The notes under the pieces were generated by a model. The model saw only the letters and a list, made by a program, of their open reading frames with translations. It was not told the DNA's origin and made no database searches. Position numbers and translations under genes: made by a program. A DNA stretch of 64,000 bases from a virus: positions 62,001 through 126,000 of IMG/VR virus record IMGVR_UViG_3300023176_005537; one strand, written 5' to 3'. Shown here piece after piece: positions 1 to 64,000 of the stretch (position 1 is its first letter; every line of letters begins with the position of its first letter).

Positions 1-936
1 CGGAGCTAACCATGGTCTCATTTTCTCTTCCATTGAGCCCGGAAGAAAGCCAATGTCCTTTCCAAGAGGCTGAACGGGTCTGGAAACAACAAGGGTTTTG
101 TACCTTTCTGTGTTTAAGACCTGCTCCATCCCAGCAGAAATAGCAGCAAGCGTCTTACCAGACCCTGCTTTCCCAATCAAAGTAACCACAGGAACGTCAG
201 GGTTCATTAGAAGGTCAATAGAGAACCTCTGCTCCTTATTACGGGGCTTGATTAACCATTCGTGACCCTTGCTATCAAAAATGTGTTTAAGGGGCATAGA
301 ATGGCTTAAAAAGCGCGCTAACGCAGTCTTCTTTTCATTTGAAGAGGAAACCAGCATCACAAACTGGTTTGGATGGAGATTGTGCTCTTCTTTTTCAACA
401 AAGACATCTTTCTTTGCATAAAACTGATCCACAATCTCTTCATCTACAAGGATTTGCTTTAGGCCGGTGTAAAGCTCGGAAGAGTCTTTTACAACCTTGG
501 AGGCAACGTATTCTTCACATTCAATACCAATAGCGTCACATTTAACTCGCATATTGATATCACGAGAAACAACAACAACTTTCTTTTTGGGATTTTCTCT
601 TTTTTCGGTGAGAGCTACGCAGATAATCTGATTGTCGGGGTGTTTAGGGTCAAAGCCTTCTGGAAGATACTCGATATTATACCCTTTGGTATAAATTAAG
701 CCTTTTCCTTTTTCAATTCGAACACCTTTTTGAAGTGAACCTTTTGTTCTTAACTCATCTAAAATTCTGATAATCTGTCTTGCCTGTGCTCCAACTCCGT
801 CTTGTCTTGTTTTGTGTTTATCGATTTCCTCTAGAACCTTCAGGGGGATGATAATGTCGTTCTTTTTGAATTCTTTGATTGAGTTTGCGTCTGTGAGATA
901 AACTGAAGTATCTAGGATGTAAGTTTTCTTTCTCAT
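1..936 (-). CDS. phoH: PIN domain-PhoH ATPase fusion protein (3' end outside window)
   Basis: The protein reads leftward from an ATG at 936-934, with an AAGGAAA ribosome site a few bases before it, and is cut by the window edge after 312 residues. The first about 150 residues look like a PIN nuclease domain (YILDTSVYL with Asp9, later VVVVSRDINMR). The rest is the PhoH NTPase: Walker A GKAGSGKT near residue 254, then VVSRPVQPLG and GFLPGSMEEKM, which are family hallmarks. PIN-PhoH proteins are ATP-driven RNA/nucleic acid enzymes of unclear phage function; phoH is a common accessory gene of marine phages. It stands alone on the - strand and diverges from the protease gene at 1050. Confidence 0.93.
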   Translation of the reverse strand, partial: MRKKTYILDTSVYLTDANSIKEFKKNDIIIPLKVLEEIDKHKTRQDGVGAQARQIIRILDELRTKGSLQKGVRIEKGKGLIYTKGYNIEYLPEGFDPKHPDNQIICVALTEKRENPKKKVVVVSRDINMRVKCDAIGIECEEYVASKVVKDSSELYTGLKQILVDEEIVDQFYAKKDVFVEKEEHNLHPNQFVMLVSSSNEKKTALARFLSHSMPLKHIFDSKGHEWLIKPRNKEQRFSIDLLMNPDVPVVTLIGKAGSGKTLAAISAGMEQVLNTERYKTLVVSRPVQPLGKDIGFLPGSMEEKMRPWLAP

Positions 937-957
937 AATGCTTTCCTTGCAGTGGTT

Positions 958-973
958 TAGAGTTAAAACTCTA
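958..973. repeat. Inverted repeat between divergent phoH and protease genes
   Basis: The arms TAGAGTT (958-964) and AACTCTA (967-973) are separated by two bases. The repeat lies 22 bases upstream of the phoH start, in the only region that can hold promoters for the divergent pair. It could be an operator or just an mRNA hairpin in the phoH leader; no clear -35/-10 pair was recognised around it. Confidence 0.4.
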
Positions 974-1049
974 TGATTAAATAGTTTTGATACTTTAAAC
1001 AAATTAGAAAACTAGTTAAAATTGTAACCCTAATTTGCGAGGAAAAGCA

Positions 1050-1829
1050 ATGAGGAAACGTTTAATTTACTTTTATCTTTTTTTTATCCCTCTCTGCTTC
1101 CATTTTGCTGGATGTTCCCACCTCACTTATTTCCGCTCGTTCGCAAAGAAAAACCCATTCAAACAAAGAGCCTTTTTCAAATTTGTTCGAGTAGCAACAA
1201 TTCAAATCTGTAAGCCAGAAAGATTTCACATTGCTTGCAGGTCTAGACAAGTAAGATATGAAGGTTCAGCTTTCCATGTCCACAAAGAAGGTAAGTGGAG
1301 TTATGCTTTGACTGCTGCTCACAACATATACCTTGATCCGGTACATCCAATGCACAGAAGAATGTTAAGTGCAATGAAATACAAGATCTCTGTGTCTAAT
1401 GACCATTCCTACTTGATCGATTGGCACAAAAGAAAACACAAGATCGTTGGCTTCAAAATGGTGAAAAAAGCTGATCTGGGCATTGTAAGAGTCAAGTTGG
1501 TCGAAGACCTGCCTACTTACAGGATCGCCACGGAAATGCCCCAAAAAGGCGAGAAAGTTTATAATACAGCCTCACCCCTAGGTTTCTTTTCAGGAAACGT
1601 TCTAGGGCTATATGAAGGGCGTTATCTGGGTAAAAAGATTGTGCCTATCAAAGGATATAAATCTTTAATGGCTGTTTACACGATTCCTGTGATTGGTGGT
1701 TCATCTGGTTCTCCGATCCTGAATAAATGCGGAGAGGTGATCGGCATTGTTTCTTCTGTTCATAGAAGGTTCCATCATATCAGCTTTGGTGTGCCTCTTT
1801 CAGCCATTCGCTCTGCAATGTATAAATAA
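1050..1829 (+). CDS. Secreted trypsin-like serine protease, probable lipoprotein
   Basis: 259 residues from the ATG at 1050, preceded by GAGGAAA at 1039-1045; an upstream in-frame TTG at 1035 is less likely. Residues 1-21 are a basic then hydrophobic signal sequence ending FAGC, a lipobox-like site with Cys22, so the product is likely exported and lipid-anchored. The chymotrypsin-fold triad is visible: His91 in ALTAAHN, Asp142 in KADLGIV and Ser219 in GGSSGSP. The family (S1, DegP/trypsin-like) cuts proteins in the cell envelope. A T4-like virion or replication role is not obvious, so it may be a host-altering accessory gene expressed during infection. It runs tail to tail into the HTH gene, with the two stop codons directly adjacent. 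Confidence 0.88.
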   Translation: MRKRLIYFYLFFIPLCFHFAGCSHLTYFRSFAKKNPFKQRAFFKFVRVATIQICKPERFHIACRSRQVRYEGSAFHVHKEGKWSYALTAAHNIYLDPVHPMHRRMLSAMKYKISVSNDHSYLIDWHKRKHKIVGFKMVKKADLGIVRVKLVEDLPTYRIATEMPQKGEKVYNTASPLGFFSGNVLGLYEGRYLGKKIVPIKGYKSLMAVYTIPVIGGSSGSPILNKCGEVIGIVSSVHRRFHHISFGVPLSAIRSAMYK

Positions 1830-2189
1830 TCACTTATTCTTCTGTCTTAAATCAAATCTAGTTAAAAGCTCTCCGAATCTTTCTGTTGTTACACCTAGGA
1901 AAGACGCTGCCCCTCTTATATCTACAGCGGCTGAAATAGCCGTTTTTACTATTGCTTCTTTAATTATTTTGTCTATGTTGTAAAAGATCCTCAAACCATA
2001 TAGCTTTCCTCCTGCTGCTATGGTAGCTGATTCCAGCTTTATTGCTATAAGATCTTCTAATGTTATTTGATCTATCTTAGAAAGAAAATTATTATCTATT
2101 TTTCCTTGACTTTTTAATTCATTTATGATAGAATAAGACTTATAAGGTCTTTTTGTTTTAAGTTTTTCAAATTCATCCCAATAATTCAT
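1830..2189 (-). CDS. Small Fis-type helix-turn-helix protein
   Basis: 119 residues, read leftward from the ATG at 2189-2187, with AAGGAAA upstream on the same strand. The centre contains LEDLIAIKLESATIAAGGKLYG, and the C-terminal part (about residues 80-112: AAVDIRGAASFLGVTTERFGELL) has the spacing of a Fis/NtrC-type HTH, in which a helix RGAASFLGV is followed by a recognition helix. Similar small proteins recur in marine T4-like phages, but I know of no assigned function. It is probably a DNA-binding regulator; being divergent from the sugar island, it could control that operon through the repeats at 2205-2351. Confidence 0.7.
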   Translation of the reverse strand: MNYWDEFEKLKTKRPYKSYSIINELKSQGKIDNNFLSKIDQITLEDLIAIKLESATIAAGGKLYGLRIFYNIDKIIKEAIVKTAISAAVDIRGAASFLGVTTERFGELLTRFDLRQKNK

Positions 2190-2204
2190 ACTAATATTTC
2201 CTTT

Positions 2205-2351
2205 TTCTTTTTAAGCTTTAAACAGTATAACATAAAGATCTTATTATTTCAATAAAAAAATAAATTAAATTATTTTTCAAATTAGGTTAAAAAATATAAA
2301 AATGTATGTTATAATCTTTTTTAAGAATTTTAAAGATATTCTTTTTAAGCT
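2205..2351. repeat. Direct repeats TTCTTTTTAAGCT in divergent promoter region
   Basis: The 13-mer TTCTTTTTAAGCT occurs exactly at 2205-2217 and 2339-2351, and a close copy, TCTTTTTTAAG, lies at 2315-2325. The intergenic region 2190-2381 (192 bases, very AT-rich) separates the - strand HTH gene from the + strand sugar island and holds no gene. The copies flank or abut the candidate promoter elements, which suggests operators, although low-complexity T-rich sequence makes chance repeats more likely than usual. Confidence 0.45.
2287..2315 (+). promoter_or_regulatory. Candidate extended -10 promoter before the sugar island
   Basis: TATAAT at 2310-2315 is preceded by TG one base away (2307-2308), which gives an extended -10 box. 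TTAAAA at 2287-2292, 17 bases upstream, is a weak -35. It would be read by host sigma70 holoenzyme and would drive the glycosyltransferase operon starting at 2382. Confidence 0.5.
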
Positions 2352-2358
2352 ATAAATT
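2351..2358 (+). promoter_or_regulatory. Candidate late promoter element TATAAATT
   Basis: TATAAATT differs at one base from the T4 late promoter core TATAAATA, which is recognised by gp55-type sigma. It lies 23 bases before the ATG at 2382, so the sugar island could also be transcribed late. In AT-rich DNA such octamers arise often by chance. Confidence 0.3.
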
Positions 2359-2381
2359 AATATTTCAAATAAGGTTTTAAT

Positions 2382-3662
2382 ATGAAGAAAACAAAGATCT
2401 TAACCATTTCTGATCATCCTTATTCTCCTTCTGGAGTAGGAACTCAAACAAAATATGTTATTGAAGCTCTTCTTAAGACTGGAAGATATGAGATCCGAGC
2501 TTTAGCAGGTGCTATTAAGCACGAGAACTATACTCCTCAAAAAACAGAAGAGTGGGGAGACGATCTTATTATTTATCCTGTTGATGGATATGGAGATCAA
2601 GATTCAATCAGGTCTATTATCAGAAATGAAAAACCAGATCTTCTTTGGTTTATGACAGATCCCAGATTTTATGGTTGGCTGTGGGAAATTGAAAACGAAA
2701 TCAGACCACTTATGCCGATGGTTTACTACCACGTCTGGGACAACTACCCTTATCCAAAATACAACAAAAAGTATTATGATTCAAATGATGTTATTGCTAC
2801 GATTTCAAAGGTCACAGACGACATTGTAAGAACTCTTTCTGATGTGGAGTGTCATTACATCCCCCATGCTGTAGACTCTACGGCTTTCAAAAAGCTTCCA
2901 GAGGCAGAGATCAAAGAACACAGAAAGAAAATCTTCAAAGACAACCTTCTTGATAAAGAAGGAAATGAAAAGATGGTCTTTTTCTGGAATAACAGAAATG
3001 CAAGAAGAAAGCAATCTGGATACCTTCTTTGGTGTTTCAAAGAATTTTTGAATGAAGTGGGTCATGACAAAGCAATCTTGATGATGCACACTGAACCAAA
3101 AGACCCGCACGGTCAAGATCTTGAAGCGATTATTCACGAATTGGGTCTTGTCAATGGAGAGGTGATCTTTTCAACAACAAAGTTGGATATTCCAACTCTT
3201 GGAAAGGTATACAATGCCGTTGACTGCACCGTGAACATTTCAGATGCAGAAGGGTTTGGATTGGCTACTTTGGAATCTCTTTCTTGTGGGACACCAATCA
3301 TCGTGAATATGACTGGAGGACTTCAAGAGCAGGTAACAAATGGCACAGATTGGTTTGGAATGGGTTTGTTCCCTTGTTCAAAGTCTGTTATTGGCTCACA
3401 ACCAGTACCTTACATCTATGAAGACCGCCTAAATCAAGAAGATGTTGTTAATGCTTTGCGTGATATGTATGAGCTTTGGAAAAACAAAGATCCTGAATTT
3501 GAAGCAATGTCCCAAATGGGAATGGAGCATGTTCAAGAAAACTACAATTATGAAAAGTTTTGTGAAACGTGGGTTGATCTGATCGATAAAACAGTGGAAA
3601 AGCACGGTTCTTGGGAAAATAGAAAAAATCATAAAACTTGGGTTTTGAAAGAGGTTGTTTGA
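2382..3662 (+). CDS. Glycosyltransferase, GT4-like (GT-B fold)
   Basis: 426 residues. The N-terminal ILTISDHPYSPSGVGTQTKYVIEAL is a Rossmann-type acceptor domain with the glycine-rich loop usual in GT4 enzymes. The C-terminal half has VFFWNNRNARRKQ and the donor-site signature SDAEGFGLATLESLSCGTPII, where the E-x7-E spacing of retaining GT4 transferases is clear (about residues 286-305). It should transfer a sugar from a nucleotide donor onto a glycan, protein or other acceptor in the cytoplasm. It is the first gene of the 13-kb sugar operon, with AAGG at its ribosome site. Donor and acceptor cannot be read from sequence. Confidence 0.88.
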   Translation: MKKTKILTISDHPYSPSGVGTQTKYVIEALLKTGRYEIRALAGAIKHENYTPQKTEEWGDDLIIYPVDGYGDQDSIRSIIRNEKPDLLWFMTDPRFYGWLWEIENEIRPLMPMVYYHVWDNYPYPKYNKKYYDSNDVIATISKVTDDIVRTLSDVECHYIPHAVDSTAFKKLPEAEIKEHRKKIFKDNLLDKEGNEKMVFFWNNRNARRKQSGYLLWCFKEFLNEVGHDKAILMMHTEPKDPHGQDLEAIIHELGLVNGEVIFSTTKLDIPTLGKVYNAVDCTVNISDAEGFGLATLESLSCGTPIIVNMTGGLQEQVTNGTDWFGMGLFPCSKSVIGSQPVPYIYEDRLNQEDVVNALRDMYELWKNKDPEFEAMSQMGMEHVQENYNYEKFCETWVDLIDKTVEKHGSWENRKNHKTWVLKEVV

Positions 3663-3663
3663 A

Positions 3664-3846
3664 ATGACTAGCGGGAGTTATGAATTGTGGCAAGTTTCTT
3701 CCTTGGGTAATGAAGTGTTTCCTATCAAGTTGATTAAAAAAGGAACTTATAGCGAAGTTGTTGAAAAATGGAATGAATTTTCAAAAAATTCTAAAACTCC
3801 ATGCAATGTTTACTATAAAGGTCAAGTTTTAGTTATTAAAAAATAG
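3664..3846 (+). CDS. Small hypothetical protein in sugar island
   Basis: 60 residues from the ATG at 3664, preceded by GAGG at 3651-3654; the TTG at 3655 is an alternative start. It is slightly basic, with no membrane segment and no cysteine motif (YELWQVSSLGNEVFPIKLIKKG near the start, probably a small beta-rich domain). It is tucked between two GT4-like transferases with only 1 and 10 bases on each side, so it is translated with them. No family recognised. Confidence 0.6.
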   Translation: MTSGSYELWQVSSLGNEVFPIKLIKKGTYSEVVEKWNEFSKNSKTPCNVYYKGQVLVIKK

Positions 3847-3856
3847 AGGTTATTTA

Positions 3857-5128
3857 ATGAAAAAGAAGGTTTTGATTAAAGCTCCAATGTTGAGTCGCTC
3901 TGGATATGGAGAACACGCTCGTTTTGTTCTCCGTGCTTTGCGGAGTAGAGAAGAGCTTTTCGACATTTATATCTTGAATATTCGCTGGGGCGAAACCGGC
4001 TGGATCTGGGAAGACAATGAAGAAAGGCAGTTTATTGATGAAGCAATCAAAAAAACTGTTTTGACACTTGAAGGTGCTAAAAAAGCAGGGCAACAAGTTC
4101 ATTTTGATGTTTCGCTTCAAGTTACCATCCCGCAAGAATGGGAGAAGCTAGCTGCCGTTAACATTGGCTGTACAGCCGGAACAGAAACAACTAAAATGTC
4201 CCCGCAATGGGTTGAAAAAAGCAACCTGATGGACAAGATTCTGGTTGTTTCAGAACATACAAAATATGCTTTTGATAACACAGTTTATAAATTTCAGCAT
4301 CCACAAACTGGACAAGAGATCGTTTTTAGAAATGAAACTCCTGTGGAAGTGACGCATTATCCAGTTCGTAAAGTTGCTCCTTGTCCAGAGTTTTTGGAAC
4401 TTGATTTCAAGCATGATTTCAACTTTCTTTGCAATGCTCAATGGTCCCCAAGAAAGAACTTGGAAAACACTGTTCGTTGGTGGCTTGAAGAATTTCAGGA
4501 CAAACCTTATGGCCTAATTCTAAAAGGAAACTTTGCCAAGAACTGTGTGATGGATCGAGAAAAGTTTGAGCAAAGAATCAATCACATTCTTAAAGACTTT
4601 GAAGACCGAGAATGTTCTGTTTATTACCTACACGGAGACATGACAGAAGAGGAACTCTCAGCCCTTTATCAGCATCAAAAAGTTAAATGCTTTATCAATT
4701 TGGCTCATGGTGAAGGGTTCGGCCTTCCTGTTTTTGAAGCGGCTTACTATGGACTTCCAGTAATTGCCCCTGATTGGGGCGGCGTGGTTGATTTTCTTTA
4801 TGCCCCAGATGATAAGGGAAAGAAAAAAGCTCATTTCTTGAAGGTCGATTATGATCTCAAACCAGTCCAAGAAGAGGCTGTCTGGGAGCCAGTTTTGATT
4901 AGGGACTCTCTTTGGGCTTTCCCAAAAAGGTTTTCTTATGTTTCACGACTGCGAGATGTCGTGAAAATGTATGGCATTTATCACGCCAAAGCGAAGAGAT
5001 TAAGAAAGTGGCTTTTGAAAGAGTTTGAAGCAGATAGCAAATATCAAAAAGTTTTGGAAAGCGTGAAGGAGAAAGATTTTGATGTTGATTCGTGGCTAGC
5101 CTCTTTGGGAGAAGAGGTTTATGATTAA
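3857..5128 (+). CDS. Glycosyltransferase, GT4-like (GT-B fold)
   Basis: 423 residues. The N-terminus KVLIKAPMLSRSGYGEHARFVLRALRS is the typical GT-B N-terminal strand and loop. The centre has FLCNAQWSPRKNLENTVRWWLEEF. The donor-binding signature AHGEGFGLPVFEAAYYGLPVIAP (about residues 280-303) carries the E-x7-E pattern of GT4. It resembles the enzyme at 2382 in plan but is not a close copy. Its stop shares the A of the next start (TAATG), so translation is coupled with the gene at 5128. Sugar donor and acceptor unknown. Confidence 0.88.
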   Translation: MKKKVLIKAPMLSRSGYGEHARFVLRALRSREELFDIYILNIRWGETGWIWEDNEERQFIDEAIKKTVLTLEGAKKAGQQVHFDVSLQVTIPQEWEKLAAVNIGCTAGTETTKMSPQWVEKSNLMDKILVVSEHTKYAFDNTVYKFQHPQTGQEIVFRNETPVEVTHYPVRKVAPCPEFLELDFKHDFNFLCNAQWSPRKNLENTVRWWLEEFQDKPYGLILKGNFAKNCVMDREKFEQRINHILKDFEDRECSVYYLHGDMTEEELSALYQHQKVKCFINLAHGEGFGLPVFEAAYYGLPVIAPDWGGVVDFLYAPDDKGKKKAHFLKVDYDLKPVQEEAVWEPVLIRDSLWAFPKRFSYVSRLRDVVKMYGIYHAKAKRLRKWLLKEFEADSKYQKVLESVKEKDFDVDSWLASLGEEVYD

Positions 5129-5967
5129 TGTATATCTTTTTGTCCGACTTCTTTTTAGAGCAGGGTGTGATCGGCGGAGGTGAACTGAATGATTATGAGC
5201 TTTTAAAAATATTATCCAATAAAGGCTATAAAGTAAAGAAAAAGAACACTTCTGAAGTTGATTTGAGATTTTTAAAAGAAAATATTGGAAATAACTTTAT
5301 TATTTCCAATTTTATATTCTTAAAAGAAGAGTGTAAAAAGTTCATTCAATCAGGGTTAAATTATGCGATATACGAACACGATCACAAATACCTAATCAAT
5401 AGAGACCCCTCCAAGTGTGAAGATTATATATGCAAAAAACAAGAATTAATAAATATAGGTTTTTATCAAAATGCAAAAGCCATTTTATGTCAATCTTTGT
5501 TACACGCAGAAATTATTAACAAAAACTTAAAGAAAATAAATGCTATAAGTTTATCTGGCAATTTGTGGTCCGAAGAGGATCTGAAATTGATGAGAAAGCT
5601 TTCAGAAAACAAAAAAAGTAATTTTTATTCAATTATAAATTCCATCAATCCAATAAAAAACACAAATATTTGTATTAAATACTGCCGGCATAAGCAGATT
5701 CCATTTAAGCTGATATCAAAAATGCCTAGACAGCAGTTTTTAACTGAATTATCTAAAAATGAAGGGCTGGTCTTCTTTCCCGGAGTTGTTGAGACATTAA
5801 ATAGGGTTTGCGTGGAAGCTAAAGCAATGAACTGTAAAGTTGTAACAAACAAGAAAGTTGGAGCTACATCTGAAGAATGGTTTTCCTTGAAGGGAGAGCC
5901 CTTATTGGAAGAAATGTATAAAATGAGAGAAAGCATTCCAAAGTTGATTATTGAGGTGTTTGAATGA
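5128..5967 (+). CDS. Probable glycosyltransferase, GT-B type
   Basis: 279 residues. It is shorter and more divergent than its neighbours. It keeps a GT-B-like C-terminal segment, FFPGVVETLNRVCVEAKAMNCKVVTNKKVGA (about residues 212-242), in which two acidic residues seven apart and a following valine-rich strand mimic the GT4 donor site. The N-terminal half contains FLSDFFLEQGVIGGGELNDYELLKIL, a loop-helix start like other GT-B enzymes. The start overlaps the previous stop and its own stop overlaps the next start (ATGA at 5964), so it sits inside a translationally coupled run. It could be inactive or have an unusual acceptor. Confidence 0.65.
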   Translation: MYIFLSDFFLEQGVIGGGELNDYELLKILSNKGYKVKKKNTSEVDLRFLKENIGNNFIISNFIFLKEECKKFIQSGLNYAIYEHDHKYLINRDPSKCEDYICKKQELINIGFYQNAKAILCQSLLHAEIINKNLKKINAISLSGNLWSEEDLKLMRKLSENKKSNFYSIINSINPIKNTNICIKYCRHKQIPFKLISKMPRQQFLTELSKNEGLVFFPGVVETLNRVCVEAKAMNCKVVTNKKVGATSEEWFSLKGEPLLEEMYKMRESIPKLIIEVFE

Positions 5968-6866
5968 GAAAAGTATATATTAAATCTCACGAAGAAAACG
6001 CTGGAAAATACATTTATCGCGGCTACTTCAAAGCTTGGGAGGCACTAGGTTATGAAGTTGTGAATTATAAAAACCTTTTAGATATTTCAAATGATGAAGG
6101 TTTTTATTTGATGGCAGTGGATGCAGAAATCAACTCCACAAACATTCACGTTGTTAAAAAAGCAATAAAGGCTTACGTATACGTCCAGCCAAACACATTT
6201 CCAATGAAGTGGGGAACGCATCCCAATTTTGTATCATTGTGCCCAGACGATACAATTAAAGAGCTTAATGTTTTGGACAATGTTGTTCTATGGCACTGGG
6301 CAGACAGTTTTGAATACCATACAAAATGGAAAGGGATTAAAAAGCTTCCATTGGCTTTTGACTCTATCTCATATCAGATTGAAGAAGACGATAAATACAA
6401 CTTTGATTGCTGTTTTATTGGCACTTGGGCAAACAACGGCTTCAATGAAAAAAGAAAGATTTTATTAGATTATCTAGGAGAGTTTAAAAATAGCAATCTT
6501 AAGTGTGGATTTTTTATCAATCGTAATATCTCTCACGAGAAAGAGAATCTGATCTTATCTAGTAGTAAGATTGCAATTAACATTCACGATGCATATCAAC
6601 AAATGCTGGGTTTGGATACAAACGAAAGAACATTTAAATCTCTTGGGTTAACTGGTATTTTAGTGTCAGACTCTGTAAGACAAGTTAATACAATCTTTCC
6701 CAATGTACAACTGGCAAAAGATCCCAAAGAAATGGTTCAGATTGTAGGCGATTTACTGCTGAAAGACAAAGAACAAATTAAAGAAATGAAAAATTATAAT
6801 AGAAATAATGTATTAAAAAACCACACTTATATTAAAAGAGTTGAGGAGATGTTGAGCTTTGGATAA
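5964..6866 (+). CDS. CgeB-like glycosyltransferase
   Basis: 300 residues. The order of elements resembles the CgeB/YkvP glycosyltransferase-like family: an N-terminal YFKAWEALGYEVVNYKN, a central FDCCFIGTWANNGFNEKRKILLDYL, and a C-terminal NIHDAYQQMLGLDTNERTFKSLGLTGILVSD (about residues 209-239), where the family carries R-x-FE-x-x-x-x-G-x-x-L-x-x-D. The gene at 12680 has the same plan, so the island holds two members. Such enzymes are GT-B transferases acting on proteins or glycans; the acceptor is unknown here. Confidence 0.72.
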   Translation: MRKVYIKSHEENAGKYIYRGYFKAWEALGYEVVNYKNLLDISNDEGFYLMAVDAEINSTNIHVVKKAIKAYVYVQPNTFPMKWGTHPNFVSLCPDDTIKELNVLDNVVLWHWADSFEYHTKWKGIKKLPLAFDSISYQIEEDDKYNFDCCFIGTWANNGFNEKRKILLDYLGEFKNSNLKCGFFINRNISHEKENLILSSSKIAINIHDAYQQMLGLDTNERTFKSLGLTGILVSDSVRQVNTIFPNVQLAKDPKEMVQIVGDLLLKDKEQIKEMKNYNRNNVLKNHTYIKRVEEMLSFG

Positions 6867-7587
6867 CAAACCGAAAGTTACAATCGTAATACCTTGTTAT
6901 AATTCTGAAAAATGGATTGAACAGAGTGTTAGAACTGCTTTGGATCAAGATTACGACAACGTAGAAGTTATCTTTGTTGACAATGAAAGTACAGACAGTA
7001 GCGTTGATATTGTTAGCAAGATCCAAAGTGATAAGCTTATTATGTCTTCTGCTCCGAACATATACCCACATTGTTGGGATGAGGCTAGAGAAGAAGGTAT
7101 TAGAATGTCTACCGGTGAGTACATTTTGATTATGGGTTCTGATGACTTTTTGGAGAACAATTTTATTTCAAATTGTATGAGCATTGTAATGAAGGTGCCG
7201 GATAAAATAAGGGTGCTTCAAAGCCCAATTAGAGGCATCAAGGGGCAAGAAGAGGGAGATGTTGGGTTCGTATCTTATTTTTACAATAACAAAGAACAAC
7301 TTAAACAGGAGTTGGTGAAGAGATGCGTGGTCAACACCCCAACGGTTTTGTACAAGAAAGATGTTTTATTAGAGACAAAGACAAAACCAAGCCAATATGG
7401 AGGAGCCGCAGATTATGATTTTTATTGCCAGTTGGTTGATAAAGGAGAATTCATTTTCCCTGTGAGTTCTTGGCTTGGGTTCAATTATCGTTGGCACCCG
7501 GAACAGGCAACTTGGAAGATGAAAAAACAACAAACGAATTATGACAAGAAAATCCAGAGATTTTGGAGGGAAAAGTGGAGAATCTAA
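6859..7587 (+). CDS. Glycosyltransferase family 2
   Basis: 242 residues from a TTG at 6859, with GAGGAG at 6843-6848 as ribosome site; the ATG at 6849 is out of frame, so the TTG is the best choice. The N-terminus VTIVIPCYNSEKWIEQSVRTAL followed by VEVIFVDNESTDSSVDIV is the standard GT2 (GT-A fold) nucleotide-binding start, and ILIMGSDDFLE (about residues 91-101) supplies the DxD-like metal site. It is an inverting transferase using a nucleotide-diphospho-sugar. It overlaps the preceding gene by 8 bases and the next by about 13. Confidence 0.9.
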   Translation: MDNKPKVTIVIPCYNSEKWIEQSVRTALDQDYDNVEVIFVDNESTDSSVDIVSKIQSDKLIMSSAPNIYPHCWDEAREEGIRMSTGEYILIMGSDDFLENNFISNCMSIVMKVPDKIRVLQSPIRGIKGQEEGDVGFVSYFYNNKEQLKQELVKRCVVNTPTVLYKKDVLLETKTKPSQYGGAADYDFYCQLVDKGEFIFPVSSWLGFNYRWHPEQATWKMKKQQTNYDKKIQRFWREKWRI

Positions 7588-8198
7588 AAAAAAGAATTCT
7601 AGAAATAGCATATAAAAACAATCTATCGCATTTGGGAAGTTACTTCTCAAGTGTTGGTATCATTGATGAAATCTATAAAGAAAAGAAAAAGACAGATATT
7701 TTTATTTTGTCATCCGGACACGCAGCTTTGGCTTTGTATGTTGTTCTGGAAAAATATCACGATCTAGATGCAGAAAAGTTGTTTAAAAAACACGGAGGCC
7801 ACCCACATCGATGTGAGAGTGATTTTATCTATTGCTCGACAGGAAGTTTGGGAATGGGGTTGACGGTGGCTGTAGGCAGAGCCTTGGCGAATAAAGACAT
7901 CCACATTCATTGTTTGGTAAGCGATGGAGAAGCATATGAAGGGTCTATTTGGGAGTCCTTGAGGTACATTGAAGAGAAGAACATCAAGAATATAACAGTA
8001 CACGTAAATGTTAATGGGTATGCTGGTTATAAATGCGTTGATTCTAGAAAATTAGTTGAAAGACTTAAAACTTTCCTTCCGGACATTCAGATTCACTATA
8101 CCGATGTTGGTGAATATCCATTTCTATCCGGATTGAACGCACATTATCACATTATGAGCGAAGAAGATTATCAATCCGCAAAGGAGAGGTTCGAATGA
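7575..8198 (+). CDS. Transketolase-like, N-terminal (TPP diphosphate-binding) subunit
   Basis: 207 residues from a GTG at 7575, with GGAGG at 7565-7569; an in-frame TTG at 7563 is the alternative but would overlap the ribosome site. Transketolase features are in order: LSHLGSYFSS (about 17-26), FILSSGHAALALY, KHGGHPHR, YCSTGSLGMGLTVAVG, then the Mg/thiamine diphosphate motif SDGEAYEGSIWE with Asp117 and the closing Asn147 in VNVNGYAGY. This is the diphosphate-binding domain alone; the partner domain is the next gene (ATGA overlap at 8195). The location among deoxysugar genes points to sugar-nucleotide chemistry rather than the pentose phosphate pathway. Confidence 0.88.
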   Translation: MENLKKRILEIAYKNNLSHLGSYFSSVGIIDEIYKEKKKTDIFILSSGHAALALYVVLEKYHDLDAEKLFKKHGGHPHRCESDFIYCSTGSLGMGLTVAVGRALANKDIHIHCLVSDGEAYEGSIWESLRYIEEKNIKNITVHVNVNGYAGYKCVDSRKLVERLKTFLPDIQIHYTDVGEYPFLSGLNAHYHIMSEEDYQSAKERFE

Positions 8199-8671
8199 GA
8201 AGATACTTTAGTGAACTGCTTCATAGAGAAATGGGGCAAAATAAAGATATTGTTCTGATCACGGGAGACCTTGGTTATGGATTGTGGGATCGGATCAAGA
8301 TTGATTACGAAGACCGTTTTCATAATGTCGGAGCAGCGGAACAATTTATGATGGGGATGGCTAGTGGAATGGCGATGGAAGGAAAAATTCCAGTTGTTTA
8401 TTCGATTACTCCATTTTTGCTGTATCGGCCATTCGAATTTATACGAAATTATGTAGATCATGAAAAAGTGCCTGTCAAGTTAGTGGGCGGAGGCCGAGGA
8501 AAGGATTATGGATACTTGGGATTTTCTCACTGGGCAGAGGACGATGTGAAAATTATGAAGTGCTTTAAGAATATAGAGACTAACCACCCAAAGAGTGAAA
8601 AAGAATTAGAAGAATCTTTTCGTGATATGCTGTACAACAAAGGCCCCTATTATTTGAACCTTAAAAGATGA
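8195..8671 (+). CDS. Transketolase-like, C-terminal (pyrimidine-binding) subunit
   Basis: 158 residues. It matches the pyrimidine-binding domain of transketolases: IVLITGDLGYG at 19-29, FHNVGAAEQFMMGMASGMAMEG at 42-63, in which Glu49 of AAEQ is the expected activating glutamate, then VPVKLVGGGRGKDYGYLGFSHWAEDDVKIM. The third, C-terminal domain of full transketolases is missing, so the heterodimer with the preceding gene would be a minimal two-domain enzyme. It should move a two-carbon ketol (or related) unit using thiamine diphosphate. Its place next to an RfbH-type dehydrase suggests a keto-sugar acceptor (inference). Confidence 0.87.
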   Translation: MRRYFSELLHREMGQNKDIVLITGDLGYGLWDRIKIDYEDRFHNVGAAEQFMMGMASGMAMEGKIPVVYSITPFLLYRPFEFIRNYVDHEKVPVKLVGGGRGKDYGYLGFSHWAEDDVKIMKCFKNIETNHPKSEKELEESFRDMLYNKGPYYLNLKR

Positions 8672-8684
8672 GTAGGAAAGTAAA

Positions 8685-9542
8685 ATGAATAATACCGTGC
8701 TTGTCACCGGTGCAAATGGTTTTATTGCAAAAAGCATCATTCCAGAATTGGAGAAAAAATATAAAGTTATTTCTACAAATAGAGCTACTTTGGATGTTTT
8801 AGATGAGACCGAGGTAGACAACTTTTTTCAAGCTAATAAAGTTGACTACGTGGTACATACGGCGGCTTCCGGCGGAAAAAGAATTCATAAAAACGAAGAA
8901 AGATATTTCTATGAAAATTTGAAAATGTATGAAAACTTGAAAAAACATAGAGATAAGTTCAAGTTGATGATTGTTTTTGGTTCCGGAGCGGAATATTGCA
9001 AAGAAGAAAACATTGAAAACGTAGATGAAGAAAAGTTTGATAATAAAGAACCTCTTAATCATTATGGAAGAGCAAAGCAAGAAATAACAAAAAGCGTTAT
9101 CAATATAAACGACAACATATACAATATTCGTATTTTTAATTGCTTTGGAGTGAACGAAGAACCTCAAAGAATGATTAAAAATTCTATCTTAAAATATATT
9201 GAAAAGTGTGGTATAATAGTACACAAGAACAAAGAGATGGATTTTTTCTATGTGAAGGATTTGTATAGAATTATAGATCGCTTGATGTCCGAAGGTGGTC
9301 ATAAATTTAAGCAATTTAATGCTTGTTATATGGAAAAACAAACTTTATTGGATGTGGCAAACAAGATCAACAACCTAGACAACCACGATGTAGATATTTC
9401 CTTGTTGGATGAGGAAATGGATAATAGCTATTCTGGAAACGGCGCAAGGCTAGGCTCTTTGGGATTAGAATTCATAGGTTTTGACGAAGCAATTAAAGAG
9501 TATTATCGGGAGATTAAAAAATATGCAAAAACAGCTTCTTAA
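8685..9542 (+). CDS. NAD(P)-dependent sugar epimerase/reductase (extended SDR)
   Basis: 285 residues. The Rossmann start VLVTGANGFIAKSIIPEL has the GxxGxxx fingerprint at 9-15. VVHTAASGGK follows the fourth strand, FGSGAEY supplies the catalytic Ser region, and HYGRAKQ gives the Tyr-x3-Lys pair (about 126-130). The C-terminal substrate domain includes KEMDFFYVKDLYRIIDRLM. It fits NAD-dependent epimerase/dehydratases that reduce or epimerise keto-sugar nucleotides. Lying between the split transketolase and RfbH, it could reduce a 4-keto or branched-chain keto intermediate. The last 20 bases overlap the next gene. Confidence 0.85.
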   Translation: MNNTVLVTGANGFIAKSIIPELEKKYKVISTNRATLDVLDETEVDNFFQANKVDYVVHTAASGGKRIHKNEERYFYENLKMYENLKKHRDKFKLMIVFGSGAEYCKEENIENVDEEKFDNKEPLNHYGRAKQEITKSVININDNIYNIRIFNCFGVNEEPQRMIKNSILKYIEKCGIIVHKNKEMDFFYVKDLYRIIDRLMSEGGHKFKQFNACYMEKQTLLDVANKINNLDNHDVDISLLDEEMDNSYSGNGARLGSLGLEFIGFDEAIKEYYREIKKYAKTAS

Positions 9543-10878
9543 TGAGATTTTAAACTTGGTTAGTGAGTATGTTAAACAAAAGAACAAAGAAGAAAATGAC
9601 TGGAAAGAGGGCGATTGGGTTAAATATTCAGGACCAGTTTTGGATGAACGCGAATACAAAGAAGCAATCAGAACTCTCTTGAGCGGTTGGCTCATTTATG
9701 GCGAGAATGCAAGAAAGTTTGAATTAGAATTTGCAAAAGAGCTTGGCAAGAAGTTTGGAGTTTTGACAAACTCTGGAAGTTCTGCTAACCTTCTGATGGT
9801 GTCCACACTAACATCGAAAGATAAAAGATTGGCAAAATACCATCTTCCTCGTGGTAGTAAGTTTATTACTCCTGTGGTGTGTTTCCCAACAACTCTCAAC
9901 CCCATCATTCAGAATGGATATGAGCCAGTTTTTGTTGATGTTACGCTCCCTGATTTGAATCTGGATTTGGATCAAGTGGAGAAAAAACTAGAAGAAGATC
10001 CTGAAATTAAAGGAATTATTTTTGCTCACGTCCTAGGCAATCCACCAGATATGGATAGACTGATGGCCCTTGTGGAAAAATATGAACTAGTGTTTTTGGA
10101 GGATGCTTGTGATGCTCTAGGTTCAACATACGATGGTAAGTTGCTGGGCTCTTTTGGTTTGATGTCGACTTGCTCTTTCTTTCCAGCCCACCATATGACG
10201 ATGGGAGAGGGTGGTTTTGTTGCGACTAACCAAAACCAACTTCGAAGGGGATTGGCTAGTTTTAGAGACTGGGGTAGGGCTTGCTATTGCAATGAAAAGT
10301 CTCCCGGAGATGTCACATGTGCAACTGCTTGCGGAGATCGATTTAAGAATTGGTTTCCAGATTTGCCAGAAGTTACATATGATCATCGTTATGTTTTTGA
10401 TGAGATTGGGTACAACATTAAGCCACTGGATCTTCAAGCCGCAATGGGGCTGGAGCAGTTGAAGAAATTGGAAAAGTTTCATCAAGACAGAAAAGATAAC
10501 TTTGAAAGATTGTATGAAATCTTCAAGCCATATGGAGAATATTTTCATCTACCAAAGGCAACAGAAAAAGCAGATCCTAGCTGGTTTGGATTTCTTTTGA
10601 CTGTCAAAGAAGGAGCGCCCTTTAGTCGACATCAATTCCAAACATATATGGAAAAGCAAAAAGTTCAAACTAGAGCTTACTTTACCGGCAATGTTATGTA
10701 TCACCCCGGATATCGACATTTGGCTAAAGAGTACGGAGAGCTTAAAAAAGTATTTCCAAATGCTCACTTGGCAACAACCAGCACTTTGTTTTTGGGAACT
10801 TATTCTGGCTTGACTGAAGAGAAAATGAATTATATTAAAGAAAAGGTAGATGCCTTTTTTAAAGAATTGGGAGCATAG
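9523..10878 (+). CDS. rfbH: RfbH-type 4-keto-6-deoxy-sugar 3-dehydrase
   Basis: 451 residues from the ATG at 9523, with GGGAG at 9508-9512; an in-frame TTG at 9481 lies inside the previous gene. It belongs to the DegT/DnrJ/EryC1/StrS fold but has the two E1/RfbH hallmarks. The PLP lysine is replaced by histidine in FFPAHHMTMGEGG (His223-His224), and four cysteines in GRACYC...VTCATACG match the iron-sulphur cluster site. RfbH removes the C3 hydroxyl of CDP-4-keto-6-deoxyglucose using PMP and a [2Fe-2S] cluster, the route to 3,6-dideoxyhexoses and yersiniose. No RfbI-like reductase or RfbF-like nucleotidyltransferase is in the window, so the host or another genome part must supply them. Confidence 0.9.
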   Translation: MQKQLLNEILNLVSEYVKQKNKEENDWKEGDWVKYSGPVLDEREYKEAIRTLLSGWLIYGENARKFELEFAKELGKKFGVLTNSGSSANLLMVSTLTSKDKRLAKYHLPRGSKFITPVVCFPTTLNPIIQNGYEPVFVDVTLPDLNLDLDQVEKKLEEDPEIKGIIFAHVLGNPPDMDRLMALVEKYELVFLEDACDALGSTYDGKLLGSFGLMSTCSFFPAHHMTMGEGGFVATNQNQLRRGLASFRDWGRACYCNEKSPGDVTCATACGDRFKNWFPDLPEVTYDHRYVFDEIGYNIKPLDLQAAMGLEQLKKLEKFHQDRKDNFERLYEIFKPYGEYFHLPKATEKADPSWFGFLLTVKEGAPFSRHQFQTYMEKQKVQTRAYFTGNVMYHPGYRHLAKEYGELKKVFPNAHLATTSTLFLGTYSGLTEEKMNYIKEKVDAFFKELGA

Positions 10879-10880
10879 AT

Positions 10881-11831
10881 ATGAAAATAGTTTATATTAC
10901 TGGCTGCTTGGGGTTTATGGGCTCACATACCACTAGAAAGGTGCTTGAGATGGGCTGGGAAGTGTGTGGAGTGGATAAGTTGACCTATGCAGCCAATCCG
11001 GATTATCTGGAAGAATTCAATAAATATCCAAATTTTAAATTCATTAATTCAGATATCAAAGATTTGAAATCGCTTTATGATTGCGATTATGTTATCAACT
11101 TCGCAGCCGAGTCTCACGTTGGAAACAGTATTATTGATAGTGATGAGTTTATTACCAGTAACATTGTTGGTGTTAAAAACTTGCTAGAACTGGTTCGGAG
11201 GAAACCTCACAACTGTAATGATAGGCCGATTTTGTTTCATATTAGCACAGATGAGGTGTATGGAGACATTGAAGAAGGTGCGCACAATGAAGAGTCCATC
11301 TTGAACCCAAGTAACCCATATTCAGCATCAAAAGCGGCTGCTGATATGCTGATCACAGCGTGGGCTCGAACATATGGAATTAAGTATCTTATCTTGAGAC
11401 CGACAAACAACTACGGCCCCGGCCAATATCCAGAGAAATTAATTCCGATTTCTGTCAAGAATTTGATGCGAAAGAAAAAGATCAAACTACACAACGAAGG
11501 CACTCCAGTAAGGAACTGGCTACATGTAGAGGATACGGCAGAAGCTGTTATTAAGATTGTAGAATCAGGCGAAGTTAATCAAGTATACAACGTTGCCGGT
11601 GGCTTTGAGCAGGCAAATGTGGATACAGTAAGGAAAATTATCAAAGCTTTCTTTGGTTCGGAAGAGAATTGGAGAGAACATGTAGACTTTTCAGAAGTTA
11701 GAGAGGGTCAAGATGTTAGATATGCAATTGATGACACAAGATTGAAAGAACTAGGATGGAAACCCTTGAAGGAATTCGATGAAGAGATTGTCGAGATTGT
11801 AAAAGAAGTAAGGAACAACTGGAGATGGTAA
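10881..11831 (+). CDS. rmlB: Nucleotide-sugar 4,6-dehydratase (RmlB-like)
   Basis: 316 residues. The NAD fingerprint TGCLGFMGSH is at 7-16. VDKLTYAANPDYLEE and INFAAESHVGNSI are close to dTDP-glucose 4,6-dehydratases. The catalytic set is intact: STDEVYG with Thr123-Asp124-Glu125, then Tyr147 and Lys151 in PYSASKAA, and NNYGPGQYPEKLIP follows as in RmlB. It forms a 4-keto-6-deoxy sugar nucleotide, the substrate class required by the RfbH enzyme just upstream. Whether the nucleotide is dTDP or CDP cannot be told. It overlaps the next start by 7 bases. Confidence 0.9.
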   Translation: MKIVYITGCLGFMGSHTTRKVLEMGWEVCGVDKLTYAANPDYLEEFNKYPNFKFINSDIKDLKSLYDCDYVINFAAESHVGNSIIDSDEFITSNIVGVKNLLELVRRKPHNCNDRPILFHISTDEVYGDIEEGAHNEESILNPSNPYSASKAAADMLITAWARTYGIKYLILRPTNNYGPGQYPEKLIPISVKNLMRKKKIKLHNEGTPVRNWLHVEDTAEAVIKIVESGEVNQVYNVAGGFEQANVDTVRKIIKAFFGSEENWREHVDFSEVREGQDVRYAIDDTRLKELGWKPLKEFDEEIVEIVKEVRNNWRW

Positions 11832-12676
11832 AGCAAGAGAAAAAAATTGCTTGTTTGATCTATTTTTTTGGCAAAAGGTACGAAAGAATAGGAAAATGCG
11901 CTGTTGATAGTTTTAAAAAATATCATCCGGATGTTGATTTGATTCATGTTAACAAAGAAAATGCTGAACAATATCGTTCAACAGAGAAACTTAAATTAGT
12001 TGGCCATGGCATATACAAATATATGCTAGCTGCTGAAATTATGATGAGATTTAAGTATGATAAAATCATCGTCCTAGGTGCAGATACCATAACTTGTTCT
12101 AGATTGACAGAATTTATTGATAACGATGAAGATGATATATTAGCCACGTTGGATTATCCATACAGGCTATATTCTAGACATCGTAATATGTTTTTATCAC
12201 CAGATTCTGAAACACATCTTAATGCAGATGTGGTTTGTTTCAATAATCCTTCTGCTATAGTCGATATTGTTAGAATTGCTAAATCATTCCCAGAGTATGT
12301 GGAGCAGGCTGGGTTGAATTATGTTGTATGGTCTGAAGATTATAACTATTCGTGTTCAATTGTTGATGGCCCATACAAGACTAGCGAGGTTGTATACAAT
12401 GCTCGCGCAAAAGGAAATATCGTAGCCAAGCCGAACACAAAACCTTGGGGAGAGCATACTAATAAATTCTATGTGAAAGATCAAAAGTTGTATACCGGCG
12501 ATAATAAGCAAATTAAAGTTTGGCATTATTGTGATGGCTTGGGAGTTCAAACTGATGCAGTATTTATGGGCACAATGAATCATTATATTAATGATTGGTT
12601 TAATAAAGAGACAAAAGAGTTCTTTGAAGAATGCTGTGATTGTGGAGACTTTTTCAAAAGAGAGTTTGCTTTTTAA
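11825..12676 (+). CDS. Putative GT-A glycosyltransferase
   Basis: 283 residues. The N-terminus IACLIYFFGKRYERIGKCAVDSFKKYHPDVDLIHV resembles GT8-like nucleotide-diphospho-sugar transferases, which start with a strand and a helix containing SF. YDKIIVLGADTI (about residues 76-87) is in the position of the DxD metal site, and LNADVVCFNN is also usual in that fold. A late histidine in KVWHYCDGLG could be the C-terminal metal ligand. The gene sits between the 4,6-dehydratase and a CgeB-like transferase. Family membership is a reading of pattern, so confidence is moderate. Confidence 0.65.
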   Translation: MVKQEKKIACLIYFFGKRYERIGKCAVDSFKKYHPDVDLIHVNKENAEQYRSTEKLKLVGHGIYKYMLAAEIMMRFKYDKIIVLGADTITCSRLTEFIDNDEDDILATLDYPYRLYSRHRNMFLSPDSETHLNADVVCFNNPSAIVDIVRIAKSFPEYVEQAGLNYVVWSEDYNYSCSIVDGPYKTSEVVYNARAKGNIVAKPNTKPWGEHTNKFYVKDQKLYTGDNKQIKVWHYCDGLGVQTDAVFMGTMNHYINDWFNKETKEFFEECCDCGDFFKREFAF

Positions 12677-12679
12677 TAT

Positions 12680-13582
12680 ATGAGAATTTTACTTACAACA
12701 AACAAAACATACAGAGGCTTTTTAGATGGTGGTTATTACCATTTCTTCTCGGCATTAGAGGAGTTAGGGCACGATGTTTATTTTTATGATACGGTCAAAC
12801 CAGATGAAGTAAGTTATTCTAAAGTTATAGAATCCTTTAAGCCAGATGTTATATGGTCTTGTTTGACGGGTGATGCCAACATCGCCCCATATGAACCAAC
12901 AAGAGAGATTAAAAGAGAAACAAAGAGAGGTAGAATCAAGACATTCAATTGGTTTTGCGATGATACTTGGAGATTTGAAACGTTTTCCAAAAAAGTGTGT
13001 AATTTTTTTACTTGCTGCTCCACTCCAGAGCCGCTTTATTTAGAGAAATATAAGCAAATAGGGTATGATAATATACTTTTAGGAAACTGGCATATAAATA
13101 ACAAATACATCAAAAGAGTAGACTTTGAACAGAAAGACATTGACATTTCTTTCATAGGCAATATGACCAAACAAAGAAAGAATTTTTTTGATAATGTTGA
13201 CATCGAGGTTAGCAACTTTTTTGGTTTAACAAACGAGCAACTTTTCAACACACACGGTAGAACAAAGATCGGAATTAATTTAAGCAGGAACGATAATGAT
13301 CCTTTGCGGAAAACGCAAATGAAACAAAGAATATTTGAAATAGCCGCTTCAGGTGGGCTAGTCGTGACTGAATATCATAAAGGAATCGAAGAGTTTTTTA
13401 CAATCGATAAAGAAATCATAACGTTTGAAACAGTCGATGAGTTCAATAAAAAAGTTATTTTTCTGTTAAAAAACCCCAAATTAACAGAAAAGATTGCAAA
13501 TAACGGATACAAAAGATTCTGCAAAGAGCACGAATCTAAAATTAGATTGTCAAAAATCTTAACAAAGATAGTGGAAATATAA
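12680..13582 (+). CDS. CgeB-like glycosyltransferase
   Basis: 300 residues. It has the same layout as the gene at 5964: an N-terminal MRILLTTNKTYRG...YYHFFSALEELGHDVYFYDT, then TFNWFCDDTWRFETFSKKVCNFFTCCSTPE, a central DISFIGNMTKQRKNFFD, and a C-terminal KQRIFEIAASGGLVVTEYHKGIEEFF (about 213-238), which fits the R-x-FE-x-AA-x-G pattern of CgeB/GT4-like enzymes. The stop is immediately followed by the ATG of fcl with no gap. Acceptor and donor unknown. Confidence 0.75.
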   Translation: MRILLTTNKTYRGFLDGGYYHFFSALEELGHDVYFYDTVKPDEVSYSKVIESFKPDVIWSCLTGDANIAPYEPTREIKRETKRGRIKTFNWFCDDTWRFETFSKKVCNFFTCCSTPEPLYLEKYKQIGYDNILLGNWHINNKYIKRVDFEQKDIDISFIGNMTKQRKNFFDNVDIEVSNFFGLTNEQLFNTHGRTKIGINLSRNDNDPLRKTQMKQRIFEIAASGGLVVTEYHKGIEEFFTIDKEIITFETVDEFNKKVIFLLKNPKLTEKIANNGYKRFCKEHESKIRLSKILTKIVEI

Positions 13583-14488
13583 ATGGAAGTATTGGTAACT
13601 GGCGGTTCAGGATTTGTTGGAACCAGATTGCAAAAAAAGCAGAAAAATTGGACATATATTTCTTCTAAAGATTATGATTTGACGGTCAAAGATCATTGCC
13701 GGCAAATGCTTTTAGATATAAAACCTGATGTTGTTCTTCATTTGGCTGGTAAAGTTGGTGGAATAAAAGAAAATAATAAAAAACAAGCAGACTTTTATTA
13801 TACCAACACCATGATTAATACCAATATTTTAGAAGAATCGTATCGTGCAGGGGTGGGAAGGGTTCTGTCTTCTTTAAGCACATGTGCTTTCCCAGATAAG
13901 CTAGACAAATACCCATTTACAGAAGAAGATCTGTTAATAGGACCACCGGCTGTAACAAACTTTTCTTATGGATATGCAAAGAGGAGCTTGTTTGTGCAGT
14001 CATTATCATATTCACGCCAGTATGGTGTAAATTATAATTGTTTTTGCCCCTCAAATCTATATGGGCCTGATGATAATTTTGATTTAGAGAGTGGTCATTT
14101 TGTGCCGAATTTAATTCGAAAAGTTTTTGAATCAGGTATGAAAAAGAATATTGAACTGTGGGGGACCGGTAAGCCTTTGAGGCAACAATTGTATGTTGAC
14201 GATTTGGTTCAGCTTATTCCCGTTTTAATAAAAAAGCACAAAGGGGATTCCCCATTGATAGTGGCTCCTAATGAGAATTATTCGATCAGAGAGTTGGCTA
14301 ATCTTTTAATTGAGCAATTGGATAGAGATTTTAATATTGTGTTTAATAATGAATTGGATGGACAATTCAGAAAAGATGGAGATAACAAGCGTCTTCTAGG
14401 CGTAGTAGGTGATTATAACTTTACCACTTTTAAAGAAGGGGTTATGAAAACATATGAATGGTATGAAAAAAACTATGAAAAACAATAA
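13583..14488 (+). CDS. fcl: GDP-L-fucose synthase
   Basis: 301 residues. The NADP fingerprint [12 protein letters not shown] is at 5-16. [24 protein letters not shown] is distinctive of GDP-fucose synthases. The catalytic residues are present: Ser99/Cys101 in LSTCAFP and Tyr129-x3-Lys133 in [31 protein letters not shown] also matches the family. The enzyme epimerises at C3 and C5 and reduces GDP-4-keto-6-deoxymannose to GDP-L-fucose in the cytoplasm. It precedes gmd, which makes its substrate, and overlaps it by 14 bases. Confidence 0.93.
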
Positions 14489-15458
14489 GACAGCTATTAT
14501 TACTGGCGCGACTGGTCAAGATGGCTCTTATCTTGTAGAGCTTCTTTTAGATAAGGGGTATTTTGTTGTTGGATGTAAGAGAAGAACATCCATTATCTGT
14601 ACAGAAAGATTGGATCACATTTATGATCATCCAAACTTTAAATTAGAATATTTTGATTTAAATGATGTTGGTAACATTTATCGCCTTTTGATGAAATATA
14701 AGCCGGATGAGTTCTATAATTTAGCAGCACAATCTCACGTTCGAGTTTCTTTTGATATTCCAGAACATACAGTCGATGGAGTGGCAATGGGAACTTTGAG
14801 AATTCTAGAGGCGATTAAGAATGTTCTCCCAACGTGCCGTTTCTATCAGGCTAGCTCTTCAGAAATGTTTGGGGACAATCCTGAAAATCCACAAAATGAA
14901 GAGACGGCTTTGATGCCTGCATCACCATATGCCTGTGCAAAGGTGTTTGCTCACAATTTGATTAGAAATTATAGAGAATCATATGGGCTCCATCTCTCTT
15001 CGGGGATTTTATTCAACCATGAATCTCCTAGAAGAGGCGAAACTTTTGTGACAAGAAAGATCACAATGGCAGCAGTAAGGATTAAATTGGGCTTGCAACA
15101 AAAGCTATATCTAGGAAATCTAGACGCAAAAAGAGATTGGGGTTTCGCAGGGGATTACGTTGAAGCAATGTGGATGATGCTACAACAAGAGCAGCCAGAT
15201 GACTATGTTGTTGCAACAGGTGAAACACACACTGTAAGGCAGTTTTTAGACGTTGTTTTTGAATATGCGGGTCTAGACACCAAAAAGTATGTAGAGGTTG
15301 ATGAGCGGCTTTTTAGACCCCACGAAGTGCCTCTGCTTTTGGGCGATGCTACCAAGGCAGAGAAGAAATTAGGATGGAAGCCAAAAGTTAGATTTAATGA
15401 ATTGGCAATTATGATGTATGAAGAAGATCTTAAAAAATTAAAAGGAGAAGTAAAATGA
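14475..15458 (+). CDS. gmd: GDP-mannose 4,6-dehydratase
   Basis: 327 residues from the ATG at 14475; upstream in-frame ATGs at 14454 and 14463 would add up to seven residues but lie deep in fcl. [21 protein letters not shown] is the family's N-terminal signature. [16 protein letters not shown], the catalytic SSSEMFG (about 127-133), Tyr152 and Lys156 in PYACAKV, and [17 protein letters not shown] are also typical. It dehydrates GDP-D-mannose to GDP-4-keto-6-deoxymannose, feeding Fcl. It is the last sugar gene of the island; its stop overlaps the next start (ATGA). Confidence 0.95.
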
Positions 15459-15658
15459 AATTATCACCGCAAGCAATGGGAGCCTTGATGCTGGCTCTTC
15501 AAAATTCAATCTTGGAACAATCAGACATTGTTCCAGTTTTGCAAGATTTTGATTTCCAACTAGATCAAAATGAACTTTTGATCGTTAGTAATCCTCCAAA
15601 AGGTAAAACCTTGGAGGAATTTTCAAATGTTGGAAAAACGGAAGAATTGGATGCCTAA
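15455..15658 (+). CDS. Small conserved phage protein
   Basis: 67 residues. It begins [34 protein letters not shown], a helix followed by an acidic strand, a form I associate with small proteins next to the late sigma gene in marine T4-like phages. No catalytic motif. The start overlaps the gmd stop and an AGGAG ribosome site lies before it. It marks the switch from the sugar island to the core phage genome. Function unknown. Confidence 0.7.
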
Positions 15659-15914
15659 GTACGATTATTGTTGCAAGATCTGTGGATTTGTTTTTGAGTA
15701 TCGTCATCAAATGAGCGAAACTCTTGAAAGACATCCGGACTGTAAACAAGAAGAATGTCAGGTAGAAAAAGTGCCTTCTTTTCATAGGCATTTTATCAAA
15801 ATTCAAGACAAAAAAGGTAGAAAACCGGGAGATTTAGTGAAAAAACACATTGAAGAGACAAAAGAAGAAATCAAACAGCAAAAATTAAATCTTCAAAAAG
15901 AATGGGAAAAATAA
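15651..15914 (+). CDS. FmdB-like zinc-ribbon protein
   Basis: 87 residues from the ATG at 15651. [21 protein letters not shown] has the start and CxxC pair of FmdB/RRXRR-type zinc ribbons, and C..EEC at about residues 26-31 would complete the site. The C-terminal half is a charged helix. An alternative ATG at 15627 has a stronger ribosome site (GGAGGAAT at 15613-15620) and adds eight residues; I prefer 15651 because family members start at MPxYxYxC. The role may be nucleic acid or protein binding; unknown in phages. Confidence 0.72.
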   Translation: MPKYDYCCKICGFVFEYRHQMSETLERHPDCKQEECQVEKVPSFHRHFIKIQDKKGRKPGDLVKKHIEETKEEIKQQKLNLQKEWEK

Positions 15915-16292
15915 ATGTTAACTATTTATGCAACTTTGCTAACTCTCCTAGTTATAGGAGGAACATTTTATGTGGTTGCCCTTCTTCGAAAACTTTTCTT
16001 TTTTGCTGAGAACGTCGCTGAATTAAGAGAAGAGGTGTTGGAATTCTTAGAGCACCTTAAAGCTCTTTATTCAATGGAAATGTTCTATGGGGATGAAACT
16101 TTAAAGGCTCTAATAACGCATACAAAGCATTTAAAAGACAAGATAGAAAACTTTGAAGACTTTTATTCTCTCTTGTATGAAGAGGAAGAGTATGAAGAAG
16201 AAAAAGAACTGCTGCAAGAATTAGAGGAAAATATAAAGGATGAATATGCCCCAGCCGAACAAACAACAAAATCAACCAAAGAAGAGAGGTAG
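15915..16292 (+). CDS. Hypothetical protein with N-terminal membrane segment
   Basis: 125 residues. Residues 3-24 (TIYATLLTLLVIGGTFYVVALL) form a clear transmembrane helix. The remainder is a long acidic helix with EEEEYEEEKELLQELEEN near the C-terminus, probably coiled coil. The start directly follows the previous stop. The last 53 bases overlap the sigma factor gene in another frame. Similar membrane-anchored small proteins occur beside gene 55 in related phages; function unknown. Confidence 0.65.
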   Translation: MLTIYATLLTLLVIGGTFYVVALLRKLFFFAENVAELREEVLEFLEHLKALYSMEMFYGDETLKALITHTKHLKDKIENFEDFYSLLYEEEEYEEEKELLQELEENIKDEYAPAEQTTKSTKEER

Positions 16293-16965
16293 AAAAAGAA
16301 AAAAAGAGAACATGTACTTTACCAAGTTTCACGAACAGCAAATCATAAAGTACAACAATACAGAAGATATCAACGTTCGAAGCCGCATTTACAAGCAAGA
16401 TATCAAGCCAGTTTTCTCTGAAATGGTTGATAAAATTGTTTATACCTACCGATTCACAACCCTCCCCAACATTGATTCTCTCCGAGAAGAGTGCAAAGTC
16501 TGGTTGGTCACTATTTTAGAAAAGTTCCAACCTGAAAAGGGCCACAAAGCTTTTTCTTACTTTTCTGTGATCACCAAAAACTGGTTCATTCACGAAACCA
16601 AGAAGCACAAGAAAAAACTTAAAAAACATATTGTCATTGAAGATATTTATGAAGTTAAAGACCAACTGATCGTTGAAAATCAATATCATAAAAAAAGAGA
16701 AACCTCTGAATTTATGCTCCTTTTAGAAAAAGAAATCCAAGAATGGAAAAAAATGGATCTAAAAGAGCAAGAAGAACAACTTGTCAAAGCTATTGAGATT
16801 ATTTTCCGAGACATTGATTCAATCCCAATTTTTAATAAGAAAGCTATTTATCTATACCTTCGAGAAATCACTGGAATGAACACAAAGCAGTTAACTTCCA
16901 GCTTAACCAAGATTAGAAGAAGGTATAAAGACTTTAAACAAAGGTGGGATAACGGAGAACTCTAA
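16240..16965 (+). CDS. gp55: Late-transcription sigma factor (gp55-like)
   Basis: 241 residues. A basic N-terminus (KKRGRKRKKENMYFT) is followed by a sigma region 2-like domain whose core, FQPEKGHKAFSYFSVITKNWFIHE (about 96-119), matches gp55 proteins of marine T4-like phages. The C-terminal part (ITGMNTKQLTSSLTKIRRRYKDF) looks like a small HTH. gp55 binds host RNA polymerase and directs it to late promoters of TATAAATA type. GAGGAAA at 16224-16230 serves the start; an ATG two codons later is also possible. Its presence justifies the search for late elements in this window. Confidence 0.85.
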   Translation: MNMPQPNKQQNQPKKRGRKRKKENMYFTKFHEQQIIKYNNTEDINVRSRIYKQDIKPVFSEMVDKIVYTYRFTTLPNIDSLREECKVWLVTILEKFQPEKGHKAFSYFSVITKNWFIHETKKHKKKLKKHIVIEDIYEVKDQLIVENQYHKKRETSEFMLLLEKEIQEWKKMDLKEQEEQLVKAIEIIFRDIDSIPIFNKKAIYLYLREITGMNTKQLTSSLTKIRRRYKDFKQRWDNGEL

Positions 16966-16966
16966 A

Positions 16967-17242
16967 ATGGATTACGATCAAAAGCTAGAAGAAGTCCTTG
17001 ATAACGTTAAAACTGACAGAGCAGCAATTAATTCTGTTTTGATTGATGCAATGGTTTACTTGAAAAAGAACGAAGAAAATCATAGCCGAGCAGGTATGGT
17101 TGTTGCAAAGTATTTTGAAGCACTTCAAAGGTCTAACGAGCAGTTGATCAAAGTTTTGACACTCCAAGAAAAAAAGCTGCGTCATGAAAACGACGATCTT
17201 TCCTCCGAAGAGCTTTATGATATGTTGGAAAGCGAAAAATAA
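16967..17242 (+). CDS. Small helical conserved protein
   Basis: 91 residues, predicted mainly helical (MDYDQKLEEVLDNVKTDRAAINSVLID... SRAGMVVAKYFEALQRSNEQLIKVL), acidic, with no cysteine or membrane segment. It starts two bases after the sigma stop and is followed by the hub gene. The place and size match small conserved proteins between gp55 and the baseplate genes in marine T4-like phages. No function assigned. Confidence 0.65.
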   Translation: MDYDQKLEEVLDNVKTDRAAINSVLIDAMVYLKKNEENHSRAGMVVAKYFEALQRSNEQLIKVLTLQEKKLRHENDDLSSEELYDMLESEK

Positions 17243-17253
17243 GGGGGCTTGTT

Positions 17254-18726
17254 GTGGCTGATGATTTTTATGACAAAGGCTCTGAGTTTGACACTCTAGG
17301 TTTTAATGATCTTTACTATGATGACAATCAAGCATTTGTTGAGATGCGTAAGTTCATCAGAGAAGCTGTTTATAAACCAAAGGGCATAATTTCCTCAAAT
17401 AACAGATATTCTGCTATTGTGTTAGCTCCAGATATTAATGGGGACGGCGCAGAAGCAACCGAATATTATCACGTTTATGTTCACGATATCCACGCAAACA
17501 AAAGAAATCCTCTAGAAATCGAGGTAAACAAAGATCTTTCAAAAGATCAAATAGAGAAGATCACCGCTCTTTTGATTTCTTCTGAGTTTAATGATTCACA
17601 GAGTTATGTTTTCAACCCTTCCAAGACACCGCTTAACAAAGGCGATGTTGTTGAGATAAAGTACGATGCAGTTGTTGGAGGTGTCCCAAGTCAAGGTAGG
17701 GTTGTTTCTGTTGTTGGAACTGGTGTTCCTCCCGGAGCGCAAGGCGCTTTGTCTTTTAGTACAACGGTTGACGTTCGTGCATTGGCGCAAAAAACAAGAC
17801 AAAAAACAAGGCTCTCCTCGTTAAAAACTAGCAGTGATGACTGTGAAAAAAATTCCATTAGAAAAGGAGATCAGATTAACTCTTACATTTTTAATTACGA
17901 TGGAGAGATTAGACACTTTGATTATTCTTGCAAGCCTTGCAACCAGAAAATAAGAGAAGCTGCTATTTCTATGCGGAACAGGATCGCAAGGACAAAAAAT
18001 AAATCTCTTTGGAAAGACAAACAATTTGAGCAAAGAATTAGATCAATAATGGACTCTGGTTTTGGTGGTGGAAAGTTTTATCCTTATATGTTTGGCGGGG
18101 TTCAAAAGTACACAAACCCCGGAAGATATAAGCAACCTAACAATATTTCTGGAATTTTAAAAGCGACAGGAAAAGGTTTTACAAAAGACGGATATTTCAA
18201 CAACTATTCCAATTTAATGACAACTGATGGAACAGGTATTTTCAAAGATGGTACATTTGATTGCTCTGGAATTCCTGCTTGGCTTGCTTTTGAGTTGGGT
18301 TTTATTCTTGGGTTAAGGAGTTATGACGCAAAAAGAAGTCCAAAAACTTATGATAAAGTTGCTTGGGAATACGGAAGGGGTTCTCATTCTCAAACCCTAT
18401 ACGCACTAAATTTTGGCTTGGATATCACCATTGAGCAGTTCGCATACACCCCCGGCGCTTGTGTTTTTTATGTTAGAAATAGTAGTCGGGGAAAATATGG
18501 ACATGTTGCTGTGTCGGCTGGCAAAGGATTTAAAAAATCAGGAACTAAATACAAAATAGAAACATATGAAGCAATGTTCTTCCAATATAAAACAAAATTA
18601 GCAACAAGAACTTTTTACTCTTTGAACAAGAGAGGAACACGAGCAAAACACAGAAAAGACGTAGTGGTTTTTGGCATACCAATCACATTTGCTTTAGCAG
18701 ATCAGTTTGGATTTTGGGATAGATAA
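17254..18726 (+). CDS. Baseplate hub protein with NlpC/P60-CHAP-like peptidase domain
   Basis: 490 residues from a GTG at 17254, with AGGGGG at 17242-17247. The N-terminal 150 residues include KGDVVEIKYDAVVGGVPSQGRVVSVV, which looks like the OB-type beta-barrel of gp5 hub proteins. The C-terminal part has the cysteine peptidase pair: Cys337 in GTFDCSGIPAWLAFELG and His417 in YGHVAVSAGKG. This is the arrangement of NlpC/P60 or CHAP peptidoglycan hydrolases. It would cut peptidoglycan during DNA injection, taking the place of the T4 gp5 lysozyme domain. It opens the virion block, followed by a spike-like protein. The hub role is inferred from position and the barrel. Confidence 0.72.
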   Translation: MADDFYDKGSEFDTLGFNDLYYDDNQAFVEMRKFIREAVYKPKGIISSNNRYSAIVLAPDINGDGAEATEYYHVYVHDIHANKRNPLEIEVNKDLSKDQIEKITALLISSEFNDSQSYVFNPSKTPLNKGDVVEIKYDAVVGGVPSQGRVVSVVGTGVPPGAQGALSFSTTVDVRALAQKTRQKTRLSSLKTSSDDCEKNSIRKGDQINSYIFNYDGEIRHFDYSCKPCNQKIREAAISMRNRIARTKNKSLWKDKQFEQRIRSIMDSGFGGGKFYPYMFGGVQKYTNPGRYKQPNNISGILKATGKGFTKDGYFNNYSNLMTTDGTGIFKDGTFDCSGIPAWLAFELGFILGLRSYDAKRSPKTYDKVAWEYGRGSHSQTLYALNFGLDITIEQFAYTPGACVFYVRNSSRGKYGHVAVSAGKGFKKSGTKYKIETYEAMFFQYKTKLATRTFYSLNKRGTRAKHRKDVVVFGIPITFALADQFGFWDR

Positions 18727-18728
18727 AA

Positions 18729-19724
18729 ATGACAATCAGCGCAAGTAAACCTTCACAAGGTGCAAAAAGATTAAATACAGATAAAGATGCTTTGAGTACG
18801 GATCAGTTAAAAGAGATGAATAATCTGAATCCAAGTTTGCGAAAAGCTAGAATGCTAGGTGTGGGCGGCTCTCAAATGCTTGTCCCAAAACCAGAGTATA
18901 TCAAGGCAGATGGGGATATTATACTAGACAGTAAGAACTCTAATGCCTCAATAGTGGTAGGGAAAGATAGACCCTCTGGGCTAACATCAGGGTATGGAGG
19001 CTTAGGACATCAAAAATCTTCTACAATTGACATTGTCGCAGGCAGGATATCTCAATTTGCTAAAACAACAATTAGACAAGGTGGTGGCCCCGAAAGAAGA
19101 GTGTTTGCAGACCCTAACTTTCGGTATGATGCTTCTAGGATTTATATATCAGAGAAGACAGATATTGATCAAAACTTTGGGATAGTAAAGACTGATAATT
19201 TTAACACAGCACCTAGCATTACAGGCCGTCCCGCTATCGGTATGAAAGCGGATTTGGTTCGAATTGTTGGCGACGAAGGAATCAAGCTAGTCACGGGTGT
19301 ATACAACAAAGGTGATAAAACACCGGCAGGCATTCAACTGATTGCTCAAAATGCAGACAAGGGAGTTTTAGAGGTGCAGCCGTTTGTTAAAGGCAAGAAC
19401 TTTCTCCAAAGTTATTATCAAATGTATAAGAATGTTCTAATATTAAATGGGCTTTTGCAAGAGTTTGTTAATTATCAAATTTCATTTAATAGGATAGTTT
19501 CAAATCATACCCACTTTTCAAGCGCTCCGGGTGCTCCAACTACGCCTCCCGGTGTTATGACGATTGAGGCTTTTGTTAACTTGTCGTTAAGGTTGAATAA
19601 ACAAATAGAAAATATAGGAACAAGGTTGGAACAGCAAGTTGATAACCTAACCAATTGGGAACAAATCTGGACAAATCCGAAAGAAGAGACATTCTTGCTT
19701 TCAAGGTTTAATGGGACAAACTAA
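18729..19724 (+). CDS. Virion protein, possible baseplate spike
   Basis: 331 residues. The middle is rich in short beta strands with glycine (DGDIILDSKNSNASIVVG, then later KADLVRIVGDEGIKLVTG), the pattern of a trimeric beta-prism. Residues 259-264 read NHTHFS, with His260 and His262, followed by a Pro/Gly-rich loop (APGAPTTPPGVM). HxH near a Pro/Gly loop is the iron-binding tip feature of gpV/gp138-type spikes. A helical tail (LRLNKQIENIGTRLEQQVDNL) ends the protein. It follows the hub-peptidase gene directly. Structural role likely; spike identity is inference. Confidence 0.6.
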   Translation: MTISASKPSQGAKRLNTDKDALSTDQLKEMNNLNPSLRKARMLGVGGSQMLVPKPEYIKADGDIILDSKNSNASIVVGKDRPSGLTSGYGGLGHQKSSTIDIVAGRISQFAKTTIRQGGGPERRVFADPNFRYDASRIYISEKTDIDQNFGIVKTDNFNTAPSITGRPAIGMKADLVRIVGDEGIKLVTGVYNKGDKTPAGIQLIAQNADKGVLEVQPFVKGKNFLQSYYQMYKNVLILNGLLQEFVNYQISFNRIVSNHTHFSSAPGAPTTPPGVMTIEAFVNLSLRLNKQIENIGTRLEQQVDNLTNWEQIWTNPKEETFLLSRFNGTN

Positions 19725-22700
19725 TGGCAAATTACAGTTTTCAAGAATTTGATCGCTTGGCAATAGATAATATTGAAAAGATTTCTTCCTTCGTATATTA
19801 TTTGACAGACAGCAGTAAAGAGGCCGATTGGAGAAAAATATATAATACTATTGGCGATCCTGCTAATAACAAAGAATATGTTCGCTCTCTTTTTGAAAAG
19901 GAAGCTGATCTTTCGAAGTATATTTCGCTTTTGAAGTCTTTGAGTTCTTTCTCATACAATCTTACTGGCCCAGACAGATCAATTTTCAGAGAATATATTA
20001 AATATCTAGATAATTTTTTGTCTAAAAAAGTCCAAGAAAGACAAAAAAGAGAAAAAGAAAGAAAGATTAAAGATGCATATAATGAATTAGACGAGATTGA
20101 TGCTCAAACGAGAGGTGAAAAGAAAGCTATTAAAGAGCTTAAAAAGATCCAGAAAAAGCAAAATAACAAAATTTTAAAAACAGCAGAGATAGCAAGGCAA
20201 GAAAAAGATGAGATCAACAACTATATCAATACCTATATTGATCAATTTTATAAAGCATCTTTAAGATTTAAAAATAACAATCAAAAAGTTGGCAACTTCT
20301 TTACTTCAAATTATAAAAATTTGAAATCAGACTTCACAAGAGAAGTTATGTCCTCTTCTGGTTATAAACAAGTAAATGCTTTTTATGGTGATTATGTAAG
20401 AAAGTTCAATATTGATAATTTGGCAGGTGATGCCATCAGATGTTTGACAAAAAACATTGCTTTCAGTGAGATTAAAGAAGTTTTTGAACAAAAACAGAAA
20501 GAAATTAATGATTTTATAAAAAACACAGATCAACTTATAACTGAAAGCTTGAATATAGCAGATAAAGCCTTGGGCATCACAGAAGAGGGTTTTGATTTTG
20601 CTAGCAAATATATTGTCAATTATTCAAATTCTAAAAAAACTTTAAGAATGGCTCCAATTAGAACAATAAATGATGTTCGCGTCAATAGAAAAAGAAATCA
20701 ATTTTTAAATGCAATTGTTCCAATCATAGTGACAGCAGCAACTAAGACAATCGATGTTATTGTTAACAATGTCTGTGACGAAGATGAAGTTGGTACGTTC
20801 TCTTTTGATGATATCCCTGAACTCAAAGAAGAATTAAGAAGACAGTTCGGGCTAGATTCGGATACTTTGGATGATTTTATAGGTCTTTTGGCAGATCTTT
20901 CTTCATTTTTAACAAAGATTGAGATTTGCTCCCTGTTTGAAGGAGCGGCAGAAGAGCAAGTAGTAGAGTCTGTTATCTTTTATATTGAAGCATTTTATCC
21001 AAACATTGCTTTGTATTTAAACACAGAAGAAAAAGTTAAAAACCTTTTTGTATATTTAGGAAATATCTTACCAGAAAGAGAGGAGTTGTGTGCCGATGTG
21101 GCAGTTGCATCGCTTGGGGATGATCCTTGTCTGGACCCTGACAGTTACGCTGGAAAATTGCGACCTTGCGTTTTTCAAAGGGATAAAAACAAACTTAAAT
21201 CTCTTAGAAAAGATTACATAAAAAATAAAAAAGAGGGTTTAGCAAGGGCAATTGAGATTGCCTATTTCCCAAAAGAAATGAGAGCAAATCAGCAAGAAAT
21301 CCAAAAGCTTTTGGAAAGAGAAGAACAAAGAAGAAAAGAAAGAAACTTGCTTTCGATTGTGGATGGTTATGAAACCTACTATAGAGACGGAATAGATAGC
21401 TATAAAAAGTATTATAACTTTAATTTCAACTACAACGAAGATGCAGAGCCTTTTTTAAATTCAATATTTAGGCAGTTAACTGGTTCTGATGATGCTGCTC
21501 AAGAGGATATCAATAGGATAAAGAATTCTTTAATTAAGTCTTATGAAAAAGGCATTTCTAAGATAAGCAAGCAAATCAATCCGCAGTTGGAAAAGAACAT
21601 TCTTTTAAGCGAAGGTGAGATTGGCATCGGATTATCATCCGATGGGCAATATGAATACGCCGTGTTGAAGAAATATGGAAACTTTGCAGAAAGCTCTAGA
21701 GCATTATTATATTATGTTGATGTGTTTAAAGCGGTCGACAAAGGAGCAGATCCGAAAAGATATTTTTACAATCCGGATTTAAAAGTTCCATACTATGGAA
21801 AGGAGTATGCCTACTCTTACACTCCGTTTGAAAAAAAGAGAAGAAATAGGAGCCGGTTTACTGAAATTAGCAGCTTAATTGCAATCAATGATAAAAATAA
21901 ACCATACAGTCCAATTCCCTTCGGGTTTAAAAATGAAGTTATGCTAGAGCAGAAAAAAGATGATATCAAGGAAGGAAATTCATTTACAAATTACTTGTAC
22001 AACTCTCTTGGTATTGACTATGGTAAGGTAGGGAGAGATGATCCAAACTCTTTGAGAGATGAAAAATACAAAAGAGAATTGCACACGACATATAATCAGT
22101 TGGCAAAGATTTGTTACAACAGTGTTTATTCTAGAAAAGTTCCTGTTGCCGCATCAAACAATTCCTTTGATTCGTCGAAGATTTCGTCATATGATGTTAT
22201 TCCACCTTACTATCCGGCAGATGATGGAAGCTTCTGTGGGAGATTGTTTTCATCACCATCCGGCTCTTTGAAATATAAAGAGTTGGTGAACTTCAAAGAA
22301 GAAGCTAGAATTGTTGCTGGGGTTGACATTTTTGATTACTACAAACCAGCAGCAAATGAAATTATTGATGAAGAGTTGGAAAGAGAAAGGTATTTAGACC
22401 TTTTGTTGAAGTTCAAGCTTCAGGTGGCTAGTTTTGTTTTAAAGTCAATTCACGTCTTTTCCCAGTTTAATTTTGAAGAAGTTGATGTAGATGATATGAT
22501 GAAAGATTTCATTTACATTCAAATGTTCAGAAATTTAATCTTCAAAGATGCACTGGGATCGCAAAAAAGTTTTGATTATTTAAGATTGACACAACCTGAA
22601 AAGCAAGAGTTTCTAAAAAAGATAAGATATTTTGATTTTGCACCAGAGTTTGTCGACAAGATTGAAAAAGAAATTGATGATATAAAACAAAAAATATCCG

Positions 22701-25351
22701 GTCAAGCTTTTATCGATCAAGAAAAAGCTAGAAAACAATTAGGGGAAGCTATCACACAAAACAATTATCTGTACAAGATAGCGGAAAAAGAAGGGTACTT
22801 CGACAACCCGTTTGAAGAATTTAAAATCTCTGATAAATCAAAAGTTTTTAGATATCGAAATCCAGATCCGAGAGCAGTAGGTACTATCGCCATTATATCG
22901 CCTAGATATAACGGAACAATAGCAGACGCAAATTATAGCTTTCGGAAAAAATATCCCTCTCTCCGCGGAGAGACGCCTAATAGGCCGGCAATAATAAGAT
23001 TATTTGAGCTAATCAATCAAAGCTTTGAAAATGCTAAAAGCTCTTTATCTAATTTGAATTTAAAAGAAAGAGAACGGCAAAATCTTTTTCAGCAAGAGGA
23101 TTTTTTAAATGCTTTGGCTGAAAGGTTTAAGCAACTTGATGTTTCCAAGATTTCAATATCTGGAACAAACAATGGTGAAAAGCTAATTGTGAATGATGCG
23201 TATGACATCACAAAAGTTCTTTTGCACCATCACAATAAAGTTGAAAAGCTAACGCAAGAAACTAATTTCTGCATTGCTATAAGAAATCTTATAGCAGTAG
23301 AAATTTCAAGAATTTCCAAGCGACTTAAAGAGATTATATACCCGGAAGAGATTAAAGATCGCTCTGTGTTTTCAATTGATGAGAGATTTTTAGAAGAAAA
23401 GTTGAATTTCATTAAATTAGATTACAACAATCGGGAAAGCTACGAACTAATGCTTAAGCGGGGCTTGACAGAGTTTTTAAAAGAAGCGGTTTCTTATCAG
23501 TTTCCTTATTTTGAGAATTTAGATACTGCTGAAAAGTATGTTAAAGAGGAATTGAAAAGAAACATCGACAGTCAATTAGGAAGAAACTATTTTCTTGTCA
23601 CAACGATCAGTTATAGTCAAAAGACAGCAGGAAAGTTTAAAGTTTCTGTCCGGAAGGCTTTCCCGTTTGAAGAAACAACTTTTAACCAATCTGGCTTTAA
23701 AGATGTGGACGGGTTCAGATTTGTGGTACCGCTAGATATTAATAAAGACTCAGACAATCAACCATACAATGCACACGATTTAGAAGAAAATCTTTTAATT
23801 GAAGATGTTTTTGGAAAGAATTCTTATTTTAAACTTAAAAGAAAAACCTTTGATAAAGGTTCGAACAAAAAGTTCGAAGATGTGTTTTACACATTCTCTG
23901 AATATCCAAACAGCAGTGTTGGTGGTTTTTTTGAAAAGTGGAAAAACCTAGAAGGCACTGATGTTTCTTTCTTTGGCTCTTTCTTTAGGTCGCGGTCGTA
24001 CAAACAATCTTTTGAATTAGGGGAAAGCAACAATCCAACAACAAATTACGAATACCAGCCGCCTATTGTTTTAAAGGCAAATTATCCCAAAGATAAGAAA
24101 GAATCTGAGGAGCAATTGGAGCAATTCCTTGCCAAAAAAGCGGATAAATCTTTGGAATATGTTGCGAAATTAAATAATATTTCTAATTCTAGAAGTTTCA
24201 TAATTGAAAAGAAGCCGATTTATCAAAAAGAATATGATTCTGACATTCTCCAAAATGGAACTTTGAGAAGGAATTATGAAAAAAAGTATGGAAAAGTTCG
24301 AAACAATTTGAATATTGAAGATTACTTTCACTACTGTGTTAAAGAAGAATTTTTGAAAGACATAAAGAAAGACATATTCACGAATCAATATGGTTATGTG
24401 TTTGAAGAAGCGTTACCAATTAGGAAATACCTTTCACACATTGCTGTGAATTTAAACCTACACACAGATCATATCAACAATGTTATAAAAGATTTAAACT
24501 CCGATGTGTTTAGTCTGAACTATGTTGATCCCTTGCAAAGAGCAAATAACATTATTGATTTAAAAGTGGGCCAAATTAACTACCTAACAGACCGCGATAT
24601 ACAATATATCAAGTCAGTCAATTGGGATCAAGTCGGAGTAGAAGTGGGTAAACAATTGTTTGACTTTGCTCTTTTTACTTTGAAAAGTAAAATTAAATCA
24701 TTTATGAATGATGTTGAAATGAAAGAGCAACATGTCGCTTTTGGAGCAAAGACCGCTCGCGATCTTGGGTTGGTAGTGAGAAAATATTTTCAAGCAGCCA
24801 ATCAAATAGAATCGGGTGTTAGGAAAGTTGGTTCTCTTTTCGGAGCAGATATACCAGATAGAGTACCAACTCAACAACAATTAATCTCTAAAAATAAAGC
24901 ATTTAAATACCTGTTCAACCCGCCGGTAGCTCCTTTTGCGATTACAAACGCAGCTTTGGGACCACCTCCTTTGAATGTGGTTGATTTTGTTCTATATATT
25001 ATATTTGAATCGATTTTGATTGGCCTAGATCTAACACAGGAGCAGGTAGAGAAACTTAAAAACCAATTGTTCGACATCCCAGAAGGGCAGATTTCATTTT
25101 TGAAAGCGCCAGAAGAAAATTTCCAAAAAGCGTGTAAAGATCTTTTAGGAAAGTATTTATTAAAGAACCCAAGAGTGTCAGACGGGGTCACCAAAGGCGG
25201 TGAATATATAACACCTGATGGTAAAAACTATAGGGGTGAATACCACATACACAAAGATGGCACTGTGATGGTTGGAAAAGATCACAAAGAAGTCGAAGAA
25301 AACATTGTTCTGACAAAAGTTGTGAAAAGGGACGATATAGAAGATGCCTAA
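19724..25351 (+). CDS. Giant structural protein (1875 aa), probable baseplate or tail component
   Basis: 1875 residues. The first 300 residues are helical and charged (long KERKIKDAYNELDEIDAQT stretch). A cysteine-bearing helical module at about 345-485 includes LLADLSSFLTKIEICSLFEGA and LFVYLGNILPEREELCADV, a form I connect with giant structural proteins of marine T4-like phages. The middle is mixed, and the C-terminus has GGEYITPDGKNYRGEYHIHKDG, a beta-hairpin module also found at the ends of phage structural proteins. It sits between the hub/spike genes and gp25, overlapping gp25 by 8 bases. Tape-measure function is possible from size but there is no strong repeat periodicity or hydrophobic region, so I do not assign it. 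Confidence 0.7.
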   Translation: MANYSFQEFDRLAIDNIEKISSFVYYLTDSSKEADWRKIYNTIGDPANNKEYVRSLFEKEADLSKYISLLKSLSSFSYNLTGPDRSIFREYIKYLDNFLSKKVQERQKREKERKIKDAYNELDEIDAQTRGEKKAIKELKKIQKKQNNKILKTAEIARQEKDEINNYINTYIDQFYKASLRFKNNNQKVGNFFTSNYKNLKSDFTREVMSSSGYKQVNAFYGDYVRKFNIDNLAGDAIRCLTKNIAFSEIKEVFEQKQKEINDFIKNTDQLITESLNIADKALGITEEGFDFASKYIVNYSNSKKTLRMAPIRTINDVRVNRKRNQFLNAIVPIIVTAATKTIDVIVNNVCDEDEVGTFSFDDIPELKEELRRQFGLDSDTLDDFIGLLADLSSFLTKIEICSLFEGAAEEQVVESVIFYIEAFYPNIALYLNTEEKVKNLFVYLGNILPEREELCADVAVASLGDDPCLDPDSYAGKLRPCVFQRDKNKLKSLRKDYIKNKKEGLARAIEIAYFPKEMRANQQEIQKLLEREEQRRKERNLLSIVDGYETYYRDGIDSYKKYYNFNFNYNEDAEPFLNSIFRQLTGSDDAAQEDINRIKNSLIKSYEKGISKISKQINPQLEKNILLSEGEIGIGLSSDGQYEYAVLKKYGNFAESSRALLYYVDVFKAVDKGADPKRYFYNPDLKVPYYGKEYAYSYTPFEKKRRNRSRFTEISSLIAINDKNKPYSPIPFGFKNEVMLEQKKDDIKEGNSFTNYLYNSLGIDYGKVGRDDPNSLRDEKYKRELHTTYNQLAKICYNSVYSRKVPVAASNNSFDSSKISSYDVIPPYYPADDGSFCGRLFSSPSGSLKYKELVNFKEEARIVAGVDIFDYYKPAANEIIDEELERERYLDLLLKFKLQVASFVLKSIHVFSQFNFEEVDVDDMMKDFIYIQMFRNLIFKDALGSQKSFDYLRLTQPEKQEFLKKIRYFDFAPEFVDKIEKEIDDIKQKISGQAFIDQEKARKQLGEAITQNNYLYKIAEKEGYFDNPFEEFKISDKSKVFRYRNPDPRAVGTIAIISPRYNGTIADANYSFRKKYPSLRGETPNRPAIIRLFELINQSFENAKSSLSNLNLKERERQNLFQQEDFLNALAERFKQLDVSKISISGTNNGEKLIVNDAYDITKVLLHHHNKVEKLTQETNFCIAIRNLIAVEISRISKRLKEIIYPEEIKDRSVFSIDERFLEEKLNFIKLDYNNRESYELMLKRGLTEFLKEAVSYQFPYFENLDTAEKYVKEELKRNIDSQLGRNYFLVTTISYSQKTAGKFKVSVRKAFPFEETTFNQSGFKDVDGFRFVVPLDINKDSDNQPYNAHDLEENLLIEDVFGKNSYFKLKRKTFDKGSNKKFEDVFYTFSEYPNSSVGGFFEKWKNLEGTDVSFFGSFFRSRSYKQSFELGESNNPTTNYEYQPPIVLKANYPKDKKESEEQLEQFLAKKADKSLEYVAKLNNISNSRSFIIEKKPIYQKEYDSDILQNGTLRRNYEKKYGKVRNNLNIEDYFHYCVKEEFLKDIKKDIFTNQYGYVFEEALPIRKYLSHIAVNLNLHTDHINNVIKDLNSDVFSLNYVDPLQRANNIIDLKVGQINYLTDRDIQYIKSVNWDQVGVEVGKQLFDFALFTLKSKIKSFMNDVEMKEQHVAFGAKTARDLGLVVRKYFQAANQIESGVRKVGSLFGADIPDRVPTQQQLISKNKAFKYLFNPPVAPFAITNAALGPPPLNVVDFVLYIIFESILIGLDLTQEQVEKLKNQLFDIPEGQISFLKAPEENFQKACKDLLGKYLLKNPRVSDGVTKGGEYITPDGKNYRGEYHIHKDGTVMVGKDHKEVEENIVLTKVVKRDDIEDA

Positions 25352-25727
25352 ATACACTCCAAAACTACCTCTACTGCCTGATAAAACACAGCCGGGGTTT
25401 GAACACATTGAAGAAATCAGAGATTTAGCAAGGCAAAATCTAAAAATGGTTTTGCTAACAAATCCCGGAGAAAGAGTTATGATTCCAGAGTTTGGGGTTG
25501 GCTTATCTGGTATGTTGTTTGAGAACTTTTCTGACAAAGATATGCTCTTAGATTTTGAAGGAAGGATAATAGAACAAGTTAATAGCTATCTTCCTTATGT
25601 TGATTTGGAAGAAGTTAGTTTTGACTTGGTTGAAACAGATAGAAATAAGATTTTTGTTCAAGTTACATATTCCATTCCAGAGATTGATCTGGTGGATTCT
25701 GTCTCTATTGGATTAGCAGAAGAATAA
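25344..25727 (+). CDS. gp25: Baseplate wedge protein gp25-like
   Basis: 127 residues, the normal size of gp25. After a short N-terminus comes EIRDLARQNLKMVLLTNPGERVMIPEFGVGLSGMLFE (about 25-61); NPGERVM-x-PEFG-x-GL is the diagnostic signature of the gp25/gpW lysozyme-like fold. The end SIPEIDLVDSVSIGLAEE is a beta strand pair as in relatives. The protein is the conserved core of contractile-tail baseplate wedges, joining sheath and wedge. It is followed closely by gp6, the usual order. Confidence 0.95.
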   Translation: MPKYTPKLPLLPDKTQPGFEHIEEIRDLARQNLKMVLLTNPGERVMIPEFGVGLSGMLFENFSDKDMLLDFEGRIIEQVNSYLPYVDLEEVSFDLVETDRNKIFVQVTYSIPEIDLVDSVSIGLAEE

Positions 25728-25738
25728 GGAAACAAAAA

Positions 25739-27553
25739 ATGGCTTTTAAAAATAAAAGACCACCAATTGACTACACAGCAAGAGATTTTCAATCAATTAG
25801 AGAAGCTTTAGTTGACCACGCAAGAAGATATTATCCAGATACTTTTCAGGATTTCGACACTTCTGGTTTCGGCTCTTTGATGATTGATACAGTTTCTTAT
25901 ATTGGTGACACTCTTTCTTTCTTTTTGGATTACCAAGCGAATGAAACGTTCTTGGAAACAGCTTTGGAAGAAGAAAGCATTCTTAAAATTGGAAAGCAAA
26001 TGGGTTATCGCTATTCTGCTTCTGGGGTCTCCACTGGGTTGGTTGAAATTTATGTTGAAATTCCAGCAAATACAGATGGAACTCCAAATACAAACTATCT
26101 TCCGATTGTCAAGAAAGGCTCCACCTTTGCGTCTGTCGATGGCGGTGTTTTTACTCTAACTGATGATGTTAACTTCAATGATACAAACGCAGATATTCTT
26201 CTTTCCAAGGTTGATGAGACAACTGGTGTTCCAACTTTTTATGTTCTAAGAAAAGCCGGCGAAGTCGTCTCGGGGACGGAACAGTCTGAGGCGGCTCTGA
26301 TTGAAGGCTTTGAGGCGTTCAATAAAATTGAAGTTGGGGAAAATGTTGAAGGTGAAATAATTGAAATCATCTCAGTTTTTGACACCGAGGGGAATGAGTA
26401 TTTTGAGGTTGATTCTCTTTCACAAGATATTATTTACAAAGCATTTTCAAATAAAGATACATCTACAAACAGCATGGTTCCAAACATTTTAAAGCCATTG
26501 GTTGTACCCAGAAGATTTACGGTTGAAAGAACATCCACTGGTCAGGTATTTTTACAATTTGGAGGCGGAAGTGAATCGGATACGTTGAATGATCAGATTT
26601 CTGATCCTTCTTCTGTTGCTCTTCAACAAAGAGGAAAGAATTACATTTCTTCAACTTATTTTGATCCAAATGTTTTGTCTTATCATGATAAGTTGGGAAT
26701 TGGACCATCAAACACCACACTGGATATTACTTACCTTGTGAACAACGAAGTTCTTTCAAACGCCTCTGTTGGAGCAGTAAATCAAGTTTTGTCTACCACT
26801 TTGGAGTTTAATGACGAAGAAACGTTGGACGAAACAAAAGTTTCAGATGTTCGCGGCGGGGTCGAGGTGGACAACGAAAAAGCAATCTCAGGTGACGTTT
26901 CAGCGCCTACAGCAGATGAATTAAGGCAGCGAGTTATTGGCTCCTTTTCAACTCAGAACAGAGCGGTAACAAGAGAAGATTATATCTATCTTTCTTATTT
27001 AATGCCGGCTTCTTTGGGTGCTGTGAAAAGAGCAAATGCAGTGAGAGACTCAGACTCTCAAAAAAGAAATTTAAACTTATACATCTTATCAGAAGATACA
27101 GAAGGCAATTTTTCAACAGCCTCTTCTGTTTTGAAAAACAATCTTCGCACTTGGTTGTCCAGATACAAAATGATCAATGACACTGTTGATGTTTTTGATG
27201 CGAAGATTATAAACTTGGGTATTAATTTTTCTGTATTGGCAGAGGAAGACACAAACAAATTTGATGTTTTACAGCTTTGCATCGACAAATTAACAGAAGA
27301 TTTAACCGAAAGAAAGTTCGATATTGGAGAAAATTTCAATATTATTGAAGTATACAAGAGCTTAAAAGAGTTGGAAGAAGTGGTAGACGTTTTAGATGTT
27401 GAAATTGTCTCAAAGTTTGGCTCTCCTTACACTGACTTATTCTTAAGCATTGATGAGGCTCTCACTTCTGACGGTAGGGTGGTGGTTTGTCCTGATAATG
27501 CTGTTTTTGAAATTAAATTCCCTGAATCTGATATTAAAGGAACTGTGAAGTAA
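25739..27553 (+). CDS. gp6: Baseplate wedge protein gp6-like (baseplate J family)
   Basis: 604 residues. The N-terminus PIDYTARDFQSIREALVDHARRYYPDTFQDFDTSGFGSLMIDTVSYIGDTLSFFLDYQANETFLETA is a very clear gp6/gpJ start. The middle beta-rich part and the segment TADELRQRVIGSFSTQNRAVTREDYIYLSYLMP (about 385-417) are also conserved. gp6 forms the ring that closes the baseplate and controls sheath contraction. AAGGAAA precedes the start, and the stop overlaps the next start (TAATG). Confidence 0.93.
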   Translation: MAFKNKRPPIDYTARDFQSIREALVDHARRYYPDTFQDFDTSGFGSLMIDTVSYIGDTLSFFLDYQANETFLETALEEESILKIGKQMGYRYSASGVSTGLVEIYVEIPANTDGTPNTNYLPIVKKGSTFASVDGGVFTLTDDVNFNDTNADILLSKVDETTGVPTFYVLRKAGEVVSGTEQSEAALIEGFEAFNKIEVGENVEGEIIEIISVFDTEGNEYFEVDSLSQDIIYKAFSNKDTSTNSMVPNILKPLVVPRRFTVERTSTGQVFLQFGGGSESDTLNDQISDPSSVALQQRGKNYISSTYFDPNVLSYHDKLGIGPSNTTLDITYLVNNEVLSNASVGAVNQVLSTTLEFNDEETLDETKVSDVRGGVEVDNEKAISGDVSAPTADELRQRVIGSFSTQNRAVTREDYIYLSYLMPASLGAVKRANAVRDSDSQKRNLNLYILSEDTEGNFSTASSVLKNNLRTWLSRYKMINDTVDVFDAKIINLGINFSVLAEEDTNKFDVLQLCIDKLTEDLTERKFDIGENFNIIEVYKSLKELEEVVDVLDVEIVSKFGSPYTDLFLSIDEALTSDGRVVVCPDNAVFEIKFPESDIKGTVK

Positions 27554-29118
27554 TGGCCATTAAAAGATATTTAGCAGATGCCGACAATACAATTACAAAT
27601 GCTTTTGATTCAAGCTTGATTTTAGCTAATAGGGGCACTGTCTCTAACATGGGTAGAGCCGACATTCTTGAAGTTTTTTCAATTTATGATCAAATTTCAG
27701 GCTCAGATTTTGGAGAAAGTCAAGAATTATCAAGAGTTTTGGTTAACTTCCCTATCACAACTGTTTCGGCAGACAGAACAGCAGGAAAAATTCCAGCAGC
27801 CGGCTCTGTTTCTTTTTATCTTCGTATGTTTAACGCAGAGCACTCTGAAACTCTTCCAAGAGACTATAAAATGACCATTCAAGCGGTTTCTAGATCTTGG
27901 GAAGAGGGTGAAGGTTTGGATATGGATAACTATACAGACCAAACTTACAACAAATTGGAAGGTTCAAACTGGATTTCTGCTTCTCTGGGAACTGCTTGGA
28001 CTTCTGTTGGTGGCGATTATCACGCTTCGCCTTCTTACACTGCTTCTTTTGGCAGAAAAGGAACAGAAAACATTGAAGTTGACATTACAAGTTTAGTAGA
28101 ACAGTGGCTAGATGGGACAAAAACAAACTATGGAGTTGGGGTAAGATTAAGTTCTTCTTATGAAGCTTACTATTCCTCCTCAACTGGGCAGAACTCAAGT
28201 TCTTTTATACATAATACGGATGGCGCTCAAAGATCTTACTACACAAAAAAGTTTTTTGCAAGAGAGTCCGAATTCTTTTATAGAAGGCCAATCCTTGAAG
28301 CAAGGTGGGACTCCAGAATTGAAGATGATCGCAATTATTTCTTTTATTCGTCTTCGCTAGCACCTGCTGCTGACAACCTTAATACGATCTACCTCTACAA
28401 CTACGTTAGAGGGCGCTTGGCAAATATTCCATCTGTTGGCCAAGGAGCCATTCTTGTCAGTCTTTATTCAGGCTCTTCCAATGACACTGCCCCGTCTGGT
28501 TCAAAATTATTGCTTCCAGCGGGCGGAGGAGTGGTTTCTACGAATGATCTCAATGTAACTGGGGGCTGGGTATCAACTGGGATTTATAGTGCCTCATTCG
28601 CCGTTACAGCAGCCTCTACGCCTGTCGCCACTTTGTATGATGTTTGGCACTCTGGCGGGGTGGAGTTCAAAACAGGGTCAATTTCACCTCAAACCTTTGA
28701 TGCGCTTGGCTACAACGACAATAGAAAATACGTTATCAATGTTACCAATCTTAAAAAGTCATATGATACATCAGAAACTGGAAAATTTAGACTTTTTGTT
28801 CGTGAAAAAAACTGGAACCCAAATATTTATACTAGAGCGGTTGCCGCCCAATCAACTTTACCGATTGTTAGTGCCTCTTACAAAGTGATAAGAGTAGCAG
28901 ACAACTATGAGGTTATTGGTCACGGCACCGGCTCCACTACAAATCACACTCTTATGTCCTATGATTCAGAAGGCAACTACTTTGACTTGGACATGTCAAT
29001 GTTAGAACCCGGATATATGTACGGTTTAAAATTTGCCTTTTACAATGATGCTGTTGGTGATTACCAAGAGCAAAAAGGCATCTTCAAATTTAGAGTAGAA
29101 GAAGACAATAATGAGTAA
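27553..29118 (+). CDS. Beta-rich virion protein (DNRLRE/CBM-like domain)
   Basis: 521 residues. The first 240 residues have the outline of a jelly-roll domain like DNRLRE modules: SRVLVNFPIT, then FYLRMFNAEHSETLPRDYKMTIQAVSRSWEEGEG, NWISASLGTAWTSVGGDY, IEVDITSLVEQWLDG and NYGVGVRLSSSYEA. The remainder is also beta-rich with many Ser/Thr. It lies between gp6 and the 2818-aa protein, so it is probably a wedge- or fibre-associated adhesin-like component. No T4 counterpart recognised. Confidence 0.7.
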   Translation: MAIKRYLADADNTITNAFDSSLILANRGTVSNMGRADILEVFSIYDQISGSDFGESQELSRVLVNFPITTVSADRTAGKIPAAGSVSFYLRMFNAEHSETLPRDYKMTIQAVSRSWEEGEGLDMDNYTDQTYNKLEGSNWISASLGTAWTSVGGDYHASPSYTASFGRKGTENIEVDITSLVEQWLDGTKTNYGVGVRLSSSYEAYYSSSTGQNSSSFIHNTDGAQRSYYTKKFFARESEFFYRRPILEARWDSRIEDDRNYFFYSSSLAPAADNLNTIYLYNYVRGRLANIPSVGQGAILVSLYSGSSNDTAPSGSKLLLPAGGGVVSTNDLNVTGGWVSTGIYSASFAVTAASTPVATLYDVWHSGGVEFKTGSISPQTFDALGYNDNRKYVINVTNLKKSYDTSETGKFRLFVREKNWNPNIYTRAVAAQSTLPIVSASYKVIRVADNYEVIGHGTGSTTNHTLMSYDSEGNYFDLDMSMLEPGYMYGLKFAFYNDAVGDYQEQKGIFKFRVEEDNNE

Positions 29119-32100
29119 AAAAGACCTTTTCAAAAAACAAAATCCAAATAAGTTCATTTCGTCTGCCAATTATGACAAATTGAAAGAAGAAGTGGAATCC
29201 AAAGACTTCATCAAAGAAAAGATTAAAACTCAAAAATCTTTCACACCAAGAACGGACTTTTCAAAGCCAGAAAACTTTGCTAGGTATGGGTTGGCAGAAG
29301 AATATTATCGAACTTCTGTTGAATATATCTACAATTCTTATCCTTATGATGGTTCTCTGTACGAAAGAGAAGATTGGTACAACAGGGGAACTTATTTAGA
29401 TCAATACATTTTTGAAAATCTCTATCCTAGAACAAACGGATACGTTGTCTTGGGTGATGGCTGGGGTACGCAAGACGCTACTGTAGGTGATTATTCTTTA
29501 TCAACACAGTCAGAATACATTGGATTTACCGGCGGGCCGCATTTGGGCTTTGACCCTGACGGTGATCGAGCAAAATCCAAAGCAAACTTGTTTAAAGCGT
29601 CAAAAAACAGAGAAAACAACCTTAAATTAGACCTTGAAGATGGCGTAACTGTTGAATTTTGGTTGAAAAAAGGTGCTTTTAACAACGCTTTGACCAAAAA
29701 AGAAGTGCTTTTTGATCTTTGGAACAACAATTTGTCGTCCTCTGCGGACTATGGAAGGCTCACAATCGAGCTTTCAGCCTCCGCAGTACCGTCTGATCCC
29801 GTCTTTTTGGTCACTTGCCAGTCCGGAACAGTCGGATATTTCCAAGAAGAGATTGGAAATTTAACAACAGCGGCCATTGCAGACGACAATTGGCACCATT
29901 ACGCTGTTTCTTTTGCTTCTGCATCCAGCGGTGTCAGTACAAAGTTTTATAGAGATGGCCAGTACGTCGAAGAGAAGGTTTTAGGAACAGCATTTAGCGA
30001 TGCAACAGCCGCAAAGATGTCTGCTAACATTGGTGCTCTTGTCAATGCGCCTTCTGGTAATGTTTATCACGGCGAAGAGATGCTTGGCTACGGTAAAGTT
30101 CTTTCTTCTTCGTTTGACGAGTTCCGATATTGGAAAACAGAAAGAAATGCAAAGCAAATTTTCCAAAACTACAACAATCAAGTTGGTGGCGGGACAAACA
30201 CTGATGACGCAAACACGCTCCTAGGGGTCTATTTTAAGTTTAACGAGGGTGTGACAGGTACAGACACGGATAAGACCGTTTTGGACTATTCTGGGCGTGT
30301 TTCCAACGGTTCTTGGACAGGATATGAAGCAGGCGATCGCAACGTTGGCTCTGCAATCGTTTCAGCAAGCGCATCTTCGTACGAATACAAAGATCCAATC
30401 ATCTATTCTTTCCACCCTGATGTTTCGACTTTGAAGTCAAACTTGGAAAATAGCGGCTCGGTTCACGACAACCTAAACACATCAGCCCTTTTCTTCTCGC
30501 TTCCTTCTTGGATTATTGAAGAAGATGAGTCTTATGGTGGAGAGAACCTTCGTCATTTAACTCAAATAATGGGAAGCTATCTGGATACACTTTATCTTCA
30601 AATTGAAGAGTTGAAAGACATTAAGTCTGTTGAATATACTTCCGGCTCTGTCAAGCCTCTTCCGTTTGGGGACAGGCTTCTTTCTGACAAAGGTATGTTG
30701 GTTCCGGAACTGTTCGTTGATATGGATATTGTCGAACAGCTTTACAACAGAAACGAAAAAACAGATTATCAAACTGATCTAACAAAGATCAAAAACAAGA
30801 TCTACGAAAACCTTTACAATAACTTAACTCACATCTACAAGTCCAAAGGGACTTATGACTCTTTTAGAAATACCCTGAATAGTCTTGGCATCTCACAAAA
30901 GATTGTGGATATTAATCTCTACTCGAACAACGCACAGTACGAGATTTTAGACAATACAAAGTTGATTATGGACAACAAAAAGAAAATCAACTTTAAAGAT
31001 CCAGACAACAACTCGGCAACCATTCATCAGTTTAGTTCATCGGCAGAGCCAAGCAAATCATTTATTTCAGGCTCTGGGGTTGGTAAATATTACTACACCC
31101 CGATTACAATTGATTCTTGTTTGACGCTACCTTCTGATAAGATTGGAGCAAACTTTTATTATCAAGCGATAACAAATTCTTACTTGACTTGTTCTTTGTT
31201 TGGCTTTCACGATGTTGACGAAACACAGGCCGAGACAGATTTAACTTGGTTGGCAAGTGATCAAAATCAAGTTCAAGCACACGCTATTAGACCAACTTTG
31301 AAGACACCAGATGGTTATTTCTTGTTGACTGGTTCAGTTGGTGGTGCAAATATTGAATTAACCAGCAGCACTGTGAAAGATCTTTTCACAAATACAAACT
31401 GGAACGTGTCAGTTCGCTTTAAACATATCAATTACCCTCTGACACAAAGGGTGTCGGGCGCTTTTGATGTTGACGCAGATGCTTATCTCTTGGAGTTTTC
31501 CGGCTATAATGCTTCAACAAACTACATTGAAAATGAATTTAAAGTAACAGCATCAGTAAGCGAAGTACAAGGCCTTCTTTTTTCCGAAGCATCAAAAAGA
31601 CTTTATGTTGGAGCACACAGAGAGAACTTTACTGGCTCTGTTTATCAAAACGGATACTCTTTTGCGAAGATTTCAAATATCAATTTCTGGTATAACTACC
31701 TTTCTGATAATGACTTGAAATCTCATTTAAGAGATCTTCACAATTACGGGATAACGAACAGCGAAAGAGACGCTTATCTCTTGGATTCAAACTATCCAAC
31801 GAAAGTTAAGAACATTGATACTTTGATGTTGCGTTGGGATTTTGAGACCGTAACAGGTTCAGACTCCTCCGGAAACTTTACTGTAAATGATCTTGGAAAC
31901 TTCCAAGGAGATACAGAAAATCAGTATTACCACAGTGGAAAAGGCTTTGGTTTCGAAGCATCTTCTACAGATGTTGTTAAGAAAGAAAAGGTTGCAACCT
32001 ACAAGTTAGCACCTTATGATACAGTATCTTCCAATGAGATGATTTCCATCTTGTCGCAAGACGATGATGTGTTTTCTTTGGATAAAAGACCCATCAACTA

Positions 32101-35100
32101 TTACTTTGCAGCAGAAAAAAGCTTTTACAAAGCAGTTGATGATCGTATTTTGGAATACTTCTCGACCTTGAAAGACTTCAACAACTTGGTTGGTGAAACT
32201 GCAAACAGATATAGGCCAGAATATAAACAATTGAAGAAGTATAGGCAATATTTCTTCAACAAAGTCCAGAACGAATTGGACTTTGAAAGATTTTTAGATT
32301 ACTACAAGTGGGTTGATACCAGTATTGCAATGGTGATCGAGCAATTGATCCCTGCGACTGCCGAGTTTTCAAGCACAGTTTGGAATGTTATTGAAAGTCA
32401 CGTTTTGGAAAGAAACAAGTTCCAACATAAACTGCCTGTAATCAAGCCACAGACTGTTTATGAGACGACAATACAAGCTGCGCCAAACTCTTATCCTTTT
32501 TCAACAAAAGGCAACAAGGCGTTGAACTTGCAAAATGCTAATCCGCTGACTGCTAGTTCATTTTTGTCTGCATCTGTGGGGGCTCAATCAACGTTTTTCC
32601 TTTCGGGAACGGTGAAGAACATTGCGAGCATAAACACCAACAATGTAAACAGAAAACTTTATATCTCTGGCTCGGATCAATTGAATACAATTGGCGTTCC
32701 TAGAACCCTCCTGAAAGACCAAAAAGGAAGTGTCGCTTCTGATGGTTTCCATTCGGTAATGATCACAGAGATCAAAGGAAACGACGATTACTTCCTAGAT
32801 CCTTTTGCTTCCGTTGTTACAACAACGGACTCCATTCAAATCTCCGGAGTTGTTGATTATACTTTGCCAACAAGACTATCGCAGCCCCAGTTTATAAGAA
32901 CTAGATTTGCTGCTCCCGGCGGTTATGAAGTAACTTCCTTGGGTTATTTGGATTTTGAGACAAGTCAATACTCTGTCTATAACAATATGAACTATAGAAA
33001 CGCTATTGTTCGCAAAGCTTTGGATGAGATTTACAGTGCGCCAGATGATGATCCAACAATCTTGGCAAATCCCGAAGATGGTTCTTACTTTTTGGGTGTC
33101 TATCGCAACCCAAGAAAAGAATACGTCACATCAGCAGCCGGATTTGTAACGCAATCTTTCTTTGATAATGGATTTGTTCAATACCCCATCCCAGCGTCTG
33201 ATTTGCAGTATGATTGGATTGAAAAAAGCTACTCTTCTTCAAACTTGGAGTTTCTTTTGAACCAGACTGGTTCGGAAGAGATTACATTCAAGCCGGAAAC
33301 TTTCTTTTCTTGGGTTGCAAGTCCCGGTTCGGCAACAAACATTTATGGAGCAGAGGTTAATTCTAACACAAACACATCAACAGTGGTACTAGAAACGCCT
33401 TCTGCCAGTAACAACTATTTTAGTTCTATTGGAAAGTTTGGTTACAACACTTGGCTTCAGACTAGAAATGGTGATAGTTTAGTTGTACGGACACACAAAA
33501 AGAATAATACATTATCTGTTGATGATAGACTTCCGATTTTGCAGTTGGAAAACTCCAATGGTCAGAGAGTTGTTGAAAAAGGTTTGGTTGCCAATTCGTT
33601 CACAAATTATACCGAGCCCCTAGTGATCAAAAAGTACAAACCAATTCGTCACGTCTTTGTTTTGAACACAGAGGCAGAAGAATTTATTGAAGTTCAAAGT
33701 TCGTATGCCGGAAAGTTGGCTTCATTCTCTAACCGAGAATTGAATGCGAAGTTCAATTTAGACAATGTGAAAGTTGATACTGGATATGAAAAAGTAAAAC
33801 AACTTTATCTTAACAATGCAAAGATTGATGGAAACCCAATCAAAGGATGGACTTCTGTCGAATATTCAGAAAGAGTTTGGCCAAAAGAAAAGTTTGAAGG
33901 CGTGAGTTCTCACAGAGATAAGCCAAACTATGATTCAACCAGTGAGCAATTGCTAGACATTTTGGGAACTGCTAATACATTCTGGCAAAAAGAGGGTGAG
34001 CAAACCATAAGAAAACGTGGCGGTCGTTTGGATGCTGAAGTGCGAAAAGCACCAGTTTATACTAATGCTAAAAACTCAATGGGTCATAAATCAATTTATT
34101 CTGAAAATGTGTTTCCATTGTCAGATTATGCGGTTACACCGGAAGAAGATCGCTACTTCGATGGCGAAGAGTTCTATATAGCATCTGCAAACGCTGGAAC
34201 TTCAGGACTGGGCGGGTTACCGGCTACATTCACTGTTGGTGATAAAGTAACTTTTACCATTAATGAAACAGCATACGAATTAACAGCGTCAGCAACAGAT
34301 AATGATGGTTATAATAGTTGGTTTAGGCATACAGAGTATGGTCAAAGTTTACAATATTTGGCAAATACGATCAACCAACACCCGATCGTTTCGCAACACG
34401 TTCTTGCTGGGCATCTGATTATTAGCTCTTCTTCGCCGGCAGACTCTCATAAGTTGGGTCTTTATTTGACCACCCCCAATGGAGGCAACAATATCTCTGT
34501 CGAGGTTAGCTCCAGCGAGGAGGGTGCTTGGGTAGAGACGTCTGGCCCTAATGTTCGCACTGTCTATTCAAAAGAAGATGGAGAGTTAAACTCTTCTTTT
34601 TATGCTTTCTATACTCCTGTGAAGTATAAAGAAAATTATTTTTATCAAACAAAAGAATTTGGACACGCTGCTCCTTTGAACAACCGTGGCTTTAAAAACG
34701 AAGGTATTTTTGGCTCTGGGCGAGCAATGAAAAACGCACAATACCTTGTGGACTTTGGATTAGACGAGTTAGCAGTCGCGGGTATTACAATTACAGCGTC
34801 TGTTTCCTCTTCTTTGTTTGCCGATGGCATCTATAATCACTACTTGCCAACTGCATCTTTATCTTATGTTAATAAGGTTAAATCGCCGGTTGGAACGGGC
34901 TCGGTTTATCAGTTGAGGGAGATTACTCCCTACCACGGGCACACATACAGAGTGCCTGCTTTGAGTGAGAGAGAGCCTTTCTTTGCTTCTTTTGCAGAGT
35001 ATAATGAGAGTATTAAGTTTCTCACGGATGACTACGCTATTGTACCAGAATTCAACATTTCAGAGCATATGCCTTACTATGTTGATCAGAAAGGTGCAAA

Positions 35101-37567
35101 CTTTAGAGCAACAAACAAAAAGTTTTTGGATTTAAAAGGTGCAATCAACACCACTTCAAGTGCTGAAACTGAAACTTCCAATTACAGCGCAGATTTTTAT
35201 AAAGATTATGTTAATACTGAATTTTTGCAAGGTTTTAAAGTAGTTAAAGAAGATCACGATAAGATAGGAAAAACAGGCGAGGTAACCCTTACTTGTAAGG
35301 GCGTGAAAAAGTTTCTCCCAAAGCAAGGTTTTTATCCGATGAACCGTTCGGTTCAGCTTGGAACACTGTTTTCTCAATCAGTTGGGCCAAACTTAACCGC
35401 ATATACCAGCACAGAGCATGGCGCGGTTGAGACAAACCAAAACTCGGCAAAAGGGATATTCAAGACCAGCACCACAGATGGCGAGCTATACGGAACGTCA
35501 TTATATAATGAAGAGCAAATCAATGCCAATATGAGGCCGGCAATGCTTCAAGCCGCGCTGCAACCTTTCTTCGCCCCCGGCATTTTCTTTAATACTATCA
35601 AGTCCGGTATCGCTGTTGACTTTCTCTTGGAAAGCCAGCAAGGGTGGGCAACAGATTCATACACTAGCTTTATAAAAGGAAACTTTGACCATTTTCCATC
35701 TTCTTCAAACGTGATTACTGGAATGGGTGATCCAATTCGAGTTCCATTTGAAGCATTGACAGATTTGAACAAGTTTCCAACTAATTTGGACATTCCTTAT
35801 TTGTGCCCTAGTTTCGTCACTGGCACACTAGAGTTTGGAGGTCAATCTAGACCTTTTGTGACTTTTAAATGGGATGGGACAAAGGCTTCTAATCTTTATG
35901 AAAAGGCAATGAACAATTACTTGGCAGAGTCTGCCAACTTCTTTTTGAGAGAAAAAAGCTTTACTTCTTTTGTGTCCGATGTCGAAGAAAACTTTAAATT
36001 GTTTGAGACCGGTAAAACTTATTATATGGATATCGCTTTGCAACAAACTTCCAACCATGTCATGTTTAACGAGATTTGGGTTGAAAACGAAGGAACAGGC
36101 TCTAACCTTTTACAGACAATTTTTACAGATCCGGGAAGAAAAGGAAGAGCATTCGGTCCTCCTTTTGGTGTCGATCGCACCGATGGCGAATGGTATGCAG
36201 GTGGTAATGCTGGGTTGGACATTTCTGCTTCCTACATAGCTTCTGATCCATCTTATGCGCCTTATACTCCGCCTTATTTTTATGGGAAGAGTGTGGCTAG
36301 GGTTGCATTTACACCGACAGAAACTAGAAGATATACATTAGAAGAAGTTCAAAGAAGTTCTAGTATCACCTACTTTAACGAAGGGTTGGATGGAGATCCA
36401 ATTGAGGGAACTGCAACTTACAATGGTGCGGCTATTGATTATCAAATGCTTCTCTCTTCGAGTGTCAATTTACTGGGTAAAATAACACAGCCAGATATCA
36501 AGGTTGTGACAAGAGATTTACAGTCAGTTGTTCGGCAAAAAGAACTTTCTTCAACGTCCGATCTATCAATTGAGACGACAAATGTCTTAACGGACAACCT
36601 TTTAAATATTAACAACGTATTTCAACCACAAGCCGATGTATCAATTGAGCTTGGCGAACCTTTGAATACGAACAAGGCATCTTGGAGAATTTCTACTAAA
36701 TATGAATGCCCCGTTTTGAACTTCTACGAACAAGAAGCGGTTGCTTTCCACTCTCGTGGGATGTGGAGTGGCTTGGGTGAATTGCCAACCAACGAAAAAG
36801 AAGGTATCTTCCTTTCTGTTTTGCCAAGTTTTTCCGGTTCTTACTTTGCAGTAAACAATACCGGCTCTTTGGCGGATCAATTGGGTTTTAAACCAGAAAA
36901 GAAAAGAATTGGAGCAATCGCAGAAAAAACTGTTATCAAAGAAGCAATTGTTGCTATTCCTTTCTTGGAAAGAGAAAATATCTCACAAGAAGAAGCGGAT
37001 TTGACTGTTATTGAAAAGCAAAACTTCTTCTCTGTTGACCGTGATGTCTTGGAGCAGCAGATAAAAGACAATAAAGACACTACGCTAACAAGAATGTATA
37101 GAAGAATGCAAAACTATGTTATTCCGCCTAACTACAACTTTGTTAAGTATAGAGATATCAATCCTTTTGTTATGTATCTTTTTGAATTTGATGTTGAATT
37201 CGACCAACAAGACCTAGCCTATATGTGGCAAGGTGTTATGCCAGACGCTTCCTTGACTGGAAATGAAGAATTTGACGAAGTTACAATCAAGCATATGACT
37301 GGAAAAGATGAATTCTTCCATGGAAAAGAGATCCCATCAGATGTTCGTTGGTTGATCTTTAAAGTTAAACAAAAAGCAAGAAAAGATTATTTAGATGTAG
37401 TTAATTTGAGAGAGACAGCAATTGACGATTATGGTTACAACTGGCCATACGACTACTGCTCCATTGTTGAGATGGCAAAAGTGGAAGCAACTCTTAAAAT
37501 TGTGCCAAAAGATACAACAGAAGAAGCAGGTGTCAAACTTGGAAAGATTTTGGAAGGTGAAGAATAA
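29111..37567 (+). CDS. Giant LamG-containing structural protein (2818 aa), tail fibre or wedge
   Basis: 2818 residues. An N-terminal domain (to about 150) is followed by a concanavalin/LamG-type fold at about 170-376: VTVEFWLKKG, LTIELSAS, DDNWHHYAVSFAS, FYRDGQYVEE, SSFDEFRYWKTER, LGVYFKFNEG. A second such domain lies at about 731-879 (TNWNVSVRFKHINYP, KLYVG-like KRLYVGAHRENF, FAKISNINFWYNYLSDNDLKSHL). The long middle is beta-rich and the C-terminus (about 2660-2780) has INPFVMYLFEFDVEFDQQDLAYMWQGVMP, probably an attachment region. LamG domains bind glycans, so host surface binding is plausible. It overlaps the previous gene by 8 bases. Confidence 0.75.
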   Translation: MSKKDLFKKQNPNKFISSANYDKLKEEVESKDFIKEKIKTQKSFTPRTDFSKPENFARYGLAEEYYRTSVEYIYNSYPYDGSLYEREDWYNRGTYLDQYIFENLYPRTNGYVVLGDGWGTQDATVGDYSLSTQSEYIGFTGGPHLGFDPDGDRAKSKANLFKASKNRENNLKLDLEDGVTVEFWLKKGAFNNALTKKEVLFDLWNNNLSSSADYGRLTIELSASAVPSDPVFLVTCQSGTVGYFQEEIGNLTTAAIADDNWHHYAVSFASASSGVSTKFYRDGQYVEEKVLGTAFSDATAAKMSANIGALVNAPSGNVYHGEEMLGYGKVLSSSFDEFRYWKTERNAKQIFQNYNNQVGGGTNTDDANTLLGVYFKFNEGVTGTDTDKTVLDYSGRVSNGSWTGYEAGDRNVGSAIVSASASSYEYKDPIIYSFHPDVSTLKSNLENSGSVHDNLNTSALFFSLPSWIIEEDESYGGENLRHLTQIMGSYLDTLYLQIEELKDIKSVEYTSGSVKPLPFGDRLLSDKGMLVPELFVDMDIVEQLYNRNEKTDYQTDLTKIKNKIYENLYNNLTHIYKSKGTYDSFRNTLNSLGISQKIVDINLYSNNAQYEILDNTKLIMDNKKKINFKDPDNNSATIHQFSSSAEPSKSFISGSGVGKYYYTPITIDSCLTLPSDKIGANFYYQAITNSYLTCSLFGFHDVDETQAETDLTWLASDQNQVQAHAIRPTLKTPDGYFLLTGSVGGANIELTSSTVKDLFTNTNWNVSVRFKHINYPLTQRVSGAFDVDADAYLLEFSGYNASTNYIENEFKVTASVSEVQGLLFSEASKRLYVGAHRENFTGSVYQNGYSFAKISNINFWYNYLSDNDLKSHLRDLHNYGITNSERDAYLLDSNYPTKVKNIDTLMLRWDFETVTGSDSSGNFTVNDLGNFQGDTENQYYHSGKGFGFEASSTDVVKKEKVATYKLAPYDTVSSNEMISILSQDDDVFSLDKRPINYYFAAEKSFYKAVDDRILEYFSTLKDFNNLVGETANRYRPEYKQLKKYRQYFFNKVQNELDFERFLDYYKWVDTSIAMVIEQLIPATAEFSSTVWNVIESHVLERNKFQHKLPVIKPQTVYETTIQAAPNSYPFSTKGNKALNLQNANPLTASSFLSASVGAQSTFFLSGTVKNIASINTNNVNRKLYISGSDQLNTIGVPRTLLKDQKGSVASDGFHSVMITEIKGNDDYFLDPFASVVTTTDSIQISGVVDYTLPTRLSQPQFIRTRFAAPGGYEVTSLGYLDFETSQYSVYNNMNYRNAIVRKALDEIYSAPDDDPTILANPEDGSYFLGVYRNPRKEYVTSAAGFVTQSFFDNGFVQYPIPASDLQYDWIEKSYSSSNLEFLLNQTGSEEITFKPETFFSWVASPGSATNIYGAEVNSNTNTSTVVLETPSASNNYFSSIGKFGYNTWLQTRNGDSLVVRTHKKNNTLSVDDRLPILQLENSNGQRVVEKGLVANSFTNYTEPLVIKKYKPIRHVFVLNTEAEEFIEVQSSYAGKLASFSNRELNAKFNLDNVKVDTGYEKVKQLYLNNAKIDGNPIKGWTSVEYSERVWPKEKFEGVSSHRDKPNYDSTSEQLLDILGTANTFWQKEGEQTIRKRGGRLDAEVRKAPVYTNAKNSMGHKSIYSENVFPLSDYAVTPEEDRYFDGEEFYIASANAGTSGLGGLPATFTVGDKVTFTINETAYELTASATDNDGYNSWFRHTEYGQSLQYLANTINQHPIVSQHVLAGHLIISSSSPADSHKLGLYLTTPNGGNNISVEVSSSEEGAWVETSGPNVRTVYSKEDGELNSSFYAFYTPVKYKENYFYQTKEFGHAAPLNNRGFKNEGIFGSGRAMKNAQYLVDFGLDELAVAGITITASVSSSLFADGIYNHYLPTASLSYVNKVKSPVGTGSVYQLREITPYHGHTYRVPALSEREPFFASFAEYNESIKFLTDDYAIVPEFNISEHMPYYVDQKGANFRATNKKFLDLKGAINTTSSAETETSNYSADFYKDYVNTEFLQGFKVVKEDHDKIGKTGEVTLTCKGVKKFLPKQGFYPMNRSVQLGTLFSQSVGPNLTAYTSTEHGAVETNQNSAKGIFKTSTTDGELYGTSLYNEEQINANMRPAMLQAALQPFFAPGIFFNTIKSGIAVDFLLESQQGWATDSYTSFIKGNFDHFPSSSNVITGMGDPIRVPFEALTDLNKFPTNLDIPYLCPSFVTGTLEFGGQSRPFVTFKWDGTKASNLYEKAMNNYLAESANFFLREKSFTSFVSDVEENFKLFETGKTYYMDIALQQTSNHVMFNEIWVENEGTGSNLLQTIFTDPGRKGRAFGPPFGVDRTDGEWYAGGNAGLDISASYIASDPSYAPYTPPYFYGKSVARVAFTPTETRRYTLEEVQRSSSITYFNEGLDGDPIEGTATYNGAAIDYQMLLSSSVNLLGKITQPDIKVVTRDLQSVVRQKELSSTSDLSIETTNVLTDNLLNINNVFQPQADVSIELGEPLNTNKASWRISTKYECPVLNFYEQEAVAFHSRGMWSGLGELPTNEKEGIFLSVLPSFSGSYFAVNNTGSLADQLGFKPEKKRIGAIAEKTVIKEAIVAIPFLERENISQEEADLTVIEKQNFFSVDRDVLEQQIKDNKDTTLTRMYRRMQNYVIPPNYNFVKYRDINPFVMYLFEFDVEFDQQDLAYMWQGVMPDASLTGNEEFDEVTIKHMTGKDEFFHGKEIPSDVRWLIFKVKQKARKDYLDVVNLRETAIDDYGYNWPYDYCSIVEMAKVEATLKIVPKDTTEEAGVKLGKILEGEE

Positions 37568-38619
37568 TGGAATTTTTTGATAAAAAAGAAGAAGTTATGG
37601 AAATTCAATTAACTTCCTATGGTCGTCAATTACTTTCCAAAGGAATGATGAAACCAGCTTATTATGCTTTTTTTGATGATGGAATTATGTATGATGGTGC
37701 GAAAGGTGGCTTAACAGAAGTTCAAAACGATGTTCAATATCGTGTTAAAAACGAAACAATCTTTATGAAAGATGTTGACGATTATGAACAAGCAGATCGT
37801 TTTGCAAAAAATCCCATTCTTATTCCAGATGAATTTGAAAAAAACGTTTTGCCACTTATGGATTTCAACTCAACGTTTGAAAACCAACTTGGGGCATCTA
37901 GAAATACAAATAACAACGCCCCTGCTTGGGCTGTTTCTTGTTTTTCAGCAGAGATTACAGGATCTAACAATTTCCTAACAGCATCAGCAGAAAGCAGAGA
38001 CATTCCAATCCCGCAGATCAATATTGATCGAGAAAGCATTCAATATGAAGTTAGACCAAGTTCTGAAAACGTTGATCAATTTAATGAATTGGAGCCTTGC
38101 GAGAGAGAGGAAAGTGCTTTCTTTAATTCAGAGGTTGTTTTTGGAGATGGAACAACTTTGGAAATCAAAGAAGGCAAGATTTTATTGAAGGTGGAGGAGA
38201 AAAACACCCTCTCTTTGAAAGATAACTTTGAAATTGAAGTGTTTGAAGTTGTTGATTTGAAAGAAACTCCTGTATCTGCGACAAATACTGAATTTTTAGT
38301 ACCATTAAAGTTTCTCAAAGAAGAAAAACAAATTCAAAACAATCTTTTGGTTGAACCTGATACGGAAATTCTAGATTCATTAGACAAAGTTAACAATGGA
38401 TTTGTTTCTTATTATTTAGATATATCATATGATGCAGACGTTGATGAGGTTTTGGTTTGTAAAAACGAAGAAAAAGACGACACAACACTTTTCTTTAAAA
38501 ATCCAATCAACTGTGAGGAAGTAATTTCTCGACAAGGAGCAGAGTCTGTTTATGATAACAACCTAGGAGAAGGCGGAATTGATTTGTTTATTTCAACGTT
38601 GGACGAGGAGTGTGAATAA
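37567..38619 (+). CDS. Structural protein with N-terminal LTxxGRxLLS module
   Basis: 350 residues. The N-terminus VMEIQLTSYGRQLLSKGMMKPAYYAFFDDGIMYDG is the same module as in the gene at 44431 (LT-x2-GR-x-LLS, then DD-x-I-x-YD). The remainder is acidic, beta-rich and without catalytic motifs. The module recurs in phage tail proteins and may mediate attachment to the baseplate or fibre. Starts and stops on both sides overlap (TAATG), so the whole structural block is translationally coupled. Confidence 0.68.
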   Translation: MEFFDKKEEVMEIQLTSYGRQLLSKGMMKPAYYAFFDDGIMYDGAKGGLTEVQNDVQYRVKNETIFMKDVDDYEQADRFAKNPILIPDEFEKNVLPLMDFNSTFENQLGASRNTNNNAPAWAVSCFSAEITGSNNFLTASAESRDIPIPQINIDRESIQYEVRPSSENVDQFNELEPCEREESAFFNSEVVFGDGTTLEIKEGKILLKVEEKNTLSLKDNFEIEVFEVVDLKETPVSATNTEFLVPLKFLKEEKQIQNNLLVEPDTEILDSLDKVNNGFVSYYLDISYDADVDEVLVCKNEEKDDTTLFFKNPINCEEVISRQGAESVYDNNLGEGGIDLFISTLDEECE

Positions 38620-41042
38620 TGTCGATATTTGATGACTATATGGACGCAATACAGATTCCCTCAACAGACGGGGTCGGGCCAAGTAACGCTCCAACCCCAT
38701 CTGTTGGAACTCCAACTTTCTCACCCGGAGAAGATCCATCTATTACTCCATCTCCGGCAGAAAATGCAGGATTTATCCCCGCTGCGGAAGATGCTGACCC
38801 AGTTCCGATGCCAGTTTCAAGTGGTGGTGGGGACATACACCCTTTTTTGAAGACTATTCACGCTTCTTTTCCTATGCCAGAGATTATTGATCTTAAGTTG
38901 AATGACCGTGGCCCTCTTTTAAACAAAACTTTGTCAATCAAAGTTAAAGTTTCCGGAGATTTCTTATCAGATGAGTGGTTTTGGGAAGATTTTCTAGAAT
39001 ATTTCAAACTCAAAGCTTATTTGGTACCAAACACAGACAAATTAGAGAATGAAAGTATTACAAGGACTTCTCTTTTTGATGATTATGTCGGCTATACAGG
39101 TCAAATCGACTTTAAAAGAGAGAAGAAATCACTTTTAAGCATAACTGATCTTGAAAATAAGAGCAATAAATTAGAAAATAAGTATTTCTTCGAAGCACAG
39201 ATTGAAATCCCAGAGAGGCTCTTAACAGACCAATACGAGCATTATGTCGTAGTTCGCACTTTTTTCAGCCAGCCTGACTTTTCCAGAGATTTTTTGAACA
39301 ATACGAAAAATCAAGTATTAGATATGTTGAATAGTGAAAACAATGGACTATGGGATGCAATAAAGATTGAGAAAACATCTAGTTCCGAAGTTGTTTCTTA
39401 TAAAAGGATTAGAGCTTACTATATTAATGATGGCTCCCAAGAGTTTTGGAACGGTGCATTCTCTTTTTTCTCTCAAAATCAGAAATACTATGCAAGTGGT
39501 GATGTCAGTGATGATGTTAGAAACAATCTCTCACCCAGACAGCTTTTCTTTATGGATGTTTTGTTCTCAAAACAAGATCTCTCTGATGATCTGTTGAAGC
39601 CGGTTGTAAGTAATTTAAAAACAGTAGATAAAAAACTGGACATTGGTTTAAACAAGAAAATACAAACAATTCAAATCCCAACTCCAAATTCTGATATTTA
39701 TTTATCAAAGGAAAAGAGCGGAGATGTAAAGGTTTTGTTTTCTTTGGATCTGTTCGAGCTTATTAAACAACATTCAGAACTTCCAGAAAGCCTTTTAGAT
39801 TTTGTTCAAAAAGGGTTGACAGGGAATACAGTAAAAACATTTGAAATATATGACAGGGGAGCCGCAACAGTAGCTTCTGGTCGTCATCAATACTCGCTGG
39901 AAGTTAAAATTTCAGAAACATTCAGGCAGAATGTGGAAACTTTGATCAAAAGGTTGACAAATTCTCAAAGATTGTTGAATAATGCCTTTGAAGAGGCCAA
40001 AAAAGAAGAAAATTATGATGAAGTAACAAAAGAGTTTTCTAGAAGTTTCGCTGAAACTGGCGGAAATGGTATGCAAAATGACATTGATCAGGTTGCAAAT
40101 GAAGTTTATGATGCTTTAACTACCAACTTTTTAGCTGATTTTGCGATTGGCTCTCTTACTTTGAAGAGAAAAAGAGTAAAAGAAGAGATCTTCAAAAAAG
40201 AAGAAGACCAATTCACCGGTGAAGACGTTGTTTTAAGTTATACCACACCCATAACTCTTTTTACAGATGTTATTTCAGCCGGTGAAATACAAATGTTTTC
40301 TTTTGAAGAAGTTACTTATAGCCCAAGCCTTTCCTACACTAGGGAAGAGTTTATGCAAAGCTACAATCTGAATAACACAGACGTTGAGCAGTTTAAAAAT
40401 CTTCAAAAGAATATCGAAGACTTTGTCGTTTCTTTGCAGCAGTTGACAAATGCAAAAGATTTAGAAACTAAAAATGTGAAAAACCAATCAAATCAAAATA
40501 AAGCCAGACAAGTTAGGCTAGATCCAATTAAATTTGTATTTAAAAACATTTTTGTTCCTGCTAGCTACAATGAAGCGTTTGAATATAGCGAGGAAGTTCT
40601 TTTCTCTGGTGAACAAGAAACAATAGAGAAAGAAGAGGTGTTGACTTTCCCACAAGGTGTCGTATATAACTTTATTCCATCGGCAACCACCGGTGAACAG
40701 CCGGATAAAAAACTGAAACAGTTAGAAAGATTGGATGAAGGAGACAAAAAGTTTATTTTCTCTGATAATTTGGGAATGTCTTTTGAGAATGTTGCATTTA
40801 ATGATGCACTTTCTAAAGTTGGTGCAAAAGTTCCGACTGCAACAGTCAGATTGGAATACCTTTCAGGGTATCAAAAGAGCCCAAACAAAGAAAATATTAT
40901 GAGATCGCCCATCTTCCTAGAGTACAGCGAGCCTCTGGAAGAAGGAAAGACTTACTTATTTAGAGCAAAGCCGATCCAGAAAGATTCTCAATTTGCTATT
41001 TATAATGAATACTTCATTAGAGAAGAGAGGTCTAGAGAATAA
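38619..41042 (+). CDS. Virion structural protein, unknown
   Basis: 807 residues. The N-terminal 70 residues are rich in Pro, Ser and Gly (TPSVGTPTFSPGEDPSITPS), a flexible linker or packing arm. Then comes a mixed domain beginning HPFLKTIHASFPMPEIIDLKLNDRGPLLNKTLSIKVKVSG, which looks beta-sandwich-like. A helical central part (SRSFAETGGNGMQNDIDQVANEVYDAL) and a beta C-terminus follow. It is placed within the tail block, so a virion role is likely; no family recognised. Confidence 0.6.
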   Translation: MSIFDDYMDAIQIPSTDGVGPSNAPTPSVGTPTFSPGEDPSITPSPAENAGFIPAAEDADPVPMPVSSGGGDIHPFLKTIHASFPMPEIIDLKLNDRGPLLNKTLSIKVKVSGDFLSDEWFWEDFLEYFKLKAYLVPNTDKLENESITRTSLFDDYVGYTGQIDFKREKKSLLSITDLENKSNKLENKYFFEAQIEIPERLLTDQYEHYVVVRTFFSQPDFSRDFLNNTKNQVLDMLNSENNGLWDAIKIEKTSSSEVVSYKRIRAYYINDGSQEFWNGAFSFFSQNQKYYASGDVSDDVRNNLSPRQLFFMDVLFSKQDLSDDLLKPVVSNLKTVDKKLDIGLNKKIQTIQIPTPNSDIYLSKEKSGDVKVLFSLDLFELIKQHSELPESLLDFVQKGLTGNTVKTFEIYDRGAATVASGRHQYSLEVKISETFRQNVETLIKRLTNSQRLLNNAFEEAKKEENYDEVTKEFSRSFAETGGNGMQNDIDQVANEVYDALTTNFLADFAIGSLTLKRKRVKEEIFKKEEDQFTGEDVVLSYTTPITLFTDVISAGEIQMFSFEEVTYSPSLSYTREEFMQSYNLNNTDVEQFKNLQKNIEDFVVSLQQLTNAKDLETKNVKNQSNQNKARQVRLDPIKFVFKNIFVPASYNEAFEYSEEVLFSGEQETIEKEEVLTFPQGVVYNFIPSATTGEQPDKKLKQLERLDEGDKKFIFSDNLGMSFENVAFNDALSKVGAKVPTATVRLEYLSGYQKSPNKENIMRSPIFLEYSEPLEEGKTYLFRAKPIQKDSQFAIYNEYFIREERSRE

Positions 41043-41044
41043 AA

Positions 41045-44000
41045 ATGGCTGATACAAAAATTACTAATATTTGCCAAGAAGAGTCCGACTTTTTCTTGGA
41101 TTTGTCTCCAACCGGCCCGAGCACTTTCTTGCCATTTACACTGGTTGAATCACAGCCGAATATTATAAAAGGCAAGAACCTTCGTTCAAAGCATTTGAGA
41201 ATTATTTCCAAAGACATTTATTTTGGTTCTTTGGGTAGCAGTGTTGATATCTTTCGCTCTTCGGAATATGGATTTGGTGGATTTGACACCTCTAGAGATA
41301 ACGGTACACTCTCTTTAAGAAAGAGGACAGCACCCAGTCAGGTAGAGTTTTATACGCTTGAAATTAATAAAAATACTATATCATATGATGTTCCCTCGAC
41401 TGCGGAAGGTAAGGCTCTCCTAGACTTTGAAAAATACGTTAAAGGAAAAGAATTTGTTTATTTGAACTTTGTTTTAGATGTGCCTTTCTCTCAAGAGGAG
41501 GTGAGACAAAACCAAATCTCTTCTGGAAGACCAGACCATCAATCAGGGTTTGTTGACAATGATCCTAGGATTTCTACTTTTCAATCTGAATTTGTTTATA
41601 ACCTTTATTTGAGAGATTATGAAAAGCTGATCGAAAGAACAAATCAAGAAGAATGGATTATTCCAAATGCACATATGTTTTCTTTCTTGAAGGAAAGTTT
41701 GACAGATCAAGATGTTAAAAACTTTGATAAAGAATATTTGGAACTTATGTCGTATGGCGGGAATGAGGACGAACTGAAAGGTAGAATGACTGCCAAAAAC
41801 TTTAGCTTTCAAGAATATCAAAATGGTTATCTTCCGGCAAAAGAAAATTACTTTAAAAGTGCTCCACAAACTACAAAAAACAAAGCAAAAAACTATGTTG
41901 TAACCCAAGATGATGTTATTGAATATAATCAATTGGCAGAACAATATAGAGGTGGTGCAAACTTTGGTTTCTATTTGGAGTTTCCATATGAACCCCCAAC
42001 TCTTACTGGGAAAGAAGATGATCTGGATGACTTTAAAAACCTTTTCAAAAAAACAAACACTGATTTAAATTTGTATGACTTGGTGATCAAAACTGATAAA
42101 GATTTGCCGGCCAGAACTGCTTTTGGCATTCCTCCGGGGCAGTCTATCGATCAGGAAGTGTCCGATTTTATCAATAATGCAAACCCTTCAAGCTTCGAGT
42201 ATATTTCTCAACTTTCTTTTGTTGAGTTCGGAAATTTAGGGAAAGCAAAATTACCTTTAGATTTCTCCTTGGATAAAACGAAGTATAAAACTTGGGATTT
42301 GACAGAGTTTTTCTTAAAATATGGCAAGATAGTCAATAAAGTTCAAAACAATGCTGTATTATCCGATATCTTAAACATCTCTTCCAATGAAGATGTCACT
42401 GTTCTAGGTGAGTCAAGCGAAGCGATACAAAAATATCAAACAAATCCAACATACAGCTTTTTTCAAAAACTTATGACAGAGACGGCAAATATAGGTTTCA
42501 GTAATTTGGTCAATAAAAACAGCTTAACAGCAAAGCAGTGCTTTATTGACTCTAGCGAGACCCCTCACGAAATTTTGTTTTATAAGATCACTAAAAAAGA
42601 TCGAAATGGTAATCAACTTCAAACATTTATATTACCATCACCGGCAGAAGAAAGCAAAACAAGAAGAAAGTTGTTGAACTTTTTCGATGCACAAGTTAAG
42701 TATGATAAACAATACGAGTACGAGATCAATGCTTATCCTCTTGTATTAGCAAAGAAGTATTCTTATCTAGATAGTAATATAATTCAAACAACGGACGAAT
42801 TGAGATTTAGTATATTTTTTAAGTTTATGAGTTATTTTGTAATTGATTTTATTAAGACTATGAAATTTAAGATTGTAGTTGTAGGTAAAAAATTAAAATA
42901 TGATTTTAAAGTTATTTCACAAGTTATAAAAGATTACATCAATAACTTTCCCAAGAAATCAAAAATGGCGTTCCAAAATGCAAAATCCAAGATTATCTTT
43001 TTTGAAATTTTGGCAGATATTCAATTGGATTTTGACAATTTGTTAAAAAAGATAGAAAATTCTTTAGACTTCAGTAAGATTAACTCTGCTAGTAAGATTT
43101 CTGTAACAGAATTAAACACAATCAAGACAGTTGTTGCAAAACATTACTACAATCAGAGTATTTTTAGCTATAGAAAGACAGCAGCTATACCCAGAGACTC
43201 ACAAGTGGGCAAAAAACTGCTCTCTCTTTTGGGAAGTTTTAAATACGATAATAGCCTCGCGCAGCTATTTTTAGACAAGTTCACGCCCGGAGCAATAAAC
43301 CTGCAAGGTGTCAAGCTTAAAACGTCTGAAACGAAGCTTTTGGCGATATCAAAAGATTTTACAAAATTAGAAAAAGAATTATCTTTGTACAAAAATGCGA
43401 ACTTGAATCAAACTACCTTTGATGTTTTAGAGATTAAAGTAGAAGATTACATTGTTCTTATGGAGGTTCCATTATTCTCTATTGAAGGGAGGGTTTTGGA
43501 AAATCCCCCAATCTATCCGGAAGTCAATTTTTCTGGTGTGAAAGGAAAGAACAATCAAATCTTTATTAGTTTGAAAACGCAAACTACAAGAATGTATGAA
43601 AAGCCTATCCCTTTTAATGACATTGAAGAAGATTATTTTAATAATCTGATCAAAAGCAAGGGAACTGATCGGAACGGAAGGTTGCTTTTTAAAACAGACG
43701 ATGAAAATAGAAAGTTCCAAATATTTAGATTGGAAGAAAAGCCAAAGTCCTACAAAGACTTTGATCAAAAAATAAGAAGAGAGATCAATCTTCAAGGAAA
43801 GTATGCCGGAGCAACCTATAAAGACCGCTTGCTTCCAAATAAAAAGTATTATTACACTTTTAGATCGATGGATGTCCACGACAACCTTTCAAATCCATCG
43901 CCGGTTTATGAAGTTGTCGTCAATGATCAAGCTGGGTTTATATTCCCAGAGTTTAAAGTAGTTCAATTGGAAGACAAAGATTACTACCAGTACACACAAT

Positions 44001-44389
44001 CTTTCAGAAAATACTTGGAAATCAAACCAAGCTTCGAAAATACAATCATAGATACAGAAATAACTGACAACTTTAAATCAGCATATGGCTTGGGGCTTGG
44101 AGGTGTTGCGCCTTTGGGTTCTGGAGTGGATAATGCTTGGGGTAAAAAGTTTAAAGTTAGGATTACATCGAAATCAAGTGGTAAAAAGATCGATGTTAAT
44201 TTTGACTTTACAAAGAAATACGTTGGTGATATTGTGACAACCTCTGATGTTGCTGGATATGGAAAGTTGGATGAAGAAGACAGGAAAAACATGGTCACAC
44301 TACCAGAAAGTCAAAGACCACCAACACAAGAGTTAGGACAAACAACAATCCTAGAAGATAGTGACTTCTTTAAACGAAAAGAAGAATAA
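41045..44389 (+). CDS. Large virion structural protein with C-terminal Fn3-like domain
   Basis: 1114 residues. Most of the chain is not recognised. Near residues 925-965 the text PNKKYYYTFRSMDVHDNLSNPSPVYEVVV has the YYYTFRSxDxxxNxSxPSPVYEV pattern of fibronectin type III-like or Ig-like modules in phage tails. An earlier copy may lie at about 500-570 (PHEILFYKITKKDRNGN, QYEYEINAYPLV). It is the last of four consecutive large structural genes and ends 41 bases before a gene with its own candidate late element. Confidence 0.62.
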   Translation: MADTKITNICQEESDFFLDLSPTGPSTFLPFTLVESQPNIIKGKNLRSKHLRIISKDIYFGSLGSSVDIFRSSEYGFGGFDTSRDNGTLSLRKRTAPSQVEFYTLEINKNTISYDVPSTAEGKALLDFEKYVKGKEFVYLNFVLDVPFSQEEVRQNQISSGRPDHQSGFVDNDPRISTFQSEFVYNLYLRDYEKLIERTNQEEWIIPNAHMFSFLKESLTDQDVKNFDKEYLELMSYGGNEDELKGRMTAKNFSFQEYQNGYLPAKENYFKSAPQTTKNKAKNYVVTQDDVIEYNQLAEQYRGGANFGFYLEFPYEPPTLTGKEDDLDDFKNLFKKTNTDLNLYDLVIKTDKDLPARTAFGIPPGQSIDQEVSDFINNANPSSFEYISQLSFVEFGNLGKAKLPLDFSLDKTKYKTWDLTEFFLKYGKIVNKVQNNAVLSDILNISSNEDVTVLGESSEAIQKYQTNPTYSFFQKLMTETANIGFSNLVNKNSLTAKQCFIDSSETPHEILFYKITKKDRNGNQLQTFILPSPAEESKTRRKLLNFFDAQVKYDKQYEYEINAYPLVLAKKYSYLDSNIIQTTDELRFSIFFKFMSYFVIDFIKTMKFKIVVVGKKLKYDFKVISQVIKDYINNFPKKSKMAFQNAKSKIIFFEILADIQLDFDNLLKKIENSLDFSKINSASKISVTELNTIKTVVAKHYYNQSIFSYRKTAAIPRDSQVGKKLLSLLGSFKYDNSLAQLFLDKFTPGAINLQGVKLKTSETKLLAISKDFTKLEKELSLYKNANLNQTTFDVLEIKVEDYIVLMEVPLFSIEGRVLENPPIYPEVNFSGVKGKNNQIFISLKTQTTRMYEKPIPFNDIEEDYFNNLIKSKGTDRNGRLLFKTDDENRKFQIFRLEEKPKSYKDFDQKIRREINLQGKYAGATYKDRLLPNKKYYYTFRSMDVHDNLSNPSPVYEVVVNDQAGFIFPEFKVVQLEDKDYYQYTQSFRKYLEIKPSFENTIIDTEITDNFKSAYGLGLGGVAPLGSGVDNAWGKKFKVRITSKSSGKKIDVNFDFTKKYVGDIVTTSDVAGYGKLDEEDRKNMVTLPESQRPPTQELGQTTILEDSDFFKRKEE

Positions 44390-44393
44390 AAGA

Positions 44394-44418
44394 CTATTTA
44401 TTTTAAGTTTTATAAATT
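44394..44418 (+). promoter_or_regulatory. Candidate late promoter region before gene 44431
   Basis: Between 44390 and 44430 there are two AT elements: CTATTTAT at 44394-44401 and TATAAATT at 44411-44418, the latter one base off the T4 late core. CTATTTAT also stands 35-40 bases before the starts at 53284 and 62009. The gap is one of the few in the structural block, so a fresh promoter here is plausible. Confidence 0.42.
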
Positions 44419-44430
44419 AGGAGACTAAAA

Positions 44431-45357
44431 ATGGGTTTTATTGACAACAGTGGGGACATTATTTTAGATGCAGTCCTTACAGACCTAGGGAGAGACCTGC
44501 TTTCAAGAGCAGACGGAAGTTATAAGATTACGCATTTTGCTTTGGGCGATGACGAGATTGATTACAGTCTTTATGATGCTACTGCTAGCACTGGAACCGA
44601 GTCTACTTCTTTACGTCAGTTGCCTGTTTTTGAAGCATCTACTGAAAGTTCAATTGGCTTGAAGTACCGTTTGGTTTCAATGACAAACAACAATACTTTG
44701 TTTATGCCGATTGTGAAGCTGAACGAACTTCAAAGAAATACTCAAAAAGCATCTGGTGGGTATTTTGCTGTTTGCGTTGATAAGAATACAGAAGATTTGA
44801 TCTTCACCAACAACACCACTGTTCAGGGTGTTCTGGCCGGTGCAAACCCAACCGAACAAGACACTTTTGTTCTTTTGCATCAAGGTTTAGATACAGACCT
44901 TATCTCACCAAAGCAATCTTTGAGCCCAGAGTTTTTTGAAACTGGCTATGTTGCTGAACTGGACAATCGTTTTGGCTCCGTAGTTTCAGTTGGAACTACC
45001 GCTGTCAATGCTCCTCTGACTTTTATTGACGATGATAATGTTGCATTTTATGATATGTCTTTGGAGTCTGATGGTGGAGAAACAGTTTTCGTTCAGCCAA
45101 TCAGCAACGACACTGATTCGAAATTTATGACAATCTTGGGACCAAGGGGAACTTTCCTGCAATTCAAAATTAAAGCTTCCGAACTTCTCACTACTTCCAC
45201 TACAATCTTTACGGAACTTGGCGGAACAATGAGTTCAACAACTTTTGGAGCATCTGGGACAGACGATCTTTACTTTATTGATGCTATCATTCGAGTTCGA
45301 GCAAAAGTTACAGGATATCAATTGGATATTCCATTAAGATTTATCAAAGAAATTTAA
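44431..45357 (+). CDS. Structural protein with N-terminal LTxxGRxLLS module
   Basis: 308 residues, with TAGGAGAC before the ATG. The N-terminus DNSGDIILDAVLTDLGRDLLSRADGSYKITHFALGDDEIDYSLYD is a module common in phage tail and neck-associated proteins, shared with the gene at 37567. The rest is beta-rich (SVGTTAVNAPLTFIDDDNVAFYDMSLESDGG) and Ser/Thr-rich, ending YQLDIPLRFIKEI. It is probably a virion protein expressed late; the exact position is unknown. Confidence 0.68.
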   Translation: MGFIDNSGDIILDAVLTDLGRDLLSRADGSYKITHFALGDDEIDYSLYDATASTGTESTSLRQLPVFEASTESSIGLKYRLVSMTNNNTLFMPIVKLNELQRNTQKASGGYFAVCVDKNTEDLIFTNNTTVQGVLAGANPTEQDTFVLLHQGLDTDLISPKQSLSPEFFETGYVAELDNRFGSVVSVGTTAVNAPLTFIDDDNVAFYDMSLESDGGETVFVQPISNDTDSKFMTILGPRGTFLQFKIKASELLTTSTTIFTELGGTMSSTTFGASGTDDLYFIDAIIRVRAKVTGYQLDIPLRFIKEI

Positions 45358-45373
45358 TTCAAAGGGATAAAAA

Positions 45374-46504
45374 ATGGCTGGTACGACTAAAAAAATTACC
45401 AAAACTCAACCAATTACAACCAAATTAAGGGAATCTATCCCTATTACCGGTTCAATTGTGTCTGGGACATACGCAGAACCGAACGGTGCAGGAACAACCT
45501 CGAACATTAAAGAGTATACTCACGAGATGTTCCAATCTGTTTACGACTATCCTTATGCTTCCTCCTCGGCAAACCATCTTTTTGATTTGACCGCTGGGTA
45601 TAGTACGAATTCCGACTTGGATGGTGTCACTGGAGAGGTGTCTGGCTCCAAAAAGAACAACATTTACAACGAAATGGCACAAGTTCTTGTTGGTTTTGAC
45701 ATCAACAACAACATTCATCGCTTCGATAAAGATGGAGACCTTACTGGTGGTGCAAAGTTTGATGAAGTAATCACAATCAACGTTGCTCGTCTTTTGGCAA
45801 AAGATGGAATTCAGAAAGGAACGTTTGAGTTGGAGCTTGGCGTTTCTGGATCGGACGCTGGGTATGCTGCTCCGTTTACTCAAAGAATTAAGATTAAAGA
45901 CCTTAATGGGACTTCTTCTTACAAAGTAAACTCCCCCAAGGGAGAGTACGGTATTCTTTACGCAAACAACTCCACAGGTACTCCTTTGGATGGTGTTGGT
46001 ATTGATCCAACAGATAAAACTGCTCCTTGTGGTTTGATTTACTACCAAGCCGGCGTGGCAGTCCTTTCTGCTTCGATGTTTATGCCATCTGCCAATGGTG
46101 GGATTATGAGTGCGTCTACCAACAACTTGCTTTGGCTTTCTTCTTCGTCTAGACAAGAAGATATTCACGAGATTTTGACTTCAGGCTCGATTGAAGAAGT
46201 TGCAACTGGACTTCGCAGAAGAATGTACAATATGACATTCAACAACACTACGAACTTGGTTTCAACAATGTACTTCTGCGATATTGAGCCGGAAGATTTC
46301 AACTTCAGTGCCAACCCGACTTACCTGACGGGAAGCAAGATTAGAGTTAAAGGAAACGACCCACAATCTCCTCCCAAGGCTTATATCACCACTGTTGGCC
46401 TTTACAACGGAGCAGATCAGCTTCTTGCAGTTGCAAAACTTTCCAAACCAATTGAAAATAACCCCGCACAAGCCTTGAAAATCAAAGTGCGCCTTGACTA
46501 CTAA
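45374..46504 (+). CDS. Structural protein, YITxxGLY C-terminal module (paralogue 1)
   Basis: 376 residues, Ser/Thr/Gly-rich and beta-rich. The C-terminal about 80 residues carry FNFSANPTYLTGS, then KAYITTVGLYNGADQLLAVAKLSKPIENNPAQALKIKVRLDY, the same plan as the end of the next gene. This ending recurs in virion proteins of marine T4-like phages. An AAAGGGA ribosome site lies before the start. Role in the tail or fibre network is inferred from module and position. Confidence 0.7.
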   Translation: MAGTTKKITKTQPITTKLRESIPITGSIVSGTYAEPNGAGTTSNIKEYTHEMFQSVYDYPYASSSANHLFDLTAGYSTNSDLDGVTGEVSGSKKNNIYNEMAQVLVGFDINNNIHRFDKDGDLTGGAKFDEVITINVARLLAKDGIQKGTFELELGVSGSDAGYAAPFTQRIKIKDLNGTSSYKVNSPKGEYGILYANNSTGTPLDGVGIDPTDKTAPCGLIYYQAGVAVLSASMFMPSANGGIMSASTNNLLWLSSSSRQEDIHEILTSGSIEEVATGLRRRMYNMTFNNTTNLVSTMYFCDIEPEDFNFSANPTYLTGSKIRVKGNDPQSPPKAYITTVGLYNGADQLLAVAKLSKPIENNPAQALKIKVRLDY

Positions 46505-46523
46505 ATTATTAAGGAGGTAAAAA

Positions 46524-47714
46524 GTGTCTTTGTATAAATTTAACAAGGGCGACACCCTGCTTAATACTTTGGTAGCGAGACCTTCCTATAATTTTTTCAT
46601 TTATCAGAATGATCTCTACCTTAATGAACATGAGCCAATGTCTGGAGCTTACTCGTCTAGCGTTACAAATGTTCCACCGGGCTATGTCAACCTTTATGAA
46701 CTAAACGTCAACCGATCTTCTAGCAATTTAATCTATCCTTTTGTTTATCCTAGGTACGATCAAACATTTGCCTTGTCCAGTTTGCCGACTTCTTCTCAAG
46801 TTCAGCAGATCACAGGTTCTATTTCGGGGTCTTATCCACTTTCTTCGTCGATCAGTTTGTTTTATTTTGCTAGTACTGATGCAACTGTAAAGCACAAGCT
46901 GCTTTCTTTGAAGAATACGATCAATTATTATCGCCCTATGAGCCCACATTTCAACTATTCAGGTCAGATCCCTGCCGGCTCGACCTATAGAACAAGGAAT
47001 TTGGACGAAGAAAACATTAATTTGATCAATATTCCTGCAATTATCACTGGAAATAACATTAAAAAAGGCTCTGTTTCTTTGAAATATTATGTTTCCGGCA
47101 CAATGGTTGCGGAATTGACAGATTACAAGAACGAAAGAGGCGAATTGGTTCAAGTTTCCGGAGCAATTGCAGCAAATGATGGCAAAGTAGCAGGGTTGGT
47201 TCTTTATAATGAAGGATTTATCCTTCTTACGGGGGCTTGGGCTTTGGATACCAGCCACCAAGAAGATTACATTGGCGATGGAAATGACAATCCCAAGTGG
47301 ATTTACTATGGAAGTGCCTTATCAGAGACCTTTACAGGTATCTCAACGCCATCTTCCAGTTATACTTTTGACTTTCAAGCAACAGAAAAGATTCCAAACT
47401 TAACTATGTTAGCTCACGCTAATAGAGGGGAGTTGAATTATTCAAATAATCCAACTTTTATCTCTTCTAGTTCAACGTTGCCGACGATTACAACAGGTTC
47501 TCTTTATTATAAAGAAAACCCAGAAAGAGCAATCAAGAACATTGTGTCTTCTTCTTTCACACAAACCACCGGTTCGTTTGAAAAGATCACTTACATCACC
47601 AAAATTGGTATTTATGATGAATATAAGAACCTGATCGCAGTTGCTAACTTGGCAAACCCTGTTAGAAAAAGAGAAAAAGATTCATTCACATTTAAGTTAA
47701 AAATGGATTTATAA
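46524..47714 (+). CDS. Structural protein, YITxxGLY C-terminal module (paralogue 2)
   Basis: 396 residues from a GTG at 46524, with a strong AAGGAGG. The N-terminus SLYKFNKGDTLLNTLVARPSYNFFIYQNDLYLN differs from its neighbour. The C-terminus (LNYSNNPTFISSSS, then ITYITKIGIYDEYKNLIAVANLANPVRKREKDSFTFKLKMDL) is clearly the same module as in the 45374 gene. It ends the 30-kb virion block; a candidate promoter overlaps its 3' end. Confidence 0.7.
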   Translation: MSLYKFNKGDTLLNTLVARPSYNFFIYQNDLYLNEHEPMSGAYSSSVTNVPPGYVNLYELNVNRSSSNLIYPFVYPRYDQTFALSSLPTSSQVQQITGSISGSYPLSSSISLFYFASTDATVKHKLLSLKNTINYYRPMSPHFNYSGQIPAGSTYRTRNLDEENINLINIPAIITGNNIKKGSVSLKYYVSGTMVAELTDYKNERGELVQVSGAIAANDGKVAGLVLYNEGFILLTGAWALDTSHQEDYIGDGNDNPKWIYYGSALSETFTGISTPSSSYTFDFQATEKIPNLTMLAHANRGELNYSNNPTFISSSSTLPTITTGSLYYKENPERAIKNIVSSSFTQTTGSFEKITYITKIGIYDEYKNLIAVANLANPVRKREKDSFTFKLKMDL

Positions 47715-47725
47715 TGTGGTATAAT
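47697..47725 (+). promoter_or_regulatory. Candidate extended -10 promoter before ruvC-like gene
   Basis: TATAAT at 47720-47725 has TG at 47717-47718 (extended -10), and TTAAAA at 47697-47702 with a 17-base spacer acts as weak -35. The same combination (TTAAAA, 17 bases, TGnTATAAT) is found at 2287-2315. It would let the DNA-metabolism genes from 47744 on be read by host polymerase independently of the structural block. Confidence 0.55.
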
Positions 47726-47743
47726 GTATCTTTGGAGGTTTAA

Positions 47744-48262
47744 ATGATATTAGGTTTAGATGTTAGCACAAGCATAACTGGAATTTGTGTACTTGACAAA
47801 GAAGAAAATATAGTTTATAATTCTGCTGTGGATACTAGAAAATACAAAAATATGTACGAAAAAGCAGAAAAAGTAAAAGAAAAGCTTAAAGAATTAAAAA
47901 AAGAATATGATATTAATAGCATTTATATTGAAAAGTCTTTGCAATCTTTTAGATCAGGCTTCTCCTCTGCGAAAGTTCTTTCAACATTATCTGCTTTCAA
48001 CGGGATTGTATCTTGGTTCTGTTATGAGATCTATGGAATTTCACCAGAATACATTTCGGCTTCCTCCGCAAGAAAAGATTGCGGTATCAAAGTTCCAAAA
48101 GGCCAAAAGGCAAAGCCCTTTGTTTTAGGAGTTCTGGTGAAAGAAGGTCTAATAAATCCAGAATACACGAAAAAAGGAAATCCAAAACCTATTTATTACG
48201 ATATGTCAGATGCGATTGTCATTGCAAAATCAGGATTTTTAAAAAGGAGAGCAAATAAATGA
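47744..48262 (+). CDS. RuvC-like Holliday junction resolvase
   Basis: 172 residues, with GGAGG before the ATG. The RNase H-fold catalytic acidic residues are visible: Asp6 in LGLDVSTSITG, Glu63 in IYIEKSLQSF, and Asp153/Asp156 in YYDMSDAIVIAKSG. Size and motif order match RuvC-type resolvases (usually 150-180 residues). It should cut branched DNA formed by recombination-dependent replication, the job T4 gives to endonuclease VII. It opens the DNA-metabolism block; the stop overlaps the next start (ATGA). Confidence 0.85.
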   Translation: MILGLDVSTSITGICVLDKEENIVYNSAVDTRKYKNMYEKAEKVKEKLKELKKEYDINSIYIEKSLQSFRSGFSSAKVLSTLSAFNGIVSWFCYEIYGISPEYISASSARKDCGIKVPKGQKAKPFVLGVLVKEGLINPEYTKKGNPKPIYYDMSDAIVIAKSGFLKRRANK

Positions 48263-48699
48263 AAATCACTAAAAAGCTTTTGATGAAGATCATCAAAGAA
48301 GAATTGGTTAGAGAAAGTATGAGCGATTGGCAGGCACACGACCGAAGAGAACGAGGTTTGCCCCCGCTAAAGGCCAATTACGACATTTCCAATAGTATCC
48401 CTCCTGATGGATATGTCCCGCCTCCCGAGCCCAAACTCGAAAACCCCCCTCCCCTTCCACCTGCGACAGAGCAAGATCTGGAAAAAGGAAGAATGGTCAG
48501 TTTTGACGGCCCCTATGAACAACAGATTCATTTCTTGAAAATGCATAATCAATGGTTAAGAAGAGTGTATATGAAGCCTCGCGTAAAGGGCTACGAGAGC
48601 CTAAGCCGGCTTGAGCAACTTAAAGTCCTAGCCAACGGTCCCAATCCCGGTGCGGTCCACGCAGACAAGGGAAGCTTGGAAGACTACCCTCTGGCATAA
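48259..48699 (+). CDS. Hypothetical protein with KIIKEEL N-terminal peptide
   Basis: 146 residues. The first 20 residues (KITKKLLMKIIKEELVRE) are almost the same as the N-termini of the genes at 59344, 60331 and 60814, although the rest is unrelated. After this amphipathic helix come a charged part (DWQAHDRRERGLPP), a proline-rich linker (PPDGYVPPPEPKLENPPPLPP) and a C-terminal helix-loop (QWLRRVYMKPRVKGYESLSRLEQLKVLANG). No enzyme motif. I suggest the N-terminal peptide is a targeting signal, possibly to the prohead. Confidence 0.65.
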   Translation: MKITKKLLMKIIKEELVRESMSDWQAHDRRERGLPPLKANYDISNSIPPDGYVPPPEPKLENPPPLPPATEQDLEKGRMVSFDGPYEQQIHFLKMHNQWLRRVYMKPRVKGYESLSRLEQLKVLANGPNPGAVHADKGSLEDYPLA

Positions 48700-48712
48700 T
48701 AAAACAAATCAC

Positions 48713-48741
48713 TTGACAACACCCCCCATTCTTGATATAAT
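48713..48741 (+). promoter_or_regulatory. Consensus sigma70 promoter before primase
   Basis: TTGACA at 48713-48718 and TATAAT at 48736-48741 with exactly 17 bases between them form a perfect sigma70 promoter, 30 bases upstream of the primase ATG at 48771. Such a match in a 71-base gap is unlikely by chance. It should be an early promoter used by unmodified host polymerase and would also serve 49704 and the Mre11-Rad50 gene. Confidence 0.85.
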
Positions 48742-48770
48742 GTGTGTAACTTTTTCAAAGGAAACCACAC

Positions 48771-49694
48771 ATGAAAGAACTATCCATCCTTAAAAACACA
48801 TTAGATTATGCTTACTCCAAAGGGAGCGAGCATCTTTTCTATTGTCCTTTCTGCAAGCATCACAAACCAAAAATGTCTGTTAACATCTCTAAAAACGTAT
48901 TCAAGTGCTGGGTTTGTGACACAAGCGGTAAAAACGTCTATTACCTTCTAAAAAGATTTGGCTCATTTGATAATCAACAAGAATGGCTGAAGATCACAAA
49001 TCAGATCGATGTTCGCGATTTTGAACTGATCATAACAGGTTCGACAGTCCAAGAAAAGATCAAACAAAAGATCGATCTACCAAAAGAATACAAGCCTCTT
49101 TTTACAGGTTCAATTGACCTTTATTCTCAAAAGCCCCTGAATTATCTTAAATCAAGGGGTTTTTCGCAAGAAAAGATCCTAGAATGGAAGGTTGGATATT
49201 GCCCATCAGGAGAGTACAAAGGAAGAGTAATCATTCCTTCTTTTGATGATGAGGGAGATGTTAGTTATTTTATCTCTAGAACATACGAAAAAGATTGGAA
49301 AAAGTACAAAAACCCAAAAGCATCAAAAGATATTGTATTCAATGACCTTTTGATTGATTGGGAAAAACCAATCATCTTGGTTGAAGGTGTTTTTGATGCG
49401 ATCCATGAAAAGAATATGATCCCGATCTTGGGATCAACCCTCTCAGAAAGATCAGACCTTTTTCAAAAGATTGTTGAAAAAGCCAAGAAGGTTTTTATTG
49501 CTTTAGATCCAGATGCTTACAAAAAAGAGCTTGACATTATCTCAAGTTTGATCAAATATGGAGTAGACGTTTGGAAAATAGAAGTTCCAGAAGGGAAAGA
49601 TTTGAACGACATTTCAAAATATGAATATCAAAGACTAAAAATGACAGCAGTTGAAGTTAGATTTGATACTTTATTTTCAATGATTAACATATAG
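48771..49694 (+). CDS. gp61: DNA primase (CHC2 zinc finger plus Toprim)
   Basis: 307 residues. The N-terminal zinc finger has Cys25-x2-Cys28 in FYCPFCKHH and Cys46-x2-Cys49 in FKCWVCDTSG. The middle (LNYLKSRGFSQEKILEWKVGYCPSG) is DnaG-like. The Toprim motifs are VEGVFDA with Glu205 and FIALDPDAY with Asp246/Asp248. Size suits T4 gp61-type primases, which make RNA primers on the lagging strand with the gp41 helicase. GGAAACC is the ribosome site and a perfect sigma70 promoter lies just upstream. Confidence 0.93.
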   Translation: MKELSILKNTLDYAYSKGSEHLFYCPFCKHHKPKMSVNISKNVFKCWVCDTSGKNVYYLLKRFGSFDNQQEWLKITNQIDVRDFELIITGSTVQEKIKQKIDLPKEYKPLFTGSIDLYSQKPLNYLKSRGFSQEKILEWKVGYCPSGEYKGRVIIPSFDDEGDVSYFISRTYEKDWKKYKNPKASKDIVFNDLLIDWEKPIILVEGVFDAIHEKNMIPILGSTLSERSDLFQKIVEKAKKVFIALDPDAYKKELDIISSLIKYGVDVWKIEVPEGKDLNDISKYEYQRLKMTAVEVRFDTLFSMINI

Positions 49695-49703
49695 GAGACA
49701 CAA

Positions 49704-50099
49704 ATGATTGAATTTTTGAAGCAACAAGGCGTTTATGAACTGGTTTGGTTTTTAGGTGGTATTCTAGCTTACATGACTCTGCAATTTGTTGTAGGTGTAA
49801 CACAAGCATTCAAGCTTATGAGGTCTGCAATGTATCTATCTCTTTCTTTTCTTTTGCAGGTTTATGTCGACACTAGACAAGAAATCCAAGAGCAAAAAGA
49901 AAGCTTCAAAAGAATGAATCCAGATTACACAGACTATGCTCTAGAAAAAGAGTTTGATAAAAGAGAGAAAGACGTTGATCTCTGGAGAGACAAGGCATTC
50001 AAAGAATTGCACGGATTATCTCCGGTAGTGTTTAATGCTGTAAGAAGTGAAATTAATGAAAAAATAGAAGAAGTTAAAAAGGGAGGTCTTAATGACTAA
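49704..50099 (+). CDS. Hypothetical membrane-anchored protein
   Basis: 131 residues, with AGGAGA before the start. Residues 11-32 (YELVWFLGGILAYMTLQFVVGV) form a membrane segment; a second moderately hydrophobic stretch (MYLSLSFLLQVYV) follows at about 43-55. The C-terminal half is charged and helical (RQEIQEQKESFKRMNPDYTDYALEKEF). It lies between primase and the recombination nuclease, overlapping the latter by 8 bases. No family recognised; membrane attachment of replication complexes would be speculation. Confidence 0.6.
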   Translation: MIEFLKQQGVYELVWFLGGILAYMTLQFVVGVTQAFKLMRSAMYLSLSFLLQVYVDTRQEIQEQKESFKRMNPDYTDYALEKEFDKREKDVDLWRDKAFKELHGLSPVVFNAVRSEINEKIEEVKKGGLND

Positions 50100-53000
50100 G
50101 TTCGCTCACATCGCAGATACCCATATCAAAAACCTTAAATATCACTACGAGTATGATCTAGTTTTCAAGCAACTTTACAAAGAATTGAAAAAAGAAAAGC
50201 CAGATTATATCATTCATTGTGGTGATATTGCCCACACCAAGACCCAAATCTCACCAGAATTTGTTGAAATCTGCTCTGATTTCTTCAAGAACTTGGCAGA
50301 AATTGCACCAACTTATATTATCTTGGGGAACCACGACGGAAACCTACGCAATAAAAGCCGTCAGGATGCCATTTCTCCCATTGTAGATGCCCTAGGTATA
50401 GCTAACCTCCATTTGATCAAGAACGCGGCTAAAATAAGGCTTCCAGAGCCTTTTACGCTGAATGTGTTGAGCATCTTTGACGAAGACAATTGGGATCTAA
50501 CACAAGATCTCGATCGCATCAACATTGCTCTTTACCATGGAGCAGTCAAAGGGTCGAAAACCGACGTTGGGTATGTGATCGAACACGGTGATGTTGAGAT
50601 CAAAGATCTTAAAAAGTTTGATTATGGTTTTTTGGGAGACATTCACAAGACAAATCAGAAGATCGATCGCAAAGGGAAGATCAGATATGCTGGTTCGACT
50701 GTACAACAGAACTTTGGCGAGACAGATGACAAGGGTTTTTTGATTTGGGAGATTGAAGATAAGGACAAGTTTTCTGTTCGGCATATTCTTTTGGAAAACC
50801 CAAAACCTTTTGTTACAATTAAGCTAACAAAGAAAGGCAAAATTCCAAAATCCGCCAAGCCAAAGCCCGGCTCTAGGATCAGGTTGGTGTCTGAAAGCAA
50901 CATCACGCTCGATGTCCTTAAAAAAGCCATTGAAGACGCTAAAATTGACTTTAAAGCAGAGTCTGTCACTCACTTGAGCAAAGCAGAATTGGCTAAAAAG
51001 AGCGTTGAACTGAAAGACAACGAGATTGAGAACCTTCGAGATGTAGAAGTCCAGAAAAAACTGATGAAAGAGTATCTAGAAGAATTTGAAGTTGAAGATG
51101 ACATTATGGACAAGATTGTAGAACTTAATGCAAAGTACAATTCACTGGTTGAAGGTAATGATGATCAGTTTCGCAATTTAAACTGGAAAATGAAATCCAT
51201 GGAGTGGGAAAACCTTTTCAACTATGGGGGTGATAACTCGCTAGACTTTGAAAAAATGAAAGGAATCATCGGGATCTTTGGGAAAAACTACTCCGGAAAA
51301 TCCAGCATTATTGACTCTTTTCTCCTAGGAGCGTTTAACACCACTTCAAAGCCGGCAAAGAAGAATATTTCCTTTATTAATCAAAACAAGGAAGATGCTA
51401 GCATCGAGCTTAAATTTGACATTGGAGGAGAAGAGTACACTATTTCCAGAAGTATTGAAAAATACGTTAAAAAACTGAAAGGAAAGACAACAGACGAAGC
51501 AAAAGTGAATGTTGATTTCTCTTATTTTGACCCTGCTGCGAAGAAAGTTGTAGAATTGAACGGAAACACAAGAGCAGAGACAGATAGAAATATTCGCAAA
51601 TATATTGGTTCAATTGAAGATTTTCTGATCACATCAATGTCGGCACAGCATGGAGCATTGCAATTTGTGAACGAAGGCTCCACCAAGCGTAAGGAAATCT
51701 TGGCAAAATTCCTAGATTTGGTGTTTTTTGAAGAAAAATTCAAAGCAGCAAAAGAAGACTCCAGAGACCTTAAAGCTCTGATCAAAAAAGAAGAAGAAAG
51801 AAACTTTAAAGACGAGATTTTTGAACAAGAAAGCGCCTTAATCTATAATCAATTAGATTTGGATGAGAAGAAAGAATGCTGTGATCTTCTGAAAGAAGAG
51901 AAGAAAGAAATGGAAAAAGAACTTTCTCTTTTAGAGCACAAAATCAAGTCAGTTCCAGCAAAAATCATCAACGTTGAAAAGTGTAGAAAAGAGTTGAAAA
52001 ACTCAAATCAAATCTTGGAAACCTTGAAGTCAAGCCAAGCTGCGTTGGAAAGCCAGAAAGAAGAGAAAAGTGCTTATTTGAATAAAATCAAAGAGTTCCT
52101 TTCTACTTTTGATCCGGAAGAATATTACCAATCTTACGAGGTCGGTAAAGAAAAAGCCAAGCAAGTTAAATTGATCTTAAATGAGGTAAAACAAGAGGAA
52201 ATCAAGAAGAAGATGGAAGAGAAAAAGATCTCTCTTCTTGATCAAGTTCCTTGTGGAGATCAGTTCAAAACTTGCAAATTCATTAAAGACGCTTTTGTGG
52301 CAAAAACAACAGTTTCAGAGTTGGAATTGGCACTAAAAGGACTTCAGAAGGAAAAAGAAGAAGCACAGAACTATATTGACAGCGACGAATACAAGAAGGC
52401 AGAAGAGTATGTTCAAAACTACGAAAAATTAGTTGAGAAAAAGAACAAAGTTAACTCTGAATTGCTTAAGTTGAAGAACAAAGTGCTTCAGGGTCAAACT
52501 AAGGTTTCATCCACTGAAAGCATTATTTCTGAATTGAAGTCCGACATTAAAGAATACGAAGATAACAGAGAAGCAATTGAAAACTTGGAAGCCCTAGCAA
52601 AAGAAAAAAAGCAACTTAAAAAAGACCTTAAACAAAAAGAAAACGAATATAACACCTGTGAAGCAGAATATATTCACCTTCATACTGTTAAGGGACAAAT
52701 TGAGCAAAAGCTGGAAACTGTCAAAAAAGAGGCAGAAGAATATGAAGAAAATAAAAAGAAGTTCGCAGCATATCATTTGTTCATGACTTGCTATCATAAC
52801 TCTGGCATCTCATATGAGATTATCAAGAAAAGGCTCCCAAAGATCAACGAAGAGGTTCAAAAGATCCTGACAGGAATTGTTGATTTCGAAGTTTTCTTTG
52901 AAACAGAAGAAAAGAAATTGAATATTCTTATTCAACACCAAGGGCACGATCCTAGACCGCTAGAATTAGGCTCCGGAGCCGAAAAGTCCATTGCCGCCAT

Positions 53001-53241
53001 GGCTATAAGGCTGGCTCTATTGAATGTCTCTTCTCTTCCAAAGAGTGATATTTTCATTCTAGACGAGCCGGGAACAGCATTGGATGAAAGCAATCTGGAA
53101 GGCTTTACCAGAATACTTCAAATGATTAAAAACTACTTTAAAACTGTTTTGATCATAAGTCATATGGATTCTCTCAAGGACATTGTTGACTCGACAATTG
53201 ATATTGACAGAGTTGACGGATTTGCGAGAGTAAATCAGTAA
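50092..53241 (+). CDS. gp47-gp46: Mre11-Rad50 (SbcD-SbcC, gp47-gp46) single-chain fusion
   Basis: 1049 residues. Residues 1-260 are an Mre11/SbcD phosphoesterase: FAHIADTHIKN with Asp9/His11, HCGDIAH with Asp45, LGNHDG with Asn80/His81, and FLGDIHK. From about residue 375 a Rad50/SbcC ATPase begins: WENLFNYGG and Walker A GIFGKNYSGKSS near 392-403. Long coiled coils flank a hook-like Cys721-x6-Cys728 pair, then come signature LELGSGAEKSIAAMAIRLAL (about 957) and Walker B DIFILDEPGTALDE (about 986). In T4 these are two genes, 47 and 46. The complex resects DNA ends for recombination-dependent replication and host DNA breakdown. No frameshift or stop lies between the halves. Confidence 0.92.
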   Translation: MTKFAHIADTHIKNLKYHYEYDLVFKQLYKELKKEKPDYIIHCGDIAHTKTQISPEFVEICSDFFKNLAEIAPTYIILGNHDGNLRNKSRQDAISPIVDALGIANLHLIKNAAKIRLPEPFTLNVLSIFDEDNWDLTQDLDRINIALYHGAVKGSKTDVGYVIEHGDVEIKDLKKFDYGFLGDIHKTNQKIDRKGKIRYAGSTVQQNFGETDDKGFLIWEIEDKDKFSVRHILLENPKPFVTIKLTKKGKIPKSAKPKPGSRIRLVSESNITLDVLKKAIEDAKIDFKAESVTHLSKAELAKKSVELKDNEIENLRDVEVQKKLMKEYLEEFEVEDDIMDKIVELNAKYNSLVEGNDDQFRNLNWKMKSMEWENLFNYGGDNSLDFEKMKGIIGIFGKNYSGKSSIIDSFLLGAFNTTSKPAKKNISFINQNKEDASIELKFDIGGEEYTISRSIEKYVKKLKGKTTDEAKVNVDFSYFDPAAKKVVELNGNTRAETDRNIRKYIGSIEDFLITSMSAQHGALQFVNEGSTKRKEILAKFLDLVFFEEKFKAAKEDSRDLKALIKKEEERNFKDEIFEQESALIYNQLDLDEKKECCDLLKEEKKEMEKELSLLEHKIKSVPAKIINVEKCRKELKNSNQILETLKSSQAALESQKEEKSAYLNKIKEFLSTFDPEEYYQSYEVGKEKAKQVKLILNEVKQEEIKKKMEEKKISLLDQVPCGDQFKTCKFIKDAFVAKTTVSELELALKGLQKEKEEAQNYIDSDEYKKAEEYVQNYEKLVEKKNKVNSELLKLKNKVLQGQTKVSSTESIISELKSDIKEYEDNREAIENLEALAKEKKQLKKDLKQKENEYNTCEAEYIHLHTVKGQIEQKLETVKKEAEEYEENKKKFAAYHLFMTCYHNSGISYEIIKKRLPKINEEVQKILTGIVDFEVFFETEEKKLNILIQHQGHDPRPLELGSGAEKSIAAMAIRLALLNVSSLPKSDIFILDEPGTALDESNLEGFTRILQMIKNYFKTVLIISHMDSLKDIVDSTIDIDRVDGFARVNQ

Positions 53242-53248
53242 AAAGCAC

Positions 53249-53265
53249 CTATTTATATATAAATA
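53249..53265 (+). promoter_or_regulatory. Late promoter candidate with palindromic TATAAATA
   Basis: The 16-base perfect palindrome TATTTATATATAAATA at 53250-53265 carries the exact T4 late core TATAAATA on both strands (53258-53265 on +). CTATTTAT at 53249-53256 overlaps it. Short arms CACCT/AGGTG (53246-53250 and 53272-53276) flank it. The region 53242-53283 holds no gene, and the start at 53284 begins a long late-looking run through lysis genes. Confidence 0.6.
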
Positions 53266-53283
53266 TGTAAAAGGTGTCCAATA

Positions 53284-53703
53284 ATGATCAAGATTAAGTT
53301 CCTCAAAAAACTCCCCGTTTCAGGAGGCAAATGCCCTCCTGCCACACAAGATCTGAAACTAAACACCAAAAATAGAAACGCTTCAATTAAGGCAGAACAC
53401 ATCCAATACGGCCCTTTAAACCTATCTGACGAGGCTTATTGGGAAAGAGCCGCAGAACATTGGAACACCACTCCTGCCGTGGCTAAAAAGTCCAAATGCG
53501 GCAATTGTGTTGCTTTTGATATTTCACCTAGAATGGATGATTGTATGCCCGGCCCTGTGTCCGATAAGGATGGCCGTTTGGGTTACTGCTGGATGCACCA
53601 CTTCAAATGCCACAGTGCGAGAACATGCTACACATGGGCAGCAGGTGGGCCAATCAAAGAAGACAAAGTTTCCCTTGAATGGCAAGAAAAGGGTGAAAAA
53701 TAA
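53284..53703 (+). CDS. Cysteine-rich conserved phage protein
   Basis: 139 residues. NTKNRNASIKAEHIQYGPLNLSDEAYW is followed by a cysteine cluster: KCGNCVAFDISPRMDDC, then GYCWMHHFKCHSARTCYTWAAGGPI. The motif is very conserved in marine T4-like phages, sometimes named high-potential iron-sulphur-like, but the metal has not been shown as far as I know. Six cysteines and two histidines in 55 residues imply a metal or disulphide-bound domain. The stop overlaps the next start (TAATG). It lies just behind the late promoter candidate and is possibly a virion-associated protein. Confidence 0.75.
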   Translation: MIKIKFLKKLPVSGGKCPPATQDLKLNTKNRNASIKAEHIQYGPLNLSDEAYWERAAEHWNTTPAVAKKSKCGNCVAFDISPRMDDCMPGPVSDKDGRLGYCWMHHFKCHSARTCYTWAAGGPIKEDKVSLEWQEKGEK

Positions 53704-54974
53704 TGCCCTATAAGATCAGGAAAACAAAGTGCAAAAAATCAGATGGTTCTTCCGGAACTCACGTTGTTTATAAAAAAAGCGGTAAGCGTGTCGGATGCAC
53801 AGATGAGCCAGAAGATTACAAAAAAGCTCTTTATGCAGCAGAAGTTAATGAAGTTTTGATCTTGGAAGATACGCTGTATAAAAACGTAGAAGATGACGTG
53901 TTTCTACACTTTACCTTGCGAGATAGAGCTTATAAGATCAGAGAAATGGGAGAATTACTTCGACAGCCCGAAGGTATAGAGAAGTTTGGAACAGATACAA
54001 TTGACGCAGTTTCTTTGATTTGGGGAGATTTTGTCCCCAAAGTGCAGACCAATCACCTAGGCGGCGAAGACATTGTAGCAATCATTTTCAAGACTGATGT
54101 GCCTCCAAAATATGGCTATGTTGAAGAGGTGAAATGGGACGTTGAAAGACTTCCTATTTACGATGTTAGGATTGTGCCTTTCGAAGAAGCAGTTCAAATG
54201 TTGAGAAATGCGCCTGAATATGTCGATGAAATGGATTATGTTCTTTACAAGGAAAATAAACAAATGAATATTGAAGACCTAAGTGCGATCATTCGAGAGG
54301 AAGTTAAGCTTGCACTGGAAGAAGCCAAAAAGAAGAAAAAGAAGAAGAAAAAATCTAAAAAGAAGAAGGGCAAAGACGATCGCTGCACTCGTATTGCAAA
54401 AAGAAAGTATGATGTGTGGCCGTCAGCCTACGCTAGCGGCGCAGTTGTTCAGTGCCGCAGAGGAAAGATTTGGAAAGGTCTAACAGAAGAGAAGGAAATC
54501 ACCCCAGAAGACAAAGAGACAATTTCTGATATTGTAGCCAAATTGAGAGCAGCATCGGAGTCTCACGCTCAAATGGCAAAAGATTTGGAAGATGGTGCAG
54601 CAAAGCTTGAAAAAGGTTCAGAAGCCCATTCTAGCCAAGCAGACAAATTAGAAAAGATGATCCAAGAAAGAAAAAAGAAGAAAAAGAAGTCTAAAAAAAA
54701 AGTAAAAACTGACTTCTCCAAAGAAAAGGACAAAGGCCTTCACGGTTGGTTTGAAAGGCAAGGTGGTAAAGGAAAAAGTAAAGGCTGGGTTGATTGTAAT
54801 ACTTGCCGAACAGACAAGAAAACAGGAAAGAAAACTTGTAAATCTTGTGGTCGTCAAAAAGGCGAGAAAAGAGCAAAATACCCCTCTTGCCGTCCAACCC
54901 CTGCTGCTTGTGGGACTGCTGGCAAAGGAAAGTCTTGGGGTAAAAAGTCTGCTAAAAAAGGAAAAAAGAAATGA
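53703..54974 (+). CDS. Modular lysine-rich protein with small cysteine domains
   Basis: 423 residues in at least four parts. Residues 1-45 are a basic Cys-containing start. Residues 50-187 include VFLHFTLRDRAYKIREMGELLRQ, weakly like an ADP-ribosyl- or phosphotransferase-type HFT start. At 188 a helix NIEDLSAIIREEVKLALEEA resembles the N-terminal peptide of other genes here, followed by a run of lysines. Then come KYDVWPSAYASGAVVQCRRGKIWKG (about 230-256), a helical part, and a C-terminal GLHGWFERQGGKGKSKGWVDCNTCR module with RAKYPSCRPTPAACG. Such C-terminal modules recur in phages and giant viruses without known role. An AAGGAAA at 54249-54255 before the ATG at 54264 may start a shorter product. 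Confidence 0.7.
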   Translation: MPYKIRKTKCKKSDGSSGTHVVYKKSGKRVGCTDEPEDYKKALYAAEVNEVLILEDTLYKNVEDDVFLHFTLRDRAYKIREMGELLRQPEGIEKFGTDTIDAVSLIWGDFVPKVQTNHLGGEDIVAIIFKTDVPPKYGYVEEVKWDVERLPIYDVRIVPFEEAVQMLRNAPEYVDEMDYVLYKENKQMNIEDLSAIIREEVKLALEEAKKKKKKKKKSKKKKGKDDRCTRIAKRKYDVWPSAYASGAVVQCRRGKIWKGLTEEKEITPEDKETISDIVAKLRAASESHAQMAKDLEDGAAKLEKGSEAHSSQADKLEKMIQERKKKKKKSKKKVKTDFSKEKDKGLHGWFERQGGKGKSKGWVDCNTCRTDKKTGKKTCKSCGRQKGEKRAKYPSCRPTPAACGTAGKGKSWGKKSAKKGKKK

Positions 54975-55816
54975 AAATAAAGATTTTGAAAGAGATGAAA
55001 GGGTGCGGTGGTGTTTATGAAAGATGCCCACATTCCGGGTGCTCCCATTGCAGGAGTGAACACGGTCGAGATTTTGATAAGCACGATCACGAAGGTTCAA
55101 TGGCAAGAACCAATCTTTGGAAAACCAAAAAGTATTGTGAAAAGTTATTAGATATGCTTAATGACAAAGATGATCTTCCAGAGTGGGTTGACGCAAAGAT
55201 CACAAAAGCAACAGACTATCTTTCCTCTGTTAAAAGATATATGGCTGGTGAGATTGCCAGAGATCAGGGAATGCTTGAAGAAAGGCTTTCCGAAGGAATG
55301 AAATATCATATGGATAACAATATTACGATTGATAAAAATATTTATCGCATCCACTCTGACAACTTCTTTTCTCTTTTCAAAGAAGCAAGAAATCTTTGGA
55401 AAAGAGGTTTGGTTAATTTAACAGAAGCTGAAAGATATTACATCTCTGAAACTGAAATTGGAGAGTTTGGCATCTTTGAGGGCAAAAGAGTTCCATTGGA
55501 CTTTCCAATGGTTGAGGAGTCTCTTTTGGAAGCAAAGTATAAAGGAAAGGATGTTAAACTTAACAAGCCACAAAGAGGTGGTTCCAAGAAGTTTTATGTT
55601 TACGTTAGAGATCCAAAAACTAAAAACATTCGCAAAGTTTCTTTTGGAGACAAAGGAATGTCTGTAAAGGTGGCAGATCCAGAGAGAAGAAAGTCTTTTG
55701 CAGCACGACATAAATGCAAGGAAAAAAAAGACAAAACAAAAGCAGGATACTGGGCTTGTCGTATTGGGCGCTACCCTCATCTAACTGGTTCAAAGAAAAG
55801 GTTTACTTGGTGGTAA
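54971..55816 (+). CDS. Unknown protein with basic cysteine C-terminal module
   Basis: 281 residues. The N-terminus GCGGVYERCPHSGCSHCRSEHGRDFDKHDHEGSM is Cys/His-rich, which suggests zinc binding. The middle is helical (YCEKLLDMLNDKDDLPEWVDAKITKATDYLSSVKRYM). The C-terminal about 90 residues (KPQRGGSKKFYVYVRDPKTKNIRKVSFGDKGMSVKV, then SFAARHKCKEKKDKTKAGYWACRIGRYPHLTG) form a basic two-cysteine module seen in other marine phage proteins. The start overlaps the preceding stop. Function unknown; DNA or capsid association is plausible from charge. Confidence 0.68.
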   Translation: MKIKILKEMKGCGGVYERCPHSGCSHCRSEHGRDFDKHDHEGSMARTNLWKTKKYCEKLLDMLNDKDDLPEWVDAKITKATDYLSSVKRYMAGEIARDQGMLEERLSEGMKYHMDNNITIDKNIYRIHSDNFFSLFKEARNLWKRGLVNLTEAERYYISETEIGEFGIFEGKRVPLDFPMVEESLLEAKYKGKDVKLNKPQRGGSKKFYVYVRDPKTKNIRKVSFGDKGMSVKVADPERRKSFAARHKCKEKKDKTKAGYWACRIGRYPHLTGSKKRFTWW

Positions 55817-55817
55817 T

Positions 55818-56096
55818 ATGGAATTTCCTTTCAAAGAAAAGAAGTTAGAAAACAATATCGTGATCAGAGAGTTCAAAGAAAATGTTGATTCCGAAGAGCT
55901 TATCTGGCATAGAGATAGAGAAAACAGAGAAGTTACAATCTTGCAATCTTCTGGATGGCAACTTCAAATGGACAATGAAATTCCAAAAACCCTTGAAGAG
56001 GGAAAAACTTATTATATTCCTGCTTTTGTTTACCACAGAGTGATCAAAGGCAGCGGCAATCTTATTGTTAAAATAAAAAAGGAAGAGATTAAATGA
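55818..56096 (+). CDS. Cupin-like small protein
   Basis: 92 residues. ELIWHRDRENREVTILQSSGWQLQMDNE followed by LEEGKTYYIPAFVYHRVIKGSGNLIVKIKK (about 28-90) fits a single small beta-barrel of cupin type: WHxD supplies His/Asp metal-ligand-like residues and YHRV a later His, with the Pro-x-x-x-x-H spacing of cupins. Similar proteins occur in marine T4-like phages. No substrate can be named. The stop overlaps the next start (ATGA at 56093). Confidence 0.72.
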   Translation: MEFPFKEKKLENNIVIREFKENVDSEELIWHRDRENREVTILQSSGWQLQMDNEIPKTLEEGKTYYIPAFVYHRVIKGSGNLIVKIKKEEIK

Positions 56097-57910
56097 AGAT
56101 GAAATTAATCATGGAAAGTTTTCGAAAAACAATGAAAGAATTCAAAGAGAGAGAAGGCAAAACAATGTCTTATGATTCTTCTTTGGGTGGCTTTGTTGTT
56201 TCAAAAGAAGACTTGTCAAAAATCAACCAAGCAATCGAAAAGATCTACAAAGCATTTGAAGAAAGAACCGGAGGAACTGCTGAAAATATCCCTAGGATTG
56301 AAGCAGAAGATCTAGAGCCTGTTGCGGGAGCTTTGAACGAATCGGCGGAACAAGGTGGGGAGCCCACCGAAGAGGAAAAGGATTATATTGCTCTACGACA
56401 TTTTGGATACGATTCATGGAACGAATTGCCCGAAGAAGACAAAGATCTTGTGATGAGAAGGTTGGAGCTTTTCACTTCGGGCGGCGAAATGAAGCAAACC
56501 ATTGGAGCCGTTAGTGGCTTGAAAAAAGGTCTGGGACGTATGAGCCCAGAGGACTTTGAAAAAGGGGGATACGTCCTTCCCGTTTCCGCAGAAGTTCTGG
56601 AAGATTTTCAGGCTATGGTCAATGAATTGAAAGAAGGTGGTGAAGTCGATAGCCTTTTTGAAAAAGCTAGGGACTGGTATCATAAAATTAGAGATCTCCT
56701 CGATGAAGAAACTGGAAATGATCAAGACGCTACTTTGCTAGGTCTTCTTATTGCAACGTACAGCCCCAGAGCAAAGTTTGCTCTGAACTTGGCTGAAGCT
56801 GCTTTTATGTTCAAAGCAGTTGAAATGGATGCAAAGGACAACAAAGAGCTTTTGAGAGAATATATTAATATCTTTCCCGGTGGTAAAAAGAAAAAGCAGG
56901 GAGAATTTCGAGGGTTTACAAAGGCGCACAAAGTTCCAAACTTCACCCTGAACCTGATCGCCCCAGATTTGTCTGGTGGGCGAGATAAAGAAGGGAAAAT
57001 TAGCTATGATGAGCTTTATATGTGGAACTCCACAATTGACACTTGGATGATTGACGCTTTTTATCCAAATGTCAGAGGTGTTACAACGGCAAAAGAATGG
57101 GAAAAGATCAAAGGCAAGATGATGGGTAACGTTGTTACTTATCGGTATATGGCAGGGTTGGTCGCACAGGAAGCGAAAAAACTAGGCCTCTTACCTCATG
57201 AGCTTCAAGCTATTGTGTGGGTTGCTTCTCAAATCAGAAAGACTGGAGAGAAAGGTCTTGGTGTCACTACTGAGTTTGCAATCAATCAAATTAAACAATC
57301 CATTGTCAACCTAGAAAAGATTAAAGAACAATTCAACGAAGAGGAAAGGATTAATAAGAAGTTGGTCGGACCATACCTTAAAGAGTTGGATATGGACAAA
57401 GAATATACAGAACAGTTTGGAGATCAAAGCTGGCTTAAAGTTATTTTGGATAAGATTGAAACAGATGGTTTTGATGAGGCTGCTGATTATATCTTAGGAA
57501 TTAAAAAAGGAGACAAAACGGTTGTTCCCGGTGTGCGCTCTATCACAGCCTCTGGTAAGAAAGGGAAAGAACCAGATCGCTTTAATCCTGTTCGCCCAGA
57601 GTTTAAACCAAAGAAAGAGAAGAAAGAAAAGGAAGAAAAGAAGAAGAAGCCAAAGGACACAAGATATCAAGACGCAGAAAAATATGGAGAACTTAAAACA
57701 TTTTATGTTATGAATGAAGTCATTCAGATGCGAACCGGAAAGTTCAATAACCTTCACGACTCAATTCTTTTGTATTTGAGTGATGATTTCTCTAAAGAAA
57801 AGGCTGTTGATTATATTCTAGGCAGGTTCGACTCCGAAGCAAAAGCCTCCAAAGATTATTTCATCAAAGAAAGCAAAAGAAGATTTGTTGTAAGGATTTT
57901 GAAATCATGA
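56093..57910 (+). CDS. Large unknown protein with helical HhH-like phage domain
   Basis: 605 residues. The first 15 residues (MKMKLIMESFRKTMKEF) form a short amphipathic start different from the KIIKEEL type. The core at about 205-410 contains LLGLLIATYSPRAKFALNLAEAAFMF, TKAHKVPNFTLNLIAP, YMWNSTIDTWMIDAFYPN and LGLLPHELQAIVWVASQIR. Order and spacing recall a mycobacteriophage family of unknown function that looks like a helix-hairpin-helix enzyme fold (TIDTW in place of the aspartate motif). A lysine-rich linker at about 503-525 leads to a C-terminal helical part. Function unknown. Confidence 0.62.
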   Translation: MKMKLIMESFRKTMKEFKEREGKTMSYDSSLGGFVVSKEDLSKINQAIEKIYKAFEERTGGTAENIPRIEAEDLEPVAGALNESAEQGGEPTEEEKDYIALRHFGYDSWNELPEEDKDLVMRRLELFTSGGEMKQTIGAVSGLKKGLGRMSPEDFEKGGYVLPVSAEVLEDFQAMVNELKEGGEVDSLFEKARDWYHKIRDLLDEETGNDQDATLLGLLIATYSPRAKFALNLAEAAFMFKAVEMDAKDNKELLREYINIFPGGKKKKQGEFRGFTKAHKVPNFTLNLIAPDLSGGRDKEGKISYDELYMWNSTIDTWMIDAFYPNVRGVTTAKEWEKIKGKMMGNVVTYRYMAGLVAQEAKKLGLLPHELQAIVWVASQIRKTGEKGLGVTTEFAINQIKQSIVNLEKIKEQFNEEERINKKLVGPYLKELDMDKEYTEQFGDQSWLKVILDKIETDGFDEAADYILGIKKGDKTVVPGVRSITASGKKGKEPDRFNPVRPEFKPKKEKKEKEEKKKKPKDTRYQDAEKYGELKTFYVMNEVIQMRTGKFNNLHDSILLYLSDDFSKEKAVDYILGRFDSEAKASKDYFIKESKRRFVVRILKS

Positions 57911-58623
57911 AGATGGACGAAAAATATCCTCTCCTTCCACACGACGAAGAGATTTCAGATTGGCAATGGTGTATCAAAAAAGCAATCATTGATATTCACG
58001 CCAAAGCAATGCCTTATAAAAGAGGCACTTGGGGTGGTTCAACCGAAGACATTTATTATGACAAAAGAAGGATCTTGAGAAAAGGCGAAGGAACCTACTG
58101 TGTTGGATGCACTTCTGAAATCTTCTTCCGCGCTTGGAAAGAATTCACAGGGGATTACCTTGAAACACCAGAAGGCAACTTTACAGGCAAAGAAGCTTGG
58201 GAAGTTGCAAGAGCCTTTTTCTTTGCTTACAAAGACGAAGAGATTGACGGAATGCGAACAGACGAATTTGGAGCAATGGGTTGGTTTAAATGGTTAGCAA
58301 ACAGACCAGAACGCTTTGATTGGATTGAAACCTTCACAACACACAATCCTTATGAGATCCAATTTGGAGATTGGGTTTCAATGCAGTTTGCAGAAGATTA
58401 TTCATCCGGCCACGCTACAGTGGGGTTGGGATTGGACAAGTACAAAGGCAATGATGTTGTCAACGTTTATTCTTCAACTACTTATTATGATAAAACTTGG
58501 ATGAAAGAAAAGGGCGTTGAAAATCCCTACTCAACAGGGAACGGCTTTGATTATTACCGTTTAAACGTAACAAAGAGTGGATTTAAAAGAAAGTTCTTTG
58601 TTTCAAGATTAGTTCAAAAATAG
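57907..58623 (+). CDS. Putative endolysin, NlpC/P60- or CHAP-like
   Basis: 238 residues. GEGTYCVGCTSEIFFRAWKEF has Cys65 and Cys68 at the start of a helix, and YSSGHATVGLGLDKYKG carries His169 on the expected strand, in the order of cysteine peptidase-type peptidoglycan hydrolases. No signal peptide, so it would need a holin for release. The next gene encodes a small two-membrane-segment protein and the one after it a spanin-like protein, which supports the lysis role. It differs from the T4 e lysozyme, and the hub protein uses a related chemistry. Confidence 0.68.
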   Translation: MKMDEKYPLLPHDEEISDWQWCIKKAIIDIHAKAMPYKRGTWGGSTEDIYYDKRRILRKGEGTYCVGCTSEIFFRAWKEFTGDYLETPEGNFTGKEAWEVARAFFFAYKDEEIDGMRTDEFGAMGWFKWLANRPERFDWIETFTTHNPYEIQFGDWVSMQFAEDYSSGHATVGLGLDKYKGNDVVNVYSSTTYYDKTWMKEKGVENPYSTGNGFDYYRLNVTKSGFKRKFFVSRLVQK

Positions 58624-58632
58624 GAGTTTAAA

Positions 58633-58944
58633 ATGGCTAGAAGAACAGCTTTTGTTGATAAATATTTATCATCGTTTATTTCAAAAAAGTTATTGGTTTG
58701 GATTGTCGCAACAGTCGTGTTTTTGACAACTGGCAATCTTAAATCAGGAGATTGGCTTGTGATCTCTGCTATTTACATTGGTGGGCAATCTGTTATTGAC
58801 GCAGTGAAAGCAATGAAAGGCTCGACCAATGTTACAACGAAAGTTGAAACAGCAGTGAAGACAATCTTGTCCGACAAAGACAAGAAAGATGAGAAAGGGA
58901 AAGTTCCCCTTTCTGATACAACAGGCGATACGGTGACAAAATGA
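58633..58944 (+). CDS. Holin-like small membrane protein
   Basis: 103 residues, with AGGAG before the start. Residues about 17-34 (SKKLLVWIVATVVFLTTG) and 41-56 (WLVISAIYIGGQSVID) are two membrane helices, followed by a charged, lysine-rich soluble tail ending DKDKKDEKGKVPLSDTTGD. Size, topology and position right after the putative endolysin fit a class II holin. No sequence family recognised. The stop overlaps the next start (ATGA at 58941). Confidence 0.68.
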   Translation: MARRTAFVDKYLSSFISKKLLVWIVATVVFLTTGNLKSGDWLVISAIYIGGQSVIDAVKAMKGSTNVTTKVETAVKTILSDKDKKDEKGKVPLSDTTGDTVTK

Positions 58945-59354
58945 GTGAGATTTGGGCAGAGGTTAAAAGAAAGTGGACAGAGTCCAAATATTTTATAGCA
59001 GTTGTTTTTGTTTTCTTGACAGTTGCTATTTTTCTTTTGACGACCAGCGATGGTCAAAAAAGATTGAGACAAATCATAAGGTCTTTGCAAAAAAGAAGAG
59101 AAGATGAATTGTACGAAATCCAAGAAAAACAAAATCAAAAAGAAAAAGAAAAGAAAGATTTAAAAAAGAAACATGAGAAGATTTTGGAAGAGATTGGAAA
59201 AGAATACAAGATTGGAAAAGAAAACGCCAAGAAAGAATACGACAAGAAGGTTAAAAAGATCTTGAAACAAACAAAGAAAGATCCTTCTCAGTTGTCCAAA
59301 AGATTGGCAGATGAATTTGGTCTTGACTACAAGGAAGATAATAATGAAAATTAA
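58941..59354 (+). CDS. Inner-membrane spanin-like protein
   Basis: 137 residues. A short cytoplasmic start (SEIWAEVKRKWTESK) leads to a single membrane helix at about 17-35 (YFIAVVFVFLTVAIFLLTT), then a long, strongly charged coiled coil (LYEIQEKQNQKEKEKKDLKKKHEKILEEIGKEY) reaching the end. This is the i-spanin (Rz) plan. An overlapping or nested outer-membrane lipoprotein is not visible; the signal-peptide protein at 59894 may be its partner. The last 11 bases overlap the next start. Confidence 0.6.
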   Translation: MSEIWAEVKRKWTESKYFIAVVFVFLTVAIFLLTTSDGQKRLRQIIRSLQKRREDELYEIQEKQNQKEKEKKDLKKKHEKILEEIGKEYKIGKENAKKEYDKKVKKILKQTKKDPSQLSKRLADEFGLDYKEDNNEN

Positions 59355-59880
59355 AAAAAAACAACTCTTAAAAATCATCAAAGAAGAGCTTTTAAAAGAA
59401 AACATACAAGAACTTTTTGCAACAATAAGACAGCTTATCAATGCCGGCCAATATGACAGGGCATATGCTCAAATCATGGTGCAAATTGATGAAGACGATC
59501 CAAAGCACAAAATGGCAATTGATTATCTTGTTAGGCACAGTGGAGATGATTCGTATGAAGATAAGCTAAATAGTTGGCCTGATAGCGATTTTAGAAAATT
59601 AATTGCATATGGCTTTCTGCAATACGATCATGATTTTGATGACTTTCTGTCGAACTATGTCCAAGGTATCTTCGAAAGTCCCGAAGATTATCTTAAATAT
59701 AGGTGGGAAGAGTACACTTGGGACATGATTGAGGAGCTTCCACTTCCCTCCGACATAGAACGTTATATCGATATCGAAATCAATTGGGCTATGTGGGCAA
59801 GAGACAGTGAGCTTAATGGCGAGTTTGCATCTTGGGAGCTTGATGGCGTTCCCGGAGTTTTGATTATATCCCCAGCATAA
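59344..59880 (+). CDS. ArdA-like protein with KIIKEEL N-terminal peptide
   Basis: 178 residues from the ATG at 59344; an in-frame upstream ATG at 59311 adds 11 residues but lies inside the preceding gene. Residues 1-18 (KIKKKQLLKIIKEELLKE) are the shared peptide. The C-terminal part reads RYIDIEINWAMWARDSELNG (about 140-159) after FESPEDYLKYRWEEYTWDMIEELP, which resembles the YIDYExxARDLELNG ending of ArdA DNA-mimic antirestriction proteins. The whole is strongly acidic (many Asp/Glu), as ArdA is. ArdA blocks type I restriction. If the assignment is right, the N-terminal peptide could load it into capsids for delivery. Confidence 0.5.
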   Translation: MKIKKKQLLKIIKEELLKENIQELFATIRQLINAGQYDRAYAQIMVQIDEDDPKHKMAIDYLVRHSGDDSYEDKLNSWPDSDFRKLIAYGFLQYDHDFDDFLSNYVQGIFESPEDYLKYRWEEYTWDMIEELPLPSDIERYIDIEINWAMWARDSELNGEFASWELDGVPGVLIISPA

Positions 59881-59893
59881 GACAGGAGTAGAA

Positions 59894-60334
59894 ATGATTA
59901 CCTTTAAACGCGTTTTAAGCACCATTCTAGCCACTTTCATCACAATTTCGCCCTGCTATGCCAATAAGTCCACAAGGCTTCAAAAAGGGGCAAAAGCGCC
60001 CTTTTCTGGAACGCTCTTGGATGATGAAGCGGTAGCAAAGATTTTGGCAAAACAAGATTACTTGAAAAAAAGCTTGAAGTTGGATTGTTCTTACCAAAGA
60101 CAAAAAGAAAAAGCAAAGCTTCAATTGAAGATTGATCAATGCAAAGTAGATTTCAAAATTGAGAAAGAATTGAGAAAAAACTTAAGAAAGATTGATCAAG
60201 AAGAGATTACAAGATTAAGAAAGATTGCAAAGCCGCAAAACAATTGGACACCTCTTTGGATCACAATTGGCTTTGTTGCAGGAGCAGGAACAACAATTTT
60301 AATTCTTTATGGAATACAAGGAATTCAAAAGTGA
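59894..60334 (+). CDS. Exported protein with C-terminal membrane helix, lysis-associated
   Basis: 146 residues, with GACAGGAG before the start. Residues 1-23 are a signal peptide (MITFKRVLSTILATFITISPCYA). Then comes KGAKAPFSGTLLDDEAVAKILA, a motif I know from short phage proteins near lysis genes, then a charged helix with two cysteines (LDCSYQRQKEKAKLQLKIDQCKVDF), and a C-terminal membrane helix at about 121-140 (WITIGFVAGAGTTILILYG). It should sit in the envelope with its helix in the periplasm, and may take part in spanin-like outer-layer disruption. No lipobox. Its stop overlaps the next start (GTGA). Confidence 0.6.
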   Translation: MITFKRVLSTILATFITISPCYANKSTRLQKGAKAPFSGTLLDDEAVAKILAKQDYLKKSLKLDCSYQRQKEKAKLQLKIDQCKVDFKIEKELRKNLRKIDQEEITRLRKIAKPQNNWTPLWITIGFVAGAGTTILILYGIQGIQK

Positions 60335-60786
60335 AGATCAAAAAAGAAACCATTTTCAAGATCATCAAAGAAGAGATTGAAAGAGAACTTTCAAAAGAAG
60401 AAAAGCACAAGATTGTTTCTTTTGATTTTGATGATACCTTGACCTTTGCTCCTTTTGATCCGGAAGAAGAACATTCTGTTTACAAAGGGCCTCATGAGGA
60501 AATGATGAAAAAGATTAGAGGCTATATCGAAGATCCAGAAGTTACCGTTTATATTGTAACAAGCAGAAAGCAGGGCGGCATGGGACAAGTTAAAGGTTTT
60601 GTCGAAAAATATAAATTAAAAGTTGACGGCATTTATTGCACAGACGGAGATTGGAAAGCCCCCACTTTGAAAGAATTGGGTGTAACTTTGCATCATGACG
60701 ATGACAGTCAAGAAAATGAAAGAGCAGAAGCAGTAGGAATCCAGACAGTTCCAAGTGATCCATATGGCGATTACGGCACATTTTAA
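60331..60786 (+). CDS. HAD-like phosphatase with KIIKEEI N-terminal peptide
   Basis: 151 residues from a GTG at 60331, which overlaps the previous stop; a further upstream in-frame ATG at 60244 lies inside the previous gene. Residues 2-19 (KIKKETIFKIIKEEIERE) are the shared peptide. After it VSFDFDDTLTF has Asp32 and Asp34 of HAD motif I, YIVTSRK is the motif II Thr/Ser, and LHHDDDSQENE is the acidic motif IV. Small HAD phosphatases act on nucleotides or polynucleotide 3' ends (compare T4 PseT). The combination with the N-terminal peptide is unusual. Confidence 0.75.
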   Translation: MKIKKETIFKIIKEEIERELSKEEKHKIVSFDFDDTLTFAPFDPEEEHSVYKGPHEEMMKKIRGYIEDPEVTVYIVTSRKQGGMGQVKGFVEKYKLKVDGIYCTDGDWKAPTLKELGVTLHHDDDSQENERAEAVGIQTVPSDPYGDYGTF

Positions 60787-60813
60787 AGCAACAGGCCAAT
60801 GGAGAAGTTATAG

Positions 60814-61608
60814 ATGAAAAGTCATAATAGCAATATAAAAATTAAAAAGAATCTTCTCTTCAAAATTCTGAAAGAAGAGATCAAAAAAGAATTTTTGAAA
60901 GAAGGTATTTTAAGGATTCAAGATTATATTTCAAATGAAAATTTGAAATTGATTGAAGATACGTTTCGCAACCTTTTAAATACATATTTAACTTCCGATA
61001 GAGAAGAAAGCCTTTATTGGAATGTTGAGAAATTTGAATTTATAAATGTTGCCGGAGAGGAGGAGGTTGTTGACTTGATGCTTTCCGTTGGTCGGCCACC
61101 AAGAGGAATGGAAGGGGCTGTTGCATATCTAGATGCTAGGCCCAGTATTGGCTATTACCACTTAGCAATGTGTGTGTTAAACAAGGAAGATTATGATATA
61201 GAGGACGGTATTGATACCATGATTAATCATGAATTAATTCACTTGATAGATTCAAAATATTTTAAACGAAAAGACAGGAAAAAAGCTTACTTAGCTAGGC
61301 GAGAAGAAATTTTAGCTTTTTCTAGTCAGATATATAAACAGGTTGTTGACTTTTTAAATTCGGAAGATGAGCAGGACAAAGATTATTTGAATATTTTGCT
61401 TAATCTTTATAAAGATGGTGCGATAAAACAATTACAATTATTTAAAGCTATATTAAAGACTAGTCAACAGCTTGGAGCGATAGGCAAAGATCCCAGATTT
61501 ATAAAATCTATAATGCATCAGCACACAATGAAAGATAAGCAACCTTATTTAAAACATCTTTACAAAAAATTGTGGCCATTGATTCAAAAGAAACTTCAGG
61601 AGGTTTAA
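60814..61608 (+). CDS. Putative zincin metalloprotease with KILKEEI N-terminal peptide
   Basis: 264 residues, with GGAGAAG at 60801-60807. Residues 8-26 (IKIKKNLLFKILKEEIKKE) repeat the shared N-terminal peptide after a seven-residue extension. The motif NHELIHLIDSKYF has His139-Glu140-x2-His143 and Asp146, the HExxH(x2)D form of several zinc peptidases. The rest is helical (RREEILAFSSQIYKQVVDFL). It is probably an intracellular or packaged peptidase. The TAATG overlap couples it to the next gene. Confidence 0.65.
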   Translation: MKSHNSNIKIKKNLLFKILKEEIKKEFLKEGILRIQDYISNENLKLIEDTFRNLLNTYLTSDREESLYWNVEKFEFINVAGEEEVVDLMLSVGRPPRGMEGAVAYLDARPSIGYYHLAMCVLNKEDYDIEDGIDTMINHELIHLIDSKYFKRKDRKKAYLARREEILAFSSQIYKQVVDFLNSEDEQDKDYLNILLNLYKDGAIKQLQLFKAILKTSQQLGAIGKDPRFIKSIMHQHTMKDKQPYLKHLYKKLWPLIQKKLQEV

Positions 61609-61949
61609 TGAAAGATCAGAATTATGTTGTGAAAATGGAGAAAGCAATCTCCGAAAAGTGGGGTGCAGAGGCAATTCAAAACCCAAAAGCAGGATGGGAT
61701 CAAGAAAAAGAAAAAGAATATCTTGAACAGTTGAAAGAAAAAGAAAGAAAAAAGAGAGATTTAGAGAAAAAAGCAAAACAAAATCTTTCAAAAGTGGCAA
61801 GAGCGTGTCCTATTTGTGAACAAGACAAGATTAGTTCAAGGCACGATGTTTATTTCACAAAGTTTTCTTGTTGTTTTGATTGCTATGTGCAGTGGATTGA
61901 AGGTAGAGAGCAAAGATGGAAGGAAGGTTGGAGACCAGACAAAAAATAG
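61608..61949 (+). CDS. Small zinc-finger protein
   Basis: 113 residues from the ATG at 61608, with AGGAGG just before it (61598-61603) and overlapping the previous stop; an in-frame ATG at 61572 is less likely. The first 60 residues form a charged helix (SEKWGAEAIQNPKAGWDQEKEKEYLEQLKEKERKKRD). The end has ACPICEQDKISSRHDVYFTKFSCCFDCYVQWIEG, two CxxC pairs that form a zinc site. Similar proteins precede terminase in marine T4-like phages. No function known. Confidence 0.7.
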   Translation: MKDQNYVVKMEKAISEKWGAEAIQNPKAGWDQEKEKEYLEQLKEKERKKRDLEKKAKQNLSKVARACPICEQDKISSRHDVYFTKFSCCFDCYVQWIEGREQRWKEGWRPDKK

Positions 61950-61968
61950 TCTTTTAACCTTCTAATTA

Positions 61969-61976
61969 CTATTTAT
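61969..61976 (+). promoter_or_regulatory. CTATTTAT element before terminase region
   Basis: CTATTTAT at 61969-61976 stands 40 bases before the ATG at 62009, in a 59-base gap without a gene. The same octamer is at 44394 and 53249 at similar distance from a start. It may be a late promoter element of this phage, or the reverse complement of a T4-type ATAAATAG. Confidence 0.35.
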
Positions 61977-62008
61977 TACAAACAAATTGTTTTATTGGAG
62001 ATTTAAAT

Positions 62009-62521
62009 ATGTCAGAAATGTTAGCAGTAGTTAGAGGAATTTCCCAAGTATTGGCAAATACCTATCACGGCGCTTACGATCCTAGAACTGGTGAAAAAAT
62101 TAAAGTGGGTTTGAAACGAGATGAAGAAGTTCCCCATACGGAGCATCAACTTCTGGATGGCTTTAAAGTTCGTTTTCACGGAAACAAACTTGTTATCACT
62201 TATCAGGCCGATGTTGATCTGAAACATCTTCACAGGGTGGATTATGAGCGAGAAGTAGAAGAGATTTATGCTAATATCGTCAAATATCTTCAAACAGAAT
62301 ACAAAAAACACACTGGTCGCTCCCTTCGTTTGACCGAAGAAGGCGAATGTGACATTCTTATGCAGTCGGTTTCTAGAAAAAGAAACTTTGTTCAGTGTGT
62401 CAAGCATTACAAGATTAACAATATCAAGGGAGAGCCTAACCCCTACGATGATGGTGAAGATCTCGTAAGAGACGCAACCAAAAGATTTATCGCTATGGGT
62501 AAAAACAACACTCCGTTTTAA
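62009..62521 (+). CDS. Conserved protein next to terminase
   Basis: 170 residues, with GGAG before the start. Starts MLAVVRGISQVLANTYHGAYDPRTGEKIKVGLKRDEE, then FKVRFHGNKLVITYQADVDLKHLH, and a helix-rich end SLRLTEEGECDILMQSVSRKRNFVQCVKHYKI. Alpha/beta, without an enzyme motif. The place directly before gp17 is where T4 has the small terminase gp16, but size and look do not settle that. It may be a terminase-associated or neck protein. Confidence 0.62.
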   Translation: MSEMLAVVRGISQVLANTYHGAYDPRTGEKIKVGLKRDEEVPHTEHQLLDGFKVRFHGNKLVITYQADVDLKHLHRVDYEREVEEIYANIVKYLQTEYKKHTGRSLRLTEEGECDILMQSVSRKRNFVQCVKHYKINNIKGEPNPYDDGEDLVRDATKRFIAMGKNNTPF

Positions 62522-62529
62522 GGATTGAA

Positions 62530-64000
62530 ATGTCTAAAAATGCTGCAAGAATTCCAAAGAAACAAATTAAAGCGGAAATCCTCAAATCAGGTAGAGATCC
62601 GGTTTATTTTATCAATAACTATGTAAAAACTGTCCACCCAGTTCGTGGAGCAGTCCCTTTCAAGACTTACCCTTTCCAAACAGAACTTTTAAAAGAATTT
62701 CAAAACAATCGCTACAATATCATCCTTAAAGCAAGGCAGTTGGGTATCTCCACCTTGAGTGCGTCTTATATTCTTTGGATGATGTTGTTTTCTCAAAACA
62801 AAAACATTCTTGTTATTGCAACAAAGCTCCAAACAGCCGGGAACTTGGTTAGAAAAGTCAAACAAATGATGAACTCTCTCCCCAGTTGGATGAGGATTGC
62901 ATCAATCAAGATTGATAACCGAACTTCTTTTGAACTTTCAAACGGTTCGCAAATCAAAGCATCTGCCACTTCCGCTGATGCAGGTCGTTCGGAAGCTCTT
63001 TCTCTTTTGGTTATTGATGAAGCTGCTCATATTGAGAACATGGACGAGCTTTGGGCTGGTCTTTATCCCACAATTTCAACCGGTGGTCGTGTTATTGCAC
63101 TTTCTTCTCCAATGGGCGTTGGGAACTGGTTTCACAAGATGTGCGTTGGAGCAGAAAACAGCGAAAATGACTTCTTTTTGACCACTTTACCTTGGGATGT
63201 TCACCCTGAAAGGGACGATAACTGGTTTAAAAAAGAAACAAACAACCTCCCGCAAAGAAAGATTGCACAGGAATACCTTTGTTCATTCAACGCTTCCGGT
63301 GAAACTGTTGTTCACGCTGACGATCTTACTTTTTATGAGAAGAAAGTGGAGATCCCAAAGTACAAATCAGGGTTTGACAGAAACTATTGGATCTGGAAAG
63401 AAGCAGAAAAAGGCAAAAACTATCTTATTTCAGCAGACGTTGCTAGGGGTGACGGAAGAGACCATTCTGCTTTTCATGTTGTTGACGTTGAAGAGATGGA
63501 TATCGTAGCAGAATATTGTGGAAAACCTTCAATTGACCTTTTTGCCACTTTTCTGCAAGATGTTGCTAGGGAATATGGAAATCCTCTTTTGGTTGTGGAA
63601 AACAACAACATTGGATACGCAGTTTTAGAGAAGCTAATCGAAGCAGGGTATCCAAATCTTTACTTTTCCATCAAAGGTTCGGGTGAATACATTGATTCTT
63701 TTGCTGCCGAGACAAGAACTGGGTCTGTTCCCGGCTTTTCAACATCTCACAAGACCAGACCCCTGATCATTGCAAAGTTGGAAGAATTCATCAGAAATAA
63801 ACTACTTAATATCAAATCAAACCGCCTTATACAAGAGTTAAGAACGTTTGTTTGGAACAATGGCCGACCAGAAGCAATGAAAGGTTACAATGATGACCTT
63901 ACAATGTCTTTGGCGATTGCTTGCTGGGTTAGAGACACCGCCATTGTCCAAGGAAGAAGGAACGATGACTTTAAAAGAGCCTTGATTGGTGGAATTATGT
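62530..64000 (+). CDS. gp17: Terminase large subunit, gp17-like (3' end outside window)
   Basis: At least 490 residues, cut by the right edge. ATPase part: Walker A-like ARQLGIST at 68-75, Walker B LLVIDEAAHI with Asp163/Glu164, and SSPMGVGNWF as the coupling motif. Nuclease part, RNase H fold: SADVARGDG with Asp303, VVENNNIGY with Glu357 and YNDDLTMSLAIA with Asp455/456. It matches T4 gp17 and marine relatives in order and length. The protein pumps DNA into the prohead and cuts the concatemer. It starts eight bases after the previous stop, with AAGGATTG upstream. Confidence 0.97.
   Translation, partial: MSKNAARIPKKQIKAEILKSGRDPVYFINNYVKTVHPVRGAVPFKTYPFQTELLKEFQNNRYNIILKARQLGISTLSASYILWMMLFSQNKNILVIATKLQTAGNLVRKVKQMMNSLPSWMRIASIKIDNRTSFELSNGSQIKASATSADAGRSEALSLLVIDEAAHIENMDELWAGLYPTISTGGRVIALSSPMGVGNWFHKMCVGAENSENDFFLTTLPWDVHPERDDNWFKKETNNLPQRKIAQEYLCSFNASGETVVHADDLTFYEKKVEIPKYKSGFDRNYWIWKEAEKGKNYLISADVARGDGRDHSAFHVVDVEEMDIVAEYCGKPSIDLFATFLQDVAREYGNPLLVVENNNIGYAVLEKLIEAGYPNLYFSIKGSGEYIDSFAAETRTGSVPGFSTSHKTRPLIIAKLEEFIRNKLLNIKSNRLIQELRTFVWNNGRPEAMKGYNDDLTMSLAIACWVRDTAIVQGRRNDDFKRALIGGIM

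Follow-up and report, generated by a model that had tools for sequence, protein, structure and literature searches.

The locus raises the question of why otherwise unrelated proteins should begin with nearly the same short amphipathic helix, and of what that helix does. In the window, which is the whole 64,000-nucleotide stretch analysed here and lies within a T4-like contig of 156,945 bp (G000), this N-terminal leader is present on four proteins, at 48259, 59344, 60331, and 60814; the preliminary description had given all four their correct places and frames, and had likened the leader to the capsid-targeting sequence (CTS) of the T4 internal proteins (IPs).

The proline-rich protein of 146 aa (48259..48699, plus strand) has the leader KITKKLLMKIIKEELVRE at residues 1–19 (48259–48315), with candidate cleavage sites at IKE-14 and VRE-19, and no family was returned for it in Pfam or PHROG scans. 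The 178-aa protein encoded at 59344..59880 (plus strand) has the leader KIKKKQLLKIIKEELLKE at residues 1–19 (59344–59400), with candidate sites at IKE-14 and LKE-19; it had been described as ArdA-like, a label that found no support, as both Pfam and PHROG scans of the protein gave no family. The ArdA model PF07275 had no match in the contig, but none in 14 controls either, and the structure model of the 59344 product is of low confidence (mean pLDDT 38.7) and too poor to use. The 151-aa protein at 60331..60786 (plus strand, GTG start) has the leader KIKKETIFKIIKEEIERE at residues 1–19 (60331–60387), with a candidate site at IKE-14 and no second hydrophobic-x-E at residues 17–26. Its earlier designation as a HAD phosphatase is retained tentatively, as HAD-like: FDFDDT is present and the PHROG scan matched phrog_1238 (2.3e-7), while the Pfam match to PF06189 (E 0.00076, 18.8 bits) lies under the cut-off of 28.2. 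The 264-aa, metalloprotease-like protein at 60814..61608 (plus strand) has a longer leader (residues 1–30, 60814–60903), in which KIKKNLLFKILKEEIKKE starts after 8 further residues and the candidate sites are LKE-21 and LKE-30 before G; neither Pfam nor PHROG scans returned a family, and its structure model (mean pLDDT 42.4) is likewise too poor to use. The proline-rich stretch of the 48259 product and the HELIH of the 60814 product are both readable in the sequence, as originally described. A homologue search with three window proteins returned only copies of 99–100% identity, and blastn of window positions 1–8000 against named phages gave nothing of use. A leader swap between the HAD-like protein at 60331 and G019_2373 was considered and rejected (BLAST E 0.065).

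Membership was assessed with a profile of leader residues 2–16 built from 242 rows, seven of which are G000 proteins (two being window proteins); the test was repeated without these seven. The leaders at 48259, 59344, 60331, and 60814 score 36.7, 36.4, 25.2, and 21.3 bits, respectively, and 35.1, 35.4, 25.0, and 20.3 bits with the seven proteins left out of training. A weaker relative had also been proposed inside the 53703 product; its best score, 188 residues into the protein, is 2.2 bits, on a scale where 2 bits or more are reached at 67 of 420,277 internal positions, and it is not accepted as a member. In the rest of the contig and its relatives the leader is far more widespread, and the four window proteins are only a minor share of the whole set. 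Seven further N-terminal leaders lie in the 156,945-bp contig (contig coordinates 45294, 47290, 48087, 48761, 49275, 49592, and 50839), and the protein at contig 45294 has a second leader-like stretch at its C-terminus (47079).

The strict form of the leader occurs in numerous viral contigs (at least as many as the matches listed), compared with only 9 stretches in GTDB genomes. A relaxed 44-base pattern gave 194 matches in 24 records (summed from the table), with 2 to 20 matches in each large leader-bearing (tagged) record, and the reversed pattern gave 0; a random 15-mer control was found in only 15 records, the longest of 42 kb. One of 10 GenBank phage records had a match, a weak one; tblastn of the leader peptide against named phages gave none, the query perhaps having been filtered, and searching papers for the leader string brought up unrelated hits only. 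Across nine contigs, taken from the 24 records, the leader lies near the N-terminus in 103 of 1963 ORFs, where 3.6 would be expected, although two of the 103, both in G000, are doubtful as leaders (8463 and the head-cluster protein at 130435–130830), and 6 bits or more are reached at only 37 of 420,277 internal ORF positions. This N-terminal excess holds with G000 out of training. ORFs were called longest-first on pieces no longer than 20 kb, or 64 kb in the case of the window; some starts are therefore wrong, and ORFs spanning piece ends may be lost; owing to this ORF calling, 60331 scored as an internal hit in the profile scan. Because 12 of the 22 internal hits of at least 15 bits come directly after Met, and may be true starts, the expected value of 3.6 may be too high.

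What follows the leader varies greatly. From 205 loci, 312 tagged proteins (starting with Met, with a stop, and at least 40 aa; nine G000 proteins included, the 60331 and 60814 products excluded) form 245 clusters (BLAST 1e-3) on the sequence beyond residue 25, and 213 of these clusters have a single member. Recognised domains are few and of unlike folds (pentapeptide, LRR, GNAT, EF-hand), and most of the cargo is without a known effector domain in Pfam, PADLOC, and PHROG scans, which covered the 73 longest of the 245 (75 less two from the window). Tagged genes are found in tandem arrays. One homologous family bears three different leaders, with the alignment resuming after the Glu, and in this family the KITK-type leader alternates with a T4-CTS-like leader. 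There is also a second, W-type leader (W..F-h-x-E), which is nearer to T4's own than the KITK type; behind it are a SAM-lyase-family match and a Nudix enzyme.

Relationships of this kind point to possible additional cargo in the window. The 54971..55816 product (plus strand), which starts with MKIKILKE only, belongs by homology to a family that in other phages has a KITK-type leader (E 2.5e-14 with an L072 protein and 3.4e-13 with G015_80271); at −22.8 bits it is not tagged by the profile test. The 53284..53703 product (plus strand), in which no leader is recognisable, has a homologue in G015 (70% over 122 aa) that bears the W-type leader MKLLFESWRKFIIE. A weak candidate is the 605-aa product of 56093..57910 (plus strand), the start of which, MKMKLIMESFRKTMKE, resembles a W-type leader by eye but contains no W and scores −39.7 bits with the KITK profile; a W-pattern search of G000 gave no match.

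Candidate cleavage sites were analysed in the 242 of 245 cluster representatives that are at least 60 aa long. Residues 1–15 constitute the selection, so that conservation there is no evidence and residues 16 onward count: hydrophobic-x-E with Glu at 14 is part of the selection (242/242), and the residue after it is Glu in 219 of 242. The same motif with Glu at 17–26, which was not selected, is found in 189 of 242 representatives, and thus missing in 53, compared with 218 of 1174 control windows. A Glu site at 21/22 is present in 138 representatives, versus 21.6 in shuffles (maximum 35), and the residue after the site is A, G, or S in 41 of 94 cases (22% background). In the major capsid proteins (MCPs), [LV]L[KR]E precedes the mature start that likeness to T4 predicts, in 20 of 20 (18 records). 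The end of the leader resembles this predicted MCP cleavage site, and the leader is probably cleavable.

An S77 gp21-type protease is encoded in 20 of the 24 large tagged records and in 9 of 50 controls (chosen from 120 stretches: 22 listed long ones plus 28 in order); when matched for size, the contrast is modest (20/24 vs. 8/19 controls of at least 95 kb, p = 0.009). Seven of the eight large S77-positive controls are without the leader, which is therefore lineage-specific. A Gp23-type MCP is present in 18 of the 24, and the window's own contig encodes both proteins. S77 was not found in four of the 24; two S77-less records would be explained by a portal at or near the contig end, and no head gene was found in G017 and G023, both tagged and S77-less. 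The literature searched contained no virion proteomics or cleavage results on a tagged phage.

Downstream of gp21, a head-cluster protein has a leader-like start at 19 of 20 loci, in a listing filtered by score or loose pattern and assessed by eye, in which G008 has none. Nine of the 20 starts score 9.6–24.9 bits (e.g., MAKITKRMLKGIVKECLVEILSE), including that of G011, which matches in a shifted register, and 11 score below 9.6 bits; no head-cluster protein had a PHROG match. At the level of sequence comparison, the T4 capsid-targeting analogy is supported by the gp21-like site at the leader end, the matching MCP site, and S77 co-occurrence, and also by the head-cluster helix near gp21 and leader exchange in one family. 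We consider it likely that the leader is a prohead-core targeting propeptide equivalent to the T4 CTS, that it is cleaved by the gp21-type protease, and that the cargo, ejected together with the DNA, serves as an early effector.

The helix might instead bring into the prohead core proteins that are mostly parts of the core or of the structure; these would be degraded or retained, and would not be effectors delivered to the host. The similar helix on the head-cluster protein near gp21 fits such a role, as does the absence of a known effector domain from most cargo, and T4 gp22, gp67, and gp68 are degraded by gp21 according to the accessible part of PMC9958956. We nevertheless regard this as improbable, since tagged proteins differ greatly between phages (213/245 clusters being singletons), unlike core parts, some bear enzyme or repeat domains, and many tagged genes lie in arrays far from the gp21 locus, as in G012 (array at 47.6–57.0 kb, gp21 at 171.6 kb) and G011 (array at 6.4–12.2 kb, gp21 at 90.8 kb). 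Short N-terminal recruitment helices occur in biology, and the leader could in principle recruit proteins to a cytosolic machine unconnected with heads, such as host RNA polymerase or a replication complex; this is very unlikely given the gp21-type site at the leader end, the similar starting helix of the head-cluster protein, and the T4-CTS-like leader that alternates with the helix on one homologous family. That recombination, or a common translation start region, has left the shared N-terminus behind without selection is scarcely credible: tandem arrays make recombination at gene starts plausible, and there is some codon bias within the leader, but the codons vary while the residues do not, and some copies of the leader, with no Met before them, lie within longer proteins or at one C-terminus, positions at which a start-region role is inapplicable.

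As a capsid-targeting propeptide, the leader would use its amphipathic face to dock the protein into the scaffolding core during head assembly, with gp22 or the head-cluster protein of similar helix as possible partners. The presumed scaffold of G000 is encoded at contig 133984–135033. The gp21-type protease would cut hydrophobic-x-Glu at residue 14 and/or 18–22; the mature protein, thus released within the head, would leave it with the DNA and act as an early effector. With somewhat less confidence, we propose that a few interchangeable leaders (KITK-, W-, and LRxYIR-type) form a general cargo-loading code in a large lineage of uncultured T4-like phages, by which up to about 20 or more mostly uncharacterised proteins per head would be delivered with the DNA, some of the cargo being made as fusions with leaders where the parts join. 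Injected phage proteins are able to act at the onset of infection; each of the three T4 IPs blocks a different restriction enzyme, according to the available portion of PMC12373910. A DNA-readable leader would mark hundreds of uncharacterised candidate effectors in uncultured phages, and, if the cargo-loading code is true, whole injected-effector repertoires could be read from sequence. Like the T4 CTS, leader peptides might also be of use for loading phage heads with foreign proteins.

Among known systems, the T4 CTS (IPI, IPII, and IPIII) is likewise a short propeptide, found at the N-terminus of proteins that have nothing but this leader in common (PMC12373910, in its accessible part). In the T4 leader, residues 4 and 7 serve targeting and residues 8 and 10 processing, and propeptides are of 10–19 residues (accessible sections of PMC9026906); Y4..F7 I8.E10 of IPII/IPIII has the same register as L8..I11 I12.E14 of the KITK leader, and the S77 gp21 protease is here present in most tagged records. 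The match is one of hydrophobic register only (MKITKxxLxxIIKEE vs. MKTYQEFIAE), the KITK leader often has a second site at 18–22, the residue after Glu-14 is mostly Glu whereas T4 has Ala after its Glu, and pattern matches number 2 to 20 in each large tagged record, compared with three IPs in T4. The ILRE/LLKE ends of the G000 leaders are also like MAKINELLRE before S in T4 gp24 and FLTE before A in gp23 (NC_000866). The same two T4 ends resemble the G000 MCP site, LLKE before A. We take gp24 and gp23 to be cut at exactly those places (LLRE before S, FLTE before A); they differ in being shell proteins, not cargo. The gp23 propeptide has 65 residues (PMC9958956, as far as its accessible text goes). 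In SPN3US, a phiKZ-like giant phage with an S80 protease, the N-terminal 15 residues, with protease motifs, are identical in the paralogues gp53 and gp54, and more than one site is present in several propeptides (accessible part of PMC5694885); the protease family and motif (AxE/SxE) are different there, and the shared N-terminus is on paralogues, whereas here it is on unrelated proteins.

The virus record containing the window (G000; 156,945 bp, with the window at bases 62001–126000) encodes a T4-type portal (PF07230), an S77 (gp21-type) prohead protease (PF03420), and a Gp23 capsid protein (PF07068), all identified by Pfam, which marks the virus as a T4-like phage. The four N-terminal leaders of the preliminary description (KITK-type) were found in the window at 48259, 59344, 60331, and 60814, and a motif scan over the remaining contig identified seven additional N-terminal copies at 45294–50839 (contig coordinates), giving 11 clear leader-bearing ("tagged") proteins in this phage. 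Pentapeptide-repeat proteins account for two of the additional seven. One pentapeptide-repeat protein (632 aa, or 617 from the leader Met; contig 45249–47147) has a KITK leader at the N-terminus and, at its extreme C-terminus, a second peptide that resembles the leader. No support was found for the ArdA label previously attached to the 59344 product. Elsewhere in the window, a long gene run at 2382–15458 reads like sugar and glycan synthesis, with glycosyltransferases, transketolase halves, NAD epimerases, and a DegT-like aminotransferase named from reading the sequences only. The protein at 1035–1829 contains a GGSSGSPIL stretch and resembles, by eye, a trypsin-type serine protease.

A leader profile covering residues 2–16, for which each cluster contributed one training protein, was used to score 1963 ORFs from nine contigs. 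Scores of at least 10 bits occur within the first 30 positions of 103 ORFs, versus 3.6 expected from internal positions, and both figures are unchanged when G000 is removed from profile training. Within the leader, codons vary (with some codon bias) but residues are constant. Compared after residue 25 (BLAST E 1e-3), the 312 unique tagged proteins make up 245 clusters, including 213 singletons. Among the 73 longest cluster representatives, 22 Pfam families were matched, with one member each, and most of the putative cargo has no known domain. Many tagged genes stand side by side at 47.6–57.0 kb and 6.4–12.2 kb of two further large tagged records (G012 and G011, respectively).

The strict peptide MKITKxxLxxIIKEE, searched as a DNA pattern, occurs in at least 118 stretches in IMG/VR, and 173 copies were read in the loci of the IMG/VR matches listed. 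In cellular genome contigs (one genome per species, 84,980 species), the same pattern occurs in nine stretches on six contigs, all from MAGs. One of these contigs (305,838 bp) is most likely from a phage, since it also encodes an S77 protease; the other five leader-bearing contigs yielded no S77. S77 is present in two of the six tagged MAGs, in the second on a different contig from the leader. A relaxed pattern is present in all 24 large tagged records (194 matches, summed by hand), and its reversed form has no matches in these records. The relaxed pattern was found in one of 50 control records (chosen by tRNA pattern), which itself has S77, and 10 GenBank phage records (two uncultured) yielded a lone weak match, in one record.

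Among the large tagged records, 20 of 24 have S77 and 18 of 24 have Gp23; for S77, this compares with nine of 50 controls overall, and eight of the 19 controls that are 95 kb or longer (p = 0.009 vs. tagged). No S77 was found in G018 and G020; there the portal is located at the end of the contig or close to it, and this position would account for the missing protease. For G017 and G023, also with no S77 found, no such contig-end portal accounts for the lack; both have a second kind of leader (W-type). A protein with a leader-resembling start is encoded downstream of gp21, either directly adjacent or a few genes away, in 19 of 20 loci (129–153 aa where complete), with starts such as MNKSQLKKLIKPVVKECIQEVLIEE and, in G016, MAKITKRMLKGIVKECLVEILSE (24.9 bits). 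Scores of at least 9.6 bits are reached by nine of the 20, among them G011 in a shifted register, and most of the remainder have a short insertion and a low score. In G003, G012, G013, and G016, among the largest genomes, a second small protein near gp21 shows K[IL]TPxxL[KR][KR][ILM]Vx[EQ]E. The presumed scaffold gene of G000 (133984–135033), so named from its position, has no Pfam match.

Residue conservation is near background beyond residue 22–23 of the tagged proteins. Selection used residues 1–15 only, such that sites at 17–26 lie outside it. Hydrophobic-x-Glu with the Glu at 17–26 is found in 189 of 242 representatives, whereas five control windows give 218 of 1174 and shuffles of residues 17–26 a mean of 104 (maximum 121); at positions 21/22, there are 138 observed versus a shuffle mean of 21.6 (maximum 35). 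Sites at 22 also have hydrophobic residues at −3 (71%) and −6 (67%), and 41 of 94 such sites are followed by A, G, or S, versus a background of 22%. The motif [LV]L[KR]E precedes the mature start of the major capsid protein (MCP), as predicted by likeness to T4, in 20 of 20 sequences from 18 records. In G000, the leaders end in ILRE, LLKE, LVRE, or FLKE, and the MCP site is LLKE. By these sequence features, the end of the leader looks like a cleavage site. The 60331 product is without a second hydrophobic-x-Glu site. Two genomes (G003, G012; L151, L165, L153, L166) each encode two adjacent Gp23-type capsid proteins, which share this type of propeptide site.

The W-type leader has the form MK[KL]L[LM]xxW[RK]x[FY]hxE, and 24 ORFs carry its core W..[FY]h.E at the N-terminus versus 1.5 expected. 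A longer W-type pattern gave 39 matches (summed by hand) across 34 records; the records with matches number 10, all of them among the 24 tagged and none among the 10 from GenBank. Proteins behind the W-type core include a SAM-lyase-family protein in G011 (PF23780, 34.9 bits, cut-off 28) and a Nudix protein in G000. A third type is found in a paralogue array at 253–262 kb of G010 (L414, L415), several members having MKxLRQYIRKILLTE then AMKT. In the homologous family GPLLYDVAIEWAT, the leader is W-type in G001, of this third (LRxYIR) type in several G010 paralogues, and KITK in G010_133826, and the alignment picks up again after the Glu of the leaders; for G010_133826, likeness further downstream is supported by BLAST (E down to 5.7e-20), and the leader junction rests on alignment. 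Internal leaders are also kept in longer proteins: a 395-aa protein of G002 (contig 1723 onward; L373) has them at domain joints and contains ENKTKITKTQLQQIIKEEMEAELSEDKYATEDDR, the matching domain being a separate tagged gene in G001. Judged from the alignments of the GPLLYDVAIEWAT family, leaders appear interchangeable.

In T4 (NC_000866), the internal proteins (IPs) IPII and IPIII start with MKTYQEFIAE-A, and gp24 with MAKINELLRE-S. According to a review, residues 4 and 7 of the T4 capsid-targeting sequence (CTS) direct targeting, residues 8 and 10 are important for processing, and T4 propeptides are 10–19 residues long (PMC9026906). The T4 IP register Y4..F7 I8.E10 aligns with L8..I11 I12.E14 of the KITK leader. 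The W-type leader is nearer to the T4 CTS. T4 IPs, which block restriction enzymes, are the paradigm for proteins with an N-terminal leader as their sole shared part, as outlined in PMC12373910, PMC3012670, and PMC9958956, and multiple sites within a propeptide are already described for SPN3US (PMC5694885). No description of the KITK leader, or of leader sets in uncultured T4-like phages, was found in titles or abstract openings, subscription papers being mostly outside the search. Given this and the T4 IP and SPN3US precedents, the leaders are best taken as a new version of a known T4-type principle; what is new is the scale on which they occur, their two-site form, and their exchange.
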